Translations under genes and position numbers: made by a program
In this document: positions 1 to 64,000 of the stretch, one piece after another
How positions within the stretch are numbered: position 1 is the first letter of the stretch
How the letters are laid out: every line of letters starts with the position of its first letter
Origin: Thiomonas intermedia
GTDB taxonomy: Bacteria > Pseudomonadota > Gammaproteobacteria > Burkholderiales > Burkholderiaceae_C
NCBI GenBank assembly: GCA_022730375.1
Contig: DZDA01000001.1
Coordinates: 68,471-132,470 of the forward strand
Direction of reading: 5' to 3'
Length of the DNA stretch: 64,000 nucleotides
The notes under the pieces: model-generated
Databases searched by the model: none
What the model was told of the DNA's origin: nothing
Seen by the model: the letters and a program-made list of their open reading frames with translations, nothing else

Positions 1-361
<361 letters not shown>

Positions 362-649
362 TCAAACGCCCTGCACGGCGGTCATGCGCATGGTGGCCGC
401 ACCAGCGCGCGCCTGCCGCGCCAGCAGATACTCGGCGCTGTCGTAGAAACTGCGCGCCGCCGCCATGTCGGGAAACTTCAGCAGCACGATGCGAGTAGGC
501 GACCAGTCGCCTTCGAGCACCTCGACCGCGCCGCCGCGGATGCAGACCTCCGCGCCATGCGCTTCGATGGCCTGCGAGGACAGCACCTTGTATTGCTCGT
601 ACTGCTGGGGGTCGGTCACATCGACGTTGGCGATGATGTAAGCGCTCAT
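362..649 (-). CDS. DUF1330 family protein
   Basis: 95 aa, MSAYIIANVDVTDPQQYEQYKVLSSQAIEAHGAEVCIRGG..., typical DUF1330; sits between kdsA and eno. Confidence 0.85.
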   Translation of the reverse strand: MSAYIIANVDVTDPQQYEQYKVLSSQAIEAHGAEVCIRGGAVEVLEGDWSPTRIVLLKFPDMAAARSFYDSAEYLLARQARAGAATMRMTAVQGV

Positions 650-656
650 GATGGAG

Positions 657-1523
657 TCAGCTGAAGTGGGTTTCGAGGAAGCCGCGGCGCTTGACTGCGG
701 CGTCGATGTCTTTGAGGCTTTCGAGCAGGGCGCGCATGTGGTGCAGCGGTACGGCGTTGGGGCCGTCGCTCAGCGCCTTGGCCGGATCGGGGTGGGTCTC
801 CATGAATACGCCCGAGACACCCGCGGCAATGGCCGCGCGGGCGAGCACCGGCACGAATTCGCGCTGTCCGCCGGAACTCGTGCCTTGCCCGCCGGGCAAC
901 TGCACCGAATGGGTGGCATCGAACACAACCGGGCTCTGGGTTTCGCGCATGATGGCCAACGAGCGCATGTCGGAGACCAGATTGTTGTAGCCAAAGCTCA
1001 CGCCGCGCTCGCAAGCCATGAACAAGGTGTCGGGATGTCCGGCCTGCACGGCGGCGGCGCGCGCTTTGGTGATGACATTTTTCATGTCGCCCGGCGCGAG
1101 AAACTGGCCCTTCTTTATATTGACCGGCTTGCCCAGGCTGCTGACCGCATGAATGAAGTCGGTCTGGCGGCAGAGGAAGGCCGGCGTCTGCAGCACATCG
1201 ACGATCTCGGCCACGCGCGGGGCCTCTTCGGCGGTGTGCACATCAGTGAGAACGGGCACGCCGATGTCGCGCCGCACCTTGGCCAGAATCTCCAGGCCCT
1301 GCTCCAAACCGGGGCCGCGAAACGATGTGCCGCTCGAGCGATTGGCCTTGTCGTAGCTCGATTTGAAAATCAGCGGAATGTCGAGGGAACGGCAGATGTC
1401 GCGCAACTGCCCGGCCACATCCATTTGCAACTGCTCGGACTCGACCACGCAAGGGCCGCTGATGAGAAAGAACGGCTGATCGAGGCCGACGGGAAATCCG
1501 CAAAGGGTTTGTGGAGTGGGCAT
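657..1523 (-). CDS. kdsA: 2-dehydro-3-deoxyphosphooctonate aldolase (KDO-8-P synthase)
   Basis: 288 aa; [22 protein letters not shown] and [25 protein letters not shown] motifs. Confidence 0.96.
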
Positions 1524-1538
1524 GGTGTGGCGTTCGGG

Positions 1539-4068
<2,530 letters not shown>

Positions 4069-4084
4069 GGCGCCGTACCCGGAA

Positions 4085-4534
4085 TCAGGCGCTGCTGAGC
4101 AGGGCTTTGGCGCGGGCTGCAGCCAGGGCCATGTCGGCGCGACCGGCGAGCTGCGCCTTGAGCGGGCCCATGAGCTTGCCCAAATCCTGCGCGCCGCTGG
4201 CGCCGGTTTGCGCCATCAGCGCGCGGATTTCGGCGTCAATAGCGGCGGCGTCCAGGCGTGCGGGCAGATAGCGCTCGAGAACGACGATCTCGGCGGCCTC
4301 TTTATCCACCAGATCCTGGCGTCCGGCCGGGGTGAATTGCGCAATGGCGTCGCGGCGTTGCTTGATCATTTTGTCGATGATCGCCACGATGGCCGGGTCG
4401 TCCAACTCGATGCGCTCGTCGACTTCCTTTTGCTTCATCGCGGCCATCAACAGGCGAATGGCGCCAAGCAGTGGCGCGTCTTTGGCGCGCATCGCGGCCT
4501 TCATGTCATCCTGAATACGGTCTTTGATTGTCAT
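4085..4534 (-). CDS. GatB/YqeY domain-containing protein
   Basis: 149 aa; MTIKDRIQDDMKAAMRAKDAPLLGAIRLLMAAMKQKEVDER...; adjacent to rpsU as in many proteobacteria. Confidence 0.9.
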   Translation of the reverse strand: MTIKDRIQDDMKAAMRAKDAPLLGAIRLLMAAMKQKEVDERIELDDPAIVAIIDKMIKQRRDAIAQFTPAGRQDLVDKEAAEIVVLERYLPARLDAAAIDAEIRALMAQTGASGAQDLGKLMGPLKAQLAGRADMALAAARAKALLSSA

Positions 4535-4552
4535 GGTGGGTCCAATGCAAAA

Positions 4553-4574
4553 AGCCCGCAGCGATGGGCGGGCT
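4553..4574 (-). terminator. Rho-independent terminator between rpsU and the YqeY gene
   Basis: Stem AGCCCGC (4553-4559) / GCGGGCT (4568-4574); on the minus strand the stem is followed by TTTTT (plus-strand AAAAA at 4549-4553). Confidence 0.7.
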
Positions 4575-4656
4575 ATGAGGCGAGCTGCAGATGCGCGTTG
4601 CTGCGGTGCGCATTCCGTTGCGGGCGCCAGACAAAACAGCAGTCAGCGCGCGGAAA

Positions 4657-4689
4657 CGAAAGATCAGCGAAAGATCAGCGAAAGATCAG
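4657..4689. repeat. Three perfect tandem copies of the 11-mer CGAAAGATCAG
   Basis: 4657-4667, 4668-4678 and 4679-4689 read identically; immediately 3' of rpsU. Confidence 0.95.
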
Positions 4690-4698
4690 GCGGGTGAA

Positions 4699-4911
4699 TC
4701 AGTATTTGCGCTCGGGCAGCGTTTGGCTGCGGATACGCTTGTAATGGCGCTTGACCGCTGCGGCCTTCTTGCGCTTGCGCTCTGCGGTCGGCTTTTCATA
4801 GAACTCGCGAGCGCGCAGTTCGGTGAGCAGGCCGAGTTTTTCGATGGTGCGCTTGAAGCGACGCAGTGCGACGTCGAACGGCTCGTTTTCTTTAACGCGA
4901 ATGGTGGTCAT
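4699..4911 (-). CDS. rpsU: 30S ribosomal protein S21
   Basis: 70 aa; [59 protein letters not shown]. Confidence 0.98.
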
Positions 4912-5083
4912 TGATGAACTTCAATCCAATGTAGGCAGGCCAGGCGGGTTTGTCGTACTGGTGTTGTCGTACTAGTCGTTTCAACGACGCGGTTCAACTG
5001 CTTGGGTACTGGGCTGCGTGGGCCAAACTCGCAGCAGCCAAGCCTAGTGCGGCCTGCCGTGTCGAGGAGTAAAAATCTAAAGA

Positions 5084-5111
5084 TTATATGCCCTAATTTT
5101 GAAGGCAACAA
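5084..5111 (-). promoter_or_regulatory. Candidate sigma70 promoter for rpsU
   Basis: Minus strand TTGTTG (5106-5111), 16-nt spacer, TATAAT (5084-5089); predicted leader of about 165 nt to the rpsU start. Confidence 0.55.
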
Positions 5112-5132
5112 ATACCCAGCCGCAAGACGATA

Positions 5133-6371
5133 TCAGAGCGCCTGCGCACAGGCGGCGGCGGAACTCCAGGCCCACTGGAAGTTGTAGCCGCCAAGCCAGC
5201 CGGTGACGTCGACGACTTCGCCGATGAAATACAGCCCCGGGACATCCCTCGCCATGAGAGTCGATGACGAGAGTGCCCGGGTATCGATACCGCCGGCGGT
5301 GACCTCGGCTTTGCGCCAGCCCAGCGTGCCGCTCGGCAGCACGGGCCAGGCGTGCCAGTGCTGCCAGAGGGTTCGCAGCGCTTTGTCGCTGAAATCGGCC
5401 ATGCGACGGTCGGCGTCGCCGGTCTGTGCGCACAGGGCGTGGGCTAGGCGTTGCGGCAGGTGTTGGCTGAGTTCGCCTGCGAGGGTGCGGCGATTGCCCT
5501 GCTTGGATTGAATCCACGCCGCTTCGGAGACTTCGCCCATCAGGTTGATCCGTAGGGGTTTGCCCGCTTGCCAGTAAGTTGAGGCTTGCAGGATTGCCGG
5601 GCCGCTGAGTCCGCGGTGGGTAAACAACAGGTCTTCGCGGAAATTGACGGTGCGATGCTCGTAGTCCGTCTGAATGTCCACCTCGAGCGAGACGCCGCTG
5701 AGGTCGGCAAACGGGGCCCATAGCGCAGGGTCGAACGCCAACGGCGCCAGGGCAGGGCGGGGCGGTACGATCGGCAGGCCGAATTGCTCGGCGAGTTGGT
5801 AGCCAAACGGACTGGCGCCAATCTGCGGAATCGACAACCCTCCGGTGGCGACAACCAGGGCGCCAGCGCTCACCCAGCCTTTTGCGGTACGCACGCGAAA
5901 GCCGGGGGCGGCGGCTTCGACCGCTTCCACCGCGCACGGTTGCCAGTGCGTCACCTGGCCTGCGGCGCATTCTTCGAGCAGGGTGGTGATGAGTTGCTCT
6001 GCCGAGTCGTCGCAAAACAGCTGTCCCTTGTGTTTTTCGTGGAAGCCGATGCGGTGCTTGCGCAGCAGCGCGATGATGTCTTGCGGCCCGTATCGGGAGA
6101 GCGCCGATTTGCAGAAATGCGGGTTGCCTGACAGAAAATTTTCAGAACGCGTGTGCAGATTGGTGAAGTTGCTGCGCCCGCCGCCGGAGATGCGGATTTT
6201 CTCGGCGACCTTGGGCCAATGGTCGAGCAACAGCACGCGCCGCCCGCGTTGTCCGGCCAGCGCGGCGCAGAGCAGCCCGGCTGCGCCCGCGCCGATGATG
6301 ACGGCGTCGAAGCGGGGCTGATGAGGTGCGGGGGAGCGGAAGGTGGCTTGGAAGGCTAGACTGCCGGGCAT
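5133..6371 (-). CDS. NAD(P)/FAD-dependent oxidoreductase, HI0933/BaiN-like
   Basis: ORF track 5133-6428; likely start is the ATG at 6371 ([43 protein letters not shown]). Contains [11 protein letters not shown] and [22 protein letters not shown], typical of this family. Confidence 0.85.
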
Positions 6372-7398
6372 GCTGGTTCTTGGAATTGAAACGTCGTGCG
6401 ATGAAACCGCCGCCGCACTGTACGACACCGATGCGGGGCTGCTCGGTCACGCCCTGCATTCGCAGGTCGATATGCATCAGGCCTATGGCGGGGTCGTACC
6501 TGAGCTGGCCTCGCGCGACCACATCCGCCGCCTTCTGCCTTTGACCGACCTGGCCCTAAAACAGGCGGGGGTGCTGCTGGATCAGGTGGACGCCATCGCT
6601 TACACCCGCGGGCCGGGGCTGGCGGGGGCGTTGCTGGTCGGGGCGGGCGTGGCCTCGGCTTTGGGCATGGCGCTGGGCAAGCCGTTGATCGGGGTTCATC
6701 ACCTCGAAGGGCATCTGTTGTCTCCCCTGCTTTCGAAGCAGCCGCCCACCTTCCCCTTCCTCGCGCTGCTGGTGTCTGGCGGGCACACCATGCTGCTCGA
6801 CGTGCAGGCCTTCGGTCAGTACACGCTGCTGGGCGAGACGGTCGATGATGCGGCCGGTGAGGCTTTCGACAAATCGGCGAAATTGCTCGGGCTGGGTTAT
6901 CCCGGCGGGCCGGAACTGGCCCGGCTCGCCGCCTTCGGCAATCCGGCCGCGTTTGATCTTCCGAGGCCGAAGATGCACAGCCCGGATCTCGACTTTTCGT
7001 TTGCCGGTCTGAAAACCGCCGTGCTCACGCAGGTGCGCGGCCTGGGCTCGAATCTGTGCGAACAGGCCCGGGCCGATCTGGCCGCGGCCGCGCAAGAAGC
7101 GATCACCGATGTGCTGGTGCACAAAACCGCGCGCGCGCTGCAAGCGACGGGAAGAAGGTCGGTGGTCGTCGCGGGAGGCGTGGGCGCGAACCGGCAATTA
7201 CGGGAGAAACTGGCCGCGACGCTGTCGGCGCGCGGTGTGGCGTTATTTTTTCCCGAGCTGGAATGGTGCACCGACAACGGCGCGATGATTGCCCTGGCCG
7301 GCGCCCTGCGCTTGCAGGCGCACCCCGAAGCGGCCCGTGCGGCCGGGCCGTTCGATGTGCTGCCGCGCTGGGATTTGACGCAGATCGGGTCGGCCTAA
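6370..7398 (+). CDS. tsaD: tRNA N6-adenosine threonylcarbamoyltransferase
   Basis: [19 protein letters not shown]...; [32 protein letters not shown] and [12 protein letters not shown] motifs; start re-set to 6370. Confidence 0.97.
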
Positions 7399-7424
7399 GA
7401 GCCGTTTCAGCTTAGTCGTTTGGC

Positions 7425-8192
7425 CTAGATTTCCCACACGCCTTGCGGCTGGAAGTCGCTGTCCTCGCCCTTGCTCGCCAGACCGCGGGCGTTGCACACC
7501 ACTCGCGAAGCGACTACCCGGTAGTCGTGCCGACAGTGCAGATGGCCGTGCAGCCACAGTGTGCTGTGCGCAATCAGATCGTCATAGGCGTTGCAGAAAC
7601 TCGCCGTCGAGGCGTTGACGGGATAGCGCGCGTCGTTGCTGCGCAGGCTGGGCGCGAAATGGGTGATGACCAGAGTGGCATCGTCCGCGTCTGAGAGATT
7701 GGCGGGATTGGTCAGTTGATCGCGCAACCAGTTACGGCAAAGCTGCCCCTCTTCTCGCAGTTCGGCCACGCCCATGGGCTTGTCGTGGCGTGTGGCGCAT
7801 TGCACCTGTTCGGCAAAGTAGCGGGCTGCGCGCATGCAGCGCTCGATGCCTTCGGCGCCGAACAGCTCGAAATCATTCCACAGCGTGGTACCTAGCACCC
7901 GGATGGTGCGTCCCTGGTGTTCGATTCGAGTCTGCTCGCGGTGCAGCATGGTGAAGCCCAGACGGTCGCAGCGCTCGCGCAGCGCGTCCAGGGTTTGATC
8001 AAAATCCTTGCGGTCGTGCTCGTGGTTGCCGGGCACGTAAATGACCGGTACGGGCCAGTCGCGGAACAGGTCGATCTGGGTGTGATGGGCGTCGATATCG
8101 CCCGCAAGAACCAACAGATCGGCATCGGGCGCGGGCTGAGGCGCGAAGGTCTCGGTTTCCAGATGCAGGTCGGAGAGAAGTTGAATGCGCAT
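7425..8192 (-). CDS. Calcineurin-like metallophosphoesterase
   Basis: 255 aa; QLLSDLHLE...LLVLAGDID...VPGNHEH...WLHGHLH motifs. Confidence 0.9.
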   Translation of the reverse strand: MRIQLLSDLHLETETFAPQPAPDADLLVLAGDIDAHHTQIDLFRDWPVPVIYVPGNHEHDRKDFDQTLDALRERCDRLGFTMLHREQTRIEHQGRTIRVLGTTLWNDFELFGAEGIERCMRAARYFAEQVQCATRHDKPMGVAELREEGQLCRNWLRDQLTNPANLSDADDATLVITHFAPSLRSNDARYPVNASTASFCNAYDDLIAHSTLWLHGHLHCRHDYRVVASRVVCNARGLASKGEDSDFQPQGVWEI

Positions 8193-8482
8193 GGCGCGGT
8201 GATCGGTGCGTTGATTGGTTTGTTAACGCACTGTAAACCGGTTCGCGTCGCTTGCCAGCGTCTATGGGCCAACAAAACGGGCGCGCCGTGAACAAATCCG
8301 CAGCGCGGGCGCGGGCGGGTTGCCTACAGGCTGTGCGGTGGCGCGCGAACCAAACGATTTCCGGGATTTCCGGGATCTGATTTTCGGAGCGCCTCCGGTT
8401 CAGGCTAGAATGAGCGGCTTTTCACCTTCACGGCGCGGAATGGTTTCTTCTGCGTTCGCGTGTTCTCTACAAGGAAACTGAC

Positions 8483-8752
8483 ATGTCTGTTGCAGAAATC
8501 AACAAGGCGCAAATCGTCGCCGACAATGCCCGTGGTACGGGCGATACCGGATCTCCCGAAGTGCAGGTCGCTTTGCTGACCGCGCGCATCAACGACTTGA
8601 CCGGTCACTTCAAGACGCATGCCAAAGACCATCATGGTCGTCGCGGCCTGCTCAAGATGGTGAGCCGCCGTCGCAAGTTGCTCGACTACCTGAAAGACAA
8701 GGACGCTGATCGTTATCGCGCCCTGATCGCCAAGCTCAGCCTGCGCAAGTAA
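8483..8752 (+). CDS. rpsO: 30S ribosomal protein S15
   Basis: 89 aa; [53 protein letters not shown]. Confidence 0.98.
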
Positions 8753-8768
8753 GGGTCTGCTTTGCAAG

Positions 8769-8804
8769 AACGCCTGTGTGAGTTTGTCGGCACAGGCGTT
8801 TTTT
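8769..8804 (+). terminator. Rho-independent terminator after rpsO
   Basis: AACGCCTGTG (8769-8778) / CACAGGCGTT (8791-8800), 10-bp stem followed by a T run. Confidence 0.8.
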
Positions 8805-8891
8805 GTATGGGCGTTGTGGTTTGCAAGGTTTGAAGCGTCGCGCCTCTGGTGGGGTGCGGCGTGGGTTTCAAGGGGGCGGTGTGACCCGTGT

Positions 8892-8932
8892 CATTCCACC
8901 GACGCGCCGGATGGCCGGGCGTCGCTGGAATG
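8892..8932 (+). promoter_or_regulatory. Long imperfect hairpin in the pnp leader
   Basis: CATTCCA (8892-8898) pairs with TGGAATG (8926-8932) and GACGC (8901-8905) with GCGTC (8919-8923); lies between the rpsO terminator and the pnp ATG. Confidence 0.6.
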
Positions 8933-9027
8933 GCATCACTCCGCCAGGTTTTTAACGGGCGCTGCTCGTGGCGATCTTCGACCCTCAGGACGAAGATCGC
9001 AGTTGCGCCTTGATCAAGGAGTTTGCC

Positions 9028-11202
9028 ATGTTCAACAAAGTCGTCAAAACCTTCCAGTGGGGACGCCATCAAGTCACGATGGAAACGGGCGAGATTGCGC
9101 GCCAGGCCAGCGGTGCCGTGCTGCTCAATATGGACGATACCGTGGTGCTCGCCACGGTGGTGGGCGCGCGTACGGCCAAGGCGGGGCAGGATTTTTTCCC
9201 CCTGACCGTCGATTACATCGAGAAGACCTATGCGGCGGGCCGCATTCCCGGTGGCTTTTTCAAGCGGGAAGGCCGCCCCAGCGAGAACGAAACGCTGACC
9301 TCGCGTTTGATCGACCGCCCGATTCGTCCTTTGTTTCCTGAGGGGTATTTCAACGAGGTTCAGGTGGTGGTGCATGTGCTGTCCATCAACCCGGAGGTCG
9401 AGGCGGATATTCCGGCCCTGCTGGCTTCAAGCGCCGCGCTGGCGGTGTCCGGCTTGCCGTTCAATGGTCCGGTGGGCGCTGCCCGCGTGGGTTATGTCAA
9501 CGGCAGCTATGTGCTCAACCCCAGCCGCGCCGAACTGGCCGACAGCCGCCTTGAACTGGTGGTGGCGGGTACGGAATCGGCCGTGCTGATGGTCGAGAGC
9601 GAGGCCGATCAGTTGTCTGAAGAGGTCATGCTCGAAGCCGTGATGTTCGGCCATGCGCAGTTCCAGACGGCGATCAACGCCATCCACGAGTTGGTGCGCG
9701 ATGGCGGCAAACCCGCCTGGGACTGGGCCGCGCCCGAGAAAGATCAGGCACTGATCGACCGCATTCAGGCACTGGCCGGTGACGATATTCGCGCCGCCTA
9801 CAAAATCACCCAGAAGCAGGCGCGCACGCAGGCCTTGCGCGAAGCGACGGCCAAGGTGCATGCCGGTTTGGCCGAGGCGGGCATCGAGGCCGATGGGTTG
9901 AAGGTCGATCCGGCCAAGGTCGACGGCATTCTCTTCGACATGGAAGCGCGTATCGTGCGCGACCAGATTCTCGCGGGCGAGCCGCGCATCGATGGTCGCG
10001 ATACCCGCACCGTGCGTCCTTTGAGCATCCGTACTTCGGTGTTGCCGCGCACGCATGGCAGCGCGCTGTTCACCCGCGGTGAAACCCAGGCGCTGGCCGT
10101 GGCCACGCTGGGCACCGACCAGGATGCGCAGATCATCGATGCGCTGTCCGGCGAATACCGCGACCGCTTCCTGCTGCACTACAACATGCCGCCGTTCGCC
10201 ACGGGCGAGACGGGCCGCGTGGGCACGCCCAAGCGCCGCGAAATCGGCCACGGCCGCCTGGCCAAGCGTGCGCTGCTGGCGGTGCTGCCGAAAAAAGAAG
10301 ACTTCGCCTACACCATGCGCGTGGTGTCGGAGGTGACCGAGTCGAACGGTTCGTCGTCCATGGCGTCGGTGTGCGGCGGCTGCCTGGCGCTGCTCGACGC
10401 GGGTGTGCCGCTGAAGGCGCATGTGGCCGGTATCGCCATGGGCCTGATCAAGGAAGGCAACCGCTTTGCGGTGCTGACCGACATTCTCGGCGACGAAGAT
10501 CACCTCGGCGACATGGACTTCAAGGTGGCCGGCTCGGCCTCGGGCGTGACCGCGCTGCAGATGGACATCAAGATTCAGGGCATCACCCGCGAGATCATGC
10601 AGGTGGCGCTGGCACAGGCGCGCGAGGCGCGCATGCACATCCTGGGCGTCATGCAGCAGGAAGTCGGCGGTGCGCGTGAAGAGGTTTCGCAGTTCGCTCC
10701 GCGTCTCTATACCCTGAAGATCAATCCCGAGCGCATCCGAGACGTCATCGGCAAGGGCGGCGCCACCATTCGCGCGCTCACCGAAGAAACCGGCACGCAG
10801 ATCAATATCGGCGAGGACGGCACCATCACCATCGCCTCGACCGACGCCGACAAGGCCGCGATCGCCAAGCAGCGCATCATCGACCTCACCGCCGAAGTGG
10901 AAGTGGGTCAGGTGTATGACGGCGCCGTGGTCAAGATTCTCGATTTCGGCGCGCTGGTGAACGTGCTGCCGGGCAAGGACGGTCTGCTGCACATCTCGCA
11001 GATCGCCAACGAGCGCATCAACAAGGTGAGCGACTTCCTGCAAGAGGGCCAGAAGGTGCGCGTCAAGGTCATCGAGACGGATGACAAGGGCCGCTTCCGT
11101 CTGTCGATCAAGGCACTGCTGGGTGAGGAACTGGAAGCAGCACTTGCGCAGCCGGTCGTGGCGCCCGCTGCCGCTGATGCCGACCTTGAGCCGGGCGTCT
11201 GA
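9028..11202 (+). CDS. pnp: Polyribonucleotide nucleotidyltransferase
   Basis: Start re-set to the ATG at 9028 (AAGGAG upstream): [34 protein letters not shown] ([17 protein letters not shown]) and S1 domains at the C-terminus. Confidence 0.97.
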
Positions 11203-11216
11203 TCGCTACGGGTTTC

Positions 11217-12197
11217 ATGCGCGCCATCGAAATCTCCCAGCCCGGCGGACCTGAAGTCCTGCGTCTTTGCGAGCGGCCGATGCCGCAAGCAGGCGCGGGC
11301 GAGGTTTTGCTGCGCGTGCGAGCGTTCGGCGTCAACCGGCCCGATGCCTTGCAGCGGCGCGGTCTGTATCCGCCGCCTGCGGGTGCGCCCGACCTTCCGG
11401 GGCTGGAGGTCTGCGGCGAAATCGTCTCGGGCGATCTGGCGGGAACTGATTTGCACCAGGGCGATATCGTCTGTGCGCTCGTCGCCGGGGGTGGCTACGC
11501 CGAATATTGCGTGGCTCCCACTGGCCAGTGCCTGCCCTTGCCGGGCGGGCTGAGTGCGGAGGAGGGCGCTGCCCTGCCGGAAACCGCGTTTACCGTCTGG
11601 CACAACGTGTTCGAGCGTGGACACTTGCAAACCGGTGAGATGTTGCTGGTGCAGGGGGGTAGCAGCGGCATCGGCACGATGGCCATTCAACTGGCTGCGG
11701 CCAGCGGCGCACGCGTCATCGCCACAGCCGGCTCAGACGAAAAATGTGCCGCCTGCATCAAACTCGGCGCGGAACTGGCCATCAACTATCGCACGCAGGA
11801 TTTTGTCGAGGCCATACAGGCGCACACAGCAGAGCGTGGCGCCGACGTCATTCTGGACATGGTGGCGGGCAGCTATCTCGCCCGTGAGCAGCGTTGCCTC
11901 GCCGAAGAGGGACGGCTCGTGGTCATCGCCGTGCAGGGGGGCATGAAGGCTGAAATCGATGCCGGTCTGCTGATGCGCAGGCGCCAGACCCTCACCGGCT
12001 CGACTTTGCGCGCTCGCAGCGTGGCCTTCAAGAGCGCCGTTGCGCAGGCCTTGCAAAAAACGGTTTGGCCCTGGATCGAGCAAGGTCGTGTGCGACCTGT
12101 GATCGACGCCGTATTCCCCGCCGAGGAAATCGTGCAGGTGCACCAGCGCATGGAGCAAGGGCAACACATTGGCAAACTCGTGCTGCGCTGGTCTTGA
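11217..12197 (+). CDS. NAD(P)H-quinone oxidoreductase (zinc-independent MDR, PIG3-like)
   Basis: 326 aa; [17 protein letters not shown]..., [30 protein letters not shown]. Confidence 0.92.
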
Positions 12198-12235
12198 GCC
12201 GCGCGCCACAAAACGACATCAGACAGGAGCAAAGC

Positions 12236-12979
12236 ATGCGTCAGCAATTCGTCGCAGGAAACTGGAAAATGCATGGCAGTCTGGCGAGCAATGCCGCGCT
12301 GCTGGCCGAGGTTCTTGCCGGAGTGGGAACCGCGCGTTGCGAAGTGGCGATCTGCGTGCCCTATCCCTATCTCTCTCAAGTGCAGCAACTGCTGCAGACC
12401 AGCCAGGTTGCGCTGGGGGCGCAGGATTGTTCGGTGCATCAGAGCGGCGCACACACCGGCGAAGTGGCCGTGAGCATGCTGCAGGATTTTGGCTGCCGCT
12501 ATGTCATCGTCGGCCACTCCGAGCGCCGCGCCGACCATCATGAATCCGATGTGCTCGTCGCGGCCAAGGCGGAGCGTGCGCTCGAAGCGGGCATGACGCC
12601 CATCGTCTGCGTGGGAGAAACACTGGCCGAGCGCGAGTCGGGTCTGACCCGTTCCGTGGTGCTGCGTCAGTTGCTGGCGGTCACCCATCTTCTGCGAGAG
12701 CAGACATCGCGCATCGTCGTCGCTTACGAACCCGTCTGGGCGATCGGCACTGGCCTCACGGCGACCCCGGAGCAGGCGCAAGAAGTGCACGCTGTGTTGC
12801 GGGAGCATCTGCGCACGGTGAGCGAAGCCGCTGCGGGTGTGCGGATTCTGTACGGCGGCAGTGTGAAGCCCGACAATGCGGCGGTGCTGTTTTCGCAGGC
12901 CGACATCGATGGCGGCCTCATCGGTGGGGCGTCGCTCAAGGCGGCTGATTTTCTGGCGATCACCGCGGCAGCGCGTTAA
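12236..12979 (+). CDS. tpiA: Triosephosphate isomerase
   Basis: Start re-set to 12236: [14 protein letters not shown]...; [20 protein letters not shown] and YGGSVKPDN motifs. Confidence 0.97.
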
Positions 12980-13047
12980 GACTGAATGATTGATTCGCAG
13001 GTTCGTCCTGCTTTGTGAAGTGAAGTTGTAAATCGCGCCTGGCGCGG

Positions 13048-13485
13048 ATGAGTGCACAAATGCAAATTCTTTTGACCTTGACTCTGGTGGTGCAGATTCT
13101 GTCTGCGCTGGTGATGATCGTTCTGGTGTTGATGCAGCACGGCAAAGGGGCCGATATGGGCGCTTCTTTCGGCTCTGGTGCGTCGGGCAGTCTGTTCGGG
13201 GCAACCGGTTCGGCGAATTTTTTGAGCCGGAGCACGGCGGTTGCCGCCACGCTGTTTTTCGTCACCACGCTGATGATGGCCTATTTCGGTAACCGCGCCA
13301 ATTCCGGCGATGGCGGACTGATGGAAAAACTCGCTGCGCCCGCGCCCGTGGCCTCGGTTGCGGCGCCCGCCAAACCAGTGGGCCCGATCAGCGAAATTCC
13401 TGGGGTGCCGAGTGCAGTCGGCAAGGCTTCGCAAGCCGCCGCGCAACCTAAGAAGGCCGCGTCTGCGGCGTCCGCGAGCCGGTAA
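13048..13485 (+). CDS. secG: Preprotein translocase subunit SecG
   Basis: 145 aa; VLVLMQHGKGADMGASFGSGASGSLFGATGSANFLSRSTAVAATLFF. Confidence 0.95.
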   Translation: MSAQMQILLTLTLVVQILSALVMIVLVLMQHGKGADMGASFGSGASGSLFGATGSANFLSRSTAVAATLFFVTTLMMAYFGNRANSGDGGLMEKLAAPAPVASVAAPAKPVGPISEIPGVPSAVGKASQAAAQPKKAASAASASR

Positions 13486-13497
13486 ATTCGCGTGTCA

Positions 13498-13525
13498 TGC
13501 ACCATCGCTCATCACCGATGGTGCA
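13498..13525 (+). terminator. Perfect 10-bp hairpin just after secG (terminator-like, no T tract)
   Basis: TGCACCATCG (13498-13507) / CGATGGTGCA (13516-13525), 8-nt loop. Confidence 0.5.
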
Positions 13526-13607
13526 TTGCAGCAAACACAGGCTCTGCGGCTTGTCAATCTGATCTGTAGTTGAGCATTGCGTTAGAGCAATATCCGACTA
13601 TTGCGTG

Positions 13608-13637
13608 TTGCTTCGCTGCATTGGAAACATGTAAAAT
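13608..13637 (+). promoter_or_regulatory. Candidate sigma70 promoter upstream of tRNA-Leu/nuo
   Basis: TTGCTT (13608-13613), 18-nt spacer, TAAAAT (13632-13637). Confidence 0.45.
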
Positions 13638-13842
13638 TCTTCTGTTTTGCAAATCCGGCAACAAACAAGAAGCGGGGTGGTGAGCGTGCCTTTTGAAGCG
13701 CTTTAAGCCGCAGCGCGGAAGATAGACCACACAACGGCGATGATCCTCATGATCGCCGTGGGCTGTCCCTAATGAGTTGTTGCGCTGGGCCACTTTCGCC
13801 GTGCAGGTCAAGCGGTGGTGTTCAGGTGGTATCCGGTTTTGA

Positions 13843-13927
13843 GCCGACGTGGTGGAATTGGTAGACACGCTATCTTGAGGGGGTAGTGGCGAAAGCTGTG
13901 CGAGTTCGAGTCTCGCCGTCGGCACCA
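13843..13927 (+). tRNA. tRNA-Leu (anticodon GAG), CCA encoded
   Basis: GCCGACG ... CGTCGGC-A-CCA acceptor stem; anticodon arm CTATC-TTGAGGG-GGTAG; class II variable arm; GTTCGAGTC T-arm. Confidence 0.95.
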
Positions 13928-13984
13928 AAAGATTGAAGGGCAGGGTTTCAACCCGAGCCACACAACAACAGGAGATGGAGTGCG

Positions 13985-14344
13985 ATGAACCTTGAGCAGT
14001 ATCTGCCGGTGTTGTTGTTCATCCTGGTGGGCATTGGTGTAGGCGTGGTGCCCCAACTGCTCGGTTACCTGATCGCTCCGCGTCACCCCGACGCCGAGAA
14101 AAACTCCCCCTATGAGTGTGGGTTCGAAGCGTTCGAAGACGCGCGGATGAAGTTCGACGTGCGCTACTACCTCGTCGCCATTCTTTTCATCCTGTTCGAC
14201 CTTGAAATCGCCTTCCTGTTTCCCTGGGCTGTCGCCCTGAAAGACATTGGCCAGATTGGTTTCTGGGCGATGATGATTTTTCTCGCCATCCTCACGATCG
14301 GCTTCATCTACGAGTGGAAAAAGGGAGCCCTCGATTGGGAATGA
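13985..14344 (+). CDS. nuoA: NADH-quinone oxidoreductase subunit A
   Basis: 119 aa; [43 protein letters not shown]. Confidence 0.97.
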
Positions 14345-14346
14345 GC

Positions 14347-14420
14347 CCACCCCGCAAACCTTCGCTTCGCTCGGTTCTCCCCTCATGGGGCAAGAAACTC
14401 TTGGGGCGGCCAGGCGGGTT
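14347..14420. repeat. Palindromic, GC-rich repeat-like element in the nuoA-nuoB spacer
   Basis: CACCCCGCAAACCTTCGCTTCGCTCGGTTCTCCCCTCATGGGGC...GGGGCGGCC; CCCC-tcat-GGGG hairpin; same layout as the element at 37870-37969. Confidence 0.5.
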
Positions 14421-14499
14421 TCTTGACGAGGCCTGCATCGTGAACCACTTGAACTCTGGCGCTGCGGTGCTGGTCTGAATCAGTGAGGAGGAAAGCATC

Positions 14500-14976
14500 A
14501 TGAGCATCGAAGGCGTATTGCAAGAAGGTTTCATCACGACGTCCGCAGACAAGCTGATCAACTGGACGCGCACCGGCTCGCTCTGGCCCATGACCTTCGG
14601 TCTGGCCTGCTGCGCGGTGGAAATGATGCATGCGGGCGCTGCCCGCTATGACCTTGACCGGTTTGGTATCGTGTTTCGAGCCAGTCCGCGTCAGTCCGAC
14701 TTGATGATCGTGGCCGGCACGCTGTGCAACAAAATGGCGCCTGCGCTGCGCAAGGTCTACGACCAGATGGCCGAACCGCGCTGGGTGCTCTCTATGGGTT
14801 CTTGCGCCAACGGCGGCGGCTATTACCACTACTCCTACTCGGTGGTGCGCGGGTGTGACCGCATCGTGCCGGTGGATGTGTATGTGCCGGGCTGCCCGCC
14901 GACTGCCGAAGCGCTGCTTTACGGGCTGATTCAGTTGCAGAACAAGATTCGTAGAACCGAAACGATCGCGCGCTGA
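14500..14976 (+). CDS. nuoB: NADH-quinone oxidoreductase subunit B
   Basis: 158 aa; [32 protein letters not shown]. Confidence 0.98.
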
Positions 14977-15046
14977 TTGGCCTTCAAATGGCTTTCAAGA
15001 AATTGCCTTCAAAAACGCGCCCTCACCCACTTCGCAAATCGATGCC

Positions 15047-15676
15047 ATGACCAGCAAGCTCGAACAACTCGACACCGCGTTACGCGCCGCTTTGGGTGAG
15101 CGCATCGTGGCCTTGCAAGCCAGCGTGGGCGAACTCACTCTGGACGTGGCTCCGGCGCATTACCGCGACGTTTGTCTGGTTCTGCGCGATGACGCCGAAC
15201 TGCATTTCGAGCAACTCATCGATCTTTGCGGCGTCGATTACGCGCAATACGGCAATGCCGTGCGCGACGAAGTCGGCCGCTTCATGGTGGTCGTGCACCT
15301 GTTGTCGCTGCAGCACAACTGGCGGCTGCGTGTGCGTGTGCGCTGTGCCGACGATGATCTACCGTTGGTGGCCTCGATCAATGATCTCTGGAACTCGGCC
15401 AACTGGTTCGAGCGCGAGGCCTTCGATCTCTACGGCATTATTTTTGAGGGGCACCCGGACTTGCGTCGCATCCTCACCGATTACGGCTTCATCGGCCATC
15501 CCTTCCGTAAAGACTTCCCGCTTTCCGGCACGGTGGAAATGCGCTACGACCCCGATAGCAAGCGCGTGATCTACCAGCCTGTCACCATTGAACCCCGCGA
15601 GATCACTCCGCGTGTCATCCGCGAGACGGGCTATGGTGGTCTGGGCGGTGTCAGTCGCACAGGTCTGGGGCGCTGA
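15047..15676 (+). CDS. nuoC: NADH-quinone oxidoreductase subunit C
   Basis: 209 aa; [40 protein letters not shown]. Confidence 0.97.
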
Positions 15677-15691
15677 GCTTGGGGCACTGAT

Positions 15692-16945
15692 ATGGCTGAC
15701 ATCAAAAACTATACCCTCAACTTCGGCCCGCAGCATCCCGCTGCGCACGGCGTGCTGCGTCTGGTGCTTGAGCTCGACGGCGAGGTGGTGCAGCGGGCCG
15801 ATCCGCACATTGGCCTGTTGCACCGGGCTACCGAAAAACTGGCTGAGCACAAGACTTATATCCAGGCGCTGCCGTATATGGACCGGCTGGACTATGTGTC
15901 CATGATGTGCAACGAGCATGCCTACTGCCTGGCGATTGAAAAGCTGCTGGGTGTTGAGGTTCCGCTGCGCGGGCAATACATCCGGGTCATGTTCGCCGAG
16001 ATCACCCGTCTGCTCAACCACCTCATGTGGCTGGGCGCGCATGGGCTGGATTGCGGCGCGATGACCGTCTTCCTCTACGCCTTCCGCGAGCGCGAAGATT
16101 TGTTTGATATGTACGAAGCGGTGTCGGGCGCGCGGATGCATGCGGCCTATTTCCGCCCCGGTGGCGTCTACCGCGATCTGCCCGACAGCATGGCGCAGTA
16201 CGGTGAGTCCAAGATACGCAATGCTCGCGCCGTCGAGGCGCGCAACGCCGGGCGCCAGGGCTCTTTGCTCGATTTCATCGACGACTTCACCCAGCGTTTC
16301 CCGGCCTATGTCGATGAATACGAAACCCTGCTGACCGACAACCGCATCTGGAAGCAGCGCACCGTCGGCATTGGCGTGGTCACGCCGGAGCGGGCGATGA
16401 ATCTGGGGATGACCGGTCCGATGCTGCGCGGCTCCGGGGTGGTGTGGGACCTGCGCAAGACCCAGCCCTATGACGTCTATGACCGCATGGATTTCGACAT
16501 TCCCGTGGGCAAGAACGGCGACTGCTACGACCGCTATCTAGTGCGCATGGAAGAAATGCGCCAGTCCAACCGCATCATCAAACAGTGCGTGGACTGGCTG
16601 CGGGCCAACCCCGGCCCGGTGATTACCGACAACCACAAAGTCGCCGCCCCCGCGCGCGAAGAAATGAAGACCAGCATGGAAGCGCTGATCCATCATTTCA
16701 AGCTGTTCAGCGAAGGCATGCGCGTGCCCGAAGGTCAGGCTTATGCCGCTGTCGAGCATCCCAAGGGCGAGTTCGGCATCTACCTCGTGTCCGATGGGGC
16801 GAACAAGCCTTATCGTCTCAAGATCCGCGCGCCCGGCTTCGCCCATCTGGCCGCGCTTGATGAAATGTCGCGCGGCCACATGATCGCCGACGTCGTGGCC
16901 ATCATCGGCACGCTCGATATTGTTTTCGGGGAGATCGACCGCTGA
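15692..16945 (+). CDS. nuoD: NADH-quinone oxidoreductase subunit D
   Basis: 417 aa; [23 protein letters not shown]...[18 protein letters not shown]. Confidence 0.98.
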
Positions 16946-17496
16946 TGGACCGCTCGCCTGTCACTCGTGAAATGCAACGCATGATGTTGTCCGAATCCAC
17001 CCGCCAGCGCATCGACCTGGAAGTCGCCAAATATCCGCCCGAGCAGAAACAGTCGGCGGTCATCGCGGCCCTGTCCATCGTCCAGCAGGAGCAGGGCTGG
17101 GTGTCGCCCGAGGCCGAGAAAGCGGTGGCCGACTACCTCGGTATGCCGCCGATCGCCGTGCATGAGGTGGTGACCTTCTACAACATGTTCAACACCCGGC
17201 CAGTCGGCCGATTCAAGCTCAACGTCTGCACCAATCTGCCGTGCGCGCTGAGCGGCGGCGGAGCGGCGGCTCAGTATCTGAGCCAAAAGTTGGGCGTGGC
17301 GCTGGGCGAAACCACGCCCGACGGAGTTTTCACCCTGCAAGAGTCCGAATGCCTGGGAGCTTGTGGCGACGCGCCGGCCCTGCTGGTCAATGACCGCAGG
17401 CTGTGCAGCTTCATGCGCCCCGAGCGCCTGGATGCGCTGGTGGACGAGCTGCGTGCCGAGGCTGGCGCAGAGGCTGGCAAAGGAGAGTCCCAATGA
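16945..17496 (+). CDS. nuoE: NADH-quinone oxidoreductase subunit E
   Basis: 183 aa; [34 protein letters not shown]...[16 protein letters not shown]. Confidence 0.96.
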
Positions 17497-18821
17497 ACTA
17501 CCCATTCGGACAAAGCACGGGGCAGGAAAGCTGCTTCCACGGTCGCCACATCCAGCCGCAAATTCTTCTTGGCCTGAACGGCGACAACTGGAACTTTGAC
17601 GGCTATCTGGCGCGCGATGGTTATCAGGCGCTGCGCAAGATACTGACCGAAGGCTGGACGCCCGAACAAGTCATCGCCGAAGTCAAGGCCTCCGCGTTGC
17701 GTGGGCGTGGCGGCGCTGGTTTCCCCACCGGGCTGAAGTGGAGTTTCATGCCGCGCCAGTTTCCGGGCCAGAAGTATCTGGTGTGTAATTCAGACGAGGG
17801 CGAGCCGGGCACCTTCAAAGACCGCGACATCCTGCGCTTCAATCCGCATGCCGTGATCGAAGGCATGGCCATCGCCGCGTTCGCCATGGGCATCAGCGTG
17901 GGCTACAACTACATCCACGGCGAGATTTTCGAGGATTACGACCGTTTCGAAGAAGCGCTGCGCCAGGCGCGTGCTGCTGGCTATTTGGGCGACCACATCC
18001 TGGGCAGCAGCTTCAGCTTCCAGTTGCATGCCTCGCACGGTTTCGGCGCCTATATCTGCGGCGAAGAAACCGCACTGCTCGAATCGCTCGAAGGCAAGAA
18101 GGGTCAGCCGCGCTTCAAGCCGCCTTTCCCCGCGAGCTTTGGCCTGTATGGCAAGCCCACCACGATCAACAACACCGAAACCTTCGCCGCAGTGCCCTGG
18201 ATCATCCGCAACGGCGGCCAGGCCTATCTCGAAGTGGGCAAGCCCAACAACGGCGGCACCAAGATTTACTCGGTCTCGGGCGACGTGGCACTGCCGGGTA
18301 ACTACGAAGTGCCCATGGGCACGCCTTTTGCCAAACTGCTTGAACTCGCTGGGGGCATGCGCGAAGGGCGCGAGCTCAAGGCTGTGATTCCCGGCGGATC
18401 GTCCGCCCCGGTGCTGCCCGCCAGCATCATGATGGACTGCACCATGGATTACGACTCCATCGCCAAGGCAGGCTCCATGCTGGGTTCGGGCGCGGTGATT
18501 GTGCTCAACGATACCCGCTGCATGGTCAAGTCGCTGATGCGCCTGTCCTACTTCTACCAGCACGAGTCCTGCGGTCAATGCACGCCTTGCCGAGAAGGCA
18601 CGGGCTGGCTGTATCGCATGGTGCATCGCATCGAAAACGGCGAGGGACGGATGGAAGATCTCGAAATACTCAACTCCGTGTCCGACAACATTGCCGGGCG
18701 CACCATTTGCGCGCTGGGCGATGCGGCGGCCATGCCGGTGAAGTCGTTCGTGAAGCACTTCCGGCATGAATTCGAGCATCACATCACGCACAAGACCTGC
18801 CTCGTGCCGGCCTCTGTCTGA
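17493..18821 (+). CDS. nuoF: NADH-quinone oxidoreductase subunit F
   Basis: Start re-set to the ATG at 17493 overlapping the nuoE stop; [34 protein letters not shown]. Confidence 0.97.
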
Positions 18822-18858
18822 TCCGCCGCAACCAGACGCCTTCAGGACGCACTCCATC

Positions 18859-21273
18859 ATGGTTGAACTCGAAATCGACGGTCAAAAAGTCCAGGTGCCA
18901 GAAGGCGCGATGGTCATGGACGCGGCGACGCAACTCGGCATCTATGTGCCGCATTTCTGCTATCACCACAAGCTGACCATCGCCGCCAACTGCCGCATGT
19001 GTCTGGTCGAAGTGGAAAAGGCGCCCAAGCCGCTGCCGGCCTGCGCCACCCCGGCCGCGCAGGGCATGGTCGTGCGCACCCATTCCGAGCGTGCGCTTCA
19101 GGCGCAGAAAGGGGTGATGGAGTTTCTGCTCATCAACCACCCGCTGGATTGCCCGATCTGCGATCAGGGCGGCGAATGCCAGTTGCAGGATCTGGCGGTG
19201 GGTTATGGCGGCTCGGCCTCGCGCTACACCGAAGAAAAACGCGTCATCTTCCACAAGGACGTCGGCCCGCTCATCGCCATGGAAGAGATGAGCCGCTGCA
19301 TCCAGTGCACGCGCTGCGTGCGCTTCGGCCAGGAAATTGCCGGCATCATGGAACTCGGCATGGTCAACCGCGGCGAGCATTCCGAGATCATGACCTTCGT
19401 CGGCAGCACAGTCGATTCCGAGCTGTCAGGCAATATGATCGACATCTGCCCGGTTGGTGCGCTTACCAGCAAGCCGTTCCGCTACAGCGCCCGCACCTGG
19501 GAGCTGTCGCGCCGCGCTTCCATCAGTCCGCACGACAGCGTGGGCGCCAATCTCATCGTGCAGGTCAAGGGCGACCGCGTCATGCGCGTGGTGCCGCAAG
19601 ACAACGAAGCCGTCAACGAATGCTGGCTGTCCGACCGCGATCGTTTCGCCTACGAAGGGCTCAACAGCGAGGAACGGTTGACCACGCCGCAAATCCGCGA
19701 AAACGGCCAGTGGAAGTCAGTGGACTGGCAGACCGCGCTCGACTTTACCGTGCAAGGCTTGCGTCGCGCCATGGGGCAGCAGGGCGGCGCCGCGCTGGCA
19801 GCCCTGGCCGTGCCTACCAGCACGGTGGAAGAGCTGTATTTGCTGAAAAAACTGCTGACCGCACTGGGCAGCAACAGCCTGGACACCCGCCTGCGTCAAA
19901 GCGATTTTTCCGCCGATGCCAACGCAGCGGCCATTCCCTGGCTGGGCATGCCGATTGCCGATATGGGGCAGTTGCAGGCCGCTCTGTTCATCGGCAGCAC
20001 CTTGCGCAAGGAGCAGCCGCTGCTGTCGGCGCGCGTGCGGCAAGCGGCCAAGGCCGGGGCCAAAATTTCTACCCTGCACGCCGCAAACGACGATTGGCTC
20101 ATGCCCCTGCACGCCCGCATTGCCGCTGCGCCCAGTCATTGGGTTGCCGAGCTGGCCGGGGTGGCGCGTGCCGTGGCTCAGGCCAAAGGCATCGAGGCGC
20201 CAGCGGGTCTTCAGACCGTGGCGACGCCGAGTGCGCAGGCTCAGGCTATCGCGGCCAGCCTGCTTGGCGGCGAACACAAGGCCGTGTTCCTTGGCGACTC
20301 AGCCGTGCAACATCCGCAGGCTGCGACGCTGCGCGCCCTGGCGCAGTGGATCGCGCGTGAGGTCGGCGGCGTCTGCGGCGATCTGACCGAGGCGGGCAAC
20401 ACGGTGGGCGCCGCGCTGCTGGGGGTATCGCCCCTGGCTCCGGGCCGTGATGTCGCCAAAATCATCGCTCAGCCGCCGCGCGCCATGATGCTGTTCGGCG
20501 TCGAGCCGGAGGAAGACAGCGCAAACCCGGTCGCCCTGCACAAAGCGCTGGAGCAGGCCGAGTTCATCGTCTCGTTCAGCCCCTTTGTCGATGCGGCTGA
20601 GGGCTACGCGCAGGTCATGCTGCCGATCGCTCCGTATACCGAAACGGCCGGCAGCCTGGTCAATGCCGAAGGTCGGCTGCAGAGTTTCAACCCCGTCGTA
20701 CAGCCTCTGGGCGAGACACGTCCCGGATGGAAAGTGCTGCGCGTGCTGGGCAATTTGTTCGAGCTGCAGGGCTTCGACTACCAGAGTGCTGCGGAGGTTC
20801 GCACCGAGGCCTTCGCCGCTTTGGGTGGCGCCGACCAGATTGCCGCCCGTCTGGCGCAGTCCACGCACCTTGCCTTGCCATCCCAGTTGCCTGCCACGGC
20901 GGCGCCTGCGATCGAGCGTTTTGCGCCGGTGCCGATCTATTCAAGCGACGCCATCGTGCGTCGCGCGCCTAGCCTGCAGCGCACGCGCGATGCGCGCAAC
21001 GCCCGCATGGCGGGTGTATCCACCGCCTTGTGGGCGCAACTCGGCCTGCAAAACGGCGATTCGGTGCGCGTGAAGGCCGATGCGCAAAGCGTTGTGTTGC
21101 CCGCGCGCTGTGACGAGGCGCTGGCCCCCACCGTGGTCAGCATTGCTGCGGCCTGGGCCGAGGCCGCGCCCTTGGGGTCGTCCGGCGCGATGTCTGGCGC
21201 GGTTCAGGTCGAGCGGGTGAGTGCCGCGGACATCGCTCCTGCCGTCGCTTCTGCAAGTCCTGAAAGGGTTTGA
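18859..21273 (+). CDS. nuoG: NADH-quinone oxidoreductase subunit G
   Basis: Start re-set to 18859: MVELEIDGQKVQVPEGAMVMDAATQLGIYVPHFCYHHKLTIAANCRMCLVEV; HPLDCPICDQGGECQLQD. Confidence 0.96.
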   Translation: MVELEIDGQKVQVPEGAMVMDAATQLGIYVPHFCYHHKLTIAANCRMCLVEVEKAPKPLPACATPAAQGMVVRTHSERALQAQKGVMEFLLINHPLDCPICDQGGECQLQDLAVGYGGSASRYTEEKRVIFHKDVGPLIAMEEMSRCIQCTRCVRFGQEIAGIMELGMVNRGEHSEIMTFVGSTVDSELSGNMIDICPVGALTSKPFRYSARTWELSRRASISPHDSVGANLIVQVKGDRVMRVVPQDNEAVNECWLSDRDRFAYEGLNSEERLTTPQIRENGQWKSVDWQTALDFTVQGLRRAMGQQGGAALAALAVPTSTVEELYLLKKLLTALGSNSLDTRLRQSDFSADANAAAIPWLGMPIADMGQLQAALFIGSTLRKEQPLLSARVRQAAKAGAKISTLHAANDDWLMPLHARIAAAPSHWVAELAGVARAVAQAKGIEAPAGLQTVATPSAQAQAIAASLLGGEHKAVFLGDSAVQHPQAATLRALAQWIAREVGGVCGDLTEAGNTVGAALLGVSPLAPGRDVAKIIAQPPRAMMLFGVEPEEDSANPVALHKALEQAEFIVSFSPFVDAAEGYAQVMLPIAPYTETAGSLVNAEGRLQSFNPVVQPLGETRPGWKVLRVLGNLFELQGFDYQSAAEVRTEAFAALGGADQIAARLAQSTHLALPSQLPATAAPAIERFAPVPIYSSDAIVRRAPSLQRTRDARNARMAGVSTALWAQLGLQNGDSVRVKADAQSVVLPARCDEALAPTVVSIAAAWAEAAPLGSSGAMSGAVQVERVSAADIAPAVASASPERV

Positions 21274-21369
21274 GATGAAATACTCGTGGCCCTCACAATG
21301 TTCGCAAAGTTTTCCCTCTCCCAAGGGGAATGAGGCGCACCTGGCGCGATCCTACGCATCCTGCTGACC

Positions 21370-22431
21370 ATGCTCGAATCCTTCAACCAAGGCGGACTTT
21401 CTCTGCTCGGGCCGATTGCCTGGCCGATCGTCTGGAACCTGATCAAGATCATCGTCATCGTCGCGCCGCTGATGGGAGCCGTCGCTTATCTGACGCTCTG
21501 GGAGCGCAAGCTGATCGGCTGGATTCAGATCCGCATCGGCCCCAACCGCGTCGGCCCGTTCGGCCTGCTGCAGCCCATTGCCGATGGCCTCAAGCTGCTG
21601 CTCAAGGAAATCGTCATCCCGTTCCGCTCGAACAAACGTCTGTTCCTGCTCGGGCCGGTGATGACCATCATGCCGGCCTTGGCAGCCTGGGCGGTCATTC
21701 CCTTCGGTCCGGACGTCGCCTTGGCCAATGTCAACGCCGGACTGCTCCTGCTGCTGGCGCTGACTTCGCTCGAGGTCTATGGCGTGATCATCGCCGGCTG
21801 GGCGTCGAACTCCAAATACGCCTTCCTGGGCGCCATGCGCGCTTCGGCGCAGATGGTGAGCTACGAAATCGCGATGGGTTTCGCCATGGTCATCGTGCTC
21901 ATGGTGTCCGGTAGTCTGAACATGACCGAAATCGTGATGGGGCAGACCCATGGCGCATTTGCCTCCATGGGACTGAACTTCCTCTCCTGGAACTGGCTGC
22001 CGCTGCTGCCCATTTTTGTGGTGTATTTCATCGCCGGCGTGGCCGAGACCAATCGTGCGCCCTTCGATGTGGTGGAAGGGGAGTCGGAAATCGTTGCCGG
22101 CCACATGGTCGAGTATTCCGGCATGGCCTTCGCCATGTTCTTCCTGGCCGAATACGCCAACATGATTCTGATTTCCATCCTCACCACGGTCATGTTCCTG
22201 GGCGGATGGGATGCGCCGGTGGCCTTCCTCGGTTTCATTCCGGGATGGATCTGGCTGGGCATCAAGACCTTTGTCGTGGTCAGCATGTTTCTCTGGCTGC
22301 GGGCCACTTTCCCGCGCTATCGCTACGACCAGATCATGCGCCTGGGCTGGAAGATTTTCATTCCCGTCACCCTCATCTGGCTCGTCGTCGTGGCCGCCTG
22401 GATGCAAACCCCCTGGAATATCTGGAAGTGA
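21370..22431 (+). CDS. nuoH: NADH-quinone oxidoreductase subunit H
   Basis: 353 aa; [33 protein letters not shown]. Confidence 0.98.
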
Positions 22432-22440
22432 GGCAGACCC

Positions 22441-22929
22441 ATGGCCGCTTTGCGTGACACCTTCAACAGCTTTTTCCTGGTCGAACTCTTCAAGGGTCTG
22501 GCTCTGACGGGAAAATACGCCTTCAAGAGCAAGATCACGGTGCAGTATCCGGAAGAGAAAACGCCGCTGTCGCCGCGCTTTCGCGGCCTGCATGCGCTGC
22601 GGCGCTATCCCAATGGCGAAGAACGTTGCATCGCCTGCAAGCTCTGCGAGGCGGTGTGCCCGGCGCTGGCCATCACCATCGAATCGGAGCAGCGTGACGA
22701 TGGCACCCGCCGCACCACCCGCTACGACATCGATCTGACCAAGTGCATTTTCTGCGGACTGTGCGAAGAAAGCTGCCCGGTCGACTCCATCGTCGAAACC
22801 TCGATTTTTGAATACCACGGTGAAAAGCGTGGCGATCTCTATTTCACCAAAGAGATGCTGCTGGCCGTGGGCGACCGCTACGAAAAAGACATCGCCGCCA
22901 CCAAGGAGGCCGACGCCCCATACCGCTGA
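22441..22929 (+). CDS. nuoI: NADH-quinone oxidoreductase subunit I
   Basis: 162 aa; two 4Fe-4S motifs [13 protein letters not shown] and [13 protein letters not shown]. Confidence 0.98.
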
Positions 22930-23022
22930 TCGCTAAAGACCGCCGCAAGGCATGGGCGGGCTTCTGGCGATTGTCCCCACTGTTTCTAGGCCGACGGCTT
23001 CCGCCGCGGCAGGACCCCTGTT

Positions 23023-23658
23023 GTGACCATGGACGTTCAAACCATCCTGTTCTACGTGTTCTCCGCCGTGCTGCTGTTTGCAGCGCTGCGAGTGATCACG
23101 GCGCGTAATCCGGTGCACTCCGCGCTCTATCTGGTGCTGGCGTTTTTCCAGATGTCGGCCATCTGGCTGCTGCTGCGCGCCGAGTTTCTCGCCATCGTGC
23201 TGGTGTTGGTGTACGTCGGCGCGGTGATGGTGCTGTTCCTGTTCGTGGTGATGATGCTCGACGTCAACCTCGACAGCATTCGCAAGGGTTTCTGGCGCTA
23301 CTTCCCGGTGGCGGCGCTGGTGGGCGTGCTCATCGTGCTTGAAATGGCCGCCGTGCTGATGCAGGGCTTCCAGATTGGCGGCATGACGCGCGCTGCGCAG
23401 GTGGGGGCAGCGGCCTCTGCCGACAATCCGCTCACCCATCTGTCCAACACCCGCGCGCTGGGCGTGGTGCTGTATTCGCAATACCTGTTCGCGGTGGAAA
23501 TTGCGGCGGTCATTTTGCTCGTGGCCATCATCGCGGCCATCGCACTGACCCTGCGCAAGCGTAAGGACGTGCGGCATATGCCGGCTTCCGAGCAGATCAA
23601 GGCCCGCCGTGCAGACCGCGTGCGGCTGGTGTCCATGCCCGCCCAACCGAAGGAGTAA
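23023..23658 (+). CDS. nuoJ: NADH-quinone oxidoreductase subunit J
   Basis: 211 aa; ARNPVHSALYLVLAFFQMSAIWLLLRAEFLAIVLVLVYVGAVMVLFLFVVMML; start could be the GTG at 23023 or the ATG at 23029. Confidence 0.95.
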   Translation: MTMDVQTILFYVFSAVLLFAALRVITARNPVHSALYLVLAFFQMSAIWLLLRAEFLAIVLVLVYVGAVMVLFLFVVMMLDVNLDSIRKGFWRYFPVAALVGVLIVLEMAAVLMQGFQIGGMTRAAQVGAAASADNPLTHLSNTRALGVVLYSQYLFAVEIAAVILLVAIIAAIALTLRKRKDVRHMPASEQIKARRADRVRLVSMPAQPKE

Positions 23659-23661
23659 GCC

Positions 23662-23976
23662 ATGCTCGGTTCACTCACCCTGGCGCATTACCTGGTGCTC
23701 GGCGCCATTTTGTTCGCCATCTCGGTCGTCGGCATTTTTCTCAACCGACGCAACCTCATCGTCATCCTCATGGCCATTGAGCTCATGCTGCTGGCGGTGA
23801 ACCTGAATTTCATCGCCTTCTCGCACTACCTGCAGGATTTTGGCGGACAGGTGTTCGTGTTCTTCATCCTGACCGTCGCTGCAGCAGAGTCGGCCATTGG
23901 TCTGGCCATTCTGGTTGTGCTGTTCCGCAACCTCAACACCATCGACGTCGAAGAACTCGACCAACTCAAGGGCTGA
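23662..23976 (+). CDS. nuoK: NADH-quinone oxidoreductase subunit K
   Basis: 104 aa; [27 protein letters not shown]. Confidence 0.97.
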
Positions 23977-23980
23977 GTCC

Positions 23981-26011
23981 ATGCAATCCACGCTGAACCC
24001 CACCCTGTTGCTGGTCATCGCACTGGCGCCGCTGGTTTCTTCCATCATCGTCGGGCTGTTCGGCCGAAGTATCGGCCGTTCGGCTTCGCACTGGCTGACC
24101 ACGCTCTCGGTTGGGCTGTCTTTCGTGCTGTCGCTCGTTGTGCTGGGTGACGTGATCAACGGCGCCCGCTTCAACGCCACGATTTATGAGTGGATGGTGG
24201 TGGGCAAGCTGCACATGGAAGTCGGCTTCATGATCGACGGCCTGTCGGCGCTGATGATGGCCGTCGTCACTTTCGTTTCGCTCGCGGTGCACATCTACAC
24301 CATCGGCTACATGGCCGATGACGACGGCTACCAGCGCTTTTTCAGCTACATCTCCTTGTTCACCTTCTCCATGCTGATGCTGGTGATGAGCAACAACATG
24401 CTGCAGCTGTTCTTCGGCTGGGAGGCGGTGGGTCTGGTGTCCTATCTGCTGATCGGCTTCTGGTACACACGGCCCACGGCGGTGTTCGCCAATATGAAGG
24501 CCTTCATCGTCAACCGCGTGGGCGACTTCGGCTTCATTCTGGGCATTGGCCTGCTGGCGGCCTACACCGGCAGTCTGAACTACACCGAAATTTTCGCCAA
24601 GGGGCCGGAGCTTGCACTGCTGCATCTGCCGGGCACCGACTGGATGCTGATCACCGTGGCGTGCATCTCACTGTTCATCGGCGCCATGGGCAAGAGCGCG
24701 CAGTTCCCGCTGCATGTCTGGCTGCCCGATTCGATGGAAGGCCCGACGCCGATTTCCGCGCTCATTCACGCTGCCACCATGGTGACGGCGGGTATTTTCA
24801 TGGTGGCGCGCATGTCGCCGCTGTTTGAGCTGTCGAACACCGCGCTGTCCTTCATTTTGGTCATCGGCGCCATCACCGCGCTGTTCATGGGCATCCTGGG
24901 CGTGGTGCAAACCGACATCAAGCGGGTCATTGCCTACTCCACGCTATCGCAGCTCGGCTATATGACGGTGGCGCTGGGGGCTTCGGCCTACTCGGTGGCG
25001 ATTTTCCACCTGATGACCCATGCATTCTTCAAGGCTTTGCTGTTCCTCGCGGCGGGCTCGGTGATCATCGGCATGCACCATGACCAGGACATGCGCAATA
25101 TGGGCGGTCTGCGCAAATACATGCCCATCACCTGGATCACCTTCCTGATCGGCGGTCTGGCGCTCAGCGGCATCCCGCCGTTTGCCGGCTTTTTCTCGAA
25201 GGACAGCATCATCGAGGCGGTGCATGCCAGCGATCTGCCGGGAGCGGGCTTCGCTTACTTCGCCGTGCTCTCCAGTGTGTTCGTCACCGCGCTCTACACC
25301 TTCCGCATGTATTTCATGGTGTTCCATGGCGAAGAACGGTTCCGGCACGTGGCGCACGATGCGCATGGCCATGATCATGCGCATGAGCACGGACATGCTG
25401 GCGCTCACGAGCCGCACGAGTCGCCGTGGGTGGTGACGGCGCCGCTCATCATGCTGGCCATTCCGTCTGTCCTCGCGGGCTATCTTTTCATTCAGCCGCT
25501 GCTGTACGGGCACTTTTTCGGGAACTCGATTTTTGTCAACGCGGCGGCCCACCCGGCCATGCGTGATCTCGCTGAGCACTGGCATGGCCAGATTCAGATG
25601 ATGATTCACGGTTTGTCTTCGATGCCGCTGTGGCTAGCGCTTGCCGGCATCGCCACGGCCTACTACGGTTATATGGTGAACCTGCGCTTCCCGCAGGCCG
25701 TGAGGCGCATGCTGGGGCCGGTTTACACCGTGCTCGAAAACAATTACTTCTTCGACTGGTTCAACCAGAACGTGCTGGCTTCCGGCGTTCGCCTGCTGGG
25801 CACGGGCCTGTGGAAGGGCGGGGATGTGGGCCTGATCGATGGCCTGCTTGTCAACGGCACGGCGCGCGTGGTCGGCTGGACTGCGCGGGTGGTGCGCCTG
25901 CTGCAGACCGGCTACATCTACTACTACGCCCTGGCGATGATTGCTGGCGTGGTGGTGTTCATGGGCTACTTTGTTCCGGGCAAGCTGTTGTCCGGCTGGT
26001 TCATCAGATAA
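23981..26011 (+). CDS. nuoL: NADH-quinone oxidoreductase subunit L
   Basis: Start re-set to 23981; FFGWEAVGLVSYLLIGFWY, PLHVWLPDSMEGPTPISALIHAATMVTAG. Confidence 0.97.
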   Translation: MQSTLNPTLLLVIALAPLVSSIIVGLFGRSIGRSASHWLTTLSVGLSFVLSLVVLGDVINGARFNATIYEWMVVGKLHMEVGFMIDGLSALMMAVVTFVSLAVHIYTIGYMADDDGYQRFFSYISLFTFSMLMLVMSNNMLQLFFGWEAVGLVSYLLIGFWYTRPTAVFANMKAFIVNRVGDFGFILGIGLLAAYTGSLNYTEIFAKGPELALLHLPGTDWMLITVACISLFIGAMGKSAQFPLHVWLPDSMEGPTPISALIHAATMVTAGIFMVARMSPLFELSNTALSFILVIGAITALFMGILGVVQTDIKRVIAYSTLSQLGYMTVALGASAYSVAIFHLMTHAFFKALLFLAAGSVIIGMHHDQDMRNMGGLRKYMPITWITFLIGGLALSGIPPFAGFFSKDSIIEAVHASDLPGAGFAYFAVLSSVFVTALYTFRMYFMVFHGEERFRHVAHDAHGHDHAHEHGHAGAHEPHESPWVVTAPLIMLAIPSVLAGYLFIQPLLYGHFFGNSIFVNAAAHPAMRDLAEHWHGQIQMMIHGLSSMPLWLALAGIATAYYGYMVNLRFPQAVRRMLGPVYTVLENNYFFDWFNQNVLASGVRLLGTGLWKGGDVGLIDGLLVNGTARVVGWTARVVRLLQTGYIYYYALAMIAGVVVFMGYFVPGKLLSGWFIR

Positions 26012-26031
26012 CAGCGAAGCGCGATATAAGA

Positions 26032-27516
26032 ATGCAATCTCTTCCCTTGCTCAGTCTGTCCATCTGGATTCCCATCGGTTTCGGTGTCGTGCTCTTGTTC
26101 GTCCAGGGCGAGCAGCGTGCAGCCGCCGCGCGCTGGCTGGCACTGATCGGCTCGCTGATCTCCTTTCTCATCACCCTGCCGCTGATTTCCGGGTTTGACA
26201 ACGCCCAGGCGGGCATGCAATTTGTCGAATCCGTGCCGTGGATCCGGCCGTTCAACATCAACTACGCGCTGGGCATTGACGGCGTGTCGCTGTGGTTCGT
26301 GCCGCTTACTGCTTTGATGACGGTGATCGTGGTGATCAGCGCCTGGGAAGTCATCAAGGACCGCGTCAACCTCTATCTCGGTGCCTTTCTCATTCTCTCG
26401 GGGCTGATGATCGGAGTCTTTGCCGCAACAGACGCCCTGCTGTTCTATGTGTTCTTCGAGGCCACGCTGATTCCGATGTACCTCATCATCGGCATCTGGG
26501 GCGGACCGCGCCGGGTGTACGCCGCGTTCAAGTTTTTCCTCTATACCCTGGCCGGTTCGCTGCTCATGCTGGTGGCGCTGATCTACCTGTATTTGCAGTC
26601 GGGCGGCAGCTTCGACATTGCCAATTGGTATCACGTCCCGCTGTCGATGACAGCGCAGATTTTCATCTTCATCGCCTTTTTCTTTGCCTTCGCGGTGAAG
26701 ATTCCGATGTGGCCGGTGCACACCTGGCTGCCGGATGCGCACGTCGAAGCGCCCACCGGCGGCTCGGTGATTCTGGCGGCCATCATGCTCAAGCTCGGCG
26801 CCTACGGTTTTATCCGCTTCTCCCTGCCTATGCTGCCTGATGCCAGCCATGCGTTGGCCCCGGTCATGATCGCCTTGTCGCTGATTGCGGTGATCTACAT
26901 CGGTTTTGTCGCTCTGGTGCAGGCCGACATGAAAAAGCTGGTGGCATATTCCTCCATTGCGCACATGGGTTTTGTCACTCTGGGCTTTTTCCTGTTCTCC
27001 GACCTGGGCGTGCAGGGCGGGCTGGTGCAGATGATCTCGCACGGCTTCATTTCCGGTGCCATGTTCCTGACCATCGGGGTGCTGTATGACCGCATGCACA
27101 CGCGCCAGATTGCCGACTACGGCGGAGTGACCAATAGCATGCCCAAGTTTGCGGCGCTGGCCGTTTTGTTCGGCATGGCCAACGCCGGCTTGCCGGGCAC
27201 CAGCGGTTTCGTTGGGGAGTGGATGGTGATTCTGGCCGCTGTGAAGTTCAACTTCTGGATCGGCCTGCTGGCCGCGACCACGCTCATCCTGGCCGCGAGC
27301 TACACCTTGTGGATGATCAAGCGCGTGTTCTTCGGCCCGATCGGCAATGCCCACGTCGCGGCCCTCAAGGACATCGGCGCCCGTGAATTCTTCATGCTCG
27401 CCGTGCTGGTCGGCGCGGTGCTGTGGATGGGCGTGTATCCCAAATTCTTCACCGATCCGATGCAGGCCTCGGTGCAACATCTGCTGCAGTTTGCGGCGTC
27501 TTCCAAATTGCAGTGA
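26032..27516 (+). CDS. nuoM: NADH-quinone oxidoreductase subunit M
   Basis: Start re-set to 26032: MQSLPLLSLSIWIPIGFGVVLLFV; PVHTWLPDAHVEAPTGGSVILAAIMLKLGAYG. Confidence 0.97.
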   Translation: MQSLPLLSLSIWIPIGFGVVLLFVQGEQRAAAARWLALIGSLISFLITLPLISGFDNAQAGMQFVESVPWIRPFNINYALGIDGVSLWFVPLTALMTVIVVISAWEVIKDRVNLYLGAFLILSGLMIGVFAATDALLFYVFFEATLIPMYLIIGIWGGPRRVYAAFKFFLYTLAGSLLMLVALIYLYLQSGGSFDIANWYHVPLSMTAQIFIFIAFFFAFAVKIPMWPVHTWLPDAHVEAPTGGSVILAAIMLKLGAYGFIRFSLPMLPDASHALAPVMIALSLIAVIYIGFVALVQADMKKLVAYSSIAHMGFVTLGFFLFSDLGVQGGLVQMISHGFISGAMFLTIGVLYDRMHTRQIADYGGVTNSMPKFAALAVLFGMANAGLPGTSGFVGEWMVILAAVKFNFWIGLLAATTLILAASYTLWMIKRVFFGPIGNAHVAALKDIGAREFFMLAVLVGAVLWMGVYPKFFTDPMQASVQHLLQFAASSKLQ

Positions 27517-27527
27517 CAACAACCGCC

Positions 27528-28994
27528 ATGAACTGGATCGCCATTTATCCGGAAATTCTTCTGCTCGTGCTGGCCTGCGTGGTCATGCTCGTTGATCTGT
27601 TTGTGAAAGACGTGCAGCACCGCGTGAGCTACTGGATCACTCTGGCGGGCCTGGTCGGGCTTGCCGTGCTGTGCGGCCTGTACTACGCCTCGGGCATGCA
27701 GCAGTTCGCCATGGCGCGTGCGCTGATCGTCGATCCGATGGCGATGCTGCTCAAGCTGTTCACCGTGGTCGCCACAGCGGTGACCCTGGTCTATTCGCGC
27801 CGCTACGCCCTGGATCGCGGCATGTGGGGCGGCGAGCTGTTCAGCCTGGTGCTGCTGTCGCTGCTCGGGCAGTTCATCATGATCTCGGGCAACAACCTGC
27901 TGACCATTTATCTTGGCCTGGAATTGCTGTCGCTGGCGCTTTACGCCCTGGTTGCGCTGCGGCGCGATCACACTCTGTCCACCGAGGCGGCGATGAAGTA
28001 TTTCATCCTCGGTGCGCTGGCTTCGGGTTTCCTACTCTACGGCATGTCCATGTTGTATGGCGCAACCGGTTCGCTCGATCTGGTCACGATCTTCCGCATG
28101 ATCGCAGTCGAGCCGATCAACCGCGCCGTGTTGGTGCTTGGCGTGGTGTTTATCGTTGCCGGTCTGGCGTTCAAGCTCGGCGCAGTGCCCTTCCACATGT
28201 GGATTCCCGACGTCTATCAGGGCGCGCCCACGGCGGTGGTGCTGATGGTGGGCGCTGCGCCCAAGCTCGCGGCGTTCGCCATGGCAATCCGCCTGCTGGT
28301 GGAAGGCATGTTCCCGCTGGCGATGGATTGGCAGGGCATGCTGGTGGTGCTCGCGGTGTTGTCGATCGGCCTGGGTAATTTGGCCGCCATTGCGCAGACC
28401 AATCTCAAGCGCATGTTGGCGTATTCCACCATCGCCCAGATCGGTTTTGTGCTGCTGGCCCTGCTCTCGGGCATGCTCAACGGCAATGGGCTCTCCGCCT
28501 CCACCGCTTATAGCGGAGCCATGTTCTACATGGTCATCTACGTGCTCACCACGCTGGGCACCTTCGGCGTGATTCTGCTGCTCGCCCGCGAAGGTTTCGA
28601 GGCCGAAGACATCCGCGATTTCGCCGGTCTGGCCAAAACAGACCCCTGGATGGCAGGTGTCATGACATTTCTTTTATTCTCTCTCGCTGGCATTCCGCCG
28701 TTCGCCGGTTTTTATGCCAAGCTCGAAGTGCTTACCATTCTGCTCAATACCGGGCGCATCTGGCTGGTGGTGTATTCGGTCATACTCTCGGTCATCGGTG
28801 CGTACTACTACATTCGCATGATCAAGGTGATGTACTTTGATGCACCCACGGCATTTTCGGCCTCGCGCGCAAGCGGAGTGGGCGGGGCGCGCGCCCTGCT
28901 GTCGCTCAATGGCCTGGCGGTTTTATTTCTTGGGTTGATGCCCGGTGGTTTGATGACCTTGTGTTATCAGGCCATCGCCAACACCCTGCACTGA
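27528..28994 (+). CDS. nuoN: NADH-quinone oxidoreductase subunit N
   Basis: Start re-set to 27528: MNWIAIYPEILLLVLACVVMLVD; PFHMWIPDVYQGAPTAVVLMVGAAPKLAAFA. Confidence 0.97.
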   Translation: MNWIAIYPEILLLVLACVVMLVDLFVKDVQHRVSYWITLAGLVGLAVLCGLYYASGMQQFAMARALIVDPMAMLLKLFTVVATAVTLVYSRRYALDRGMWGGELFSLVLLSLLGQFIMISGNNLLTIYLGLELLSLALYALVALRRDHTLSTEAAMKYFILGALASGFLLYGMSMLYGATGSLDLVTIFRMIAVEPINRAVLVLGVVFIVAGLAFKLGAVPFHMWIPDVYQGAPTAVVLMVGAAPKLAAFAMAIRLLVEGMFPLAMDWQGMLVVLAVLSIGLGNLAAIAQTNLKRMLAYSTIAQIGFVLLALLSGMLNGNGLSASTAYSGAMFYMVIYVLTTLGTFGVILLLAREGFEAEDIRDFAGLAKTDPWMAGVMTFLLFSLAGIPPFAGFYAKLEVLTILLNTGRIWLVVYSVILSVIGAYYYIRMIKVMYFDAPTAFSASRASGVGGARALLSLNGLAVLFLGLMPGGLMTLCYQAIANTLH

Positions 28995-29006
28995 AAGCGT
29001 TTCCCT

Positions 29007-29324
29007 ATGCAGAATTCCGCAATCTGGTTGGTCATTGTTCTGGCGTTCGTCGCCGCCAACCTGCCGTTTGTTTCCAACCGGTTCTTCCTGGTCATTCCGC
29101 TCAAGAAGACCCCCAAGTCGATCTGGTTACGCCTGCTCGAGTTGCTGATCCTGTTCTTTGTTGTCGGCTTCATCGGCATGGCGCTCGAAGCGCGGATCGG
29201 CCAGAATTATCCGCAGCATTGGGAGTTCTATGCCGTCTCTGTCGCCATGTTCCTGGTGCTGGCCTTTCCGGGCTATGTGCTGCGTTACATGGTCAAGCGC
29301 CATCCGGCCCCGAGTCGCACATGA
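29007..29324 (+). CDS. DUF2818 family membrane protein
   Basis: 105 aa; MQNSAIWLVIVLAFVAANLPFVSNRFFLVIPLKKTPKSIWLRLLELLILFFVVGFIG; directly after nuoN. Confidence 0.85.
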   Translation: MQNSAIWLVIVLAFVAANLPFVSNRFFLVIPLKKTPKSIWLRLLELLILFFVVGFIGMALEARIGQNYPQHWEFYAVSVAMFLVLAFPGYVLRYMVKRHPAPSRT

Positions 29325-29920
29325 GCGGCGATCCGGCGCGCGTGCCGCAGGCGGCGGCCTTGCGCGAACACACCCTCGACAGCGAGATGGTGTTTCGCGG
29401 CACCTTCCTCAATATTTCGCGTGATCTGGTGCGTCTGGCCAACGGCGCGCAGGTGACCCGCGAATACATTCGCCACTCCGGCGCGGTGATGGTCATTCCC
29501 CTGCTCGATAACGGCAAGGTGCTGATGGAGCGCCAGTTCCGCACGCCGATGCAGCGGGTGATGGTGGAGTTTCCCGCGGGCAAGCTTGACGCGGGTGAGA
29601 GCTGGTTGGCTTGCGCGCAGCGAGAACTGCGCGAGGAAACCGGCTACAGCGCGAAACAGTGGGCCTATATCGGGCCGATCAACAACGCGATTTCCTACTC
29701 CGACGAAACCATTCATCTCGCTTTCGCGCGGGGTCTGGTTGCAGGTCGCCAATCGCTCGACGACAACGAACTGCTCGATGTTTTCGAGGCGAGCCCGCAA
29801 GAGACTCTCGACTGGGTGCGCAATGGCCAGATCACCGACGTCAAGACCGTGATCGGCGCGTTCTGGCTGGAAAAACTGCTGCAAAACACCTGGAACTTCG
29901 ACTGGCAGGACGTGGCCTGA
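29321..29920 (+). CDS. NUDIX hydrolase (ADP-ribose pyrophosphatase-like)
   Basis: Start re-set to 29321; NUDIX box GKLDAGESWLACAQRELREETGY. Confidence 0.93.
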   Translation: MSGDPARVPQAAALREHTLDSEMVFRGTFLNISRDLVRLANGAQVTREYIRHSGAVMVIPLLDNGKVLMERQFRTPMQRVMVEFPAGKLDAGESWLACAQRELREETGYSAKQWAYIGPINNAISYSDETIHLAFARGLVAGRQSLDDNELLDVFEASPQETLDWVRNGQITDVKTVIGAFWLEKLLQNTWNFDWQDVA

Positions 29921-29929
29921 GGTCGCGGC

Positions 29930-31048
29930 TCAGATGCGGCGCTGAACGAGCAGGCGATAGGCCAGCAGATAGAGGGTGACGAAGCCCACGCAGCAGGCCA
30001 TGAGCAGGGAGGTGTTGCCCCACCACAGCATGGCCGGGCCCACGCTGAAAGCCGCGACGGCCCAGAGATAAGGCGAGGTGGCCGCATTGCGGCGTTGCCG
30101 CGGATCGGGATGATCGTCCTCGTCGAGCAGACGGGTAAGCCGCCAGTAGACCAGATGATGCAGATGCAGCGTATCGGGTGCCGTGCCCGCGCGCTGGCGA
30201 AACTTGCGCCGCCACAGCGAATACAGCAATTCCCACACCGGGTAGGCCAACACCATGAGGGCGAACCAGGGTGAGACCGCAGGATTGCGTGTCACGAGCA
30301 GCACGCTCAGCAACGCCATCCAGAAGCCGAGCAGATAAGCACCGGTATCGCCGAGAAAAATCTGTCCGCGCGGCCAGTTCCAGAATAGAAAGCCCAGTAG
30401 CGCGCCGATGGCGGCGAGGCTGAGCGCCATGATCAGCGGATCGCTGACCTTGAAGGCCACATAGCCGATCGCGCCGAAGATCATGAAACTCACCATTCCG
30501 GCCAGCCCGTTGTAGCCGTCGATCATATTGACCGCATGGGGCAGGGCGCTGATGGCGACGAGCGCGATGAGCCAACCCAGCACCGGCCAGGCGTGTATCC
30601 ATGCGTCCAGCGGCCACAGCCCCAGCCGGGTGACGCTGGCCTCGAGCAGCCAGACCGCCAGCCCCGCGGCGAGCACGGTGGCCAGCGCCCGCCAGAGGGG
30701 GGGCACATGGCGGCGCAGGTCTTCCACCACACCGGCGAGCAGCACAGGCGCGATGGCGACGGCCAATCGGATTGTGAAGGGCGCGCTGACATAAGTGAGG
30801 TGCATGAGCCACAGCAGGCCGACCATCATGCCCAGTGCCAGGGCGAAACCGCCGGTGCGGGGGGTCGGGTGCTTGTGCCATTTCTGTACGCCCTGGGTTT
30901 CGTCCAGGCCGAAATGCCTGCGCCGTCCCAGCACGATGAGGGCGGCGCATCCCAGCCAGCAGAGCAGGGCGGACAGGGCGGTGGCGTGCAGCATGGGGTG
31001 CGGTAGAGAAACGCGATAAGCCGACATTGTGCCTTTGCCCGGCATCAC
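29930..31048 (-). CDS. Glycosyltransferase family 4 / polyprenyl-phosphate sugar-1-phosphate transferase (MraY/WecA-like)
   Basis: 372 aa polytopic; HKHPTPRTGGFAL, VNMIDGYNGLAG, IFLGDTGAYLLGF, HLHHLVYW motifs. Confidence 0.9.
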   Translation of the reverse strand: MMPGKGTMSAYRVSLPHPMLHATALSALLCWLGCAALIVLGRRRHFGLDETQGVQKWHKHPTPRTGGFALALGMMVGLLWLMHLTYVSAPFTIRLAVAIAPVLLAGVVEDLRRHVPPLWRALATVLAAGLAVWLLEASVTRLGLWPLDAWIHAWPVLGWLIALVAISALPHAVNMIDGYNGLAGMVSFMIFGAIGYVAFKVSDPLIMALSLAAIGALLGFLFWNWPRGQIFLGDTGAYLLGFWMALLSVLLVTRNPAVSPWFALMVLAYPVWELLYSLWRRKFRQRAGTAPDTLHLHHLVYWRLTRLLDEDDHPDPRQRRNAATSPYLWAVAAFSVGPAMLWWGNTSLLMACCVGFVTLYLLAYRLLVQRRI

Positions 31049-31105
31049 GGATTCACTTTTCCTGCGCGCCGCCTTGCCTGCGGCCGTCGCCTACACTGCG
31101 CAGTT

Positions 31106-32374
31106 ATGTCTGCATCCTTCTCCTGGCCTTACGAACTGCTCATCGGTTGGCGCTATACCCGCAGCGGGCGGCGCAGTCGGCGCAATGGTTTCATCTCCTT
31201 CATTTCTGCGGTCTCTGTCGGCGGCATCGCCCTGGGGGTGGCTGCGCTGATCGTGGTCATTTCGGTAATGAACGGGTTTCAGAAGGAGGTGCGCGACCGG
31301 ATGCTCAACGTCATCCCGCACATCCAGATTTTCAGCGTCAACGGCCAGGCGCTGCCCGACTGGCGCGGCGTGTCGGCACTGGTGAAAAGCAATCCCGCGG
31401 TCACCGGCGTGGCGCCGTTCGTCCAGGGCCAGGCGCTCGTGGCCCAAGGCAGTCAGTTGCAGGGCGTGCTGGTCTGGGGAGTGGAGCCGGGCGAGGAGAC
31501 GCAGGTATCGCAGATCCCGGAGCACATGGTGGCGGGCAGCCTGGCCGCGCTCAAACCGGGCGACTTCGGCGTGGTGCTGGGCAATGAACTGGCGAATTCT
31601 CTCGGCGTGTCGGTTGGCGATCAGGTCACCATGGTGGTGCCCAGCGGCTCCATCACCCCGGCAGGCATGATTCCGCGCCTGCGCACCCTGCGGGTGGTGG
31701 GCATTTTCAATGTCGGGCATTACGAATACGACAGCACCCTGGCGCTGGTGAATCTGCAGGACGCGTCGGCGCTGTTCCGCACCGGAGGCCCCACAGGGCT
31801 GCGCGTGCAGACCCGCAATATGAATGACGCGCCGCAGATCGCCCAAGACTTGCAGCGCGTGCTGCCGCCCGAGCTCGTGGCCCAGCCTTGGACCGAGCAG
31901 AACCGCACCTGGTTCGAGGCCGTAGTGATTGAGAAGCGCATGATGTTCATCATCCTCACCATGATCGTGGCGGTGGCGGCGTTCAACCTCGTCTCCACCC
32001 TGGTGATGACCGTGACCGACAAACTGGCCGATATCGCCATTCTGCGCACCCAAGGCGCGAGCCCCGGCTCCATCATGTCCATTTTCCTGCTGCAGGGCGC
32101 GGTGACGGGGTTTCTCGGCACCTTCGCAGGCGTTGCGCTGGGTTGTCTGATTGCGTTCAATCTCGACCCCATCGTCTCCTTCCTCGAGGCCGTGCTGCAC
32201 ACCCAGTTCCTGCCGCGCAGCGTGTATCTGATCCACACCATGCCCAGTGATCCGCGCTTTTCAGACATCGCCACCATCACCGTGGCGTCGCTGGTGTTGT
32301 CGTTGCTGGCCACGCTTTATCCCAGTTGGAGCGCCTCGCGGGTGCAACCGGCGCAGGCTTTGCGGTATGAGTGA
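31106..32374 (+). CDS. Lipoprotein-releasing ABC transporter permease (LolC/LolE family)
   Basis: 422 aa; YELLIGWRYTRSGRRSRRNGFISFISAVSVGGIALGVAALIVVISVMNGFQKEVRDRML. Confidence 0.93.
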   Translation: MSASFSWPYELLIGWRYTRSGRRSRRNGFISFISAVSVGGIALGVAALIVVISVMNGFQKEVRDRMLNVIPHIQIFSVNGQALPDWRGVSALVKSNPAVTGVAPFVQGQALVAQGSQLQGVLVWGVEPGEETQVSQIPEHMVAGSLAALKPGDFGVVLGNELANSLGVSVGDQVTMVVPSGSITPAGMIPRLRTLRVVGIFNVGHYEYDSTLALVNLQDASALFRTGGPTGLRVQTRNMNDAPQIAQDLQRVLPPELVAQPWTEQNRTWFEAVVIEKRMMFIILTMIVAVAAFNLVSTLVMTVTDKLADIAILRTQGASPGSIMSIFLLQGAVTGFLGTFAGVALGCLIAFNLDPIVSFLEAVLHTQFLPRSVYLIHTMPSDPRFSDIATITVASLVLSLLATLYPSWSASRVQPAQALRYE

Positions 32375-33404
32375 ACATCTGCTGCTGACTGATCTGCCCT
32401 CGGCCTCGCCCGCCTTTGCGCAACTGCTCACGCAGCCCGGGCTGCCTGCAACTGCCACCCTCTGCCGACAAGCCGTGGTGCTGGAACAGGAAGCGCCGCG
32501 CGAGGACGCACAGGCCGCTTGGCTGACGCCCGCCGAGCGCTGGCTGCTGCACGCTCTGCGTCTGGATGGCACAGAAGCCGAGCAGGCGCCCTGGGCGCGT
32601 CTGGCCGCGCTGGCGGATGGCGTGTCGGACGCATTTCCTGCAGATCAGGCGCTGTGCCTGCTCACCCCGGCGCATCTGCGGCTGGGCCGCGACAGCCTGT
32701 CGCTCACCGATCCTGCCGCGCTCGATCTCACGGCGGATGAAGCCCAGCCGCTCTTCGCCGCCGTCGAGCCGTTGTTTGCCAGCGCGGGATGGACGCTGCG
32801 CCAAGTAACGCCGCTGCGCTGGTATGCCGCCCATTCCAGTCTGACCGAGGTGGTGACGGCGGGCGTGGCGCGGGCGCAAGGCCGTAGCGTGGCGGCGTGG
32901 ATGCCCGGCGGCCCGGCGGCCCGGCCCTGGCGGCAACTGCTCACCGAAGTGCAAATGACCTGGCAGCACCATGCCGTCAACGAAGCGCGCGAACAGCGCG
33001 GACTGGCGGATGTCAACACCCTGTGGATACACGGCTGTGGCCCCTTGGCTTCAGACTGGCGCAGCCCGATGCGCCTTGCCGAACATGCGGGAGATGACGA
33101 TGCGGTGAGCGATCCTGCGCTATCCGCCGCGCTGCGCGGCCTGGCGCTGCGCCCGCGCAATGGCCCGCTGGACACCCTGCGCCTCTTCGACGCTCGCGCG
33201 CTGCTGGCCGATGACCCCGCAGCCGGTCTGCGTCAGCTCGATGCCAGTCTTTCCGCCGCCATTGCGCAGGCGGTGCAGCAGACGGGCGGCGTGCGTCTCA
33301 CCCTCGCGGGCGAGCTGCGCTGGCGCACCCTGCAGATCCGCCGTCCGCAAGACTGGAAATTCTGGCAGCGCGCCGACTTCCCCGCGCAGTTTCACGGCCT
33401 GTAG
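32367..33404 (+). CDS. RpfE-like / cofactor-independent phosphoglycerate mutase-like protein
   Basis: ATG at 32367 overlaps the permease stop; LLTEVQMTWQHHAVNEAREQRGLADVNTLWIHGCG resembles the conserved RpfE-family segment. Confidence 0.6.
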   Translation: MSEHLLLTDLPSASPAFAQLLTQPGLPATATLCRQAVVLEQEAPREDAQAAWLTPAERWLLHALRLDGTEAEQAPWARLAALADGVSDAFPADQALCLLTPAHLRLGRDSLSLTDPAALDLTADEAQPLFAAVEPLFASAGWTLRQVTPLRWYAAHSSLTEVVTAGVARAQGRSVAAWMPGGPAARPWRQLLTEVQMTWQHHAVNEAREQRGLADVNTLWIHGCGPLASDWRSPMRLAEHAGDDDAVSDPALSAALRGLALRPRNGPLDTLRLFDARALLADDPAAGLRQLDASLSAAIAQAVQQTGGVRLTLAGELRWRTLQIRRPQDWKFWQRADFPAQFHGL

Positions 33405-33475
33405 ACACACATCCTGTCACGTTCTGTCGTCTTCATCGCATACAGTAACAACTTTGCAGGCGATGGGGGCGAGGG

Positions 33476-36400
33476 ATGTGGCATGCACGGTGGTGGGTTG
33501 GGATCGCTCTGTTTCTGGGCGTGACGCAAGGCGCGTTCGCGCTGCAGGTCAGCAGCCTCAGCCCGCAGGGCGAGGTGGCGCAGGTGCGGCAGGTGGTGGC
33601 CCGGTTCGACGGCCCCGCAGTGAACTTTGGCGATGCCAAGGCCGCAGCGCCTCTCACCGTGAACTGCAGCGACAGCAAGGCGGCGCAAGGCAATGGCCGC
33701 TGGATCAGCGCGAACGAATGGGCGTTCCAGTTTGCCAATGACCTGCCCGCCGGGGTGCGCTGCACGGTGCAGACTTTGCCGAGCTTCAAGTCGCCTCAGG
33801 GCAAGGCGCTCAGCGGCCTCACACGCTGGACGTTCAACACCGGCGGGCCGTTCGTGCGGCGCATCTGGCCGTCTACTGGCGCCGCCATCGACGAGCAGCA
33901 GGCCTTCGTGCTGCAGCTCAGCGGAGCAGCCACCCCGCAAAGCCTGAGCGAACACATCCACTGCCACATCGAGGGCTTGGGCGAGCAAGTGGCCGTGCAG
34001 CAGATCAGCGGCGCGCAGCGCGAGGCCCTGCTCAAGGCGCTCGGGCTAAGCCAGTTAGCGGCAAAGCAACCGCAGCAAATTGTCACCCTGCGCTGCGCCC
34101 GCACACTGCCTGCGGGCGGCCGGATCACCCTGGTTTACGGTGCGGGCGTGAGCACCCCCAGCGGCCTGGAAAGCGGGGTGGAGCGGCGCTATGACTACAG
34201 CGTGCGCGAGCCCTTTGCTGCGACCTTCAGTTGCGAACGCGAGAACGCGAAGGCGGGTTGTTCGCCGTTCAAACCGCTATCGCTGAGTTTCAACGCGCCG
34301 GTGTCGCGCAAGCTGGCCGCGGCCATCCGGCTGCAGATCGGCAGCCGCAGCGTGCCCCCCGACTTGTCCGACGAGGACGGGCAGGGCGATGCCCAGGTGG
34401 ACGACATTGCCTTCGCCCCGCCCTTTGCTGAAAGCACCGCGATGCAGATCGTGCTGCCGCCGCAATTCGTCGATGTCGATCATCGCCCGCTGCGCAACGC
34501 CGACCAGTTTCCGCTGCACATCGCCACCGGGGTGATGCCGCCGCTGGCCAAGTTTGCCACTGCGCCCTTCGGCATCGTCGAGCGCTTCGCCGAAGGCGTG
34601 GGCCGTGGCCCGGCGCTGCTGCCCGTCACGCTGCGTCGCGTGCCGCTGGCGCAAGGTGTGCGTGACTATGCCGTGTCCGATCTGCAGCCGCAGACCGATG
34701 CGCAGACCATCGCCTGGTTTCGGCGGGTGCAGCATTTCAGCGACTTTTTCGTTTCGCGCGAAGCGGCGCGCAAGGTGGTGAGCGGGCCTTTGCCGCCCGT
34801 GCTGCACGAGGCCAACGGCGATGCCGTCAACCCCGACCGGGTGCAGACCCGCATGGTGTCGCTGCTCGAAGACAAACCGGGCCTGCGCAAGATCGCGCTG
34901 CCTTCCGTGGACGACGGGAAAGCGCGGCCGTTCGAGGTCGTGGGCATTCCGCTGCAGCCGGGGTTTCATGTGGTCGAAATCGCCTCCAAGACGCTGGGCA
35001 AGGCGCTGCTCGACCCGCACTATGGGGCGAACCGTGAAATGGTGGTGCGCACCGCGGCCTTGGTCACCAATCTGAACGTGAGCGTGAAAATCGGCCGCGA
35101 GAACGCCCTGGCCTGGGTGACCACGCTGGACAAGGGGCGGCCGGTGGCGGGCGCCAAGGTGCAGGTGTCCGATTGTCATGGCAGCCTGCTGACCACGGCG
35201 ACCACCGATGCGCAGGGGCTGGCGCGGCTGGATGGCCTCGACCCGCAGGCGCCCTATTGCGGTGATGATGGAGACGACGATGCGCTGGGTGACTTCGACC
35301 TCGGCTACTTCGTCTCCGCCCGCGCCAGCGACGCCGACGGCACGCCCGACATGGCCTTTGCCTGGAGCAAATGGAACGAGGGTTTCGAGCCTTGGCGCTT
35401 CAATGTGAGCACAGACAATTCCTCCAGCCCCGATACTGTCGCCCACACCATTTTCGACCGCACCCTGCTGCGGGCAGGCGAGACGGTGTCGATGAAGCAC
35501 CTCCTGCGGGTGGAAACGTTGAAGGGCCTGGAACTGCCCAAGACTTATCCCGACACCCTGGTCATCACCCATGAGGGCAGCGGCCAGGAGTTCAAGCAGC
35601 CCCTGAAATGGCAGCGCACCCCCACGGGGGGCATGACGGCCAGCAGCCAGTTCGCCATTCCGAAGGCGGCCAAGCTGGGGGAGTACGACGTGCAGTTGCG
35701 CAGCAAGGAAGGCAACGGTTGGTCGCCGTCCAGCGGCAGTTTTCGCGTGGAGGAGTTTCGCCTGCCGGTGTTTACCGGCCGCATCGCCCCGGTGGACAGC
35801 AAGCCGCTCATCCGGCCGCAGGACGTGCCGGTGTCGGTGCAAGTGAGCTACACCGCAGGCGGCCCGGCGGCCAATCTGCCGGTACAGGTCTCGGCGCTGG
35901 TGCGCAGCAAGGGCTTATCGTTCGACGGCTTTGATGCCTTCAGTTTCTCGCCGCCGCAACAACAAGGGCAAGGCGGTGATGATGAAGACGCTGCGCAGGA
36001 CGACAGCAAGATCATCGCCGACAAACTCGCCGTCACCCTCGACCGCCAGGGCTTGGGCCGGGTGGGCATCGACGATGTTCCACCCTCGAACCAGGCGCGC
36101 GAGCTACTGCTCGAAGCCAGCTATGCCGACCCCAACGGCGAGATCCAGACCCTGCGCAGCACGCAAACGCTATGGCCCGCTACGGTGGTGGCGGGCATCA
36201 AGACCGAAAGCTGGGTGTCGGCGGGCCAGCGCGCCAAGTTGCAGGCGCTGGCGCTCAATCTGCAGGGCAAACCGCAGGCCGGTGTGCCGCTGACGGTCAA
36301 GGCCGTCGCGCACATCACCACCACCAGCCGCAAACGCATGGTGGGCGGCTTTTACGCCTACGACAACAAGACCACGACCAAAGACCTGGGCACTTTGTGC

Positions 36401-39400
36401 AGCGGCAAGAGCGACGCGCACGGCCTGCTGCTGTGCGACGTGAAGCTGGATCAGGCGGGCGAAATTGAACTGATCGCATCGGCCACCGATGCGCAGGGCC
36501 GCAGCGCGCAGGCGTCCAGCTCGGTGTGGGTGACGCGGCAGGGCGAGCTGTGGTTCGGCGGCGAGAACCACGACCGCATGGACGTGCTGCCCGAGAAAAA
36601 AACCTATCAGCCCGGCGAGACCGCGCAGTTCCAGGTGCGCATGCCCTTTCGCCACGCCACCGCGCTGGTGGCGGTGGAGCGCGAAGGCGTGATGCACACC
36701 GAGGTGGTGCAACTCGACGGGACTGATCCCACCGTGCGCCTGAAGGTCAGGCCCGAGTGGGGGCCGAACGTCTATGTGAGCGTGCTGGCGCTGCGCGGGC
36801 GGCTGTACGACGTGCCCTGGTACAGCTTTTTCACCTGGGGCTACAAGACGCCGGTAGCGTGGTGGCGCGCGTTCTGGAGCGATAGCAAAGACTACGTGCC
36901 GCCCACCGCCATGGTGGACTTGAGCAAGCCGGCCTTCCGCTTTGGCATGGCCGAGATTCGCGTGGGCATTGCCGAACATGCCCTCAAGGTGGCGGTGCAA
37001 ACCGACAAGCCCAGCTACCCGGTGCGCGGCACGGCTCGGGTGACGATCACCGCCACCCTGCCCGACGGCAAGCCCGCAGCCGGAGCCGACGTGGCGCTGG
37101 CCGCGGTCGATCAGGCCCTGCTCGAACTCATGCCCAACACCAGCTGGGACTTGCTGCACGCCATGTTGCGTGAGCGGGCCTGGGGCGTGGAGACCGCCAC
37201 GGCGCAGTCCGAGATCATTGGTCGCCGCCATTACGGCCTCAAGGCCGTACCCGCAGGCGGCGGCGGAGGCAAGACCGAAACCCGCGAGCTGTTCGACACC
37301 CTGCTGCTGTGGAAACCCGACGTGGTGCTCGATGCGCAGGGACGCGCTGTGGTGGACGTGCCGCTCAACGACAGCCTCACCGCGTTTCGCATCGTTGCCG
37401 TGGCCGAGCACGGGCTGAGCCAGTTCGGCACCGGGCAGGTCACCATACGCAGCACGCAAGACCTGCAGATTCTCTCCGGACTGCCGCCGCTGGTGCGCGA
37501 GGGCGACCGCTTCACCGCGCCCTTCACCCTGCGCAACACCACCAAGCAGGCGATGAAGGTCACGCTCACCCCGCAGGTGGCCGGTTTGACGCTGCCGCCG
37601 CAGACCGTGGACATTCCGGCAGACACTGCCCGCGAGGTGAGCTGGACGGTGAACGTGCCTCTTTCCAACACGCCCGACGGCACGCAGACGCTGGCCTGGC
37701 AGATCGACGCCCGCGACGCTCTGCATGGCGCCAAAGATGCCCTGCGCGTGCAGCAGCAGGTGCTCGCTGCCGTGCCGCTGGCGGTGCAGCAGGCCACGCT
37801 GCAGCAGGTCGACGGCGCCTACAGCCTGCCCGTGGCGCCGCCGCCCGAGGCGCTGAAAACCGCGCAAGGCACCCCGCGCGGCGGGGTGGCGGACCCCCAC
37901 GCTCCCGCTTCGCGATCGCTGCCCCCCGAGGGGGCGCACCCCGCCTCCGGGCGGCCGCGCGGCGGGGTGAAGCTGGCGATGCAGTCCACGCTGATGGCTG
38001 GGCTGGACGGCGTGCGCGACTGGTTTCGCCGCTATCCCTACGGCTGCCTGGAGCAGAAGTCCAGCATCGCCATCGGCTTGATGGACGTGGCGCGCTGGCA
38101 GGCGGTGATGGCCGCGCTGCCGACCTATCTCGACGGCGAGGGGCTGGCGAATTACTTCCCGGTGCGCGAAGGCGAGGGCGATCATGGCAGCGACGTGCTC
38201 ACCGCTTATCTGCTGGCCGCGTCGGACGAAGCGTCCAAGCTCGATCCGGCCTTCGTCATTCCCGACGATCTCAAGGCGCAGATGCAGTCTGGCCTGGCCG
38301 CCTTCGTGGCCGGGCGGATCGAGCGCAGGTTCTGGGCGCCGCGCGCCGATCTCGACGTGCGCAAGCTCGCCGCGATCGAAGCGCTCGCGCGGGGCGGCAA
38401 GGCGCAGCCGCGCATGCTGGACAGCATCGCCATCGCTCCCAATCAGTGGCCGACGAGTGCCGTGATCGACTGGCTGTCCATCCTGCAGCGCCTGCCCGAT
38501 GTGCCGCAGCGCGCGCAGCGCCTGGCCGAGGCCGAGAGCATTCTCAAGGCCCGCCTGAGCTGGCAGGGAACCAAGCTGATATTCAGCACCGAGCGCAGCG
38601 ACGCCTGGTGGTGGCTGATGAGCGGCGGTGATGTGAACACCGCGCGGCTGATGCTGCTGGTCCTGCGCAATCCGGCCTGGCAGGGCGAACTGCCTCGTCT
38701 GGCCAGCGGCTTCATCGCCCGCCAGCAGCGCGGCGCGTGGTCCACGACCACAGCCAATCTTTGGGGCTCGCTGGCGCTGCAGCAGTTCTCGCGCACCTTT
38801 GAGTCCGAGCCAGTGCAGGGCATCACCCGCGTCACGCTGGGGCAGGAGACCGGCGTGGTCGATTGGGGCAAGGTCGCTACGGTCACAGCCGCTTCGGCCA
38901 GCGGCGCAATGCACGCCCGCAGCATCCTCGGCGCACCGAATGCAGCGCAGAACTGGGCGAACAACACCGTGTTCCTCCCCTGGCCTTCGGCAGCGGCGCA
39001 AACCCTGCAGGTGCAGCAGCAAGGCAGCGGCAAGCCCTGGGTGACCGTGCAGTCTTGGGCGGCGGTGCCGTTGAAGGCGGCCTTCGATGCGGGCTATGGC
39101 ATCCGCAAAACCCTCACGCCGGTAGAGCAGGCCGTGCCCGGCAAGTGGTCGCGCGGCGACGTGGTGCGCGTCACCCTCGACGTCAACGCCAGCAGCGACA
39201 TGAGCTGGGTGGTCATCTCCGACCCCATTCCCGGCGGCGCGTCCATTCTGGGCGGCGGCCTCGGGCGCGATTCCGAAATCGCCACCCGTGGCGAGGAAGA
39301 CAAGGGCAACGGCTGGGAGGCCTATGAGGAGCGCAGCTTCAGTGCCTTCCGCAGCTACTACGCCTATCTGCCCAAGGGCAAGGTCAGCCTGCAATACACC

Positions 39401-39520
39401 CTGCGGCTGAACGCCGTGGGTAGCTTCGCCCTGCCGCCCACGCGGGTTGAGGCCATGTACGCGCCCGAGATGTTCGGCGAGGCGCCCAATGCCCGCTTCG
39501 AGGTTGGGGCGCGGCCATGA
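33476..39520 (+). CDS. Bacterial alpha-2-macroglobulin (YfhM-like)
   Basis: 2014 aa with signal peptide; MG domains; thioester motif YPYGCLEQ at 38045-38056 (C1524); paired with PBP1C. Confidence 0.95.
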   Translation: MWHARWWVGIALFLGVTQGAFALQVSSLSPQGEVAQVRQVVARFDGPAVNFGDAKAAAPLTVNCSDSKAAQGNGRWISANEWAFQFANDLPAGVRCTVQTLPSFKSPQGKALSGLTRWTFNTGGPFVRRIWPSTGAAIDEQQAFVLQLSGAATPQSLSEHIHCHIEGLGEQVAVQQISGAQREALLKALGLSQLAAKQPQQIVTLRCARTLPAGGRITLVYGAGVSTPSGLESGVERRYDYSVREPFAATFSCERENAKAGCSPFKPLSLSFNAPVSRKLAAAIRLQIGSRSVPPDLSDEDGQGDAQVDDIAFAPPFAESTAMQIVLPPQFVDVDHRPLRNADQFPLHIATGVMPPLAKFATAPFGIVERFAEGVGRGPALLPVTLRRVPLAQGVRDYAVSDLQPQTDAQTIAWFRRVQHFSDFFVSREAARKVVSGPLPPVLHEANGDAVNPDRVQTRMVSLLEDKPGLRKIALPSVDDGKARPFEVVGIPLQPGFHVVEIASKTLGKALLDPHYGANREMVVRTAALVTNLNVSVKIGRENALAWVTTLDKGRPVAGAKVQVSDCHGSLLTTATTDAQGLARLDGLDPQAPYCGDDGDDDALGDFDLGYFVSARASDADGTPDMAFAWSKWNEGFEPWRFNVSTDNSSSPDTVAHTIFDRTLLRAGETVSMKHLLRVETLKGLELPKTYPDTLVITHEGSGQEFKQPLKWQRTPTGGMTASSQFAIPKAAKLGEYDVQLRSKEGNGWSPSSGSFRVEEFRLPVFTGRIAPVDSKPLIRPQDVPVSVQVSYTAGGPAANLPVQVSALVRSKGLSFDGFDAFSFSPPQQQGQGGDDEDAAQDDSKIIADKLAVTLDRQGLGRVGIDDVPPSNQARELLLEASYADPNGEIQTLRSTQTLWPATVVAGIKTESWVSAGQRAKLQALALNLQGKPQAGVPLTVKAVAHITTTSRKRMVGGFYAYDNKTTTKDLGTLCSGKSDAHGLLLCDVKLDQAGEIELIASATDAQGRSAQASSSVWVTRQGELWFGGENHDRMDVLPEKKTYQPGETAQFQVRMPFRHATALVAVEREGVMHTEVVQLDGTDPTVRLKVRPEWGPNVYVSVLALRGRLYDVPWYSFFTWGYKTPVAWWRAFWSDSKDYVPPTAMVDLSKPAFRFGMAEIRVGIAEHALKVAVQTDKPSYPVRGTARVTITATLPDGKPAAGADVALAAVDQALLELMPNTSWDLLHAMLRERAWGVETATAQSEIIGRRHYGLKAVPAGGGGGKTETRELFDTLLLWKPDVVLDAQGRAVVDVPLNDSLTAFRIVAVAEHGLSQFGTGQVTIRSTQDLQILSGLPPLVREGDRFTAPFTLRNTTKQAMKVTLTPQVAGLTLPPQTVDIPADTAREVSWTVNVPLSNTPDGTQTLAWQIDARDALHGAKDALRVQQQVLAAVPLAVQQATLQQVDGAYSLPVAPPPEALKTAQGTPRGGVADPHAPASRSLPPEGAHPASGRPRGGVKLAMQSTLMAGLDGVRDWFRRYPYGCLEQKSSIAIGLMDVARWQAVMAALPTYLDGEGLANYFPVREGEGDHGSDVLTAYLLAASDEASKLDPAFVIPDDLKAQMQSGLAAFVAGRIERRFWAPRADLDVRKLAAIEALARGGKAQPRMLDSIAIAPNQWPTSAVIDWLSILQRLPDVPQRAQRLAEAESILKARLSWQGTKLIFSTERSDAWWWLMSGGDVNTARLMLLVLRNPAWQGELPRLASGFIARQQRGAWSTTTANLWGSLALQQFSRTFESEPVQGITRVTLGQETGVVDWGKVATVTAASASGAMHARSILGAPNAAQNWANNTVFLPWPSAAAQTLQVQQQGSGKPWVTVQSWAAVPLKAAFDAGYGIRKTLTPVEQAVPGKWSRGDVVRVTLDVNASSDMSWVVISDPIPGGASILGGGLGRDSEIATRGEEDKGNGWEAYEERSFSAFRSYYAYLPKGKVSLQYTLRLNAVGSFALPPTRVEAMYAPEMFGEAPNARFEVGARP
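37870..37969. repeat. REP-like palindromic element inside the macroglobulin ORF, with 15-bp direct repeats
   Basis: CCGCGCGGCGGGGTG at 37874-37888 and 37955-37969; palindromes CACCCCGC-gcg-GCGGGGTG (37870-37888), GCCCCC-cga-GGGGGC (37921-37935) and CACCCCGCC...GGCGGGGTG (37937-37969). Confidence 0.85.
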
Positions 39521-41769
39521 GCGAAGCAGCGCGGCGTCTGCGGCTGAAGCTACGCCTGACCCTGCTGGCAGGCGCGCTGCTGGCGCCGCCGCTGCTGGTG
39601 TCGCAACCCGCCGCTGCCGCCTTGCCCGCCTTCGCTGAAGTGCGGCGCGACTTTCGGCCCTCCGAAACCCTGATCCTCGATCGCCACGGCGAGGTCGTGC
39701 AGCGCCTGCGCACCGACCCCACGGTGCGGCGCGGCCAATGGGTGGCGCTCTCCGAAGTATCGCCCGCGCTGCGCACCGCGCTGGTCTTGAGCGAAGACCG
39801 CCGCTTCTATGAGCACAGCGGGGTGGACTGGCAGGCGGTGTCTGCCGCGGCCTGGGGGCATCTGTTTCACCGCACCACGCGCGGTGCGTCCACCCTCACC
39901 ATGCAGCTTGCGGGCCTGCTCGACGCCGATCTGCGGATCAAGGCCGGCGGGCGCGACTGGGGGCAGAAAATCGGTCAGGCCCTCACCGCCGCAGAACTGG
40001 AGCGGCATTGGCGCAAGGATCAGATTCTGGAGGCCTACCTCAACCTGGCGCCCTTGCGCGGCGAAATCGTCGGCATCGACGCCCTGTCGCGCACCCTGTT
40101 CGGCAAAGCCCCGCAAGGGCTGGATGCCCGCGAATCCGCCATCACCGCTGCGCTGGTGCGCGCCCCCAATGCGCCTGCGAGCAAGGTCGCACAGCGCGCC
40201 TGCGGCGTGCTGCGCGAGATGCAGGGGCAGAGGTCGCCTTCCTCCGAACTCTGCGCCGGGCTGCCGCAGGAAACCGCCGCCGCGCTGCAGCGGCGCGAGT
40301 TTGCCGCGAGCCGTGGCATTGCGTCGCATCTGGGACGCAAGCTCGTGGCTCTGAACACGCCCCCAGGCGGGCGGCCGCCCGCGCAGATTCGTTCCACCCT
40401 TGACGCTCGTATCCAGCGCGCGGCGCAGACGGCCCTGCTGAAGGCGCTCGGCGAGTTGAGTGGCCGCAATGTGCAGGACGGCGCAGTGCTGGTGCTCGAC
40501 AACGCCAGCGGCGAGATGCTGGCCTGGGTCGGCTCATCGGGCGACTACAGCCTGGCTGCCGACGTGGACGGCGTGACCGCCCGCCGCCAGCCCGGCTCCA
40601 CCCTCAAACCCCTGCTCTATGCCCAGTCCCTTGCCGAGCGCCGACTCACCGCCGCCTCGCTGCTGGACGACACGCCCACGCAGATTCCCACGGCTTCTGG
40701 CCTCTACATTCCGCAGAACTACGACCATCGTTTCAAAGGCTGGGTCAGCGTGCGCACGGCGCTGGCTTCTTCGCTCAATATTCCGGCCGTGCGCACCCTG
40801 GTGATGGTGTCGCCCGATGCCTTTGCGCGAGAACTGCAGGCGCTGGACGTGCAACTCGCGCAGCCCGGCGACTACTACGGCTACAGCCTTGCGCTGGGCG
40901 CGGCCGAGGTGTCGCTGCGCGATCTCACCAATGCCTATCGCGCCCTGGCCAATGGCGGCAGGGTGTCGCCCGTCGTGCTGATGCTGGGACAGAAAAGTGC
41001 GGCGCGGCAAGCGCTCGATCCTGGCGCGGCGTGGATCATCGGCGACATCCTTTCCGACCCCAACGCCCGCGCGCCGACCTTCGGCACCGACAGCCTGCTG
41101 GCCACCCGCTTCTGGACCGCGGTGAAAACCGGCACCAGCAAAGACATGCGCGACAACTGGGCCGTGGGCTGGTCGCAGCGCTACACCGTGGGCGTGTGGG
41201 TCGGCAACGCCGCAGGCGCGCCCATGCACGATGTCAGCGGGGTCAGCGGTGCGGCGCCCGTCTGGGCCGCGGTGATGCGGGCCCTGCACGCCAAAACGCC
41301 CAGCCGCCAGCCCGCGCCGCCGAGCGGCCTGCAGCGCGTCGAAGTGCGCTTCGATGAACACGGCGAAGCGCCGCGCCGCGAATGGTTTCTGCCCGGCACG
41401 GCGCAAAGCCGCTTTGCGCTGGGCGCGCAAACCCGTTCAGCCGACTTGAGTGCTGGGGTGAGGCTGCACGCTGGACGGGGTGAAGCCGCCGCTTCCTCAG
41501 CCGCAGCCCACCGCATCACCGCCCCGACGGACGGCACGGTGCTTGCGCTCGATCCCGATATTCCGCCGCAACATCAGCGCGTCGAGCTGACCGCATCCAC
41601 GGCCGATGCGCGCTGGCAGGTCGATGGCCGCCCTCTGGGTCGTGGCGCGCACTTGCCCTGGTTTCCGCTGCCCGGTCGGCACCAGATCGCCCTGGTCGAT
41701 GCGCGCGGCGCCCTGCTCGACAGCATCATGCTGGAAGTGCGCGGCGCCGGGCTTCCCGCCCGGCGCTGA
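39517..41769 (+). CDS. pbpC: Penicillin-binding protein 1C
   Basis: 750 aa; SEDRRFYEHSGVDW (glycosyltransferase), GSTLKPLLYA (SxxK), KTGTSKDMRDNWAVGW; C-terminal PBP1C-type domain. Confidence 0.95.
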   Translation: MSEAARRLRLKLRLTLLAGALLAPPLLVSQPAAAALPAFAEVRRDFRPSETLILDRHGEVVQRLRTDPTVRRGQWVALSEVSPALRTALVLSEDRRFYEHSGVDWQAVSAAAWGHLFHRTTRGASTLTMQLAGLLDADLRIKAGGRDWGQKIGQALTAAELERHWRKDQILEAYLNLAPLRGEIVGIDALSRTLFGKAPQGLDARESAITAALVRAPNAPASKVAQRACGVLREMQGQRSPSSELCAGLPQETAAALQRREFAASRGIASHLGRKLVALNTPPGGRPPAQIRSTLDARIQRAAQTALLKALGELSGRNVQDGAVLVLDNASGEMLAWVGSSGDYSLAADVDGVTARRQPGSTLKPLLYAQSLAERRLTAASLLDDTPTQIPTASGLYIPQNYDHRFKGWVSVRTALASSLNIPAVRTLVMVSPDAFARELQALDVQLAQPGDYYGYSLALGAAEVSLRDLTNAYRALANGGRVSPVVLMLGQKSAARQALDPGAAWIIGDILSDPNARAPTFGTDSLLATRFWTAVKTGTSKDMRDNWAVGWSQRYTVGVWVGNAAGAPMHDVSGVSGAAPVWAAVMRALHAKTPSRQPAPPSGLQRVEVRFDEHGEAPRREWFLPGTAQSRFALGAQTRSADLSAGVRLHAGRGEAAASSAAAHRITAPTDGTVLALDPDIPPQHQRVELTASTADARWQVDGRPLGRGAHLPWFPLPGRHQIALVDARGALLDSIMLEVRGAGLPARR

Positions 41770-41803
41770 ACGGGGGCTGAGCAAACAGCCCCCCGCCGCA
41801 AGC

Positions 41804-43441
41804 TCAGAGTAGTACGGCTGCCTTCTGCAGCGCGATATAAACGCCGATGAAGAAGGGAATGCCCACAGCGGCCCAGGCCAGCACGCCGACCAGACCCAAG
41901 CTGCCACGTGCCGCGTGTTCGGCGTCACCGGCGATGCGGTCCTCGTGCTTGAGGGCGCGCTCGCGGGCGAGCTCTTCCGGCGTCATGCGGTACTTGGCGG
42001 CCACTGGGCGCACCAGCAGGTTGAGAATGAAACCCACCAGCAACAGACCGGCCAGGATGTAGAGCGTGCGGTCATAGACCAGATTCTTCGCCACGCCGGC
42101 GTCCATCTGGGTCTGGCGGATCGCGGCGATGAGGAAGGGTCCGGCCACCCCGGCGACCGACCATGCGGTCAGCAGGCGGCCATGAATGGCGCCCACCATC
42201 TGCGTGCCAAACAAGTCGGCCAGATACGCCGGCACCGTGGCAAAGCCGCCGCCGTACATGGTCATGATCACGCAGACCACCAGAATGAACAGGCCTGCCG
42301 CGCCGCTATGACCCAGCGAGGGAAGGCTGGCGTAAAGCGCCACGCCCAGCGCGAAAAACACCGCGTAGGTCGCCTTGCGGCCGATGTAGTCAGACAGCGC
42401 GGCCCAGAACAGGCGTCCACCGCTGTTGAACAGGCTGATCAAACCAACCAGCCCACCGGCTGCCGCGACCAGCGCGGCCTTCTGCGCAGCATCGAGCGCC
42501 GCACCGCTGTCGAGGCCGATGAGGCGGCCGCCGAACACGTCCTGCAGCATCGGGCTGGCCATGGCGATCACGCCAATGCCTGCCGTCACGTTCAGGCACA
42601 GAATCCACCACACCAGCCAGAACTGCGGCGTTTTCATCGCCTTGTTCAGATGCACTTCATGGTCGGTGATCATGGCATTGCCGCCCTTGGCCTTGGGCGT
42701 CCATCCCCGCGGCTTCCAGCCAGTGGGCGGCACACGGAAGCCGAACGCCCCCGCCGACATCACCACGAAATAGAGCACGCCCATGATGATCAACGTCTGC
42801 GCGACGCCCAGCGTGCCTGAGGCGCTGAAATTCTTCATCAGCGCCACGGCGAGCGGTGCACCGATCATCGCGCCGCCGCCAAAGCCCATGATGGCAAAGC
42901 CGGTGGCCAGACCGCGACGGTCCGGGAACCATTTGATGAGGGTCGAGACGGGCGAGATATAGCCCAGCCCTAGGCCAATGCCCCCCAGCACTCCGGCCCC
43001 GAGGATCACCAGCCAGAGCTGATGGATGTAAACGCCGATGCCCCCGAGCACCAGGCCGCCGCCCCAGCACAGCGCGGCGATGAAACCGGCCTTGCGCGGG
43101 CCCGCATGTTCCAGCCAGGCGCCCCAGATCGCGGCGGAGATGCCGAGAAAGGCGATGAATACTTCGAAGATGTGCGTCACCGATGGCACGGTCCAGTTGC
43201 AAGTCGTGGTGGTGAGATGCCCCCAGAAACCCATCGAGCCGCATACGGCAGGATCGGTGCCCTCAAGCAGCTTGCTCATCGGCAGCCAGAACACGGAGAA
43301 GCCATAGGCCATGCCGATACACAGGTGAATCGCAAGCGCGGCGGTAGGCACCAGCCAGCGGTTGAAATGGGGACCTGCAACCGTGCTTTCACGGTCGAGC
43401 AGGCCCGGTTGAGGACGGGTTGTACTGAGAGAAGATGCCAT
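41804..43441 (-). CDS. MFS transporter, oxalate/formate antiporter (OFA) family
   Basis: Start re-set to the ATG at 43441 (MASSLSTTRPQPGLLDREST); 12-TM protein with AIHLCIGMAYGFSVFWLPMSKLL, GLGLGYISPVSTLIKWFPDRRGLATGFAIMGFGGGA. Confidence 0.88.
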   Translation of the reverse strand: MASSLSTTRPQPGLLDRESTVAGPHFNRWLVPTAALAIHLCIGMAYGFSVFWLPMSKLLEGTDPAVCGSMGFWGHLTTTTCNWTVPSVTHIFEVFIAFLGISAAIWGAWLEHAGPRKAGFIAALCWGGGLVLGGIGVYIHQLWLVILGAGVLGGIGLGLGYISPVSTLIKWFPDRRGLATGFAIMGFGGGAMIGAPLAVALMKNFSASGTLGVAQTLIIMGVLYFVVMSAGAFGFRVPPTGWKPRGWTPKAKGGNAMITDHEVHLNKAMKTPQFWLVWWILCLNVTAGIGVIAMASPMLQDVFGGRLIGLDSGAALDAAQKAALVAAAGGLVGLISLFNSGGRLFWAALSDYIGRKATYAVFFALGVALYASLPSLGHSGAAGLFILVVCVIMTMYGGGFATVPAYLADLFGTQMVGAIHGRLLTAWSVAGVAGPFLIAAIRQTQMDAGVAKNLVYDRTLYILAGLLLVGFILNLLVRPVAAKYRMTPEELARERALKHEDRIAGDAEHAARGSLGLVGVLAWAAVGIPFFIGVYIALQKAAVLL

Positions 43442-43788
43442 TGATGACTCCAAGTTTGTCGTTGTTCCCCGGGGTGCGACGGCAGGAACTTTTGCCGCAG
43501 CAGGCCGCTTTATAGTGAAATTTTTTGAAGTGTGTGACAGCCTTTGAAGGCAATCGTTGCATCTGCACACAGGCGTCAAGCTGCTACTGAGCGCTGTTCA
43601 GGCGTGGCGCGCGTCGAAAATTAAACTATGCAGTATCCTCGGCGGTTACCGACATACTGATCAGCACACTCGACCGGACCTAGCCACTCGGCTCTCTACA
43701 ATGTGGCAAAGAATCCACTTGACTGAATCATTCATGCGTTAGCGCGTGGGAAATTTGGCGGGTCTGAAATGACGATGCGAGGAATTTG

Positions 43789-45144
43789 ATGACAGAACGA
43801 CAGATTGTGTCTGGCGATACAACCGCACCGCATGCAGTGGATGTGCTGGTCATTGGCGGTGGTCCGGCAGGCACCACGGCAGCTACCTTGCTGCAGGAGC
43901 GCGGCTTCCGCGTCACTCTGCTCGAAAAGGATCATCATCCCCGATTTCACATCGGCGAGTCCTTGCTGCCGGCCAATCTGCCCTTGCTCGAGAAGTTGGG
44001 GGTGGCCGATGCGGTGAAAGCGATGGCGATGGAAAAATGGGGGGCGGAATTCGTCTCGCCTTGGCATGAACAAGAGACGCAGATGTTTGCGTTCGCAGAC
44101 GCCTGGGACAAGTCGATGCCCATGGCCTACCAGGTCCGGCGCTCGGAATTTGATGCGCTCTTGATGCGAAATACCGCAAGCAAGGGAGTGGACGTGCAGG
44201 AGGGCTGCAAGGTCGATGACGTGCAGTTCCTGCCGGACGAACAAGGCGCGATCATCTCGGCGCAGCATGAGGATGGTCATCGCGCAAGCTGGGCTGCGCG
44301 CTATGTGGTCGACGCTTCTGGACGCGACACGTTTTTTGGCAGCCGCTTCAAGACGAAGAAGCGCAATCCCAAACACAACAGCGCGGCGATCTACGCCCAC
44401 TTCACCGGGGCGAAACGCCTGGAAGGTCAGGCGCAAGGCAACATCACCATTTTCTGGTTTGATCATGGCTGGTTCTGGTTCATTCCCCTGGCGGACGGCG
44501 CGACCAGCGTGGGCGCGGTGGTGTGGCCCTACTACCTCAAGACCCGCAACAAGCCGCTGGACGAATTTTTCGCCGACACCATCGCTATGTCGCCCCAGTT
44601 GAGCGAGCGGCTGGCAGGTGCCACGCGGGTGTCCGAGGTTGAGGCCACGGGGAATTTTTCTTATAGCTGCGGCCATACGTACGGCCCGAACTACCTGTTG
44701 ATCGGGGATGCCTACGCGTTCATCGATCCGGTTTTTTCATCCGGGGTGATGCTGGCGATGCAGGGCGGATTTTTCGCCGCAGACGCCCTTGAAACCTGCC
44801 TGCGTCAACCTGCGCGCGCCGCCAAGGCGCTGGCCCGTTTCGACCGTGAAATGCAGCGTGGCCCGCGCGAGTTCTCCTGGTTCATCTACCGCGTCAACCA
44901 CCCGACCATGCGAGACATGTTCATGGGGCCGCGCAACGTCCTGCGGGTGAAGGAGGCTCTGCTGTCGGTGCTGGCGGGCGACATATTCGGCAAAACCCCG
45001 ATCTGGACTTCGGTGCGTATCCTGAAGGGCATTTTCTACGCCGCTTCGCTCAGGCAGTTTGGCCGCAGTTGGGCGGCGCGGGTGCAACGCAAGCGCCAGA
45101 TCCAGATTCACGACGACCCCCAGCCCGAGACTCAGCACGGCTGA
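43789..45144 (+). CDS. Flavin-dependent halogenase-like FAD oxidoreductase
   Basis: 451 aa; VLVIGGGPAGTTAATLL, FHIGESLLPANLPLLEKLG, WFWFIP (WxWxIP, 44470-44487), FIDPVFSSG (FxxPxxSxG, 44719-44745). Confidence 0.85.
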   Translation: MTERQIVSGDTTAPHAVDVLVIGGGPAGTTAATLLQERGFRVTLLEKDHHPRFHIGESLLPANLPLLEKLGVADAVKAMAMEKWGAEFVSPWHEQETQMFAFADAWDKSMPMAYQVRRSEFDALLMRNTASKGVDVQEGCKVDDVQFLPDEQGAIISAQHEDGHRASWAARYVVDASGRDTFFGSRFKTKKRNPKHNSAAIYAHFTGAKRLEGQAQGNITIFWFDHGWFWFIPLADGATSVGAVVWPYYLKTRNKPLDEFFADTIAMSPQLSERLAGATRVSEVEATGNFSYSCGHTYGPNYLLIGDAYAFIDPVFSSGVMLAMQGGFFAADALETCLRQPARAAKALARFDREMQRGPREFSWFIYRVNHPTMRDMFMGPRNVLRVKEALLSVLAGDIFGKTPIWTSVRILKGIFYAASLRQFGRSWAARVQRKRQIQIHDDPQPETQHG

Positions 45145-45158
45145 CGCCGCCCTTGTTC

Positions 45159-46190
45159 ATGCTGCAACTGCTGCACCTGCCTGCAAGCGCGCTGGCCCAA
45201 GTCGCGCGCGACGCGTCTTCTCCCCTGCTCGGCGCCGCCTGTTTTGGCGCAGGCGCAGGCCCGATTCCGCACCCTCTTTTTCCGCTGGCCAGCGTTCAGG
45301 TTGAGCCGCTGGCGGGCGAACCCGCCTTGTGCGAAGCCTGGTCGACACAAGGGCCGCTGCAGCAGGGCAAGACGGGGCGCGTACATTGGTGCAGTAACGG
45401 CGACGTGTTATTCGCCGTGCTGCAGGTGGCAGAGGCCGTGACCGCAGACGCGGAGGGCGTGCCGCCGTTGCAGGCGGCGTCGCGCGCGGCCTATGCCGAT
45501 CTGTTCACCGCGCTTGATGCGTTGGGCTACCCGCATTTGTTGCGGGTCTGGAATCATGTGCCCGATATCAATGGCGAGAGCTCAGGCGTCGAGCGCTATC
45601 GGCTGTTCAACATTGGCAGGCAAGACGCCTTTCTGGCCCACGGGCGTACTGTGGCCGGCACCAGCGTGCCCGCGGCCAGCGCCCTGGGTGCATCGGCCAA
45701 CGCGCCGCTGCTGGTGTATTGCATCGCCGCGCGCCAGCCCGCTGCGGCGATTGAAAATCCGCGGCAGCTCAGCGCCTATCACTATCCGCAAGACTATGGG
45801 CCGCGCAGCCCCACGTTTTCGCGCGCCAGTCTGGCGACTTTCGGACAGCAGCATCTGCTCTTCATCTCGGGCACCGCCAGCATCGTGGGACATCGCACCC
45901 TGCACGCCGAGGACGTGGCGGAGCAGACGCGTGAGACCTTGCGCAATGTCGAGGCTGTGTTGCAGCAGGCGCATGCGAAGGGCGTTGCGGGCATGCGTCT
46001 TGCAAACCTGCACTACAAGGTCTATGTGCGGCACCCGGCAGACTGGCCGGTCATTCGCGCCGAACTGCAGCGTGCGGCAGGCGCAGCGGTGCACGCCATC
46101 GCCTTGCAGGCTGACGTCTGCCGCTCCGATCTGCTGGTGGAAATCGAGGCGACCGGCTTGCAGACCACAAATCAGGATCTTCGCGCATGA
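45159..46190 (+). CDS. Chorismatase (XanB2/FkbO/Hyg5-like)
   Basis: Start re-set to 45159 (MLQLLHLPASALAQVARD); LRVWNHVPDINGESSGVERYRLFNIGRQDAF, FSRASLATFGQQHLLFISGTASIVGHRTLH, C-terminal CRSDLLVEIEATG. Confidence 0.85.
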   Translation: MLQLLHLPASALAQVARDASSPLLGAACFGAGAGPIPHPLFPLASVQVEPLAGEPALCEAWSTQGPLQQGKTGRVHWCSNGDVLFAVLQVAEAVTADAEGVPPLQAASRAAYADLFTALDALGYPHLLRVWNHVPDINGESSGVERYRLFNIGRQDAFLAHGRTVAGTSVPAASALGASANAPLLVYCIAARQPAAAIENPRQLSAYHYPQDYGPRSPTFSRASLATFGQQHLLFISGTASIVGHRTLHAEDVAEQTRETLRNVEAVLQQAHAKGVAGMRLANLHYKVYVRHPADWPVIRAELQRAAGAAVHAIALQADVCRSDLLVEIEATGLQTTNQDLRA

Positions 46191-47026
46191 GGCATCGTTT
46201 GCTTGTCACCGCAGCCATCGCGCTGGCGTTTTCTACCTTGCCTGGAGCGGCTTCGGCGGAGCAGAAACCGCTGTGGGAATTCGGCCTTGGGGTAGGCGGG
46301 GTGAGCTTCCCGGCCTATCCGGGCTCGGATGCACAGCGCAACTATGCGGTGCCAGTGCCGTATATCGTGTACCGCGGCGAGTTCATCAAGGCAGACCGCA
46401 ACGGGGTGCAGGCGCGCCTGTTCGATACTGATCGGGTCGAGTCCTATTTCAGCCTCAGTGCCTCGCCGCCTGTCAACAGTGCGTCCAATGGGGCGCGTAG
46501 CGGCATGCCCGATCTCAAGCCCATGGTCGAGTTCGGCCCCGCGCTCGAAGTGCATCTGTGGCAATCCGCCGCGCAGCGCATGCGGCTCGATTTCCGCATG
46601 CCATTGCGCACCGCCTACACCGTGCAGACGCGACCGCAGCAGGTGGGATGGGTGCTGGCTCCGGTGCTCAATCTCGACATGGGCGGCGTGGAGGGGCTGC
46701 CGGGCTGGAACCTGGGCATGCAGACCGGCCCGGTGTTCGCCGACCGACAGTACAACCAGACGTTCTATGGTGTTGACAGCGCTTACGCCACTGCAGCACG
46801 CCCCGCCTACGCGGCGCGCGGCGGCTATTCGGGAAGCCAGTTCACAGTCGCCTTGAGCAAACGATTTTCTGGTTTCTGGGTGGGCGCCTTTGCGCGCTAC
46901 GACAATCTGGACGGGGCCGTCTTTGCCGACAGTCCGCTGATGCGTCGCAGCCAGAACCTGTCGCTCGGCTTCGGCATCGCGTGGATACTCGGCCAGTCAT
47001 CCAGAATGGTGGACAGTCATGAATGA
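46187..47026 (+). CDS. MipA/OmpV family outer-membrane protein
   Basis: 279 aa with signal peptide; LWEFGLGVGGVSFPAYPGSDAQRNYAVPVPYIVYRGEFIKADRNGVQARLFDTDRVE. Confidence 0.9.
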   Translation: MRHRLLVTAAIALAFSTLPGAASAEQKPLWEFGLGVGGVSFPAYPGSDAQRNYAVPVPYIVYRGEFIKADRNGVQARLFDTDRVESYFSLSASPPVNSASNGARSGMPDLKPMVEFGPALEVHLWQSAAQRMRLDFRMPLRTAYTVQTRPQQVGWVLAPVLNLDMGGVEGLPGWNLGMQTGPVFADRQYNQTFYGVDSAYATAARPAYAARGGYSGSQFTVALSKRFSGFWVGAFARYDNLDGAVFADSPLMRRSQNLSLGFGIAWILGQSSRMVDSHE

Positions 47027-47828
47027 GGATGTGATCGTGCCGGAGACCGTCTCAGAGTCAACATGGCGCAATGGCTGGGACATGGCGCGGGTGTTTTTCG
47101 GGCTCGGCATCTTGGGCGTGATGGGGCTGCTTTGGTCTCTGCTGGCCATCCCGCTGTACTACCTGCTGCCGCGCCGAGCGGGCCTCTTGGTCGGACGCTG
47201 GCTGATTCATTCGGCGTTCCGCGTGTATTTGCGTATTTTGGCGCTGATCGGCGCCTGCAATTTCGACCTGTCGGCGCTCGACGCCCTGCGCGGCCAGCCG
47301 CCCATGATCATCGCACCCAATCATCCTTCGCTGATCGACGCCGTGCTGGTGATCTCGCGCCTGCCCGGACTTGCCTGCATCATGAAGGCCAGCATTGTGG
47401 ACAACCCCTCGCTGGGCGCGGGCGCGCGGCTTGCGCGCTACATCCGCAACGACGCGTTGCGCAGCATGATCCACCTCGCCGTCGCCGATCTGAGATCGGG
47501 GCATCATCTGCTGCTGTTTCCCGAAGGCACGCGCAGTACGGGCCGACCCATCGGAACCCTGCGCGGCAGCGTGGCGCTCATCGCCAAACAGGCGCGGGTG
47601 CCGGTACAGACCGTGTTCATCGAGACCGATTCGCCTTTCCTCGCCAAAGGCTGGCCTCTGACGCGCCGACCGCAATTGCCCATCACCTACCGGGTGCGCC
47701 TGGGCAAGCGCTTCGATCCGCCGCAGGATGCGCAGGCCTTCATCGCCGAGCTCGACGCCTATTACCGTGACGCGCTGGCGGGCGCCACACTACCGGATCC
47801 TCTCGTAGCGCCCTCCGCGGATGACTGA
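47019..47828 (+). CDS. 1-acylglycerol-3-phosphate O-acyltransferase (PlsC-like)
   Basis: 269 aa; IAPNHPSLIDAVLVISRLPG (NHx4D variant) and LLLFPEGTRSTG. Confidence 0.9.
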   Translation: MNEDVIVPETVSESTWRNGWDMARVFFGLGILGVMGLLWSLLAIPLYYLLPRRAGLLVGRWLIHSAFRVYLRILALIGACNFDLSALDALRGQPPMIIAPNHPSLIDAVLVISRLPGLACIMKASIVDNPSLGAGARLARYIRNDALRSMIHLAVADLRSGHHLLLFPEGTRSTGRPIGTLRGSVALIAKQARVPVQTVFIETDSPFLAKGWPLTRRPQLPITYRVRLGKRFDPPQDAQAFIAELDAYYRDALAGATLPDPLVAPSADD

Positions 47829-48621
47829 GTCCCACGTTGCCGCAGGCGGCCCGCCTCCCAGCGCGACGCACCTCGTCCTGATCCCTAGCTATGACCCGGG
47901 CGCCCAGGTCTATGACACGGTGCGTGCGGCGCGCGCGCAGTGGGCGCCGGTATGGGTGGTTGTCGACGGCAGCACTGACGGCACGGCGCAAGGGCTGCGC
48001 GAGATGGCCGACGAAGACCCCCAACTGCGTGTCTTCGTGCTGCCGCAAAACAGTGGCAAGGGCGCTGCGGTGCTGCACGGCCTTGACGCCGCTGCGGCTG
48101 CGGGCTACAGCCACGTGCTGACCATGGACTCCGACGGCCAACATCCGGCCGAACGCATCCCCGCCTTCATGGCCGCTTCACAGCGGCAGCCGCAGGCCAT
48201 GGTGCTCGGCGTGCCGGTGTTCGACGCCAACGCGCCCAGCCTGCGCGTGCAGGGCCGCAAGGTCTCCAACGCCTGGGCCCATCTCGAAACCCTGTGGGCC
48301 GGCATCGGCGATTCACTCTACGGCTTTCGTGTCTACCCGGTGGCGCCGCTGCGCGCGGTGATGCAGCGCCAGCACTGGATGCGTCGCTTCGATTTCGACC
48401 CCGAAGCCGTGGTGCGTCTGAGCTGGCGCGGCGTGCCTGCCGTCAACCTGCCTGCTCCGGTGCGCTACCTGCGCCCCGAGGAAGGCGGCGTGTCGCACTT
48501 CAGTTATCTGCGCGACAACGTCCTGCTGACCTGGATGCACACTCGCCTGTTCCTCGGCTTCGTACTTCGGCTGCCCCTGCTGGTATGGCGACGCGTGCGC
48601 GGAACACCGGGCGTTGGCTGA
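47821..48621 (+). CDS. Glycosyltransferase family 2
   Basis: 266 aa; HLVLIPSYDPGAQVYDTV...WVVVDGSTDGTAQGL...VLTMDSDGQHPAERIPAF. Confidence 0.9.
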   Translation: MTESHVAAGGPPPSATHLVLIPSYDPGAQVYDTVRAARAQWAPVWVVVDGSTDGTAQGLREMADEDPQLRVFVLPQNSGKGAAVLHGLDAAAAAGYSHVLTMDSDGQHPAERIPAFMAASQRQPQAMVLGVPVFDANAPSLRVQGRKVSNAWAHLETLWAGIGDSLYGFRVYPVAPLRAVMQRQHWMRRFDFDPEAVVRLSWRGVPAVNLPAPVRYLRPEEGGVSHFSYLRDNVLLTWMHTRLFLGFVLRLPLLVWRRVRGTPGVG

Positions 48622-49932
48622 TCAGGCTTTGGCCGAGTCGGCGCAGCCTTGCTCGGCGGGCTCTGCGGTCGCGAGACGCGGCAGCCACAGCCGCAGCATC
48701 GGCGCGGTGATCACGGTGCTGAAAATCGCCATCAGCACCAACATGGTGAATACATTGCGCGAGATGGCGCCCAGGTCGTAGCCCACGTTGATGACGATGA
48801 GTTCCATCAGCGCACGGGTGTTCATCAGGGCGCCCATTACACCGGCTTGGGGACGGCTCATACCGCACCAGCGTGCGGCCAGATAAGCGCCGCCGAACTT
48901 GCCCAGCGTGGCCAGCATGATGAGCAGCGCGCACCAGGCCCACAAGGCACTGCTGGACAGACCGCCGACGTCGGTGCGCAGGCCGGTGTAGGTGAAAAAG
49001 ATCGGCAGGAAAAACACCAGGACGAAGGGACTGACCTGTGTTTTCCAGGCCTGAACCAGCCGGGCCTGGTCGTGCAGGATGACGCCCATCATGAAGCCGC
49101 CGAAGATGGCGAAAATACCGATTTGATAGGTGCACATGGCCGAGATGAATATGGCCGCCAGCACCACGCCCAGCAGATTGGGCGACAGATCGCCGCCATC
49201 CGCCTGAAAGTGACGGATGGCGCGGTGCATCAGCGGCCGCACGACAAACAGCCAGAGCAGCGCAAAGCCGAGCACCATCAGCACTTTCAGGCCGAAGGCG
49301 GCCGGCTCGAAGTGGCTCGCCGCCAAGGTGGTGACCAGGGCCAGCAGCAGCCAGCCGACCACGTCGTTGAAGGCGGCGGCGCTGATGGCAATGACGCCCA
49401 GCCGGGTGCGGTGCAGGTCGAAGTCCACCAGGATGCGGCCCAGGATGGGCAGGGCGGTGATGGAGAACGCCGTGGCGATGAACAGTGCGCTGACCTCGCC
49501 CCCTGACTGGGGCGACAGCGTGGCGGCGCTGAAGGCGCCGAACCCCAGGCCGAGTGCGAAGGGCGCCAGCATGCTGGCGATGCCGATCCACAGCACGGCA
49601 CGGCGGTTGCTGCGCACGCCGAGGTGCGCGAAGTCGAACTCCAGGCCGATCTGGAACATCAGCAGGATCAGGCCGATCTGCGACAGGATTTGCAGCGGCG
49701 TTCCCGAGGCCGAATGAAAGACGACATGGAACACATCGGGAGCAAGCAGGCCGAACAGGGAAGGCCCGAGCAGGATGCCGATCACGATCTCGCCCACAGC
49801 GGCCGTCTGTCCAAGCCGCCGTGCGAGCACGCCGCCGACGCGTCCGGCCAGCACGATGACCGTGAGCTGCAGCAGGGTGAAGAACAGCAGGGTCTCGGCG
49901 GCGTGGACAGAGAGGGGCGTGTTGACGCTCAT
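48622..49932 (-). CDS. Cation:proton antiporter (CPA2/Kef-type)
   Basis: About 436 aa; GVLARRLGQTAAVGEIVIGILLGPSLFG, LFIATAFSITALPILGRILVDFDLHRTRLGVIAISAAAFNDVVGW. Confidence 0.9.
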   Translation of the reverse strand: MSVNTPLSVHAAETLLFFTLLQLTVIVLAGRVGGVLARRLGQTAAVGEIVIGILLGPSLFGLLAPDVFHVVFHSASGTPLQILSQIGLILLMFQIGLEFDFAHLGVRSNRRAVLWIGIASMLAPFALGLGFGAFSAATLSPQSGGEVSALFIATAFSITALPILGRILVDFDLHRTRLGVIAISAAAFNDVVGWLLLALVTTLAASHFEPAAFGLKVLMVLGFALLWLFVVRPLMHRAIRHFQADGGDLSPNLLGVVLAAIFISAMCTYQIGIFAIFGGFMMGVILHDQARLVQAWKTQVSPFVLVFFLPIFFTYTGLRTDVGGLSSSALWAWCALLIMLATLGKFGGAYLAARWCGMSRPQAGVMGALMNTRALMELIVINVGYDLGAISRNVFTMLVLMAIFSTVITAPMLRLWLPRLATAEPAEQGCADSAKA

Positions 49933-49963
49933 GGGCAATGGCGGCGGGCAAGGGGGATGGGGA

Positions 49964-50704
49964 TCAGATCATGCCGCCATTGATGGAAATGATCTGGCCG
50001 CTGATGTAGGCCGCTCGATCGGACGCAAGAAAGCCGACGAGATCGGCCACTTCCTCGGGCTGGCCGGCGCGCTTCATCGGTACGAGCCGCGCCACGGCGT
50101 CGGCATCGAAGCTGTCCGCGCTCATCGGCGTGGCGATGATGCCGGGAGCCACCGCGTTCACGGTGATGCCGCGGCTGGCCACTTCCAGCGCCAGGGATTT
50201 GGTGGCGGCGTGCAGCGCACCCTTGGCGGCGGCATAGTTCACCTGGCCACGGTTGCCCGTGATGGCGGCTACCGAGGTGATGTTGATGACACGCCCCCAA
50301 CGGGTGCGAATCATGGGCAGCATCAACGGCTGGGTGAGGTGGAAAAAGCTGTTGAGGTTGACGTCGATGACCCGTTGCCATTGGTCGGCGCGCATGCCGG
50401 GAAACACCGCGTCATCATGCAGGCCGGCGTTGTTGACCAGCACCTGGATCGGTCCGCTGGCCAAGAGCTCCTCGGCGGCTGCCGCGGTGGCCGCGGGGTC
50501 GCTCAGGTCGAAGGCCAGTGCCTGCGCGATGTGGCCCTGGCCGCGCAGTTCTGCGGCCAGAGACTGGGCGCGCAGCACGCCGCTGTTGGCGTGAATGAAT
50601 ACGGCAAAACCATCGGCGGCTAGGCGACGGCAGATCGCGGCGCCTATGCCGCCGCTGCCGCCGGTGACCAAGGCGCGACGTGCTTGTGGCGTGGTGTCAT
50701 TCAT
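49964..50704 (-). CDS. 3-oxoacyl-ACP reductase (FabG/ApeQ-like)
   Basis: Start re-set to 50704 (MNDTTPQARRALVTGGSGGIGAAICRRLA); SDR motifs NNAG and YAAAKGAL. Confidence 0.92.
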   Translation of the reverse strand: MNDTTPQARRALVTGGSGGIGAAICRRLAADGFAVFIHANSGVLRAQSLAAELRGQGHIAQALAFDLSDPAATAAAAEELLASGPIQVLVNNAGLHDDAVFPGMRADQWQRVIDVNLNSFFHLTQPLMLPMIRTRWGRVINITSVAAITGNRGQVNYAAAKGALHAATKSLALEVASRGITVNAVAPGIIATPMSADSFDADAVARLVPMKRAGQPEEVADLVGFLASDRAAYISGQIISINGGMI

Positions 50705-51173
50705 CGGTTTGATCACCGTCGTGGCCCAACAGGACCGACGCGCGGCCTTCCAGCAGCAGTCGGTCTGCAGCGTGCACGCTGAACTGGTAGAGCAGCATGC
50801 TGGCATCGCCGCTGATGCGCTCGGCGTTCACCGTGAGATCGGCGACCAAGTCGTCGATGCGGGTGGCATGCAGTTGTACCGCGCGCACGCTGACCAGCAT
50901 GCCGGGTCGCGGCGGCGCTTCCAGCGGCGCGGCCAAGGCGCCGTGCACTGCCATGGCCTGCGCGGCGTATTCGATCCCGCAAGCTGCTCCGAGCCGGTCG
51001 AACTGACGCAAGGGGTTGTCCGCGTCGCGGTGGCTGCTGGCGCTGCAGACGATGCGCTGCGCGTCCCACGCCAGCACCCGGTCGAGCAGACACATGGCGC
51101 CCTGATGCGGAATGTGCGCGGCGATCCACGCGTGATCGCGTGCGCTCTCGTCAGGTTGGGCGGGGTTCAGCAT
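50697..51173 (-). CDS. Hotdog-fold 3-hydroxyacyl-ACP dehydratase-like protein (ApeP-like)
   Basis: 158 aa; AHIPHQGAMCLLDRVLAWDAQRIVCSASSHRDADNPLRQFDRLGAACGIEYAAQAMAVHGAL. Confidence 0.85.
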   Translation of the reverse strand: MLNPAQPDESARDHAWIAAHIPHQGAMCLLDRVLAWDAQRIVCSASSHRDADNPLRQFDRLGAACGIEYAAQAMAVHGALAAPLEAPPRPGMLVSVRAVQLHATRIDDLVADLTVNAERISGDASMLLYQFSVHAADRLLLEGRASVLLGHDGDQTDE

Positions 51174-51985
51174 GGAGCGAGGCGCACTTCAAGTTGTTGA
51201 TCGGGGAGCTGGTCAAGCACCACGGTATCGCTCTGTCTTTTGCACAGGGCTTGCAGTAACGGTAGGCAGCGGGCTGCAGGGATGGCGCCACGCAGGGTTT
51301 CCAGCCCGGCATCGGCCAGCCGGTTTGCGGGGGCGCGGGTGAAGGGTAGACTCGGATCCAGGCTGAGCCGGGCCAGGGTGTGCGCCCCAGCCTCTGGCGC
51401 GAGGGCCAGTGCAACGCCAAAGCTGTCGGGGATGGGGCGGGCGCTGTGCAGCGGCTCGGGATAGCAGGTGTCGTAGGCCAGCAGCAGCACGGGCTGGCGC
51501 AGAAGCGTGACTTGCACCAGTGCTTCGAGCAGCCCGGCAGCAAAGCTGGCATCGAACGCGCACAGCACCGCGGATGGGGCCTTGGCCCCGGTGGCAATGC
51601 CCCAATAGCCTGAGGCTGCGTTGTGCACCGAGTTGTGAAAGCGGGTCGGCGAAATCAGCCGGTCGCTTGATGCGAGGGCGTCGCAGATCTCGTGGCAGTT
51701 CCGTCCGTCGCCACTGGAGGAAGAAAACACGGTGGCCAGATCAGCGGCCTGCATTCCGGCGGCCGCCACGGCCTCCAGTCCCGTGGCCAGGGTGAGCTTG
51801 ATGACGGCGGTAGCGCGGCGGCGTTCGGCCGGCGGCAGAATTTGCGGCGTCGGCAGCACGGTCGGCTCCGGCACATAGGGCGCTTCGTGCATCAACACGG
51901 CGCGCGCCTGCGGCCAGTCGCGTAAGCCGGGGCCGAGCAGGCCGATGCCGTCCAAGCAGGCGCTGAGCAAGGTGGGCGGGCTCAT
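51167..51985 (-). CDS. Beta-ketoacyl synthase-like protein, chain-length-factor type (ApeC-like)
   Basis: Start re-set to 51985 (MSPPTLLSACLDGIGLLGPGL); KS N-terminal fold, but the nucleophile segment reads VLCAFDASFAAGLLEA with no TACSSS Cys. Confidence 0.75.
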   Translation of the reverse strand: MSPPTLLSACLDGIGLLGPGLRDWPQARAVLMHEAPYVPEPTVLPTPQILPPAERRRATAVIKLTLATGLEAVAAAGMQAADLATVFSSSSGDGRNCHEICDALASSDRLISPTRFHNSVHNAASGYWGIATGAKAPSAVLCAFDASFAAGLLEALVQVTLLRQPVLLLAYDTCYPEPLHSARPIPDSFGVALALAPEAGAHTLARLSLDPSLPFTRAPANRLADAGLETLRGAIPAARCLPLLQALCKRQSDTVVLDQLPDQQLEVRLAPC

Positions 51986-53229
51986 TGGGCGTCTCCCCGT
52001 GCCAGCACCAGACTGCAATTGGTGCCGCCGAACCCGAAGGAGTTGCTCAGCACCCGGCGCGGCGCAAAAGGGCGTGCTTCCAGCAGGTAGTTCAGCGGAG
52101 CGACGCTGGCGATGGCCGGGTCGAGCGCAGTGGCGCCCACGCCGCCGGGCAGCACGCCGTGGCGCAGCGCGAGCAGGGAGAACACGGCTTCCAAGCCGCC
52201 AGCGGCGCCTAGCGTATGGCCGGTGGCGCCCTTGGTTGAGCTGCAGGGCGTTGAGGGGCCGAACAGCGCGCCCACTGCGCGGCCTTCTGCGCTGTCGTTG
52301 CTGGGCGTGGCGGTGCCGTGCAGATTGATGTAGTCGATCTCGGCTGCCTGCAGACCGGCTTGCGCCAGCGCCGCCTGCATGGCGCTGCGAGCGCCCAGGC
52401 CGTCCGGGTGCGGCGATGACATGTGATACGCGTCACTCGACTCTCCGACGCCCAGCAGCAGCACGGCGTCGTCCGACGGACGTGCAGGGGCGGCTTCAAG
52501 CAGCACGAAGGCGGCGGCCTCTCCGATGGACAGGCCGTGACGCTGCGCGTCAAACGGGCGGCAGGGCTGGGTGGAGAGCAGTTCCAGCGAATTGAACCCA
52601 TACAGCGTGGTCAGGCACAGGCTGTCGACGCCACCCACCAGGGCGCAGTCGATCAGTCCGGCGGCGATCATGCGCTGCGCGTTGCCAAAGACCTTGGCGC
52701 TGCTGGAGCACGCGGACGACACCACCATGGCCGGGCCGAGCAGGCCGAAGCGGGTGCGCACATAGGCCGCGAGTGAGAAGGTGTTGTGCGTCTGGGCATA
52801 GTGATAACTGGCGGGCAGTGCGCCGCTGGCATCGCGCTGGCGATAGGCCAGTTCCGTCTGCAGAATGCCCGAAGTGCTGGTGCCGAGCATTACCCCCACA
52901 CGCCGCGCGCCGTGGCGGGAAATGGCGGCTTGCACCGCCTGAAGGAAGTCGTCCTGCTGCAAGGCGAGTTCGGCGAGGCGATTGTTGCGGCAGTCAAATG
53001 CAGCCAGTTCTGGCGGCAGGCGCACGTCGTCCACACCCGCGACTTCGCCGATCCAGGTGGGCAGCTCCACGGTGTCGAAATCACAGGGCGAGAGGCCGCT
53101 GCGGCCGTTGCGCAGGGCCTGGAGTTGCGCATCCAGCCCGGCGCCCAGGCAACTGGTGGCGGTGGCGGCGCCGAGTTGCAGGTGCGGCAACGTGAGGGGA
53201 GAAAGAGGCATATGGTGAGGAGAGGTCAA
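51982..53229 (-). CDS. Beta-ketoacyl-ACP synthase (KS, ApeO-like)
   Basis: 415 aa; active site SSACSSSAKVF, INLHGTATPSND, KGATGHTLGAAGG (Cys-His-His). Start may be the ATG at 53211. Confidence 0.93.
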   Translation of the reverse strand: MTSPHHMPLSPLTLPHLQLGAATATSCLGAGLDAQLQALRNGRSGLSPCDFDTVELPTWIGEVAGVDDVRLPPELAAFDCRNNRLAELALQQDDFLQAVQAAISRHGARRVGVMLGTSTSGILQTELAYRQRDASGALPASYHYAQTHNTFSLAAYVRTRFGLLGPAMVVSSACSSSAKVFGNAQRMIAAGLIDCALVGGVDSLCLTTLYGFNSLELLSTQPCRPFDAQRHGLSIGEAAAFVLLEAAPARPSDDAVLLLGVGESSDAYHMSSPHPDGLGARSAMQAALAQAGLQAAEIDYINLHGTATPSNDSAEGRAVGALFGPSTPCSSTKGATGHTLGAAGGLEAVFSLLALRHGVLPGGVGATALDPAIASVAPLNYLLEARPFAPRRVLSNSFGFGGTNCSLVLARGDAQ

Positions 53230-53237
53230 GAGGTGGT

Positions 53238-53987
53238 TCAGGGCGTGCCGACGGTCGCCACGAGCAACACATTAGCAAATGGCGTGCCCTGGCTCATGGG
53301 CATGGGCTTGACCGTGAAACCGAGTGACTGCAAGACTTGCATCCATTCTTCCAGGGGGCGGCAATACAGATGTGCCGTGCGGTGGCCGCGAGCGCGGGTC
53401 ACGATGAAGTCCACCCAGTTGCTGATGCGAAAGGGCAGTCCGGCTGCGGCGTCGCCTACCCGTAGCAGCAGCACGCCACCGGGAGTCAAGGCTTCGCGCA
53501 CGCGGCGCAACACCGCATCCTGCGCGGGCCTGTCGATGTAGTGCAGCACGTCGAGAATGACCACGGCATCGGCGTTGCCGAAGGGGGCGCTGCGGATGTC
53601 TCCCTGCTCGAAACGGGCGGCGGTGCCAAGGGCGGCGTTGGCGCGCGAGACATCGCTGGCCATCAATTCAACGCCGCGCAGTGCGGTGGTTTGGGGCGGG
53701 GCGGGCCAGGCTTGCGGCCAGTTGCCCGCCGCATGGGCGCGCTGCGCCGCAAGCAGCCAGGACGCCAGCAGCCCCTGGCCACAACCAAGATCGAGCACGC
53801 GGGCGTGTGCGGGGATGAGGCCACATTGCAGCAGTTTGACAAAGGCTGGATCGCCCGCCAGTTTGCCGCGTGCAAAATGCCAGGCGAAGCGCCCGGTCGG
53901 CCGGTAAGGCGCGGCAGCGGCATCGACTAGGCCAGAGAGCCAGGCGGCGGTGGCGTGTGAGGATGCAGGGGAGGCGTTTGCGCTCAT
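53238..53987 (-). CDS. Class I SAM-dependent methyltransferase
   Basis: 249 aa; ARVLDLGCGQGLLASWLL (motif I), VVILDVLHYIDRPAQDAVLRRVREALTPGGVLLLRVGD. Confidence 0.9.
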   Translation of the reverse strand: MSANASPASSHATAAWLSGLVDAAAAPYRPTGRFAWHFARGKLAGDPAFVKLLQCGLIPAHARVLDLGCGQGLLASWLLAAQRAHAAGNWPQAWPAPPQTTALRGVELMASDVSRANAALGTAARFEQGDIRSAPFGNADAVVILDVLHYIDRPAQDAVLRRVREALTPGGVLLLRVGDAAAGLPFRISNWVDFIVTRARGHRTAHLYCRPLEEWMQVLQSLGFTVKPMPMSQGTPFANVLLVATVGTP

Positions 53988-54841
53988 GTGGGACGGGCCG
54001 GGGTGGAGGGTGCTGCGCAGGCAGCGTGCAGGGTGACTGCCGTCAGGCCTGCGGTGTGGATGACGTGGAGCAAGGCAGGCAGGACCTCGAGGATGACCGG
54101 ACGGCCCTGCGCGGTTCGCGCGGCGTGGCCGTCATGCAGGAGCAAGATGTCGCCAGGGCCCAGCTTGCGCAGCAGACGATGCAGCACCACGGCAGGGCGA
54201 GTTTCGCGGGTATCGAAGCCTCGGCGGGTCCAACTGGCAAGCAGGAGCTGATGCCGCGCCAGGATCGGCCCGAGGAAAGGATTGCGCAGTCCGGCGGGGG
54301 CGCGGAAAAAGCGCGGCGTGACGCCGGTGATATGACGCAGGCTGACTTGTGCGGCCTGCAATTCGCGGGAGTAGCCACGCGGCCCCAGCAGCGAGAAGCT
54401 GTGGCGATGGCGGTTGCTGTGATTCTCGACCGCATGGCCGCGCTGCACGATGGCGCGGCACAGCTCGGGGTGGGCTCGGGCGCGTTCGGCGATGCAGAAG
54501 AACGTGGCGTGCGCGCCGTGGGCGTCGAGCAGGTCGAGCACGGCGGGGGTGATCAAGGGATCGGGACCATCGTCGATGGTGAGCGCCACTTCGCCGCGTC
54601 GTGCGGCGGCTTCGGGCAGGCGCGTGAGGTTGGGGCCCAGCGCCTGGCTGCGCGGCCACAGGCCGGCCGCAGTGAGCACGGCGTGGTTGAGCACCAGCGC
54701 CGTCAGCGCCCAGGGCCAGAGGTCAAACTGCCACAGCACAGCGCCCAGCGCCAGGGCATGCAGGGCGATGGATGCCAGGATCAGGGGCGTGGGCCGCCAA
54801 GGCGGAACGGGCGGCAGGACGGTGACGCAATCGTCAGACAT
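53984..54841 (-). CDS. Polysaccharide deacetylase (NodB-type)
   Basis: 285 aa; LTIDDGPDPLITPAVLDLLDAHGAHATFFCIAERA, ENHSNRHRHSF, FFRAPAGLRNPF. Confidence 0.93.
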   Translation of the reverse strand: MSDDCVTVLPPVPPWRPTPLILASIALHALALGAVLWQFDLWPWALTALVLNHAVLTAAGLWPRSQALGPNLTRLPEAAARRGEVALTIDDGPDPLITPAVLDLLDAHGAHATFFCIAERARAHPELCRAIVQRGHAVENHSNRHRHSFSLLGPRGYSRELQAAQVSLRHITGVTPRFFRAPAGLRNPFLGPILARHQLLLASWTRRGFDTRETRPAVVLHRLLRKLGPGDILLLHDGHAARTAQGRPVILEVLPALLHVIHTAGLTAVTLHAACAAPSTPARPT

Positions 54842-54844
54842 GGT

Positions 54845-57277
54845 TCAGGATCCTGGCGAGGCCGCGGTGGTCTTGTCAGGAGCCGAGAGCATGGCCGAAA
54901 AAAGCAGGGCGAGCAGGGCACCGGGCGCGACGGTTGCTCCCATGGCCTGCAATACGGGCACGCCCGACAGCAGCAAAGGGCCGAACCCCGCCACCGTGGT
55001 GAGATTGGCGAACAGTAAAGAGGCGAGGGTGGACGGTTCGATGCCGCCGACCTCGTCCTGTCCCTGGTTGAAGAACAGGGCGTAGTTCGAGCCCACGGCG
55101 ACGATCAACATCAGGCCCACCAGATGCAGCAGGGTGAGCTGAACGCCCGACAGCAGCAGCCCGGCCACGACCACGAGCACGGCGGACAGGAGCGGTGCGA
55201 GCACCCGTGCGGTGCGCGCTGCCGAGCGCAGTACGACCAGCAGCAACACTGCGATGGCGACAATGCCAGCGAGCGACAGCTCCGACGCCGTGCGTAGATA
55301 GCCGTCGTACAAGCCGGTGCTTGCGGCGCCCAGATTGATGACCAGTGCGCCGCTGCCGTGCAGTGCGGCCTGCACGCGGGTGTCGTCAATGCTGGCGCGA
55401 GGGGGCGCTCGCAAGGGCAGCAAGGCGGTCCAGCCTCCCGTAGCTTGGTGCAGCAACATGCCGTCGAGTGCCAGGGAGAAGGCGGTATGCGCCAGGTCGG
55501 GCCGGGTCAGCAGCGGGAGATGGCGCGCCGCCTCGACATCGTGCAGGAAGGGGGCAAATGCTGCAGGCCTGACAGGCAGGCCGTGCAAGGCGGCATCCAG
55601 CCGGGCTTGCAGCACGGCGGCGTCAGGCAGGGCGGACTGCCGGGCGCGCTGCGTGGCTAGGCTGGGCAGATAACGCGCCGGGCTGTCAAAACCGGCGATC
55701 ACGCCTTGTTGCTGGAGGGCTTGCAGCCGGGGTGCGATGCGCTCTGCCGCGGCGAGTGCGGCCTCGAGGCTGGGGGCGTGAACGGCCACCAGGTCAACGG
55801 CATCGGGCGCGCCCAGTTGTTCGCGCAGTTGCGAGTTGAGCGCAAGGGCTTGCGGGGTGATGGGGCTGAGTGCGGAGAGTTGCGTGTTCCAGAGGGTGTG
55901 GCGATGGGCCAGCACCACGGCGATCGCACCGATTGCAAGCAGCACGACCAGCCAGCGCAGGCCGCGCAGGTGCGTAACCAGTAGTTTGAGCTGCTGTCCG
56001 GTGCGGCTGAGGTCGCGCACGGCGAAGTGGGTCGGCAGGAGTTGTGGCAGCACGAAGCGCGTGACCAGCGCCGCCGCCGCCAGACCGGCTATGGAGTAAG
56101 CCCCAAGTTGGGCCAGCCCGGGAAAGTCCGAGAGCAGCAGGGTGGCAAAACCGACCACCGAAGTCAGCATGCCTAGGCGGATGGTGGGCCAGAAGCGGTG
56201 TAGCCAGTCGCTGCGCGCGGTGTCTGGTGCCGTACCTGGCGTCCCGGCGCGCCTGGACTGGACAAATAAATAAATGGAGTAGTCCACCGCTTCGCCGATC
56301 AGGGTGGTGCCAAACCCGAGGGTGATGCCCTGGACCACGCCGAATCCCAGACTGACGGCGGTGATGCCGGCCAATACGCCGGACAACACGGGCAGCAGCC
56401 CGAGCAGCAGCACTGGCAGTGAGCGATAGACCAGCAGCAATAGGCCGACGATGAGCACGCCGCCGATGAGCGACACACGCTCGACCGCATGCCTGATGGT
56501 GGCGCGCGCTTGCACCGCAAAGACCGCTGTGCCGCTGATCACCAGACTGGCGCTGCGCGCTGCGGGCGAGCCTTGTTCCTGTTCGATCTGTTGCTGCGCG
56601 GCGGCGTAGGCGGCGCGCACTGCGTCGATGGCGGCCTGCTGGCCATCGGTGTCCGTGCCTGCGGCGCGCGTCTGCACCAGCAGCAAGGCGCGGGGCATGT
56701 CGGGCGCAGCCCAGACGCCATCGTCCTTGTGCGGCTGTGCGTCTGCTGCCATGTTGTCCAGCAATTGCAGCAAGGCGCCTGTGGGGTCGGCGGGGAACAG
56801 TGATTTGAGCGTGCCTCCCAGGGGCGAGGCGAGGCTGTCAATGCTGGCCGCAATGGCTTGGTGCAGGCCGGAGGCTGAAAAGGTCTGCGGTGTGGTGGCG
56901 GGGCTGAGCAGGTATCGGTACTTGAACAGCAGGGCTTCGTCAGCGTGCGCATCGACCGGTTCGCCATTGTTGACCGAGACGAACGCTGCCTGCTGGCGCA
57001 GCCGCGCCGCCAGTGCGCGCGACAAGGCAGCGCGGGTACGCGCATCACTGCCGTCGATTCCCACCAGAATGAGGCGAGAGATCAGGCCGTCGCGCAACTG
57101 ATCGACCAGCATCTGCTCCTGGGCCGTGGGCTTGCTCGGCAGGAAGGCCGACATATCGGCGGTATAGCGGCTTTGCAGGATGACGGCCAGACAGGCGACG
57201 AGTGCGCCCAGCCATAGCAGAACCGGGGTGAAGCGCCGCCGCATCATCCGTGCACGCCCAACAAAGTAAGGTTCCAC
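54845..57277 (-). CDS. MMPL/RND-family exporter
   Basis: 810 aa; two membrane halves with an N-terminal periplasmic loop; LGFGTTLIGEAVDYSIYLFVQSR and VGLMLIVAVGSNYALFFNQGQD. Confidence 0.9.
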   Translation of the reverse strand: MEPYFVGRARMMRRRFTPVLLWLGALVACLAVILQSRYTADMSAFLPSKPTAQEQMLVDQLRDGLISRLILVGIDGSDARTRAALSRALAARLRQQAAFVSVNNGEPVDAHADEALLFKYRYLLSPATTPQTFSASGLHQAIAASIDSLASPLGGTLKSLFPADPTGALLQLLDNMAADAQPHKDDGVWAAPDMPRALLLVQTRAAGTDTDGQQAAIDAVRAAYAAAQQQIEQEQGSPAARSASLVISGTAVFAVQARATIRHAVERVSLIGGVLIVGLLLLVYRSLPVLLLGLLPVLSGVLAGITAVSLGFGVVQGITLGFGTTLIGEAVDYSIYLFVQSRRAGTPGTAPDTARSDWLHRFWPTIRLGMLTSVVGFATLLLSDFPGLAQLGAYSIAGLAAAALVTRFVLPQLLPTHFAVRDLSRTGQQLKLLVTHLRGLRWLVVLLAIGAIAVVLAHRHTLWNTQLSALSPITPQALALNSQLREQLGAPDAVDLVAVHAPSLEAALAAAERIAPRLQALQQQGVIAGFDSPARYLPSLATQRARQSALPDAAVLQARLDAALHGLPVRPAAFAPFLHDVEAARHLPLLTRPDLAHTAFSLALDGMLLHQATGGWTALLPLRAPPRASIDDTRVQAALHGSGALVINLGAASTGLYDGYLRTASELSLAGIVAIAVLLLVVLRSAARTARVLAPLLSAVLVVVAGLLLSGVQLTLLHLVGLMLIVAVGSNYALFFNQGQDEVGGIEPSTLASLLFANLTTVAGFGPLLLSGVPVLQAMGATVAPGALLALLFSAMLSAPDKTTAASPGS

Positions 57278-57284
57278 CCGGCGG

Positions 57285-57878
57285 TCATTGCACGGGTTGC
57301 TCGTGAATGGTCATCAGTGAGCTGTCGCCGTCGGCTTGCAGCACGGCGATCGTCTGCACCTGACCCTGCTTGCCCCCGATCTGGATGCGGCGCACCCGCG
57401 CACGCGCCTTCGCGTCCACGGGCGACAGGGTGAGTTCCCAGCTTGCCGCAGTGCCATCGAGGGTGGTGGTGTAGTCGCGTTGCAGCGCCTTGCGGTCGCC
57501 GTTGAGGGTGGCCCGGATGCTGTTGATCAACACGGCAACGTCTGGATGGTCGCGCAGGTCAAACTGATGGCTGCGGCCATCCATTTCGAGGGTCACCTGA
57601 TTGGCCTGCAGGATCAGGGTTTGCCGCTTGGGTTTGAGGGTGCGCATCTCAAGAAAGTCGGGTGCGGCAAATCGCAATTCTCCGGACGACTCGATGGGTG
57701 CGTCGAGCATCGCCAGGGTCTTGGTCTCGACAAAGGTGGCGCGGTTTGCCGGATGACGGGCCAGAGCCTGCATCAGGGCGTCGAGCGTCCAGTCGGCCGC
57801 CTGGGACAGCGTTGGAACGAGCAGCGCGCAGGAGAACAGCAGGGCGCGCAGGGCGAATCGGCGTGTGGGCAGTGTCAT
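57285..57878 (-). CDS. LolA-like outer-membrane lipoprotein carrier
   Basis: 197 aa; signal peptide; LMQALARHPANRATFVETKTLAMLDAPIESSGELRFAAPDFLEMRTLKPKRQTLILQANQVTLEMDG. Confidence 0.85.
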   Translation of the reverse strand: MTLPTRRFALRALLFSCALLVPTLSQAADWTLDALMQALARHPANRATFVETKTLAMLDAPIESSGELRFAAPDFLEMRTLKPKRQTLILQANQVTLEMDGRSHQFDLRDHPDVAVLINSIRATLNGDRKALQRDYTTTLDGTAASWELTLSPVDAKARARVRRIQIGGKQGQVQTIAVLQADGDSSLMTIHEQPVQ

Positions 57879-58864
57879 GGCTCGGTCGGCCCGGCTGCTT
57901 CCGCTTCGGGGCCCTTCCAGAAGTCGTAGAAATTGAACCAGTTGTAGGGTGCATCGGCGCAGCGCATCTCAAGGCGTTGCACATAGCTTGCCAGCGCGGC
58001 GTCAATGGCGACGGCGCGCTGGCTGCGGTGGATGCTGGTGAAATCGGCCAGGCGCTCGAAGTGCACGTCGTAACGGTTGCCGCCGCGGTAGATGCCGAAC
58101 ATCAGCACCACCGGGCGCTTGAGCAGGGCGGCGATGCGCAACGGTCCGCGCGGCCAGGGCGCGGGCTGGCCGAAAAAGGGCAGAGTCGCCGTGCTGTCAT
58201 CGTGCAGGGACCGGTCGGCAAGAAAGCCGACTACGCCGCCCGCGTCGAGCCGCTCCTGCAATCTCAGCATGGAGTCGAGCCGTCCCAGGGGGATGATGTC
58301 CTGCGCGGCAGCGGGGTTGATGGCGTGCAGCGCGTCGTTGATCTTGCGCGCATTGTCGGGATACATCAGCAACGAAACGCGCGGCGCCGCATCGCGCCGG
58401 GCAAGCGCCCGCAACACCTCGAAACTGCCGAAATGCGCCCCCATGAGAAACGCGCCTCGACCCTGTGCCAGAACGGCGTCCAGAACGTCTGCGCCTTGCA
58501 CGCGCAGATCGAACAGATCCCATCGATCATTGAGCAGATAGACACGGTCGTGAATGGTGGAGGCAAAGCTGAACACATGGCGGTAGCCATCGGCCCAGTT
58601 CGCATCGCGTCCGAGCACGCGCTTGAGGTACTGGCGCGAGGCGCGCCTCGCGCCAGGTGCAAACAGCACAAAATACACTGCAATTCCCGCAAGCACGACA
58701 CGCCCGATACGCCGCCCGAGCCGCAACGAAATCCAGGTCATGACACGCAGAATATGGTGGTTGCTGCGCTCCTCCGTCTGCGCCCATTCGGCGGTGGAGA
58801 CGGACGCGGTGGCGGCAATCTCCGCCGACCGTTCCGGAGCCTGGGCGGGGAAAGGCGAGGTCAT
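57875..58864 (-). CDS. LpxL/HtrB-type acyltransferase
   Basis: Start re-set to 58864 (MTSPFPAQAPERSAEIAATASVSTAEWAQ); GAFLMGAHFGSFEVLRALAR (Hx4-type), VVGFLADRS. Confidence 0.85.
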   Translation of the reverse strand: MTSPFPAQAPERSAEIAATASVSTAEWAQTEERSNHHILRVMTWISLRLGRRIGRVVLAGIAVYFVLFAPGARRASRQYLKRVLGRDANWADGYRHVFSFASTIHDRVYLLNDRWDLFDLRVQGADVLDAVLAQGRGAFLMGAHFGSFEVLRALARRDAAPRVSLLMYPDNARKINDALHAINPAAAQDIIPLGRLDSMLRLQERLDAGGVVGFLADRSLHDDSTATLPFFGQPAPWPRGPLRIAALLKRPVVLMFGIYRGGNRYDVHFERLADFTSIHRSQRAVAIDAALASYVQRLEMRCADAPYNWFNFYDFWKGPEAEAAGPTEP

Positions 58865-59196
58865 GCGACCACAGGCGCAGTGGGCTGCGCTGCATTGCAC
58901 TGAACCAGTCCTGAGGCGGCCAGGCGCGCCTCACGACCGGCGTGCAGACTGAAGCGCACGCCGCCTTGCGCGTCCGGGGTATGACGGAGTTGCAGGGCTT
59001 CTCCAGGCTTGACGGCGCTGACAAACTTTGTGGCCGCAATGCGGCAGCTGCTGGCGCACAGGCCGTGGCTGACGCAGATATGGCGTAGCGCAGCGTCGAG
59101 CAGCAGCACGCCGGGCACGATGGGGTGTGCGGGAAAATGTCCGGCGAAAGCGGGATGCTCTGCGTCGTACGTCGGCAGGTTTTCGATGGGGGTCAT
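58861..59196 (-). CDS. Hotdog 3-hydroxyacyl-ACP dehydratase-like (FabZ/ApeI-like)
   Basis: Start re-set to 59196; HPAFAGHFPAHPIVPGVLLLDAALRHI, KFVSAVKPGEALQL. Confidence 0.88.
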   Translation of the reverse strand: MTPIENLPTYDAEHPAFAGHFPAHPIVPGVLLLDAALRHICVSHGLCASSCRIAATKFVSAVKPGEALQLRHTPDAQGGVRFSLHAGREARLAASGLVQCNAAQPTAPVVA

Positions 59197-60545
59197 GAAC
59201 GCGCCTCCGCCTGGCTGCCCCATTCTGCCGCCAAGGCCACCAGCGCGGAGCGCGGCAGCTTGCCCGTGGCGTTACGCGGAAGAGCGTCCATCAGCACAAG
59301 CGGGCGGGGCAGGAAGGCGGGATCGACGCGTTGTCGCAGCGCGTCGATCAGCGCGTGACGCGGTAGCGTCGGAGCGACGGCGAAAGCCATGAGCCTGGGT
59401 ACGGCGGCGCTGCGGTCATCGGGCATGTGAAACGCGCCGTCGTCCACCCCCGGAATGGACAGCAACTGGTGATTGAGGTGGGCTAGGGAACTGCGCTTGC
59501 CAGCGATGTTGACCATGTCCGCATGGCGCCCGATCAGGCGGAAATTCTGGCTGTCGATACGGTCGACGTCGTCGCTCAGCGGCACTGGCGCAGCCAGGTG
59601 CCCGCCCTGAGCCTGCAACGTGCCGTCGGCGGCCGCGGTTAGCAAGACCTCGGGGAGCAGTGTCCAGACATCGGTCTGCACGGTGCGGCGGCTGGCAATT
59701 TGACCGGTCTCGGTAGACCCGTAGATTTCGAGCAATGGCGCACCGAGATGCTGCTCTACAGCGCACGCGAGGTCATGATCGAGCGGCGCAGTGGCACACA
59801 GCACCAACGCAATGGGCGGCAGAGTCACGCCCGAGGCCAGCAAGGCGCGCAGATGCACCGGGGTGGACACCAGCAGGCGCGGCGTCGGCACATCGGCCAG
59901 GGCGGTGGCAATATCCGCCGGATAGAACGGATGTGCCGCGCTGAGCACGGCGCCGCCCTGCAGCGCCAGCAGCAAGGTGGACTCGAAGCCATACATATGC
60001 TGCGGCGGCACCGTGCCCACGAGATGCAAGGGGCCGCAGTCGGCGGCCTGGCGGAGTCTGGCGGCCCCAGCCCGCACGCAATGCGCCAACGCGCCCCAGG
60101 TTTTGCCGTGGGCGAGCGGTGTGCCGGTGGAGCCGGAGGTGAAGACTTGTGCGACGCACTGGTCTGCCGGAATCAGGGGCATGGCAAAGCGGGCGCCAGA
60201 AACCGCGTTGCGCCGTACCGGATACTGCAGGAAAGGCAGGTCGAGCTCCCCTGGAGCATCACCCAAATGGAGCAGATCAGGAGCAAGGGTGCGCAGTTGC
60301 GCCACGGTGTCGGGTGCGCGGGAAGAGGGCAACAGGCTGGTGCGGCCACTCACCACGGCAGCTGCGAAGCCGACGCAGAACTCGTAACGGTCTGAGCAGG
60401 TATTGAGCACATGCCGGGCATCGGGCAGGGCGACAGCAAGGTGATCGACGTCGGCCAGAAACTCCTGGACGAGCACGGGCCGTCCGCGACGCCAGGCGAA
60501 GATGGCCTCGGGGGAAGACTGCGAGAGCAGGGGCAGATGCGACAT
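59193..60545 (-). CDS. AMP-dependent acyl/aryl-ACP (CoA) ligase
   Basis: Start re-set to 60545 (MSHLPLLSQSSPEAIFAWRRG); QVFTSGSTGTPLAHGKTW, LLEIYGSTETGQIA, LPRNATGKLPRSAL. Confidence 0.9.
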   Translation of the reverse strand: MSHLPLLSQSSPEAIFAWRRGRPVLVQEFLADVDHLAVALPDARHVLNTCSDRYEFCVGFAAAVVSGRTSLLPSSRAPDTVAQLRTLAPDLLHLGDAPGELDLPFLQYPVRRNAVSGARFAMPLIPADQCVAQVFTSGSTGTPLAHGKTWGALAHCVRAGAARLRQAADCGPLHLVGTVPPQHMYGFESTLLLALQGGAVLSAAHPFYPADIATALADVPTPRLLVSTPVHLRALLASGVTLPPIALVLCATAPLDHDLACAVEQHLGAPLLEIYGSTETGQIASRRTVQTDVWTLLPEVLLTAAADGTLQAQGGHLAAPVPLSDDVDRIDSQNFRLIGRHADMVNIAGKRSSLAHLNHQLLSIPGVDDGAFHMPDDRSAAVPRLMAFAVAPTLPRHALIDALRQRVDPAFLPRPLVLMDALPRNATGKLPRSALVALAAEWGSQAEARS

Positions 60546-60567
60546 CACGGAACAGCGCAATCGCGGC

Positions 60568-61275
60568 TTAGCGCCGATTGACGAGGACGGGCGGAGGGAC
60601 GCTGTCCGCCGTCTCGGGGACTGGGGCTTTGCGATGGGCGTTGTAGCGCAGGTAGGAGCGGAAGGCCTGGATGGGCCCTGCGCGCTCGTCTGCGGGCACG
60701 GTGCGCAGGCGCACCAGATACTCCGCAACGAACATGCCCAGCACCAGCATCGGGCTGGCGACATTGGCAAATACCGCCCAGACCGACAAGGGTGTCGTCG
60801 CAAACAGCAGTAGGGAGCTGCCGGCCATCAGGCCGAAGAACAGCGTCCAGGCCCAAGTCACGCTGCGGGTATAGCGGGTGACGAGTGCCGAAAGAGTGCC
60901 ATGCGCCAGCAGCGCAAAGCGCGTGACCAAGGGCGTTTGCCCGCCGCCCAGGGTGCGGCCAAATACCCAGGCCAGCAAGGCCATCATGCCGGCATGCTCG
61001 GCAAGGTAGGCCAGGGCGTAGTGGCGCAACAGCAGGGCGCGCTGGTCCCAGAGTATGGCAAGCAGCAGGGCAATCAGTGCGAGCAGCAGAAGACGTCGGG
61101 GCGACTGCCACGCCAGCCAGGTCAGCATGAGAAGGGAGGGGACAAATGCCACAACCGCGCCGATCGGATTGGGCTGGGGCAGGCGCGCGCCTATGAACGA
61201 CATCACCGGATACGCCACGCACAAAACCCCGATCAAGGCGCCGCGCAGCACTCCGGCGCGGGAGAACGCGGTCAT
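60568..61275 (-). CDS. COG4648 family integral membrane protein
   Basis: 235 aa; AYPVMSFIGARLPQPNPIGAVVAFVPSLLMLTWLAWQSPRR; FEYLVRLRTVP near the C-terminus; COG4648 proteins are common in aryl-polyene clusters. Confidence 0.75.
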   Translation of the reverse strand: MTAFSRAGVLRGALIGVLCVAYPVMSFIGARLPQPNPIGAVVAFVPSLLMLTWLAWQSPRRLLLLALIALLLAILWDQRALLLRHYALAYLAEHAGMMALLAWVFGRTLGGGQTPLVTRFALLAHGTLSALVTRYTRSVTWAWTLFFGLMAGSSLLLFATTPLSVWAVFANVASPMLVLGMFVAEYLVRLRTVPADERAGPIQAFRSYLRYNAHRKAPVPETADSVPPPVLVNRR

Positions 61276-61565
61276 CAGGCGCTTCTCATGGCGGCGAGGT
61301 GGTCTGCCAAGCGGCGCAGCGAACTGAAGATGCGCTGATTGTCTGCGTCATCTGCACGCAACTGCACGCCATATTTCTTGGAGATCACCAGCGCGATTTC
61401 GAGAATGTCGATGGAATCCAGCCCCAGTCCATCGCCATAGAGCGGTGCATCTGGATCGATGTCAGCGGCCTCGACATCCAGACCGAGCGCGTTCACCATG
61501 ATCTGTGCCACGTCAAGAATGAAGGCGGGCTCGGCGGATTGGGATGGAACGATGGACTCGGACAT
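61275..61565 (-). CDS. Acyl carrier protein
   Basis: 96 aa; phosphopantetheine site GDGLGLDSIDILEIALVISKKYGVQL. Confidence 0.92.
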   Translation of the reverse strand: MSESIVPSQSAEPAFILDVAQIMVNALGLDVEAADIDPDAPLYGDGLGLDSIDILEIALVISKKYGVQLRADDADNQRIFSSLRRLADHLAAMRSA

Positions 61566-61617
61566 GGGGTAAGGGAGCAGAAAAAGGATATTTCAAGGGG
61601 TTTTTGATTTTTCCCGC

Positions 61618-61623
61618 ATTATA
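61618..61623 (-). promoter_or_regulatory. Consensus -10 box (TATAAT, minus strand) upstream of the ACP-led operon
   Basis: Plus-strand ATTATA at 61618-61623, about 50 bp upstream of the ACP start; no good -35 box found. Confidence 0.35.
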
Positions 61624-61814
61624 AAAGATGCAAGCAGAGCCAATTTCCCAAGCTGACAGAGGCTCGAATCCGGCTGACGTGCGTAAGCAGCCGGATTCGT
61701 TTGCGCTCAACGCAGCGAACAGGCCGCCTCGTCCCGTTCCCATCCGCCGATTCGGTGTGAACATTGCTTTAGCGCGCACAATTGAGGTTTAGCCGTCTTC
61801 AAGGCCCACAATCC

Positions 61815-63827
61815 ATGACTTCCCAAGAAATCTCTCCCTTCGCTGAACTCGGCTTGCCCGAACCTCTGCTGCAAGCATTGCGCGACGTCGGGTATGAGAG
61901 CCCGTCGCCCATTCAGGCGGCCACCATTCCGCCCTTGCTGGCCGGGCGCGACGTGCTCGGACAGGCGCAGACCGGCACCGGCAAGACGGCGGCGTTTGCG
62001 CTGCCGATCCTGGCGAAAATCGACTGCAATGCACGCCACACCCAGGCGCTGGTGTTGGCGCCCACGCGCGAGCTGGCCATCCAGGTGGCCGAGGCCTTTG
62101 CGCGCTATGCCACCCATCTGCCGGGCTTCAATGTGCTGCCGATTTATGGTGGACAAAGCTATGTGCCGCAGCTCGCCTCGCTCAAGCGCGGTGCGCATGT
62201 CGTGGTGGGCACGCCGGGGCGCATCATCGATCACCTGGAGCGCGGCACGCTCAAGCTCGATCAGCTCGCCCACATGGTGCTTGACGAGGCCGACGAAATG
62301 CTGCGCATGGGCTTCATCGACGATGTCGAGTCCATCCTGCAAAAAACCCCGCCGCAGCGTCAGGTGGCGCTGTTTTCGGCCACCATGCCCTCGGCCATCC
62401 GGCGCATTGCACAAACCTATTTACGCGATCCGCAGGAAATCACCATCAAGGCGGCCACGACCACCGCCACGCACATTCAGCAGCGCTACTGGATGGTCAG
62501 CGGTCTGCACAAGCTCGACGCGCTCACCCGCATTCTGGAGGTCGAGCCATTCGAGGGCATGATCATCTTCGCCCGCACCAAGCAGGCCACCGAGGAGCTG
62601 GCGGAAAAGCTGGCAGCGCGTGGATTCACCGCAGCGGCGCTCAATGGCGACGTGCCGCAGGCGCTGCGCGAGCGCATGGTGCAGCGGCTCAAGGACGGGC
62701 AGCTCGACATCCTCGTGGCCACCGATGTGGCGGCGCGCGGGCTGGATGTCGAGCGCATCAGCCATGTGGTGAACTACGACATTCCGACGGATACCGAAAG
62801 CTACGTGCACCGCATCGGCCGTACAGGCCGTGCCGGGCGCAGTGGCGACGCCATTCTGTTTGTCACGCCGCGCGAGCGGCATTTGCTGCGCGCCATCGAA
62901 CGCGCCACACGCCAGCCCATCACGCAGATGCAACTGCCCAGCACCGAAGCGGTGAATGACAGCCGCATCAGCCGCTTCATGGAGCGCATCACCGAAGCAC
63001 GCGAGCAGGAAGGGCTGGAGGATTATCAGCGTCTGGTCGAGCGTTACGAGCAGGAATTCGACATTCCAGCCATTGAGATTGCCGCGGCGCTGGCGCGCAT
63101 GGTGCAGGGCAACAAGCCGCTGCTCATGCGCCCTGGCAGCGAACCGTCCTACAGCGCCGATGCCCGCGAGGAGGGCCGCGCGCCACGCCGCGAGCGCGAA
63201 CCACGCGAGAGCCGCGAACCGCGCGCGCCCCGCCCCGCGCGGGCCACACGCGAGGAGGCCCCTCCGGCGCGCGCGCCGCGTGAGCGCGCCAAGCCCCGCG
63301 ATCTCGACGATTTCACCCAGACCCTGATGCAGGCGCGTGAAGCGGCCGATGCCGCCCCGCGTTCGGCGCCCCATTCGGCACCGCGCGAGGTCGCGTCTGC
63401 CGAACATCCGGCGCACAGCGAGCGCACGGCGAGAGGCCCGCATACCGCCAGCGATGTGCGCTTCGAGACCTACCGGGTGGAAGTCGGACGCGATCATGGC
63501 GTGGAAGTGCGCAATCTGGTCGGCGCCATCGCCAACGAGGCCGGGCTGGAAAACAAGCACATCGGCAATATCGCCATTCGCGGCGACCACAGCTTTGTCG
63601 AACTGCCCGAGGGCATGCCCAAAGATGTGTTCCGCACCCTGCAGAAAACCTGGGTGAGTGGGCGTCAACTGCAGCTCACCAAAGCCGAGCCGGTGCGCGA
63701 TACCGCCCGGGAACGGCCGGCGACCCGAGCGCCCGCGCGACGTTTCGATTCGGGCGATACGTCGCCCGCGCCCAAGCGTCGTGCCGCGCCGATGCCTGGC
63801 GGCAAGTCGTTCAAGCGCAAGCCTTGA
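61815..63827 (+). CDS. deaD: DEAD-box ATP-dependent RNA helicase (CsdA/DeaD-like)
   Basis: Start re-set to 61815 (MTSQEISPFAELGLPEPLLQAL); AQTGTGKTAAFALP, LDEADEML, SATMP, HRIGRTGRAG; Arg-rich linker and a DbpA-type RNA-binding C-terminus. Confidence 0.93.
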   Translation: MTSQEISPFAELGLPEPLLQALRDVGYESPSPIQAATIPPLLAGRDVLGQAQTGTGKTAAFALPILAKIDCNARHTQALVLAPTRELAIQVAEAFARYATHLPGFNVLPIYGGQSYVPQLASLKRGAHVVVGTPGRIIDHLERGTLKLDQLAHMVLDEADEMLRMGFIDDVESILQKTPPQRQVALFSATMPSAIRRIAQTYLRDPQEITIKAATTTATHIQQRYWMVSGLHKLDALTRILEVEPFEGMIIFARTKQATEELAEKLAARGFTAAALNGDVPQALRERMVQRLKDGQLDILVATDVAARGLDVERISHVVNYDIPTDTESYVHRIGRTGRAGRSGDAILFVTPRERHLLRAIERATRQPITQMQLPSTEAVNDSRISRFMERITEAREQEGLEDYQRLVERYEQEFDIPAIEIAAALARMVQGNKPLLMRPGSEPSYSADAREEGRAPRREREPRESREPRAPRPARATREEAPPARAPRERAKPRDLDDFTQTLMQAREAADAAPRSAPHSAPREVASAEHPAHSERTARGPHTASDVRFETYRVEVGRDHGVEVRNLVGAIANEAGLENKHIGNIAIRGDHSFVELPEGMPKDVFRTLQKTWVSGRQLQLTKAEPVRDTARERPATRAPARRFDSGDTSPAPKRRAAPMPGGKSFKRKP

Positions 63828-63875
63828 CGCGGCTGGACGAAGCAGGGGCCTGAAAGCGCGGCGTCGGCAAAACGG

Positions 63876-64000
63876 ATGCTCAACCGTCTCTGGCTCGGCT
63901 TCTTTCTGGTGGCCGCCGTTGCGGCTCTGACGCGTTGGGCCTTGGGCGATGCGGCGGTGTTCGCCGCCATGACCGACAGCCTGTTCGCCATGGCCAAGCT
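63876..64000 (+). CDS. SpmA-like spore maturation / nucleoside-recognition domain protein, N-terminal part (runs off the right edge)
   Basis: MLNRLWLGFFLVAAVAALTRWALGDAAVFAAMTDSLFAMAK..., recalls the SpmA-type N-terminus. Confidence 0.7.
   Translation, partial: MLNRLWLGFFLVAAVAALTRWALGDAAVFAAMTDSLFAMAK

Follow-up and report, generated by a model that had tools for sequence, protein, structure and literature searches.

Few groups of bacterial pigments are as widespread as the aryl polyenes. One of them, xanthomonadin I, is dibrominated, its ring and its polyene chain each carrying a bromine. The best-matching characterised cluster for the locus described here is the arcuflavin cluster of Azoarcus sp. 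BH72, whose first gene, arcA (azo3921), is annotated as a halogenase (PMC3949708). The arcuflavin polyene is built from 3-hydroxybenzoate and carries a methionine-derived methyl group; MS data on the pigment of cells grown in LB, a medium with ample chloride, led to its assignment as a non-brominated aryl-heptaene of a known xanthomonadin group (PMC3949708). Arcuflavin is the sole characterised product that we found for an arcA-bearing cluster. Two Xanthomonas species have also been described as having a halogenase gene in their xanthomonadin clusters, and several genomes as having one near the ketosynthase/chain-length factor pair; the Xanthomonas pigments are mixtures of molecules with 0–2 bromine atoms (PMC3691225). 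None of the open-access papers found demonstrates the identity of the xanthomonadin-brominating enzyme.

Several sequence features of flavin-dependent halogenases (FDHs) have been linked to their chemistry. A lysine is crucial for halogenation, and the WxWxIP motif has been proposed to shield the substrate from the flavin hydroperoxide, thereby favouring halogenation over hydroxylation (reviewed in PMC10696468). The Fx.Px.Sx.G motif of these enzymes has been described as well, and some halogenases strongly prefer bromide, three X. campestris FDHs having exclusively brominated their test substrates (PMC7336383).

Results

A halogenase gene in an aryl-polyene cluster

The window, which is the whole stretch of 64,000 nucleotides of Thiomonas intermedia DNA analysed here, contains a complete aryl-polyene cluster, in which several genes are named by position only (Table 1). 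Both the gene content and the arc-like order bear out the aryl-polyene setting proposed for the halogenase in the initial annotation, and many sampled loci show the same gene order. The halogenase heads a five-gene operon on the plus strand (halogenase, XanB2, MipA, acyltransferase, and glycosyltransferase), and the polyene-making genes lie on the minus strand, convergent with it. The gene had been described as leading the pigment operon; this holds for the plus-strand operon but not for the polyene-making genes on the opposite, converging strand. An AGGAA sequence stands just 5' of the halogenase ATG at 43789, and the ATG chosen as the start of XanB2 lies 15 bases past the halogenase stop codon. 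A sigma-70 scan found no promoter. Upstream of the cluster, at 33476–41769, a 2014-residue alpha-2-macroglobulin-like ORF overlaps a following penicillin-binding-protein-like ORF by 4 bases, both being identified by reading only.

Table 1. Genes of the predicted aryl-polyene cluster, with window coordinates and the basis of each assignment.
Feature	Coordinates	Strand	Basis
Flavin-dependent halogenase (ArcA/xanthomonadin-cluster type)	43789..45144	+	K83, WxWxIP 228-233, FxDPxFSSG 311-319; profile, sequence, fold, tree
XanB2/ArcB-type chorismatase (3-/4-hydroxybenzoate)	45159..46190	+	TIGR04444 231 bits, under curated cut-off 325; sequence; position
MipA/MltA-interacting-type outer membrane protein (ArcC position)	46187..47026	+	No NCBIfam match; position vs Azoarcus arcC; homology to annotated MipA/OmpV protein in locus L155
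Lysophospholipid-type acyltransferase (ArcD)	47019..47828	+	Weak TIGR00530; position
Family 2 glycosyltransferase (ArcE)	47821..48621	+	NCBIfam search; position
Cation:proton antiporter (ArcG)	48622..49938	-	TIGR00932 140 bits, under cut-off; position
3-ketoacyl-ACP reductase (ArcH)	49964..50704, start approximate	-	NF004200 356 bits, over cut-off
Dehydratase-like (ArcI position)	50697..51173	-	Synteny only
Ketosynthase chain-length factor (ArcJ)	51167..52018, true start may be internal	-	Homolog annotated chain length factor in locus L155; position
Ketosynthase (ArcK)	51982..53229	-	NF006618 547 bits, over cut-off
SAM-dependent methyltransferase (ArcM)	53238..53987	-	PF13489
Polysaccharide deacetylase family protein (ArcN)	53984..54841	-	PF01522
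MMPL-family exporter (ArcP)	54845..57277	-	PF03176
LolA-like carrier (ArcQ)	57285..57878	-	PF19574
Lipid A acyltransferase-like protein (ArcR)	57875..58900	-	PF03279
FabA/FabZ-like dehydratase (ArcS)	58861..59223	-	PF07977
AMP-ligase, starter activation (ArcT)	59193..60545, start approximate	-	PF00501
Conserved membrane-type protein (ArcU position)	60568..61275	-	No Pfam match; synteny
Acyl carrier protein (ArcV)	61275..61565	-	PF00550

Profile, fold, and tree place the protein among flavin-dependent halogenases

The halogenase ORF encodes 451 residues plus a stop codon. The window protein scored 118.9 bits with the Pfam model Trp_halogenase (cut-off 21), and its best sequence match in the PDB was CndH (3e1t, E = 5.9e-60), with FasV (8zop), Mpy16, 3nix, ChlB4, CmlS, PltA, and RadH also among the best matches. 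The motif set is therefore not a chance occurrence, given the Trp_halogenase score above the cut-off and PDB halogenases matched at E values down to 6e-60. FAD_binding_3 matched as well, and several models of related flavoproteins matched below their cut-offs: the geranylgeranyl reductase model TIGR02032 (111.9 bits; cut-off 158.8), the QhpG tryptophan dihydroxylase model NF049967 of NCBIfam (177.4 bits; cut-off 240), the CmlS model NF033113 (200.8 bits; cut-off 900), and the LodB and GoxB models.

An AlphaFold model of the halogenase, built with 60 window and locus sequences as input, reached a mean pLDDT of 92.5 and a pTM of 0.91. In a Foldseek search with this model, the best 38 rows were all halogenases or the uncharacterised 3nix, proteins of the CndH/PltA/RadH/CmlS/Bmp2 type being nearest (E = 1e-38 to 1e-31). 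Group A monooxygenases began to appear at about 1e-22, as did a geranylgeranyl-reductase-like protein, and the distant halogenase PltM scored at the same level. A maximum-likelihood tree of 91 rows, midpoint-rooted purely for display and uncertain at a few long branches, groups the window protein with 78 relatives on one side of a branch with an ultrafast bootstrap of 99 and an SH-aLRT of 93; CndH/SgcC3 and PltA/Mpy16/ChlB4 fall outside this aryl-polyene clade. Eight residues mark the clade (H196, G213, P247, R253, R274, N289, W364, and P372), each present in at least 95% of its members and in at most one of the 12 outside rows. Membership in the flavin-dependent halogenases is firm, since the Pfam score, the rival models below cut-off, the PDB matches, and the Foldseek ranking all point the same way. 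Judged by profile, sequence, fold, and tree, the ORF is thus predicted to encode a genuine halogenase of this family, in agreement with the initial annotation.

The catalytic motifs are invariant among orthologs

The translation was checked and carries each motif named earlier at the residue given for it: GGGPAG at 23–28, GESLLP at 56–61, WFWFIP at 228–233, and FIDPVFSSG at 311–319, all sequence statements on the ORF being correct. The KWGA element, suspected to hold a catalytic-type lysine, starts at K83. This residue falls in the same column as the lysine of CndH, SgcC3, PltA, Mpy16, ChlB4, FasV, and 3nix in a sequence alignment (not a superposition of structures), and it would be the catalytic lysine by this alignment with seven reference proteins and by its conservation.

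Conservation was assessed in 136 related proteins from the sampled loci, which are about 42–86% identical to the window protein. WxWxIP was invariant in all 136, K83 was found in 134 of the 134 that cover its position, FxDPxFS was conserved in 135/135 covering that stretch, and GGGPAG, the GxGxxG FAD-binding motif, was near invariant across 133. At two loci (L133 and L141) the ortholog matches contain an in-frame TAG, and these may be pseudogenes or assembly errors. To provide a control for the column of the lysine, QhpG members were also sought in 369 genomes, and none scored over the cut-off.

The halogenase accompanies the chain-length factor across genomes

Of 369 genomes sampled from the class, 35 have an ortholog, with at least 44% identity and clearly apart from other halogenase-like proteins at 35–38%. 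A chain-length factor accompanies it in every one of the 35, compared with 84/369 overall (Fisher p = 4e-26, a value that ignores relatedness), and the sampled genomes span many families. A chain-length factor was also found in 9/9 further ortholog-bearing genomes of the window's family, several of which have an unlinked halogenase. Conversely, the ortholog is missing from 25 of the 57 genomes with a strong chain-length-factor match, indicating that the halogenase is an optional tailoring step.

In several relatives belonging to the family of the window, as well as on a megaplasmid of Variovorax (loci L170–L174, L152, L153, and L159), the halogenase stands alone, with no polyene genes within about 20–25 kb. 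Two genomes (G147 and G123) have two halogenase copies each.

The starter unit and the reductase partner

XanB2 is missing from 8 of the 35 ortholog-bearing genomes, and no association between the halogenase and XanB2 was detected among genomes with a strong chain-length-factor match (27:5 vs. 18:7, p = 0.33). Both results speak against the halogenase depending strictly on 3-hydroxybenzoate made by XanB2, and this compound as the sole halogenase substrate is therefore unsupported. Many Polaromonas-type clusters (loci L035–L049 and others) keep the halogenase and have no XanB2 in the sampled flank, suggesting that the starter unit may have another source. Two alphaproteobacterial plasmids, of Azospirillum ramasamyi (L155) and Roseomonas haemaphysalidis (L157), carry an aryl-polyene cluster that includes the halogenase ortholog, while XanB2 is missing from the stretch viewed.

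As the initial annotation had stated, no flavin reductase gene adjoins the halogenase, and none was found near it in the window. A PF01613 flavin reductase encoded elsewhere was considered as the partner and rejected: none was found in the draft genome (83% complete; G000) or in a near-complete congener (G050), while the same search found the family in 13 of 14 control genomes. A different reductase family would therefore have to supply the reductant. The genome does encode FMN_red and FAD_binding_6 proteins, although nothing ties either to the halogenase, and they are a plausible, if unproven, source of FADH2.

Discussion

The protein has the family, fold, and intact invariant motifs of a flavin-dependent halogenase, and its gene is linked across genomes to aryl-polyene synthesis. 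It is probably a two-component halogenase that tailors the aryl polyene of the surrounding arcuflavin/xanthomonadin-type cluster. By analogy with the family, a separate reductase would supply FADH2, which would react with O2, and the resulting flavin hydroperoxide would convert a chloride or bromide ion bound at the FxDPxFSSG loop into HOX by oxidation. The HOX would then pass the WxWxIP strand to K83, which would present it to an electron-rich carbon of the ring or the polyene. Halogenating activity, the choice of halide, and the site of attack are predicted on this basis, and the substrate may be an ACP-bound 3-hydroxybenzoyl group, an ACP-bound polyene, or the free pigment.

Several observations stand against this reading. 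The gene is optional among genomes with a strong chain-length factor, no flavin reductase lies near it and none of the PF01613 type was found in the genome, and QhpG shows that a protein with the FDH fold and a W-x-W strand can act as a hydroxylase. The arcuflavin cluster has arcA in the equivalent position, and its pigment, from cells grown with ample chloride, is proposed to be non-brominated (PMC3949708). For this reason, the initial proposals of a halogenated pigment and of the aryl head group as the enzyme's target find no support here; the head group may be one option for the site. ArcA may have been silent or short of bromide in those cells, its product may have escaped notice, or it may perform some chemistry other than stable halogenation.

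A special case of the halogenase reading is a realistic though tentative possibility, namely that the halogenated product is conditional on bromide or growth stage, minor, or transient, most of the pigment remaining unhalogenated. It would reconcile the invariant catalytic residues with a non-brominated arcuflavin, and it is consistent with the spread of bromination states in the Xanthomonas pigment mixtures (PMC3691225) and with the strong bromide preference of some halogenases (PMC7336383). We regard as unlikely a further reading in which an aryl-polyene-specific clade, marked by residues such as H196, N289, and W364 and kept even away from the cluster, performs a cryptic, transient, or non-halogenating oxidation and leaves an unhalogenated end product.

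Somewhat more doubtful still is a flavin monooxygenase, such as a hydroxylase, that has the halogenase fold and motifs and acts on the aryl polyene without halogenating it. Peptidyl tryptophan is modified by the FDH-fold proteins QhpG, LodB, and GoxB with no halogen involved, the window protein reaches 177 bits with the QhpG model (cut-off 240), and the proposed arcuflavin structure is free of bromine. However, K83, which is not required for hydroxylation, is invariant across the orthologs, the WxWxIP motif is proposed to favour halogenation by shielding the substrate (PMC10696468), and the proposed arcuflavin polyene shows no sign of an added hydroxyl. Finally, a geranylgeranyl-reductase-like or ring-epoxidase flavoprotein mistaken for a halogenase is highly improbable: TIGR02032 (112 bits) and FAD_binding_3 do match, but the score is under the TIGR02032 cut-off, the protein has the lysine as well as WxWxIP and FxDPxFSSG, and we reject both placements on the profile cut-offs, the fold search, and the tree, which lead to halogenases.

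A clade that is tied to aryl polyenes and has an intact catalytic apparatus provides a concrete set of genes for asking which halogen is used and where. It also allows one to ask why the sole studied pigment from an arcA-bearing cluster shows no halogen.

Comparison with known systems

The order of genes in the window is that of arcA–arcE, arcG–arcK, and arcM–arcV of Azoarcus BH72. ArcA, like the window halogenase, precedes XanB2/ArcB, MipA, an acyltransferase, and a glycosyltransferase, a likeness in gene order. In Azoarcus the arc genes are spread over two loci and include arcF, whereas the window has a single locus in which no arcF was seen. The window gene may also correspond to the halogenase gene described for the Xanthomonas xanthomonadin clusters.

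Among structurally characterised or related enzymes, CndH, the chondrochloren halogenase, and SgcC3, the halogenase of the C-1027 cluster of Streptomyces globisporus, have the lysine and WxWxIP in common with the window protein, with FVDPVFSSG at the FxDPxFSSG motif, and SgcC3 is 38% identical to it; both lie outside the aryl-polyene clade, which has residues of its own such as H196, N289, and W364. PltA, Mpy16, and ChlB4 match the window protein in fold, lysine, motif order, and C-terminal helical part, but they are 27–30% identical to it in the Foldseek alignments and form a separate tree branch. QhpG (PDB 7ctq), a peptidyl tryptophan dihydroxylase, has a related FDH-like fold and the W-x-W residues, but it hydroxylates without halogenation, and the window protein falls below the cut-off of its model.

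Since the window order is that of the arcuflavin cluster, in which arcA is already annotated as a halogenase, the window gene belongs to a familiar type of aryl-polyene cluster halogenase, first members of which were described in 2013–2014 (PMC3691225, PMC3949708). What the present analysis adds to these systems is the ortholog clade, its invariant catalytic set, the breadth of the genome-level link to polyene synthesis, and a sharper question about the chemistry.
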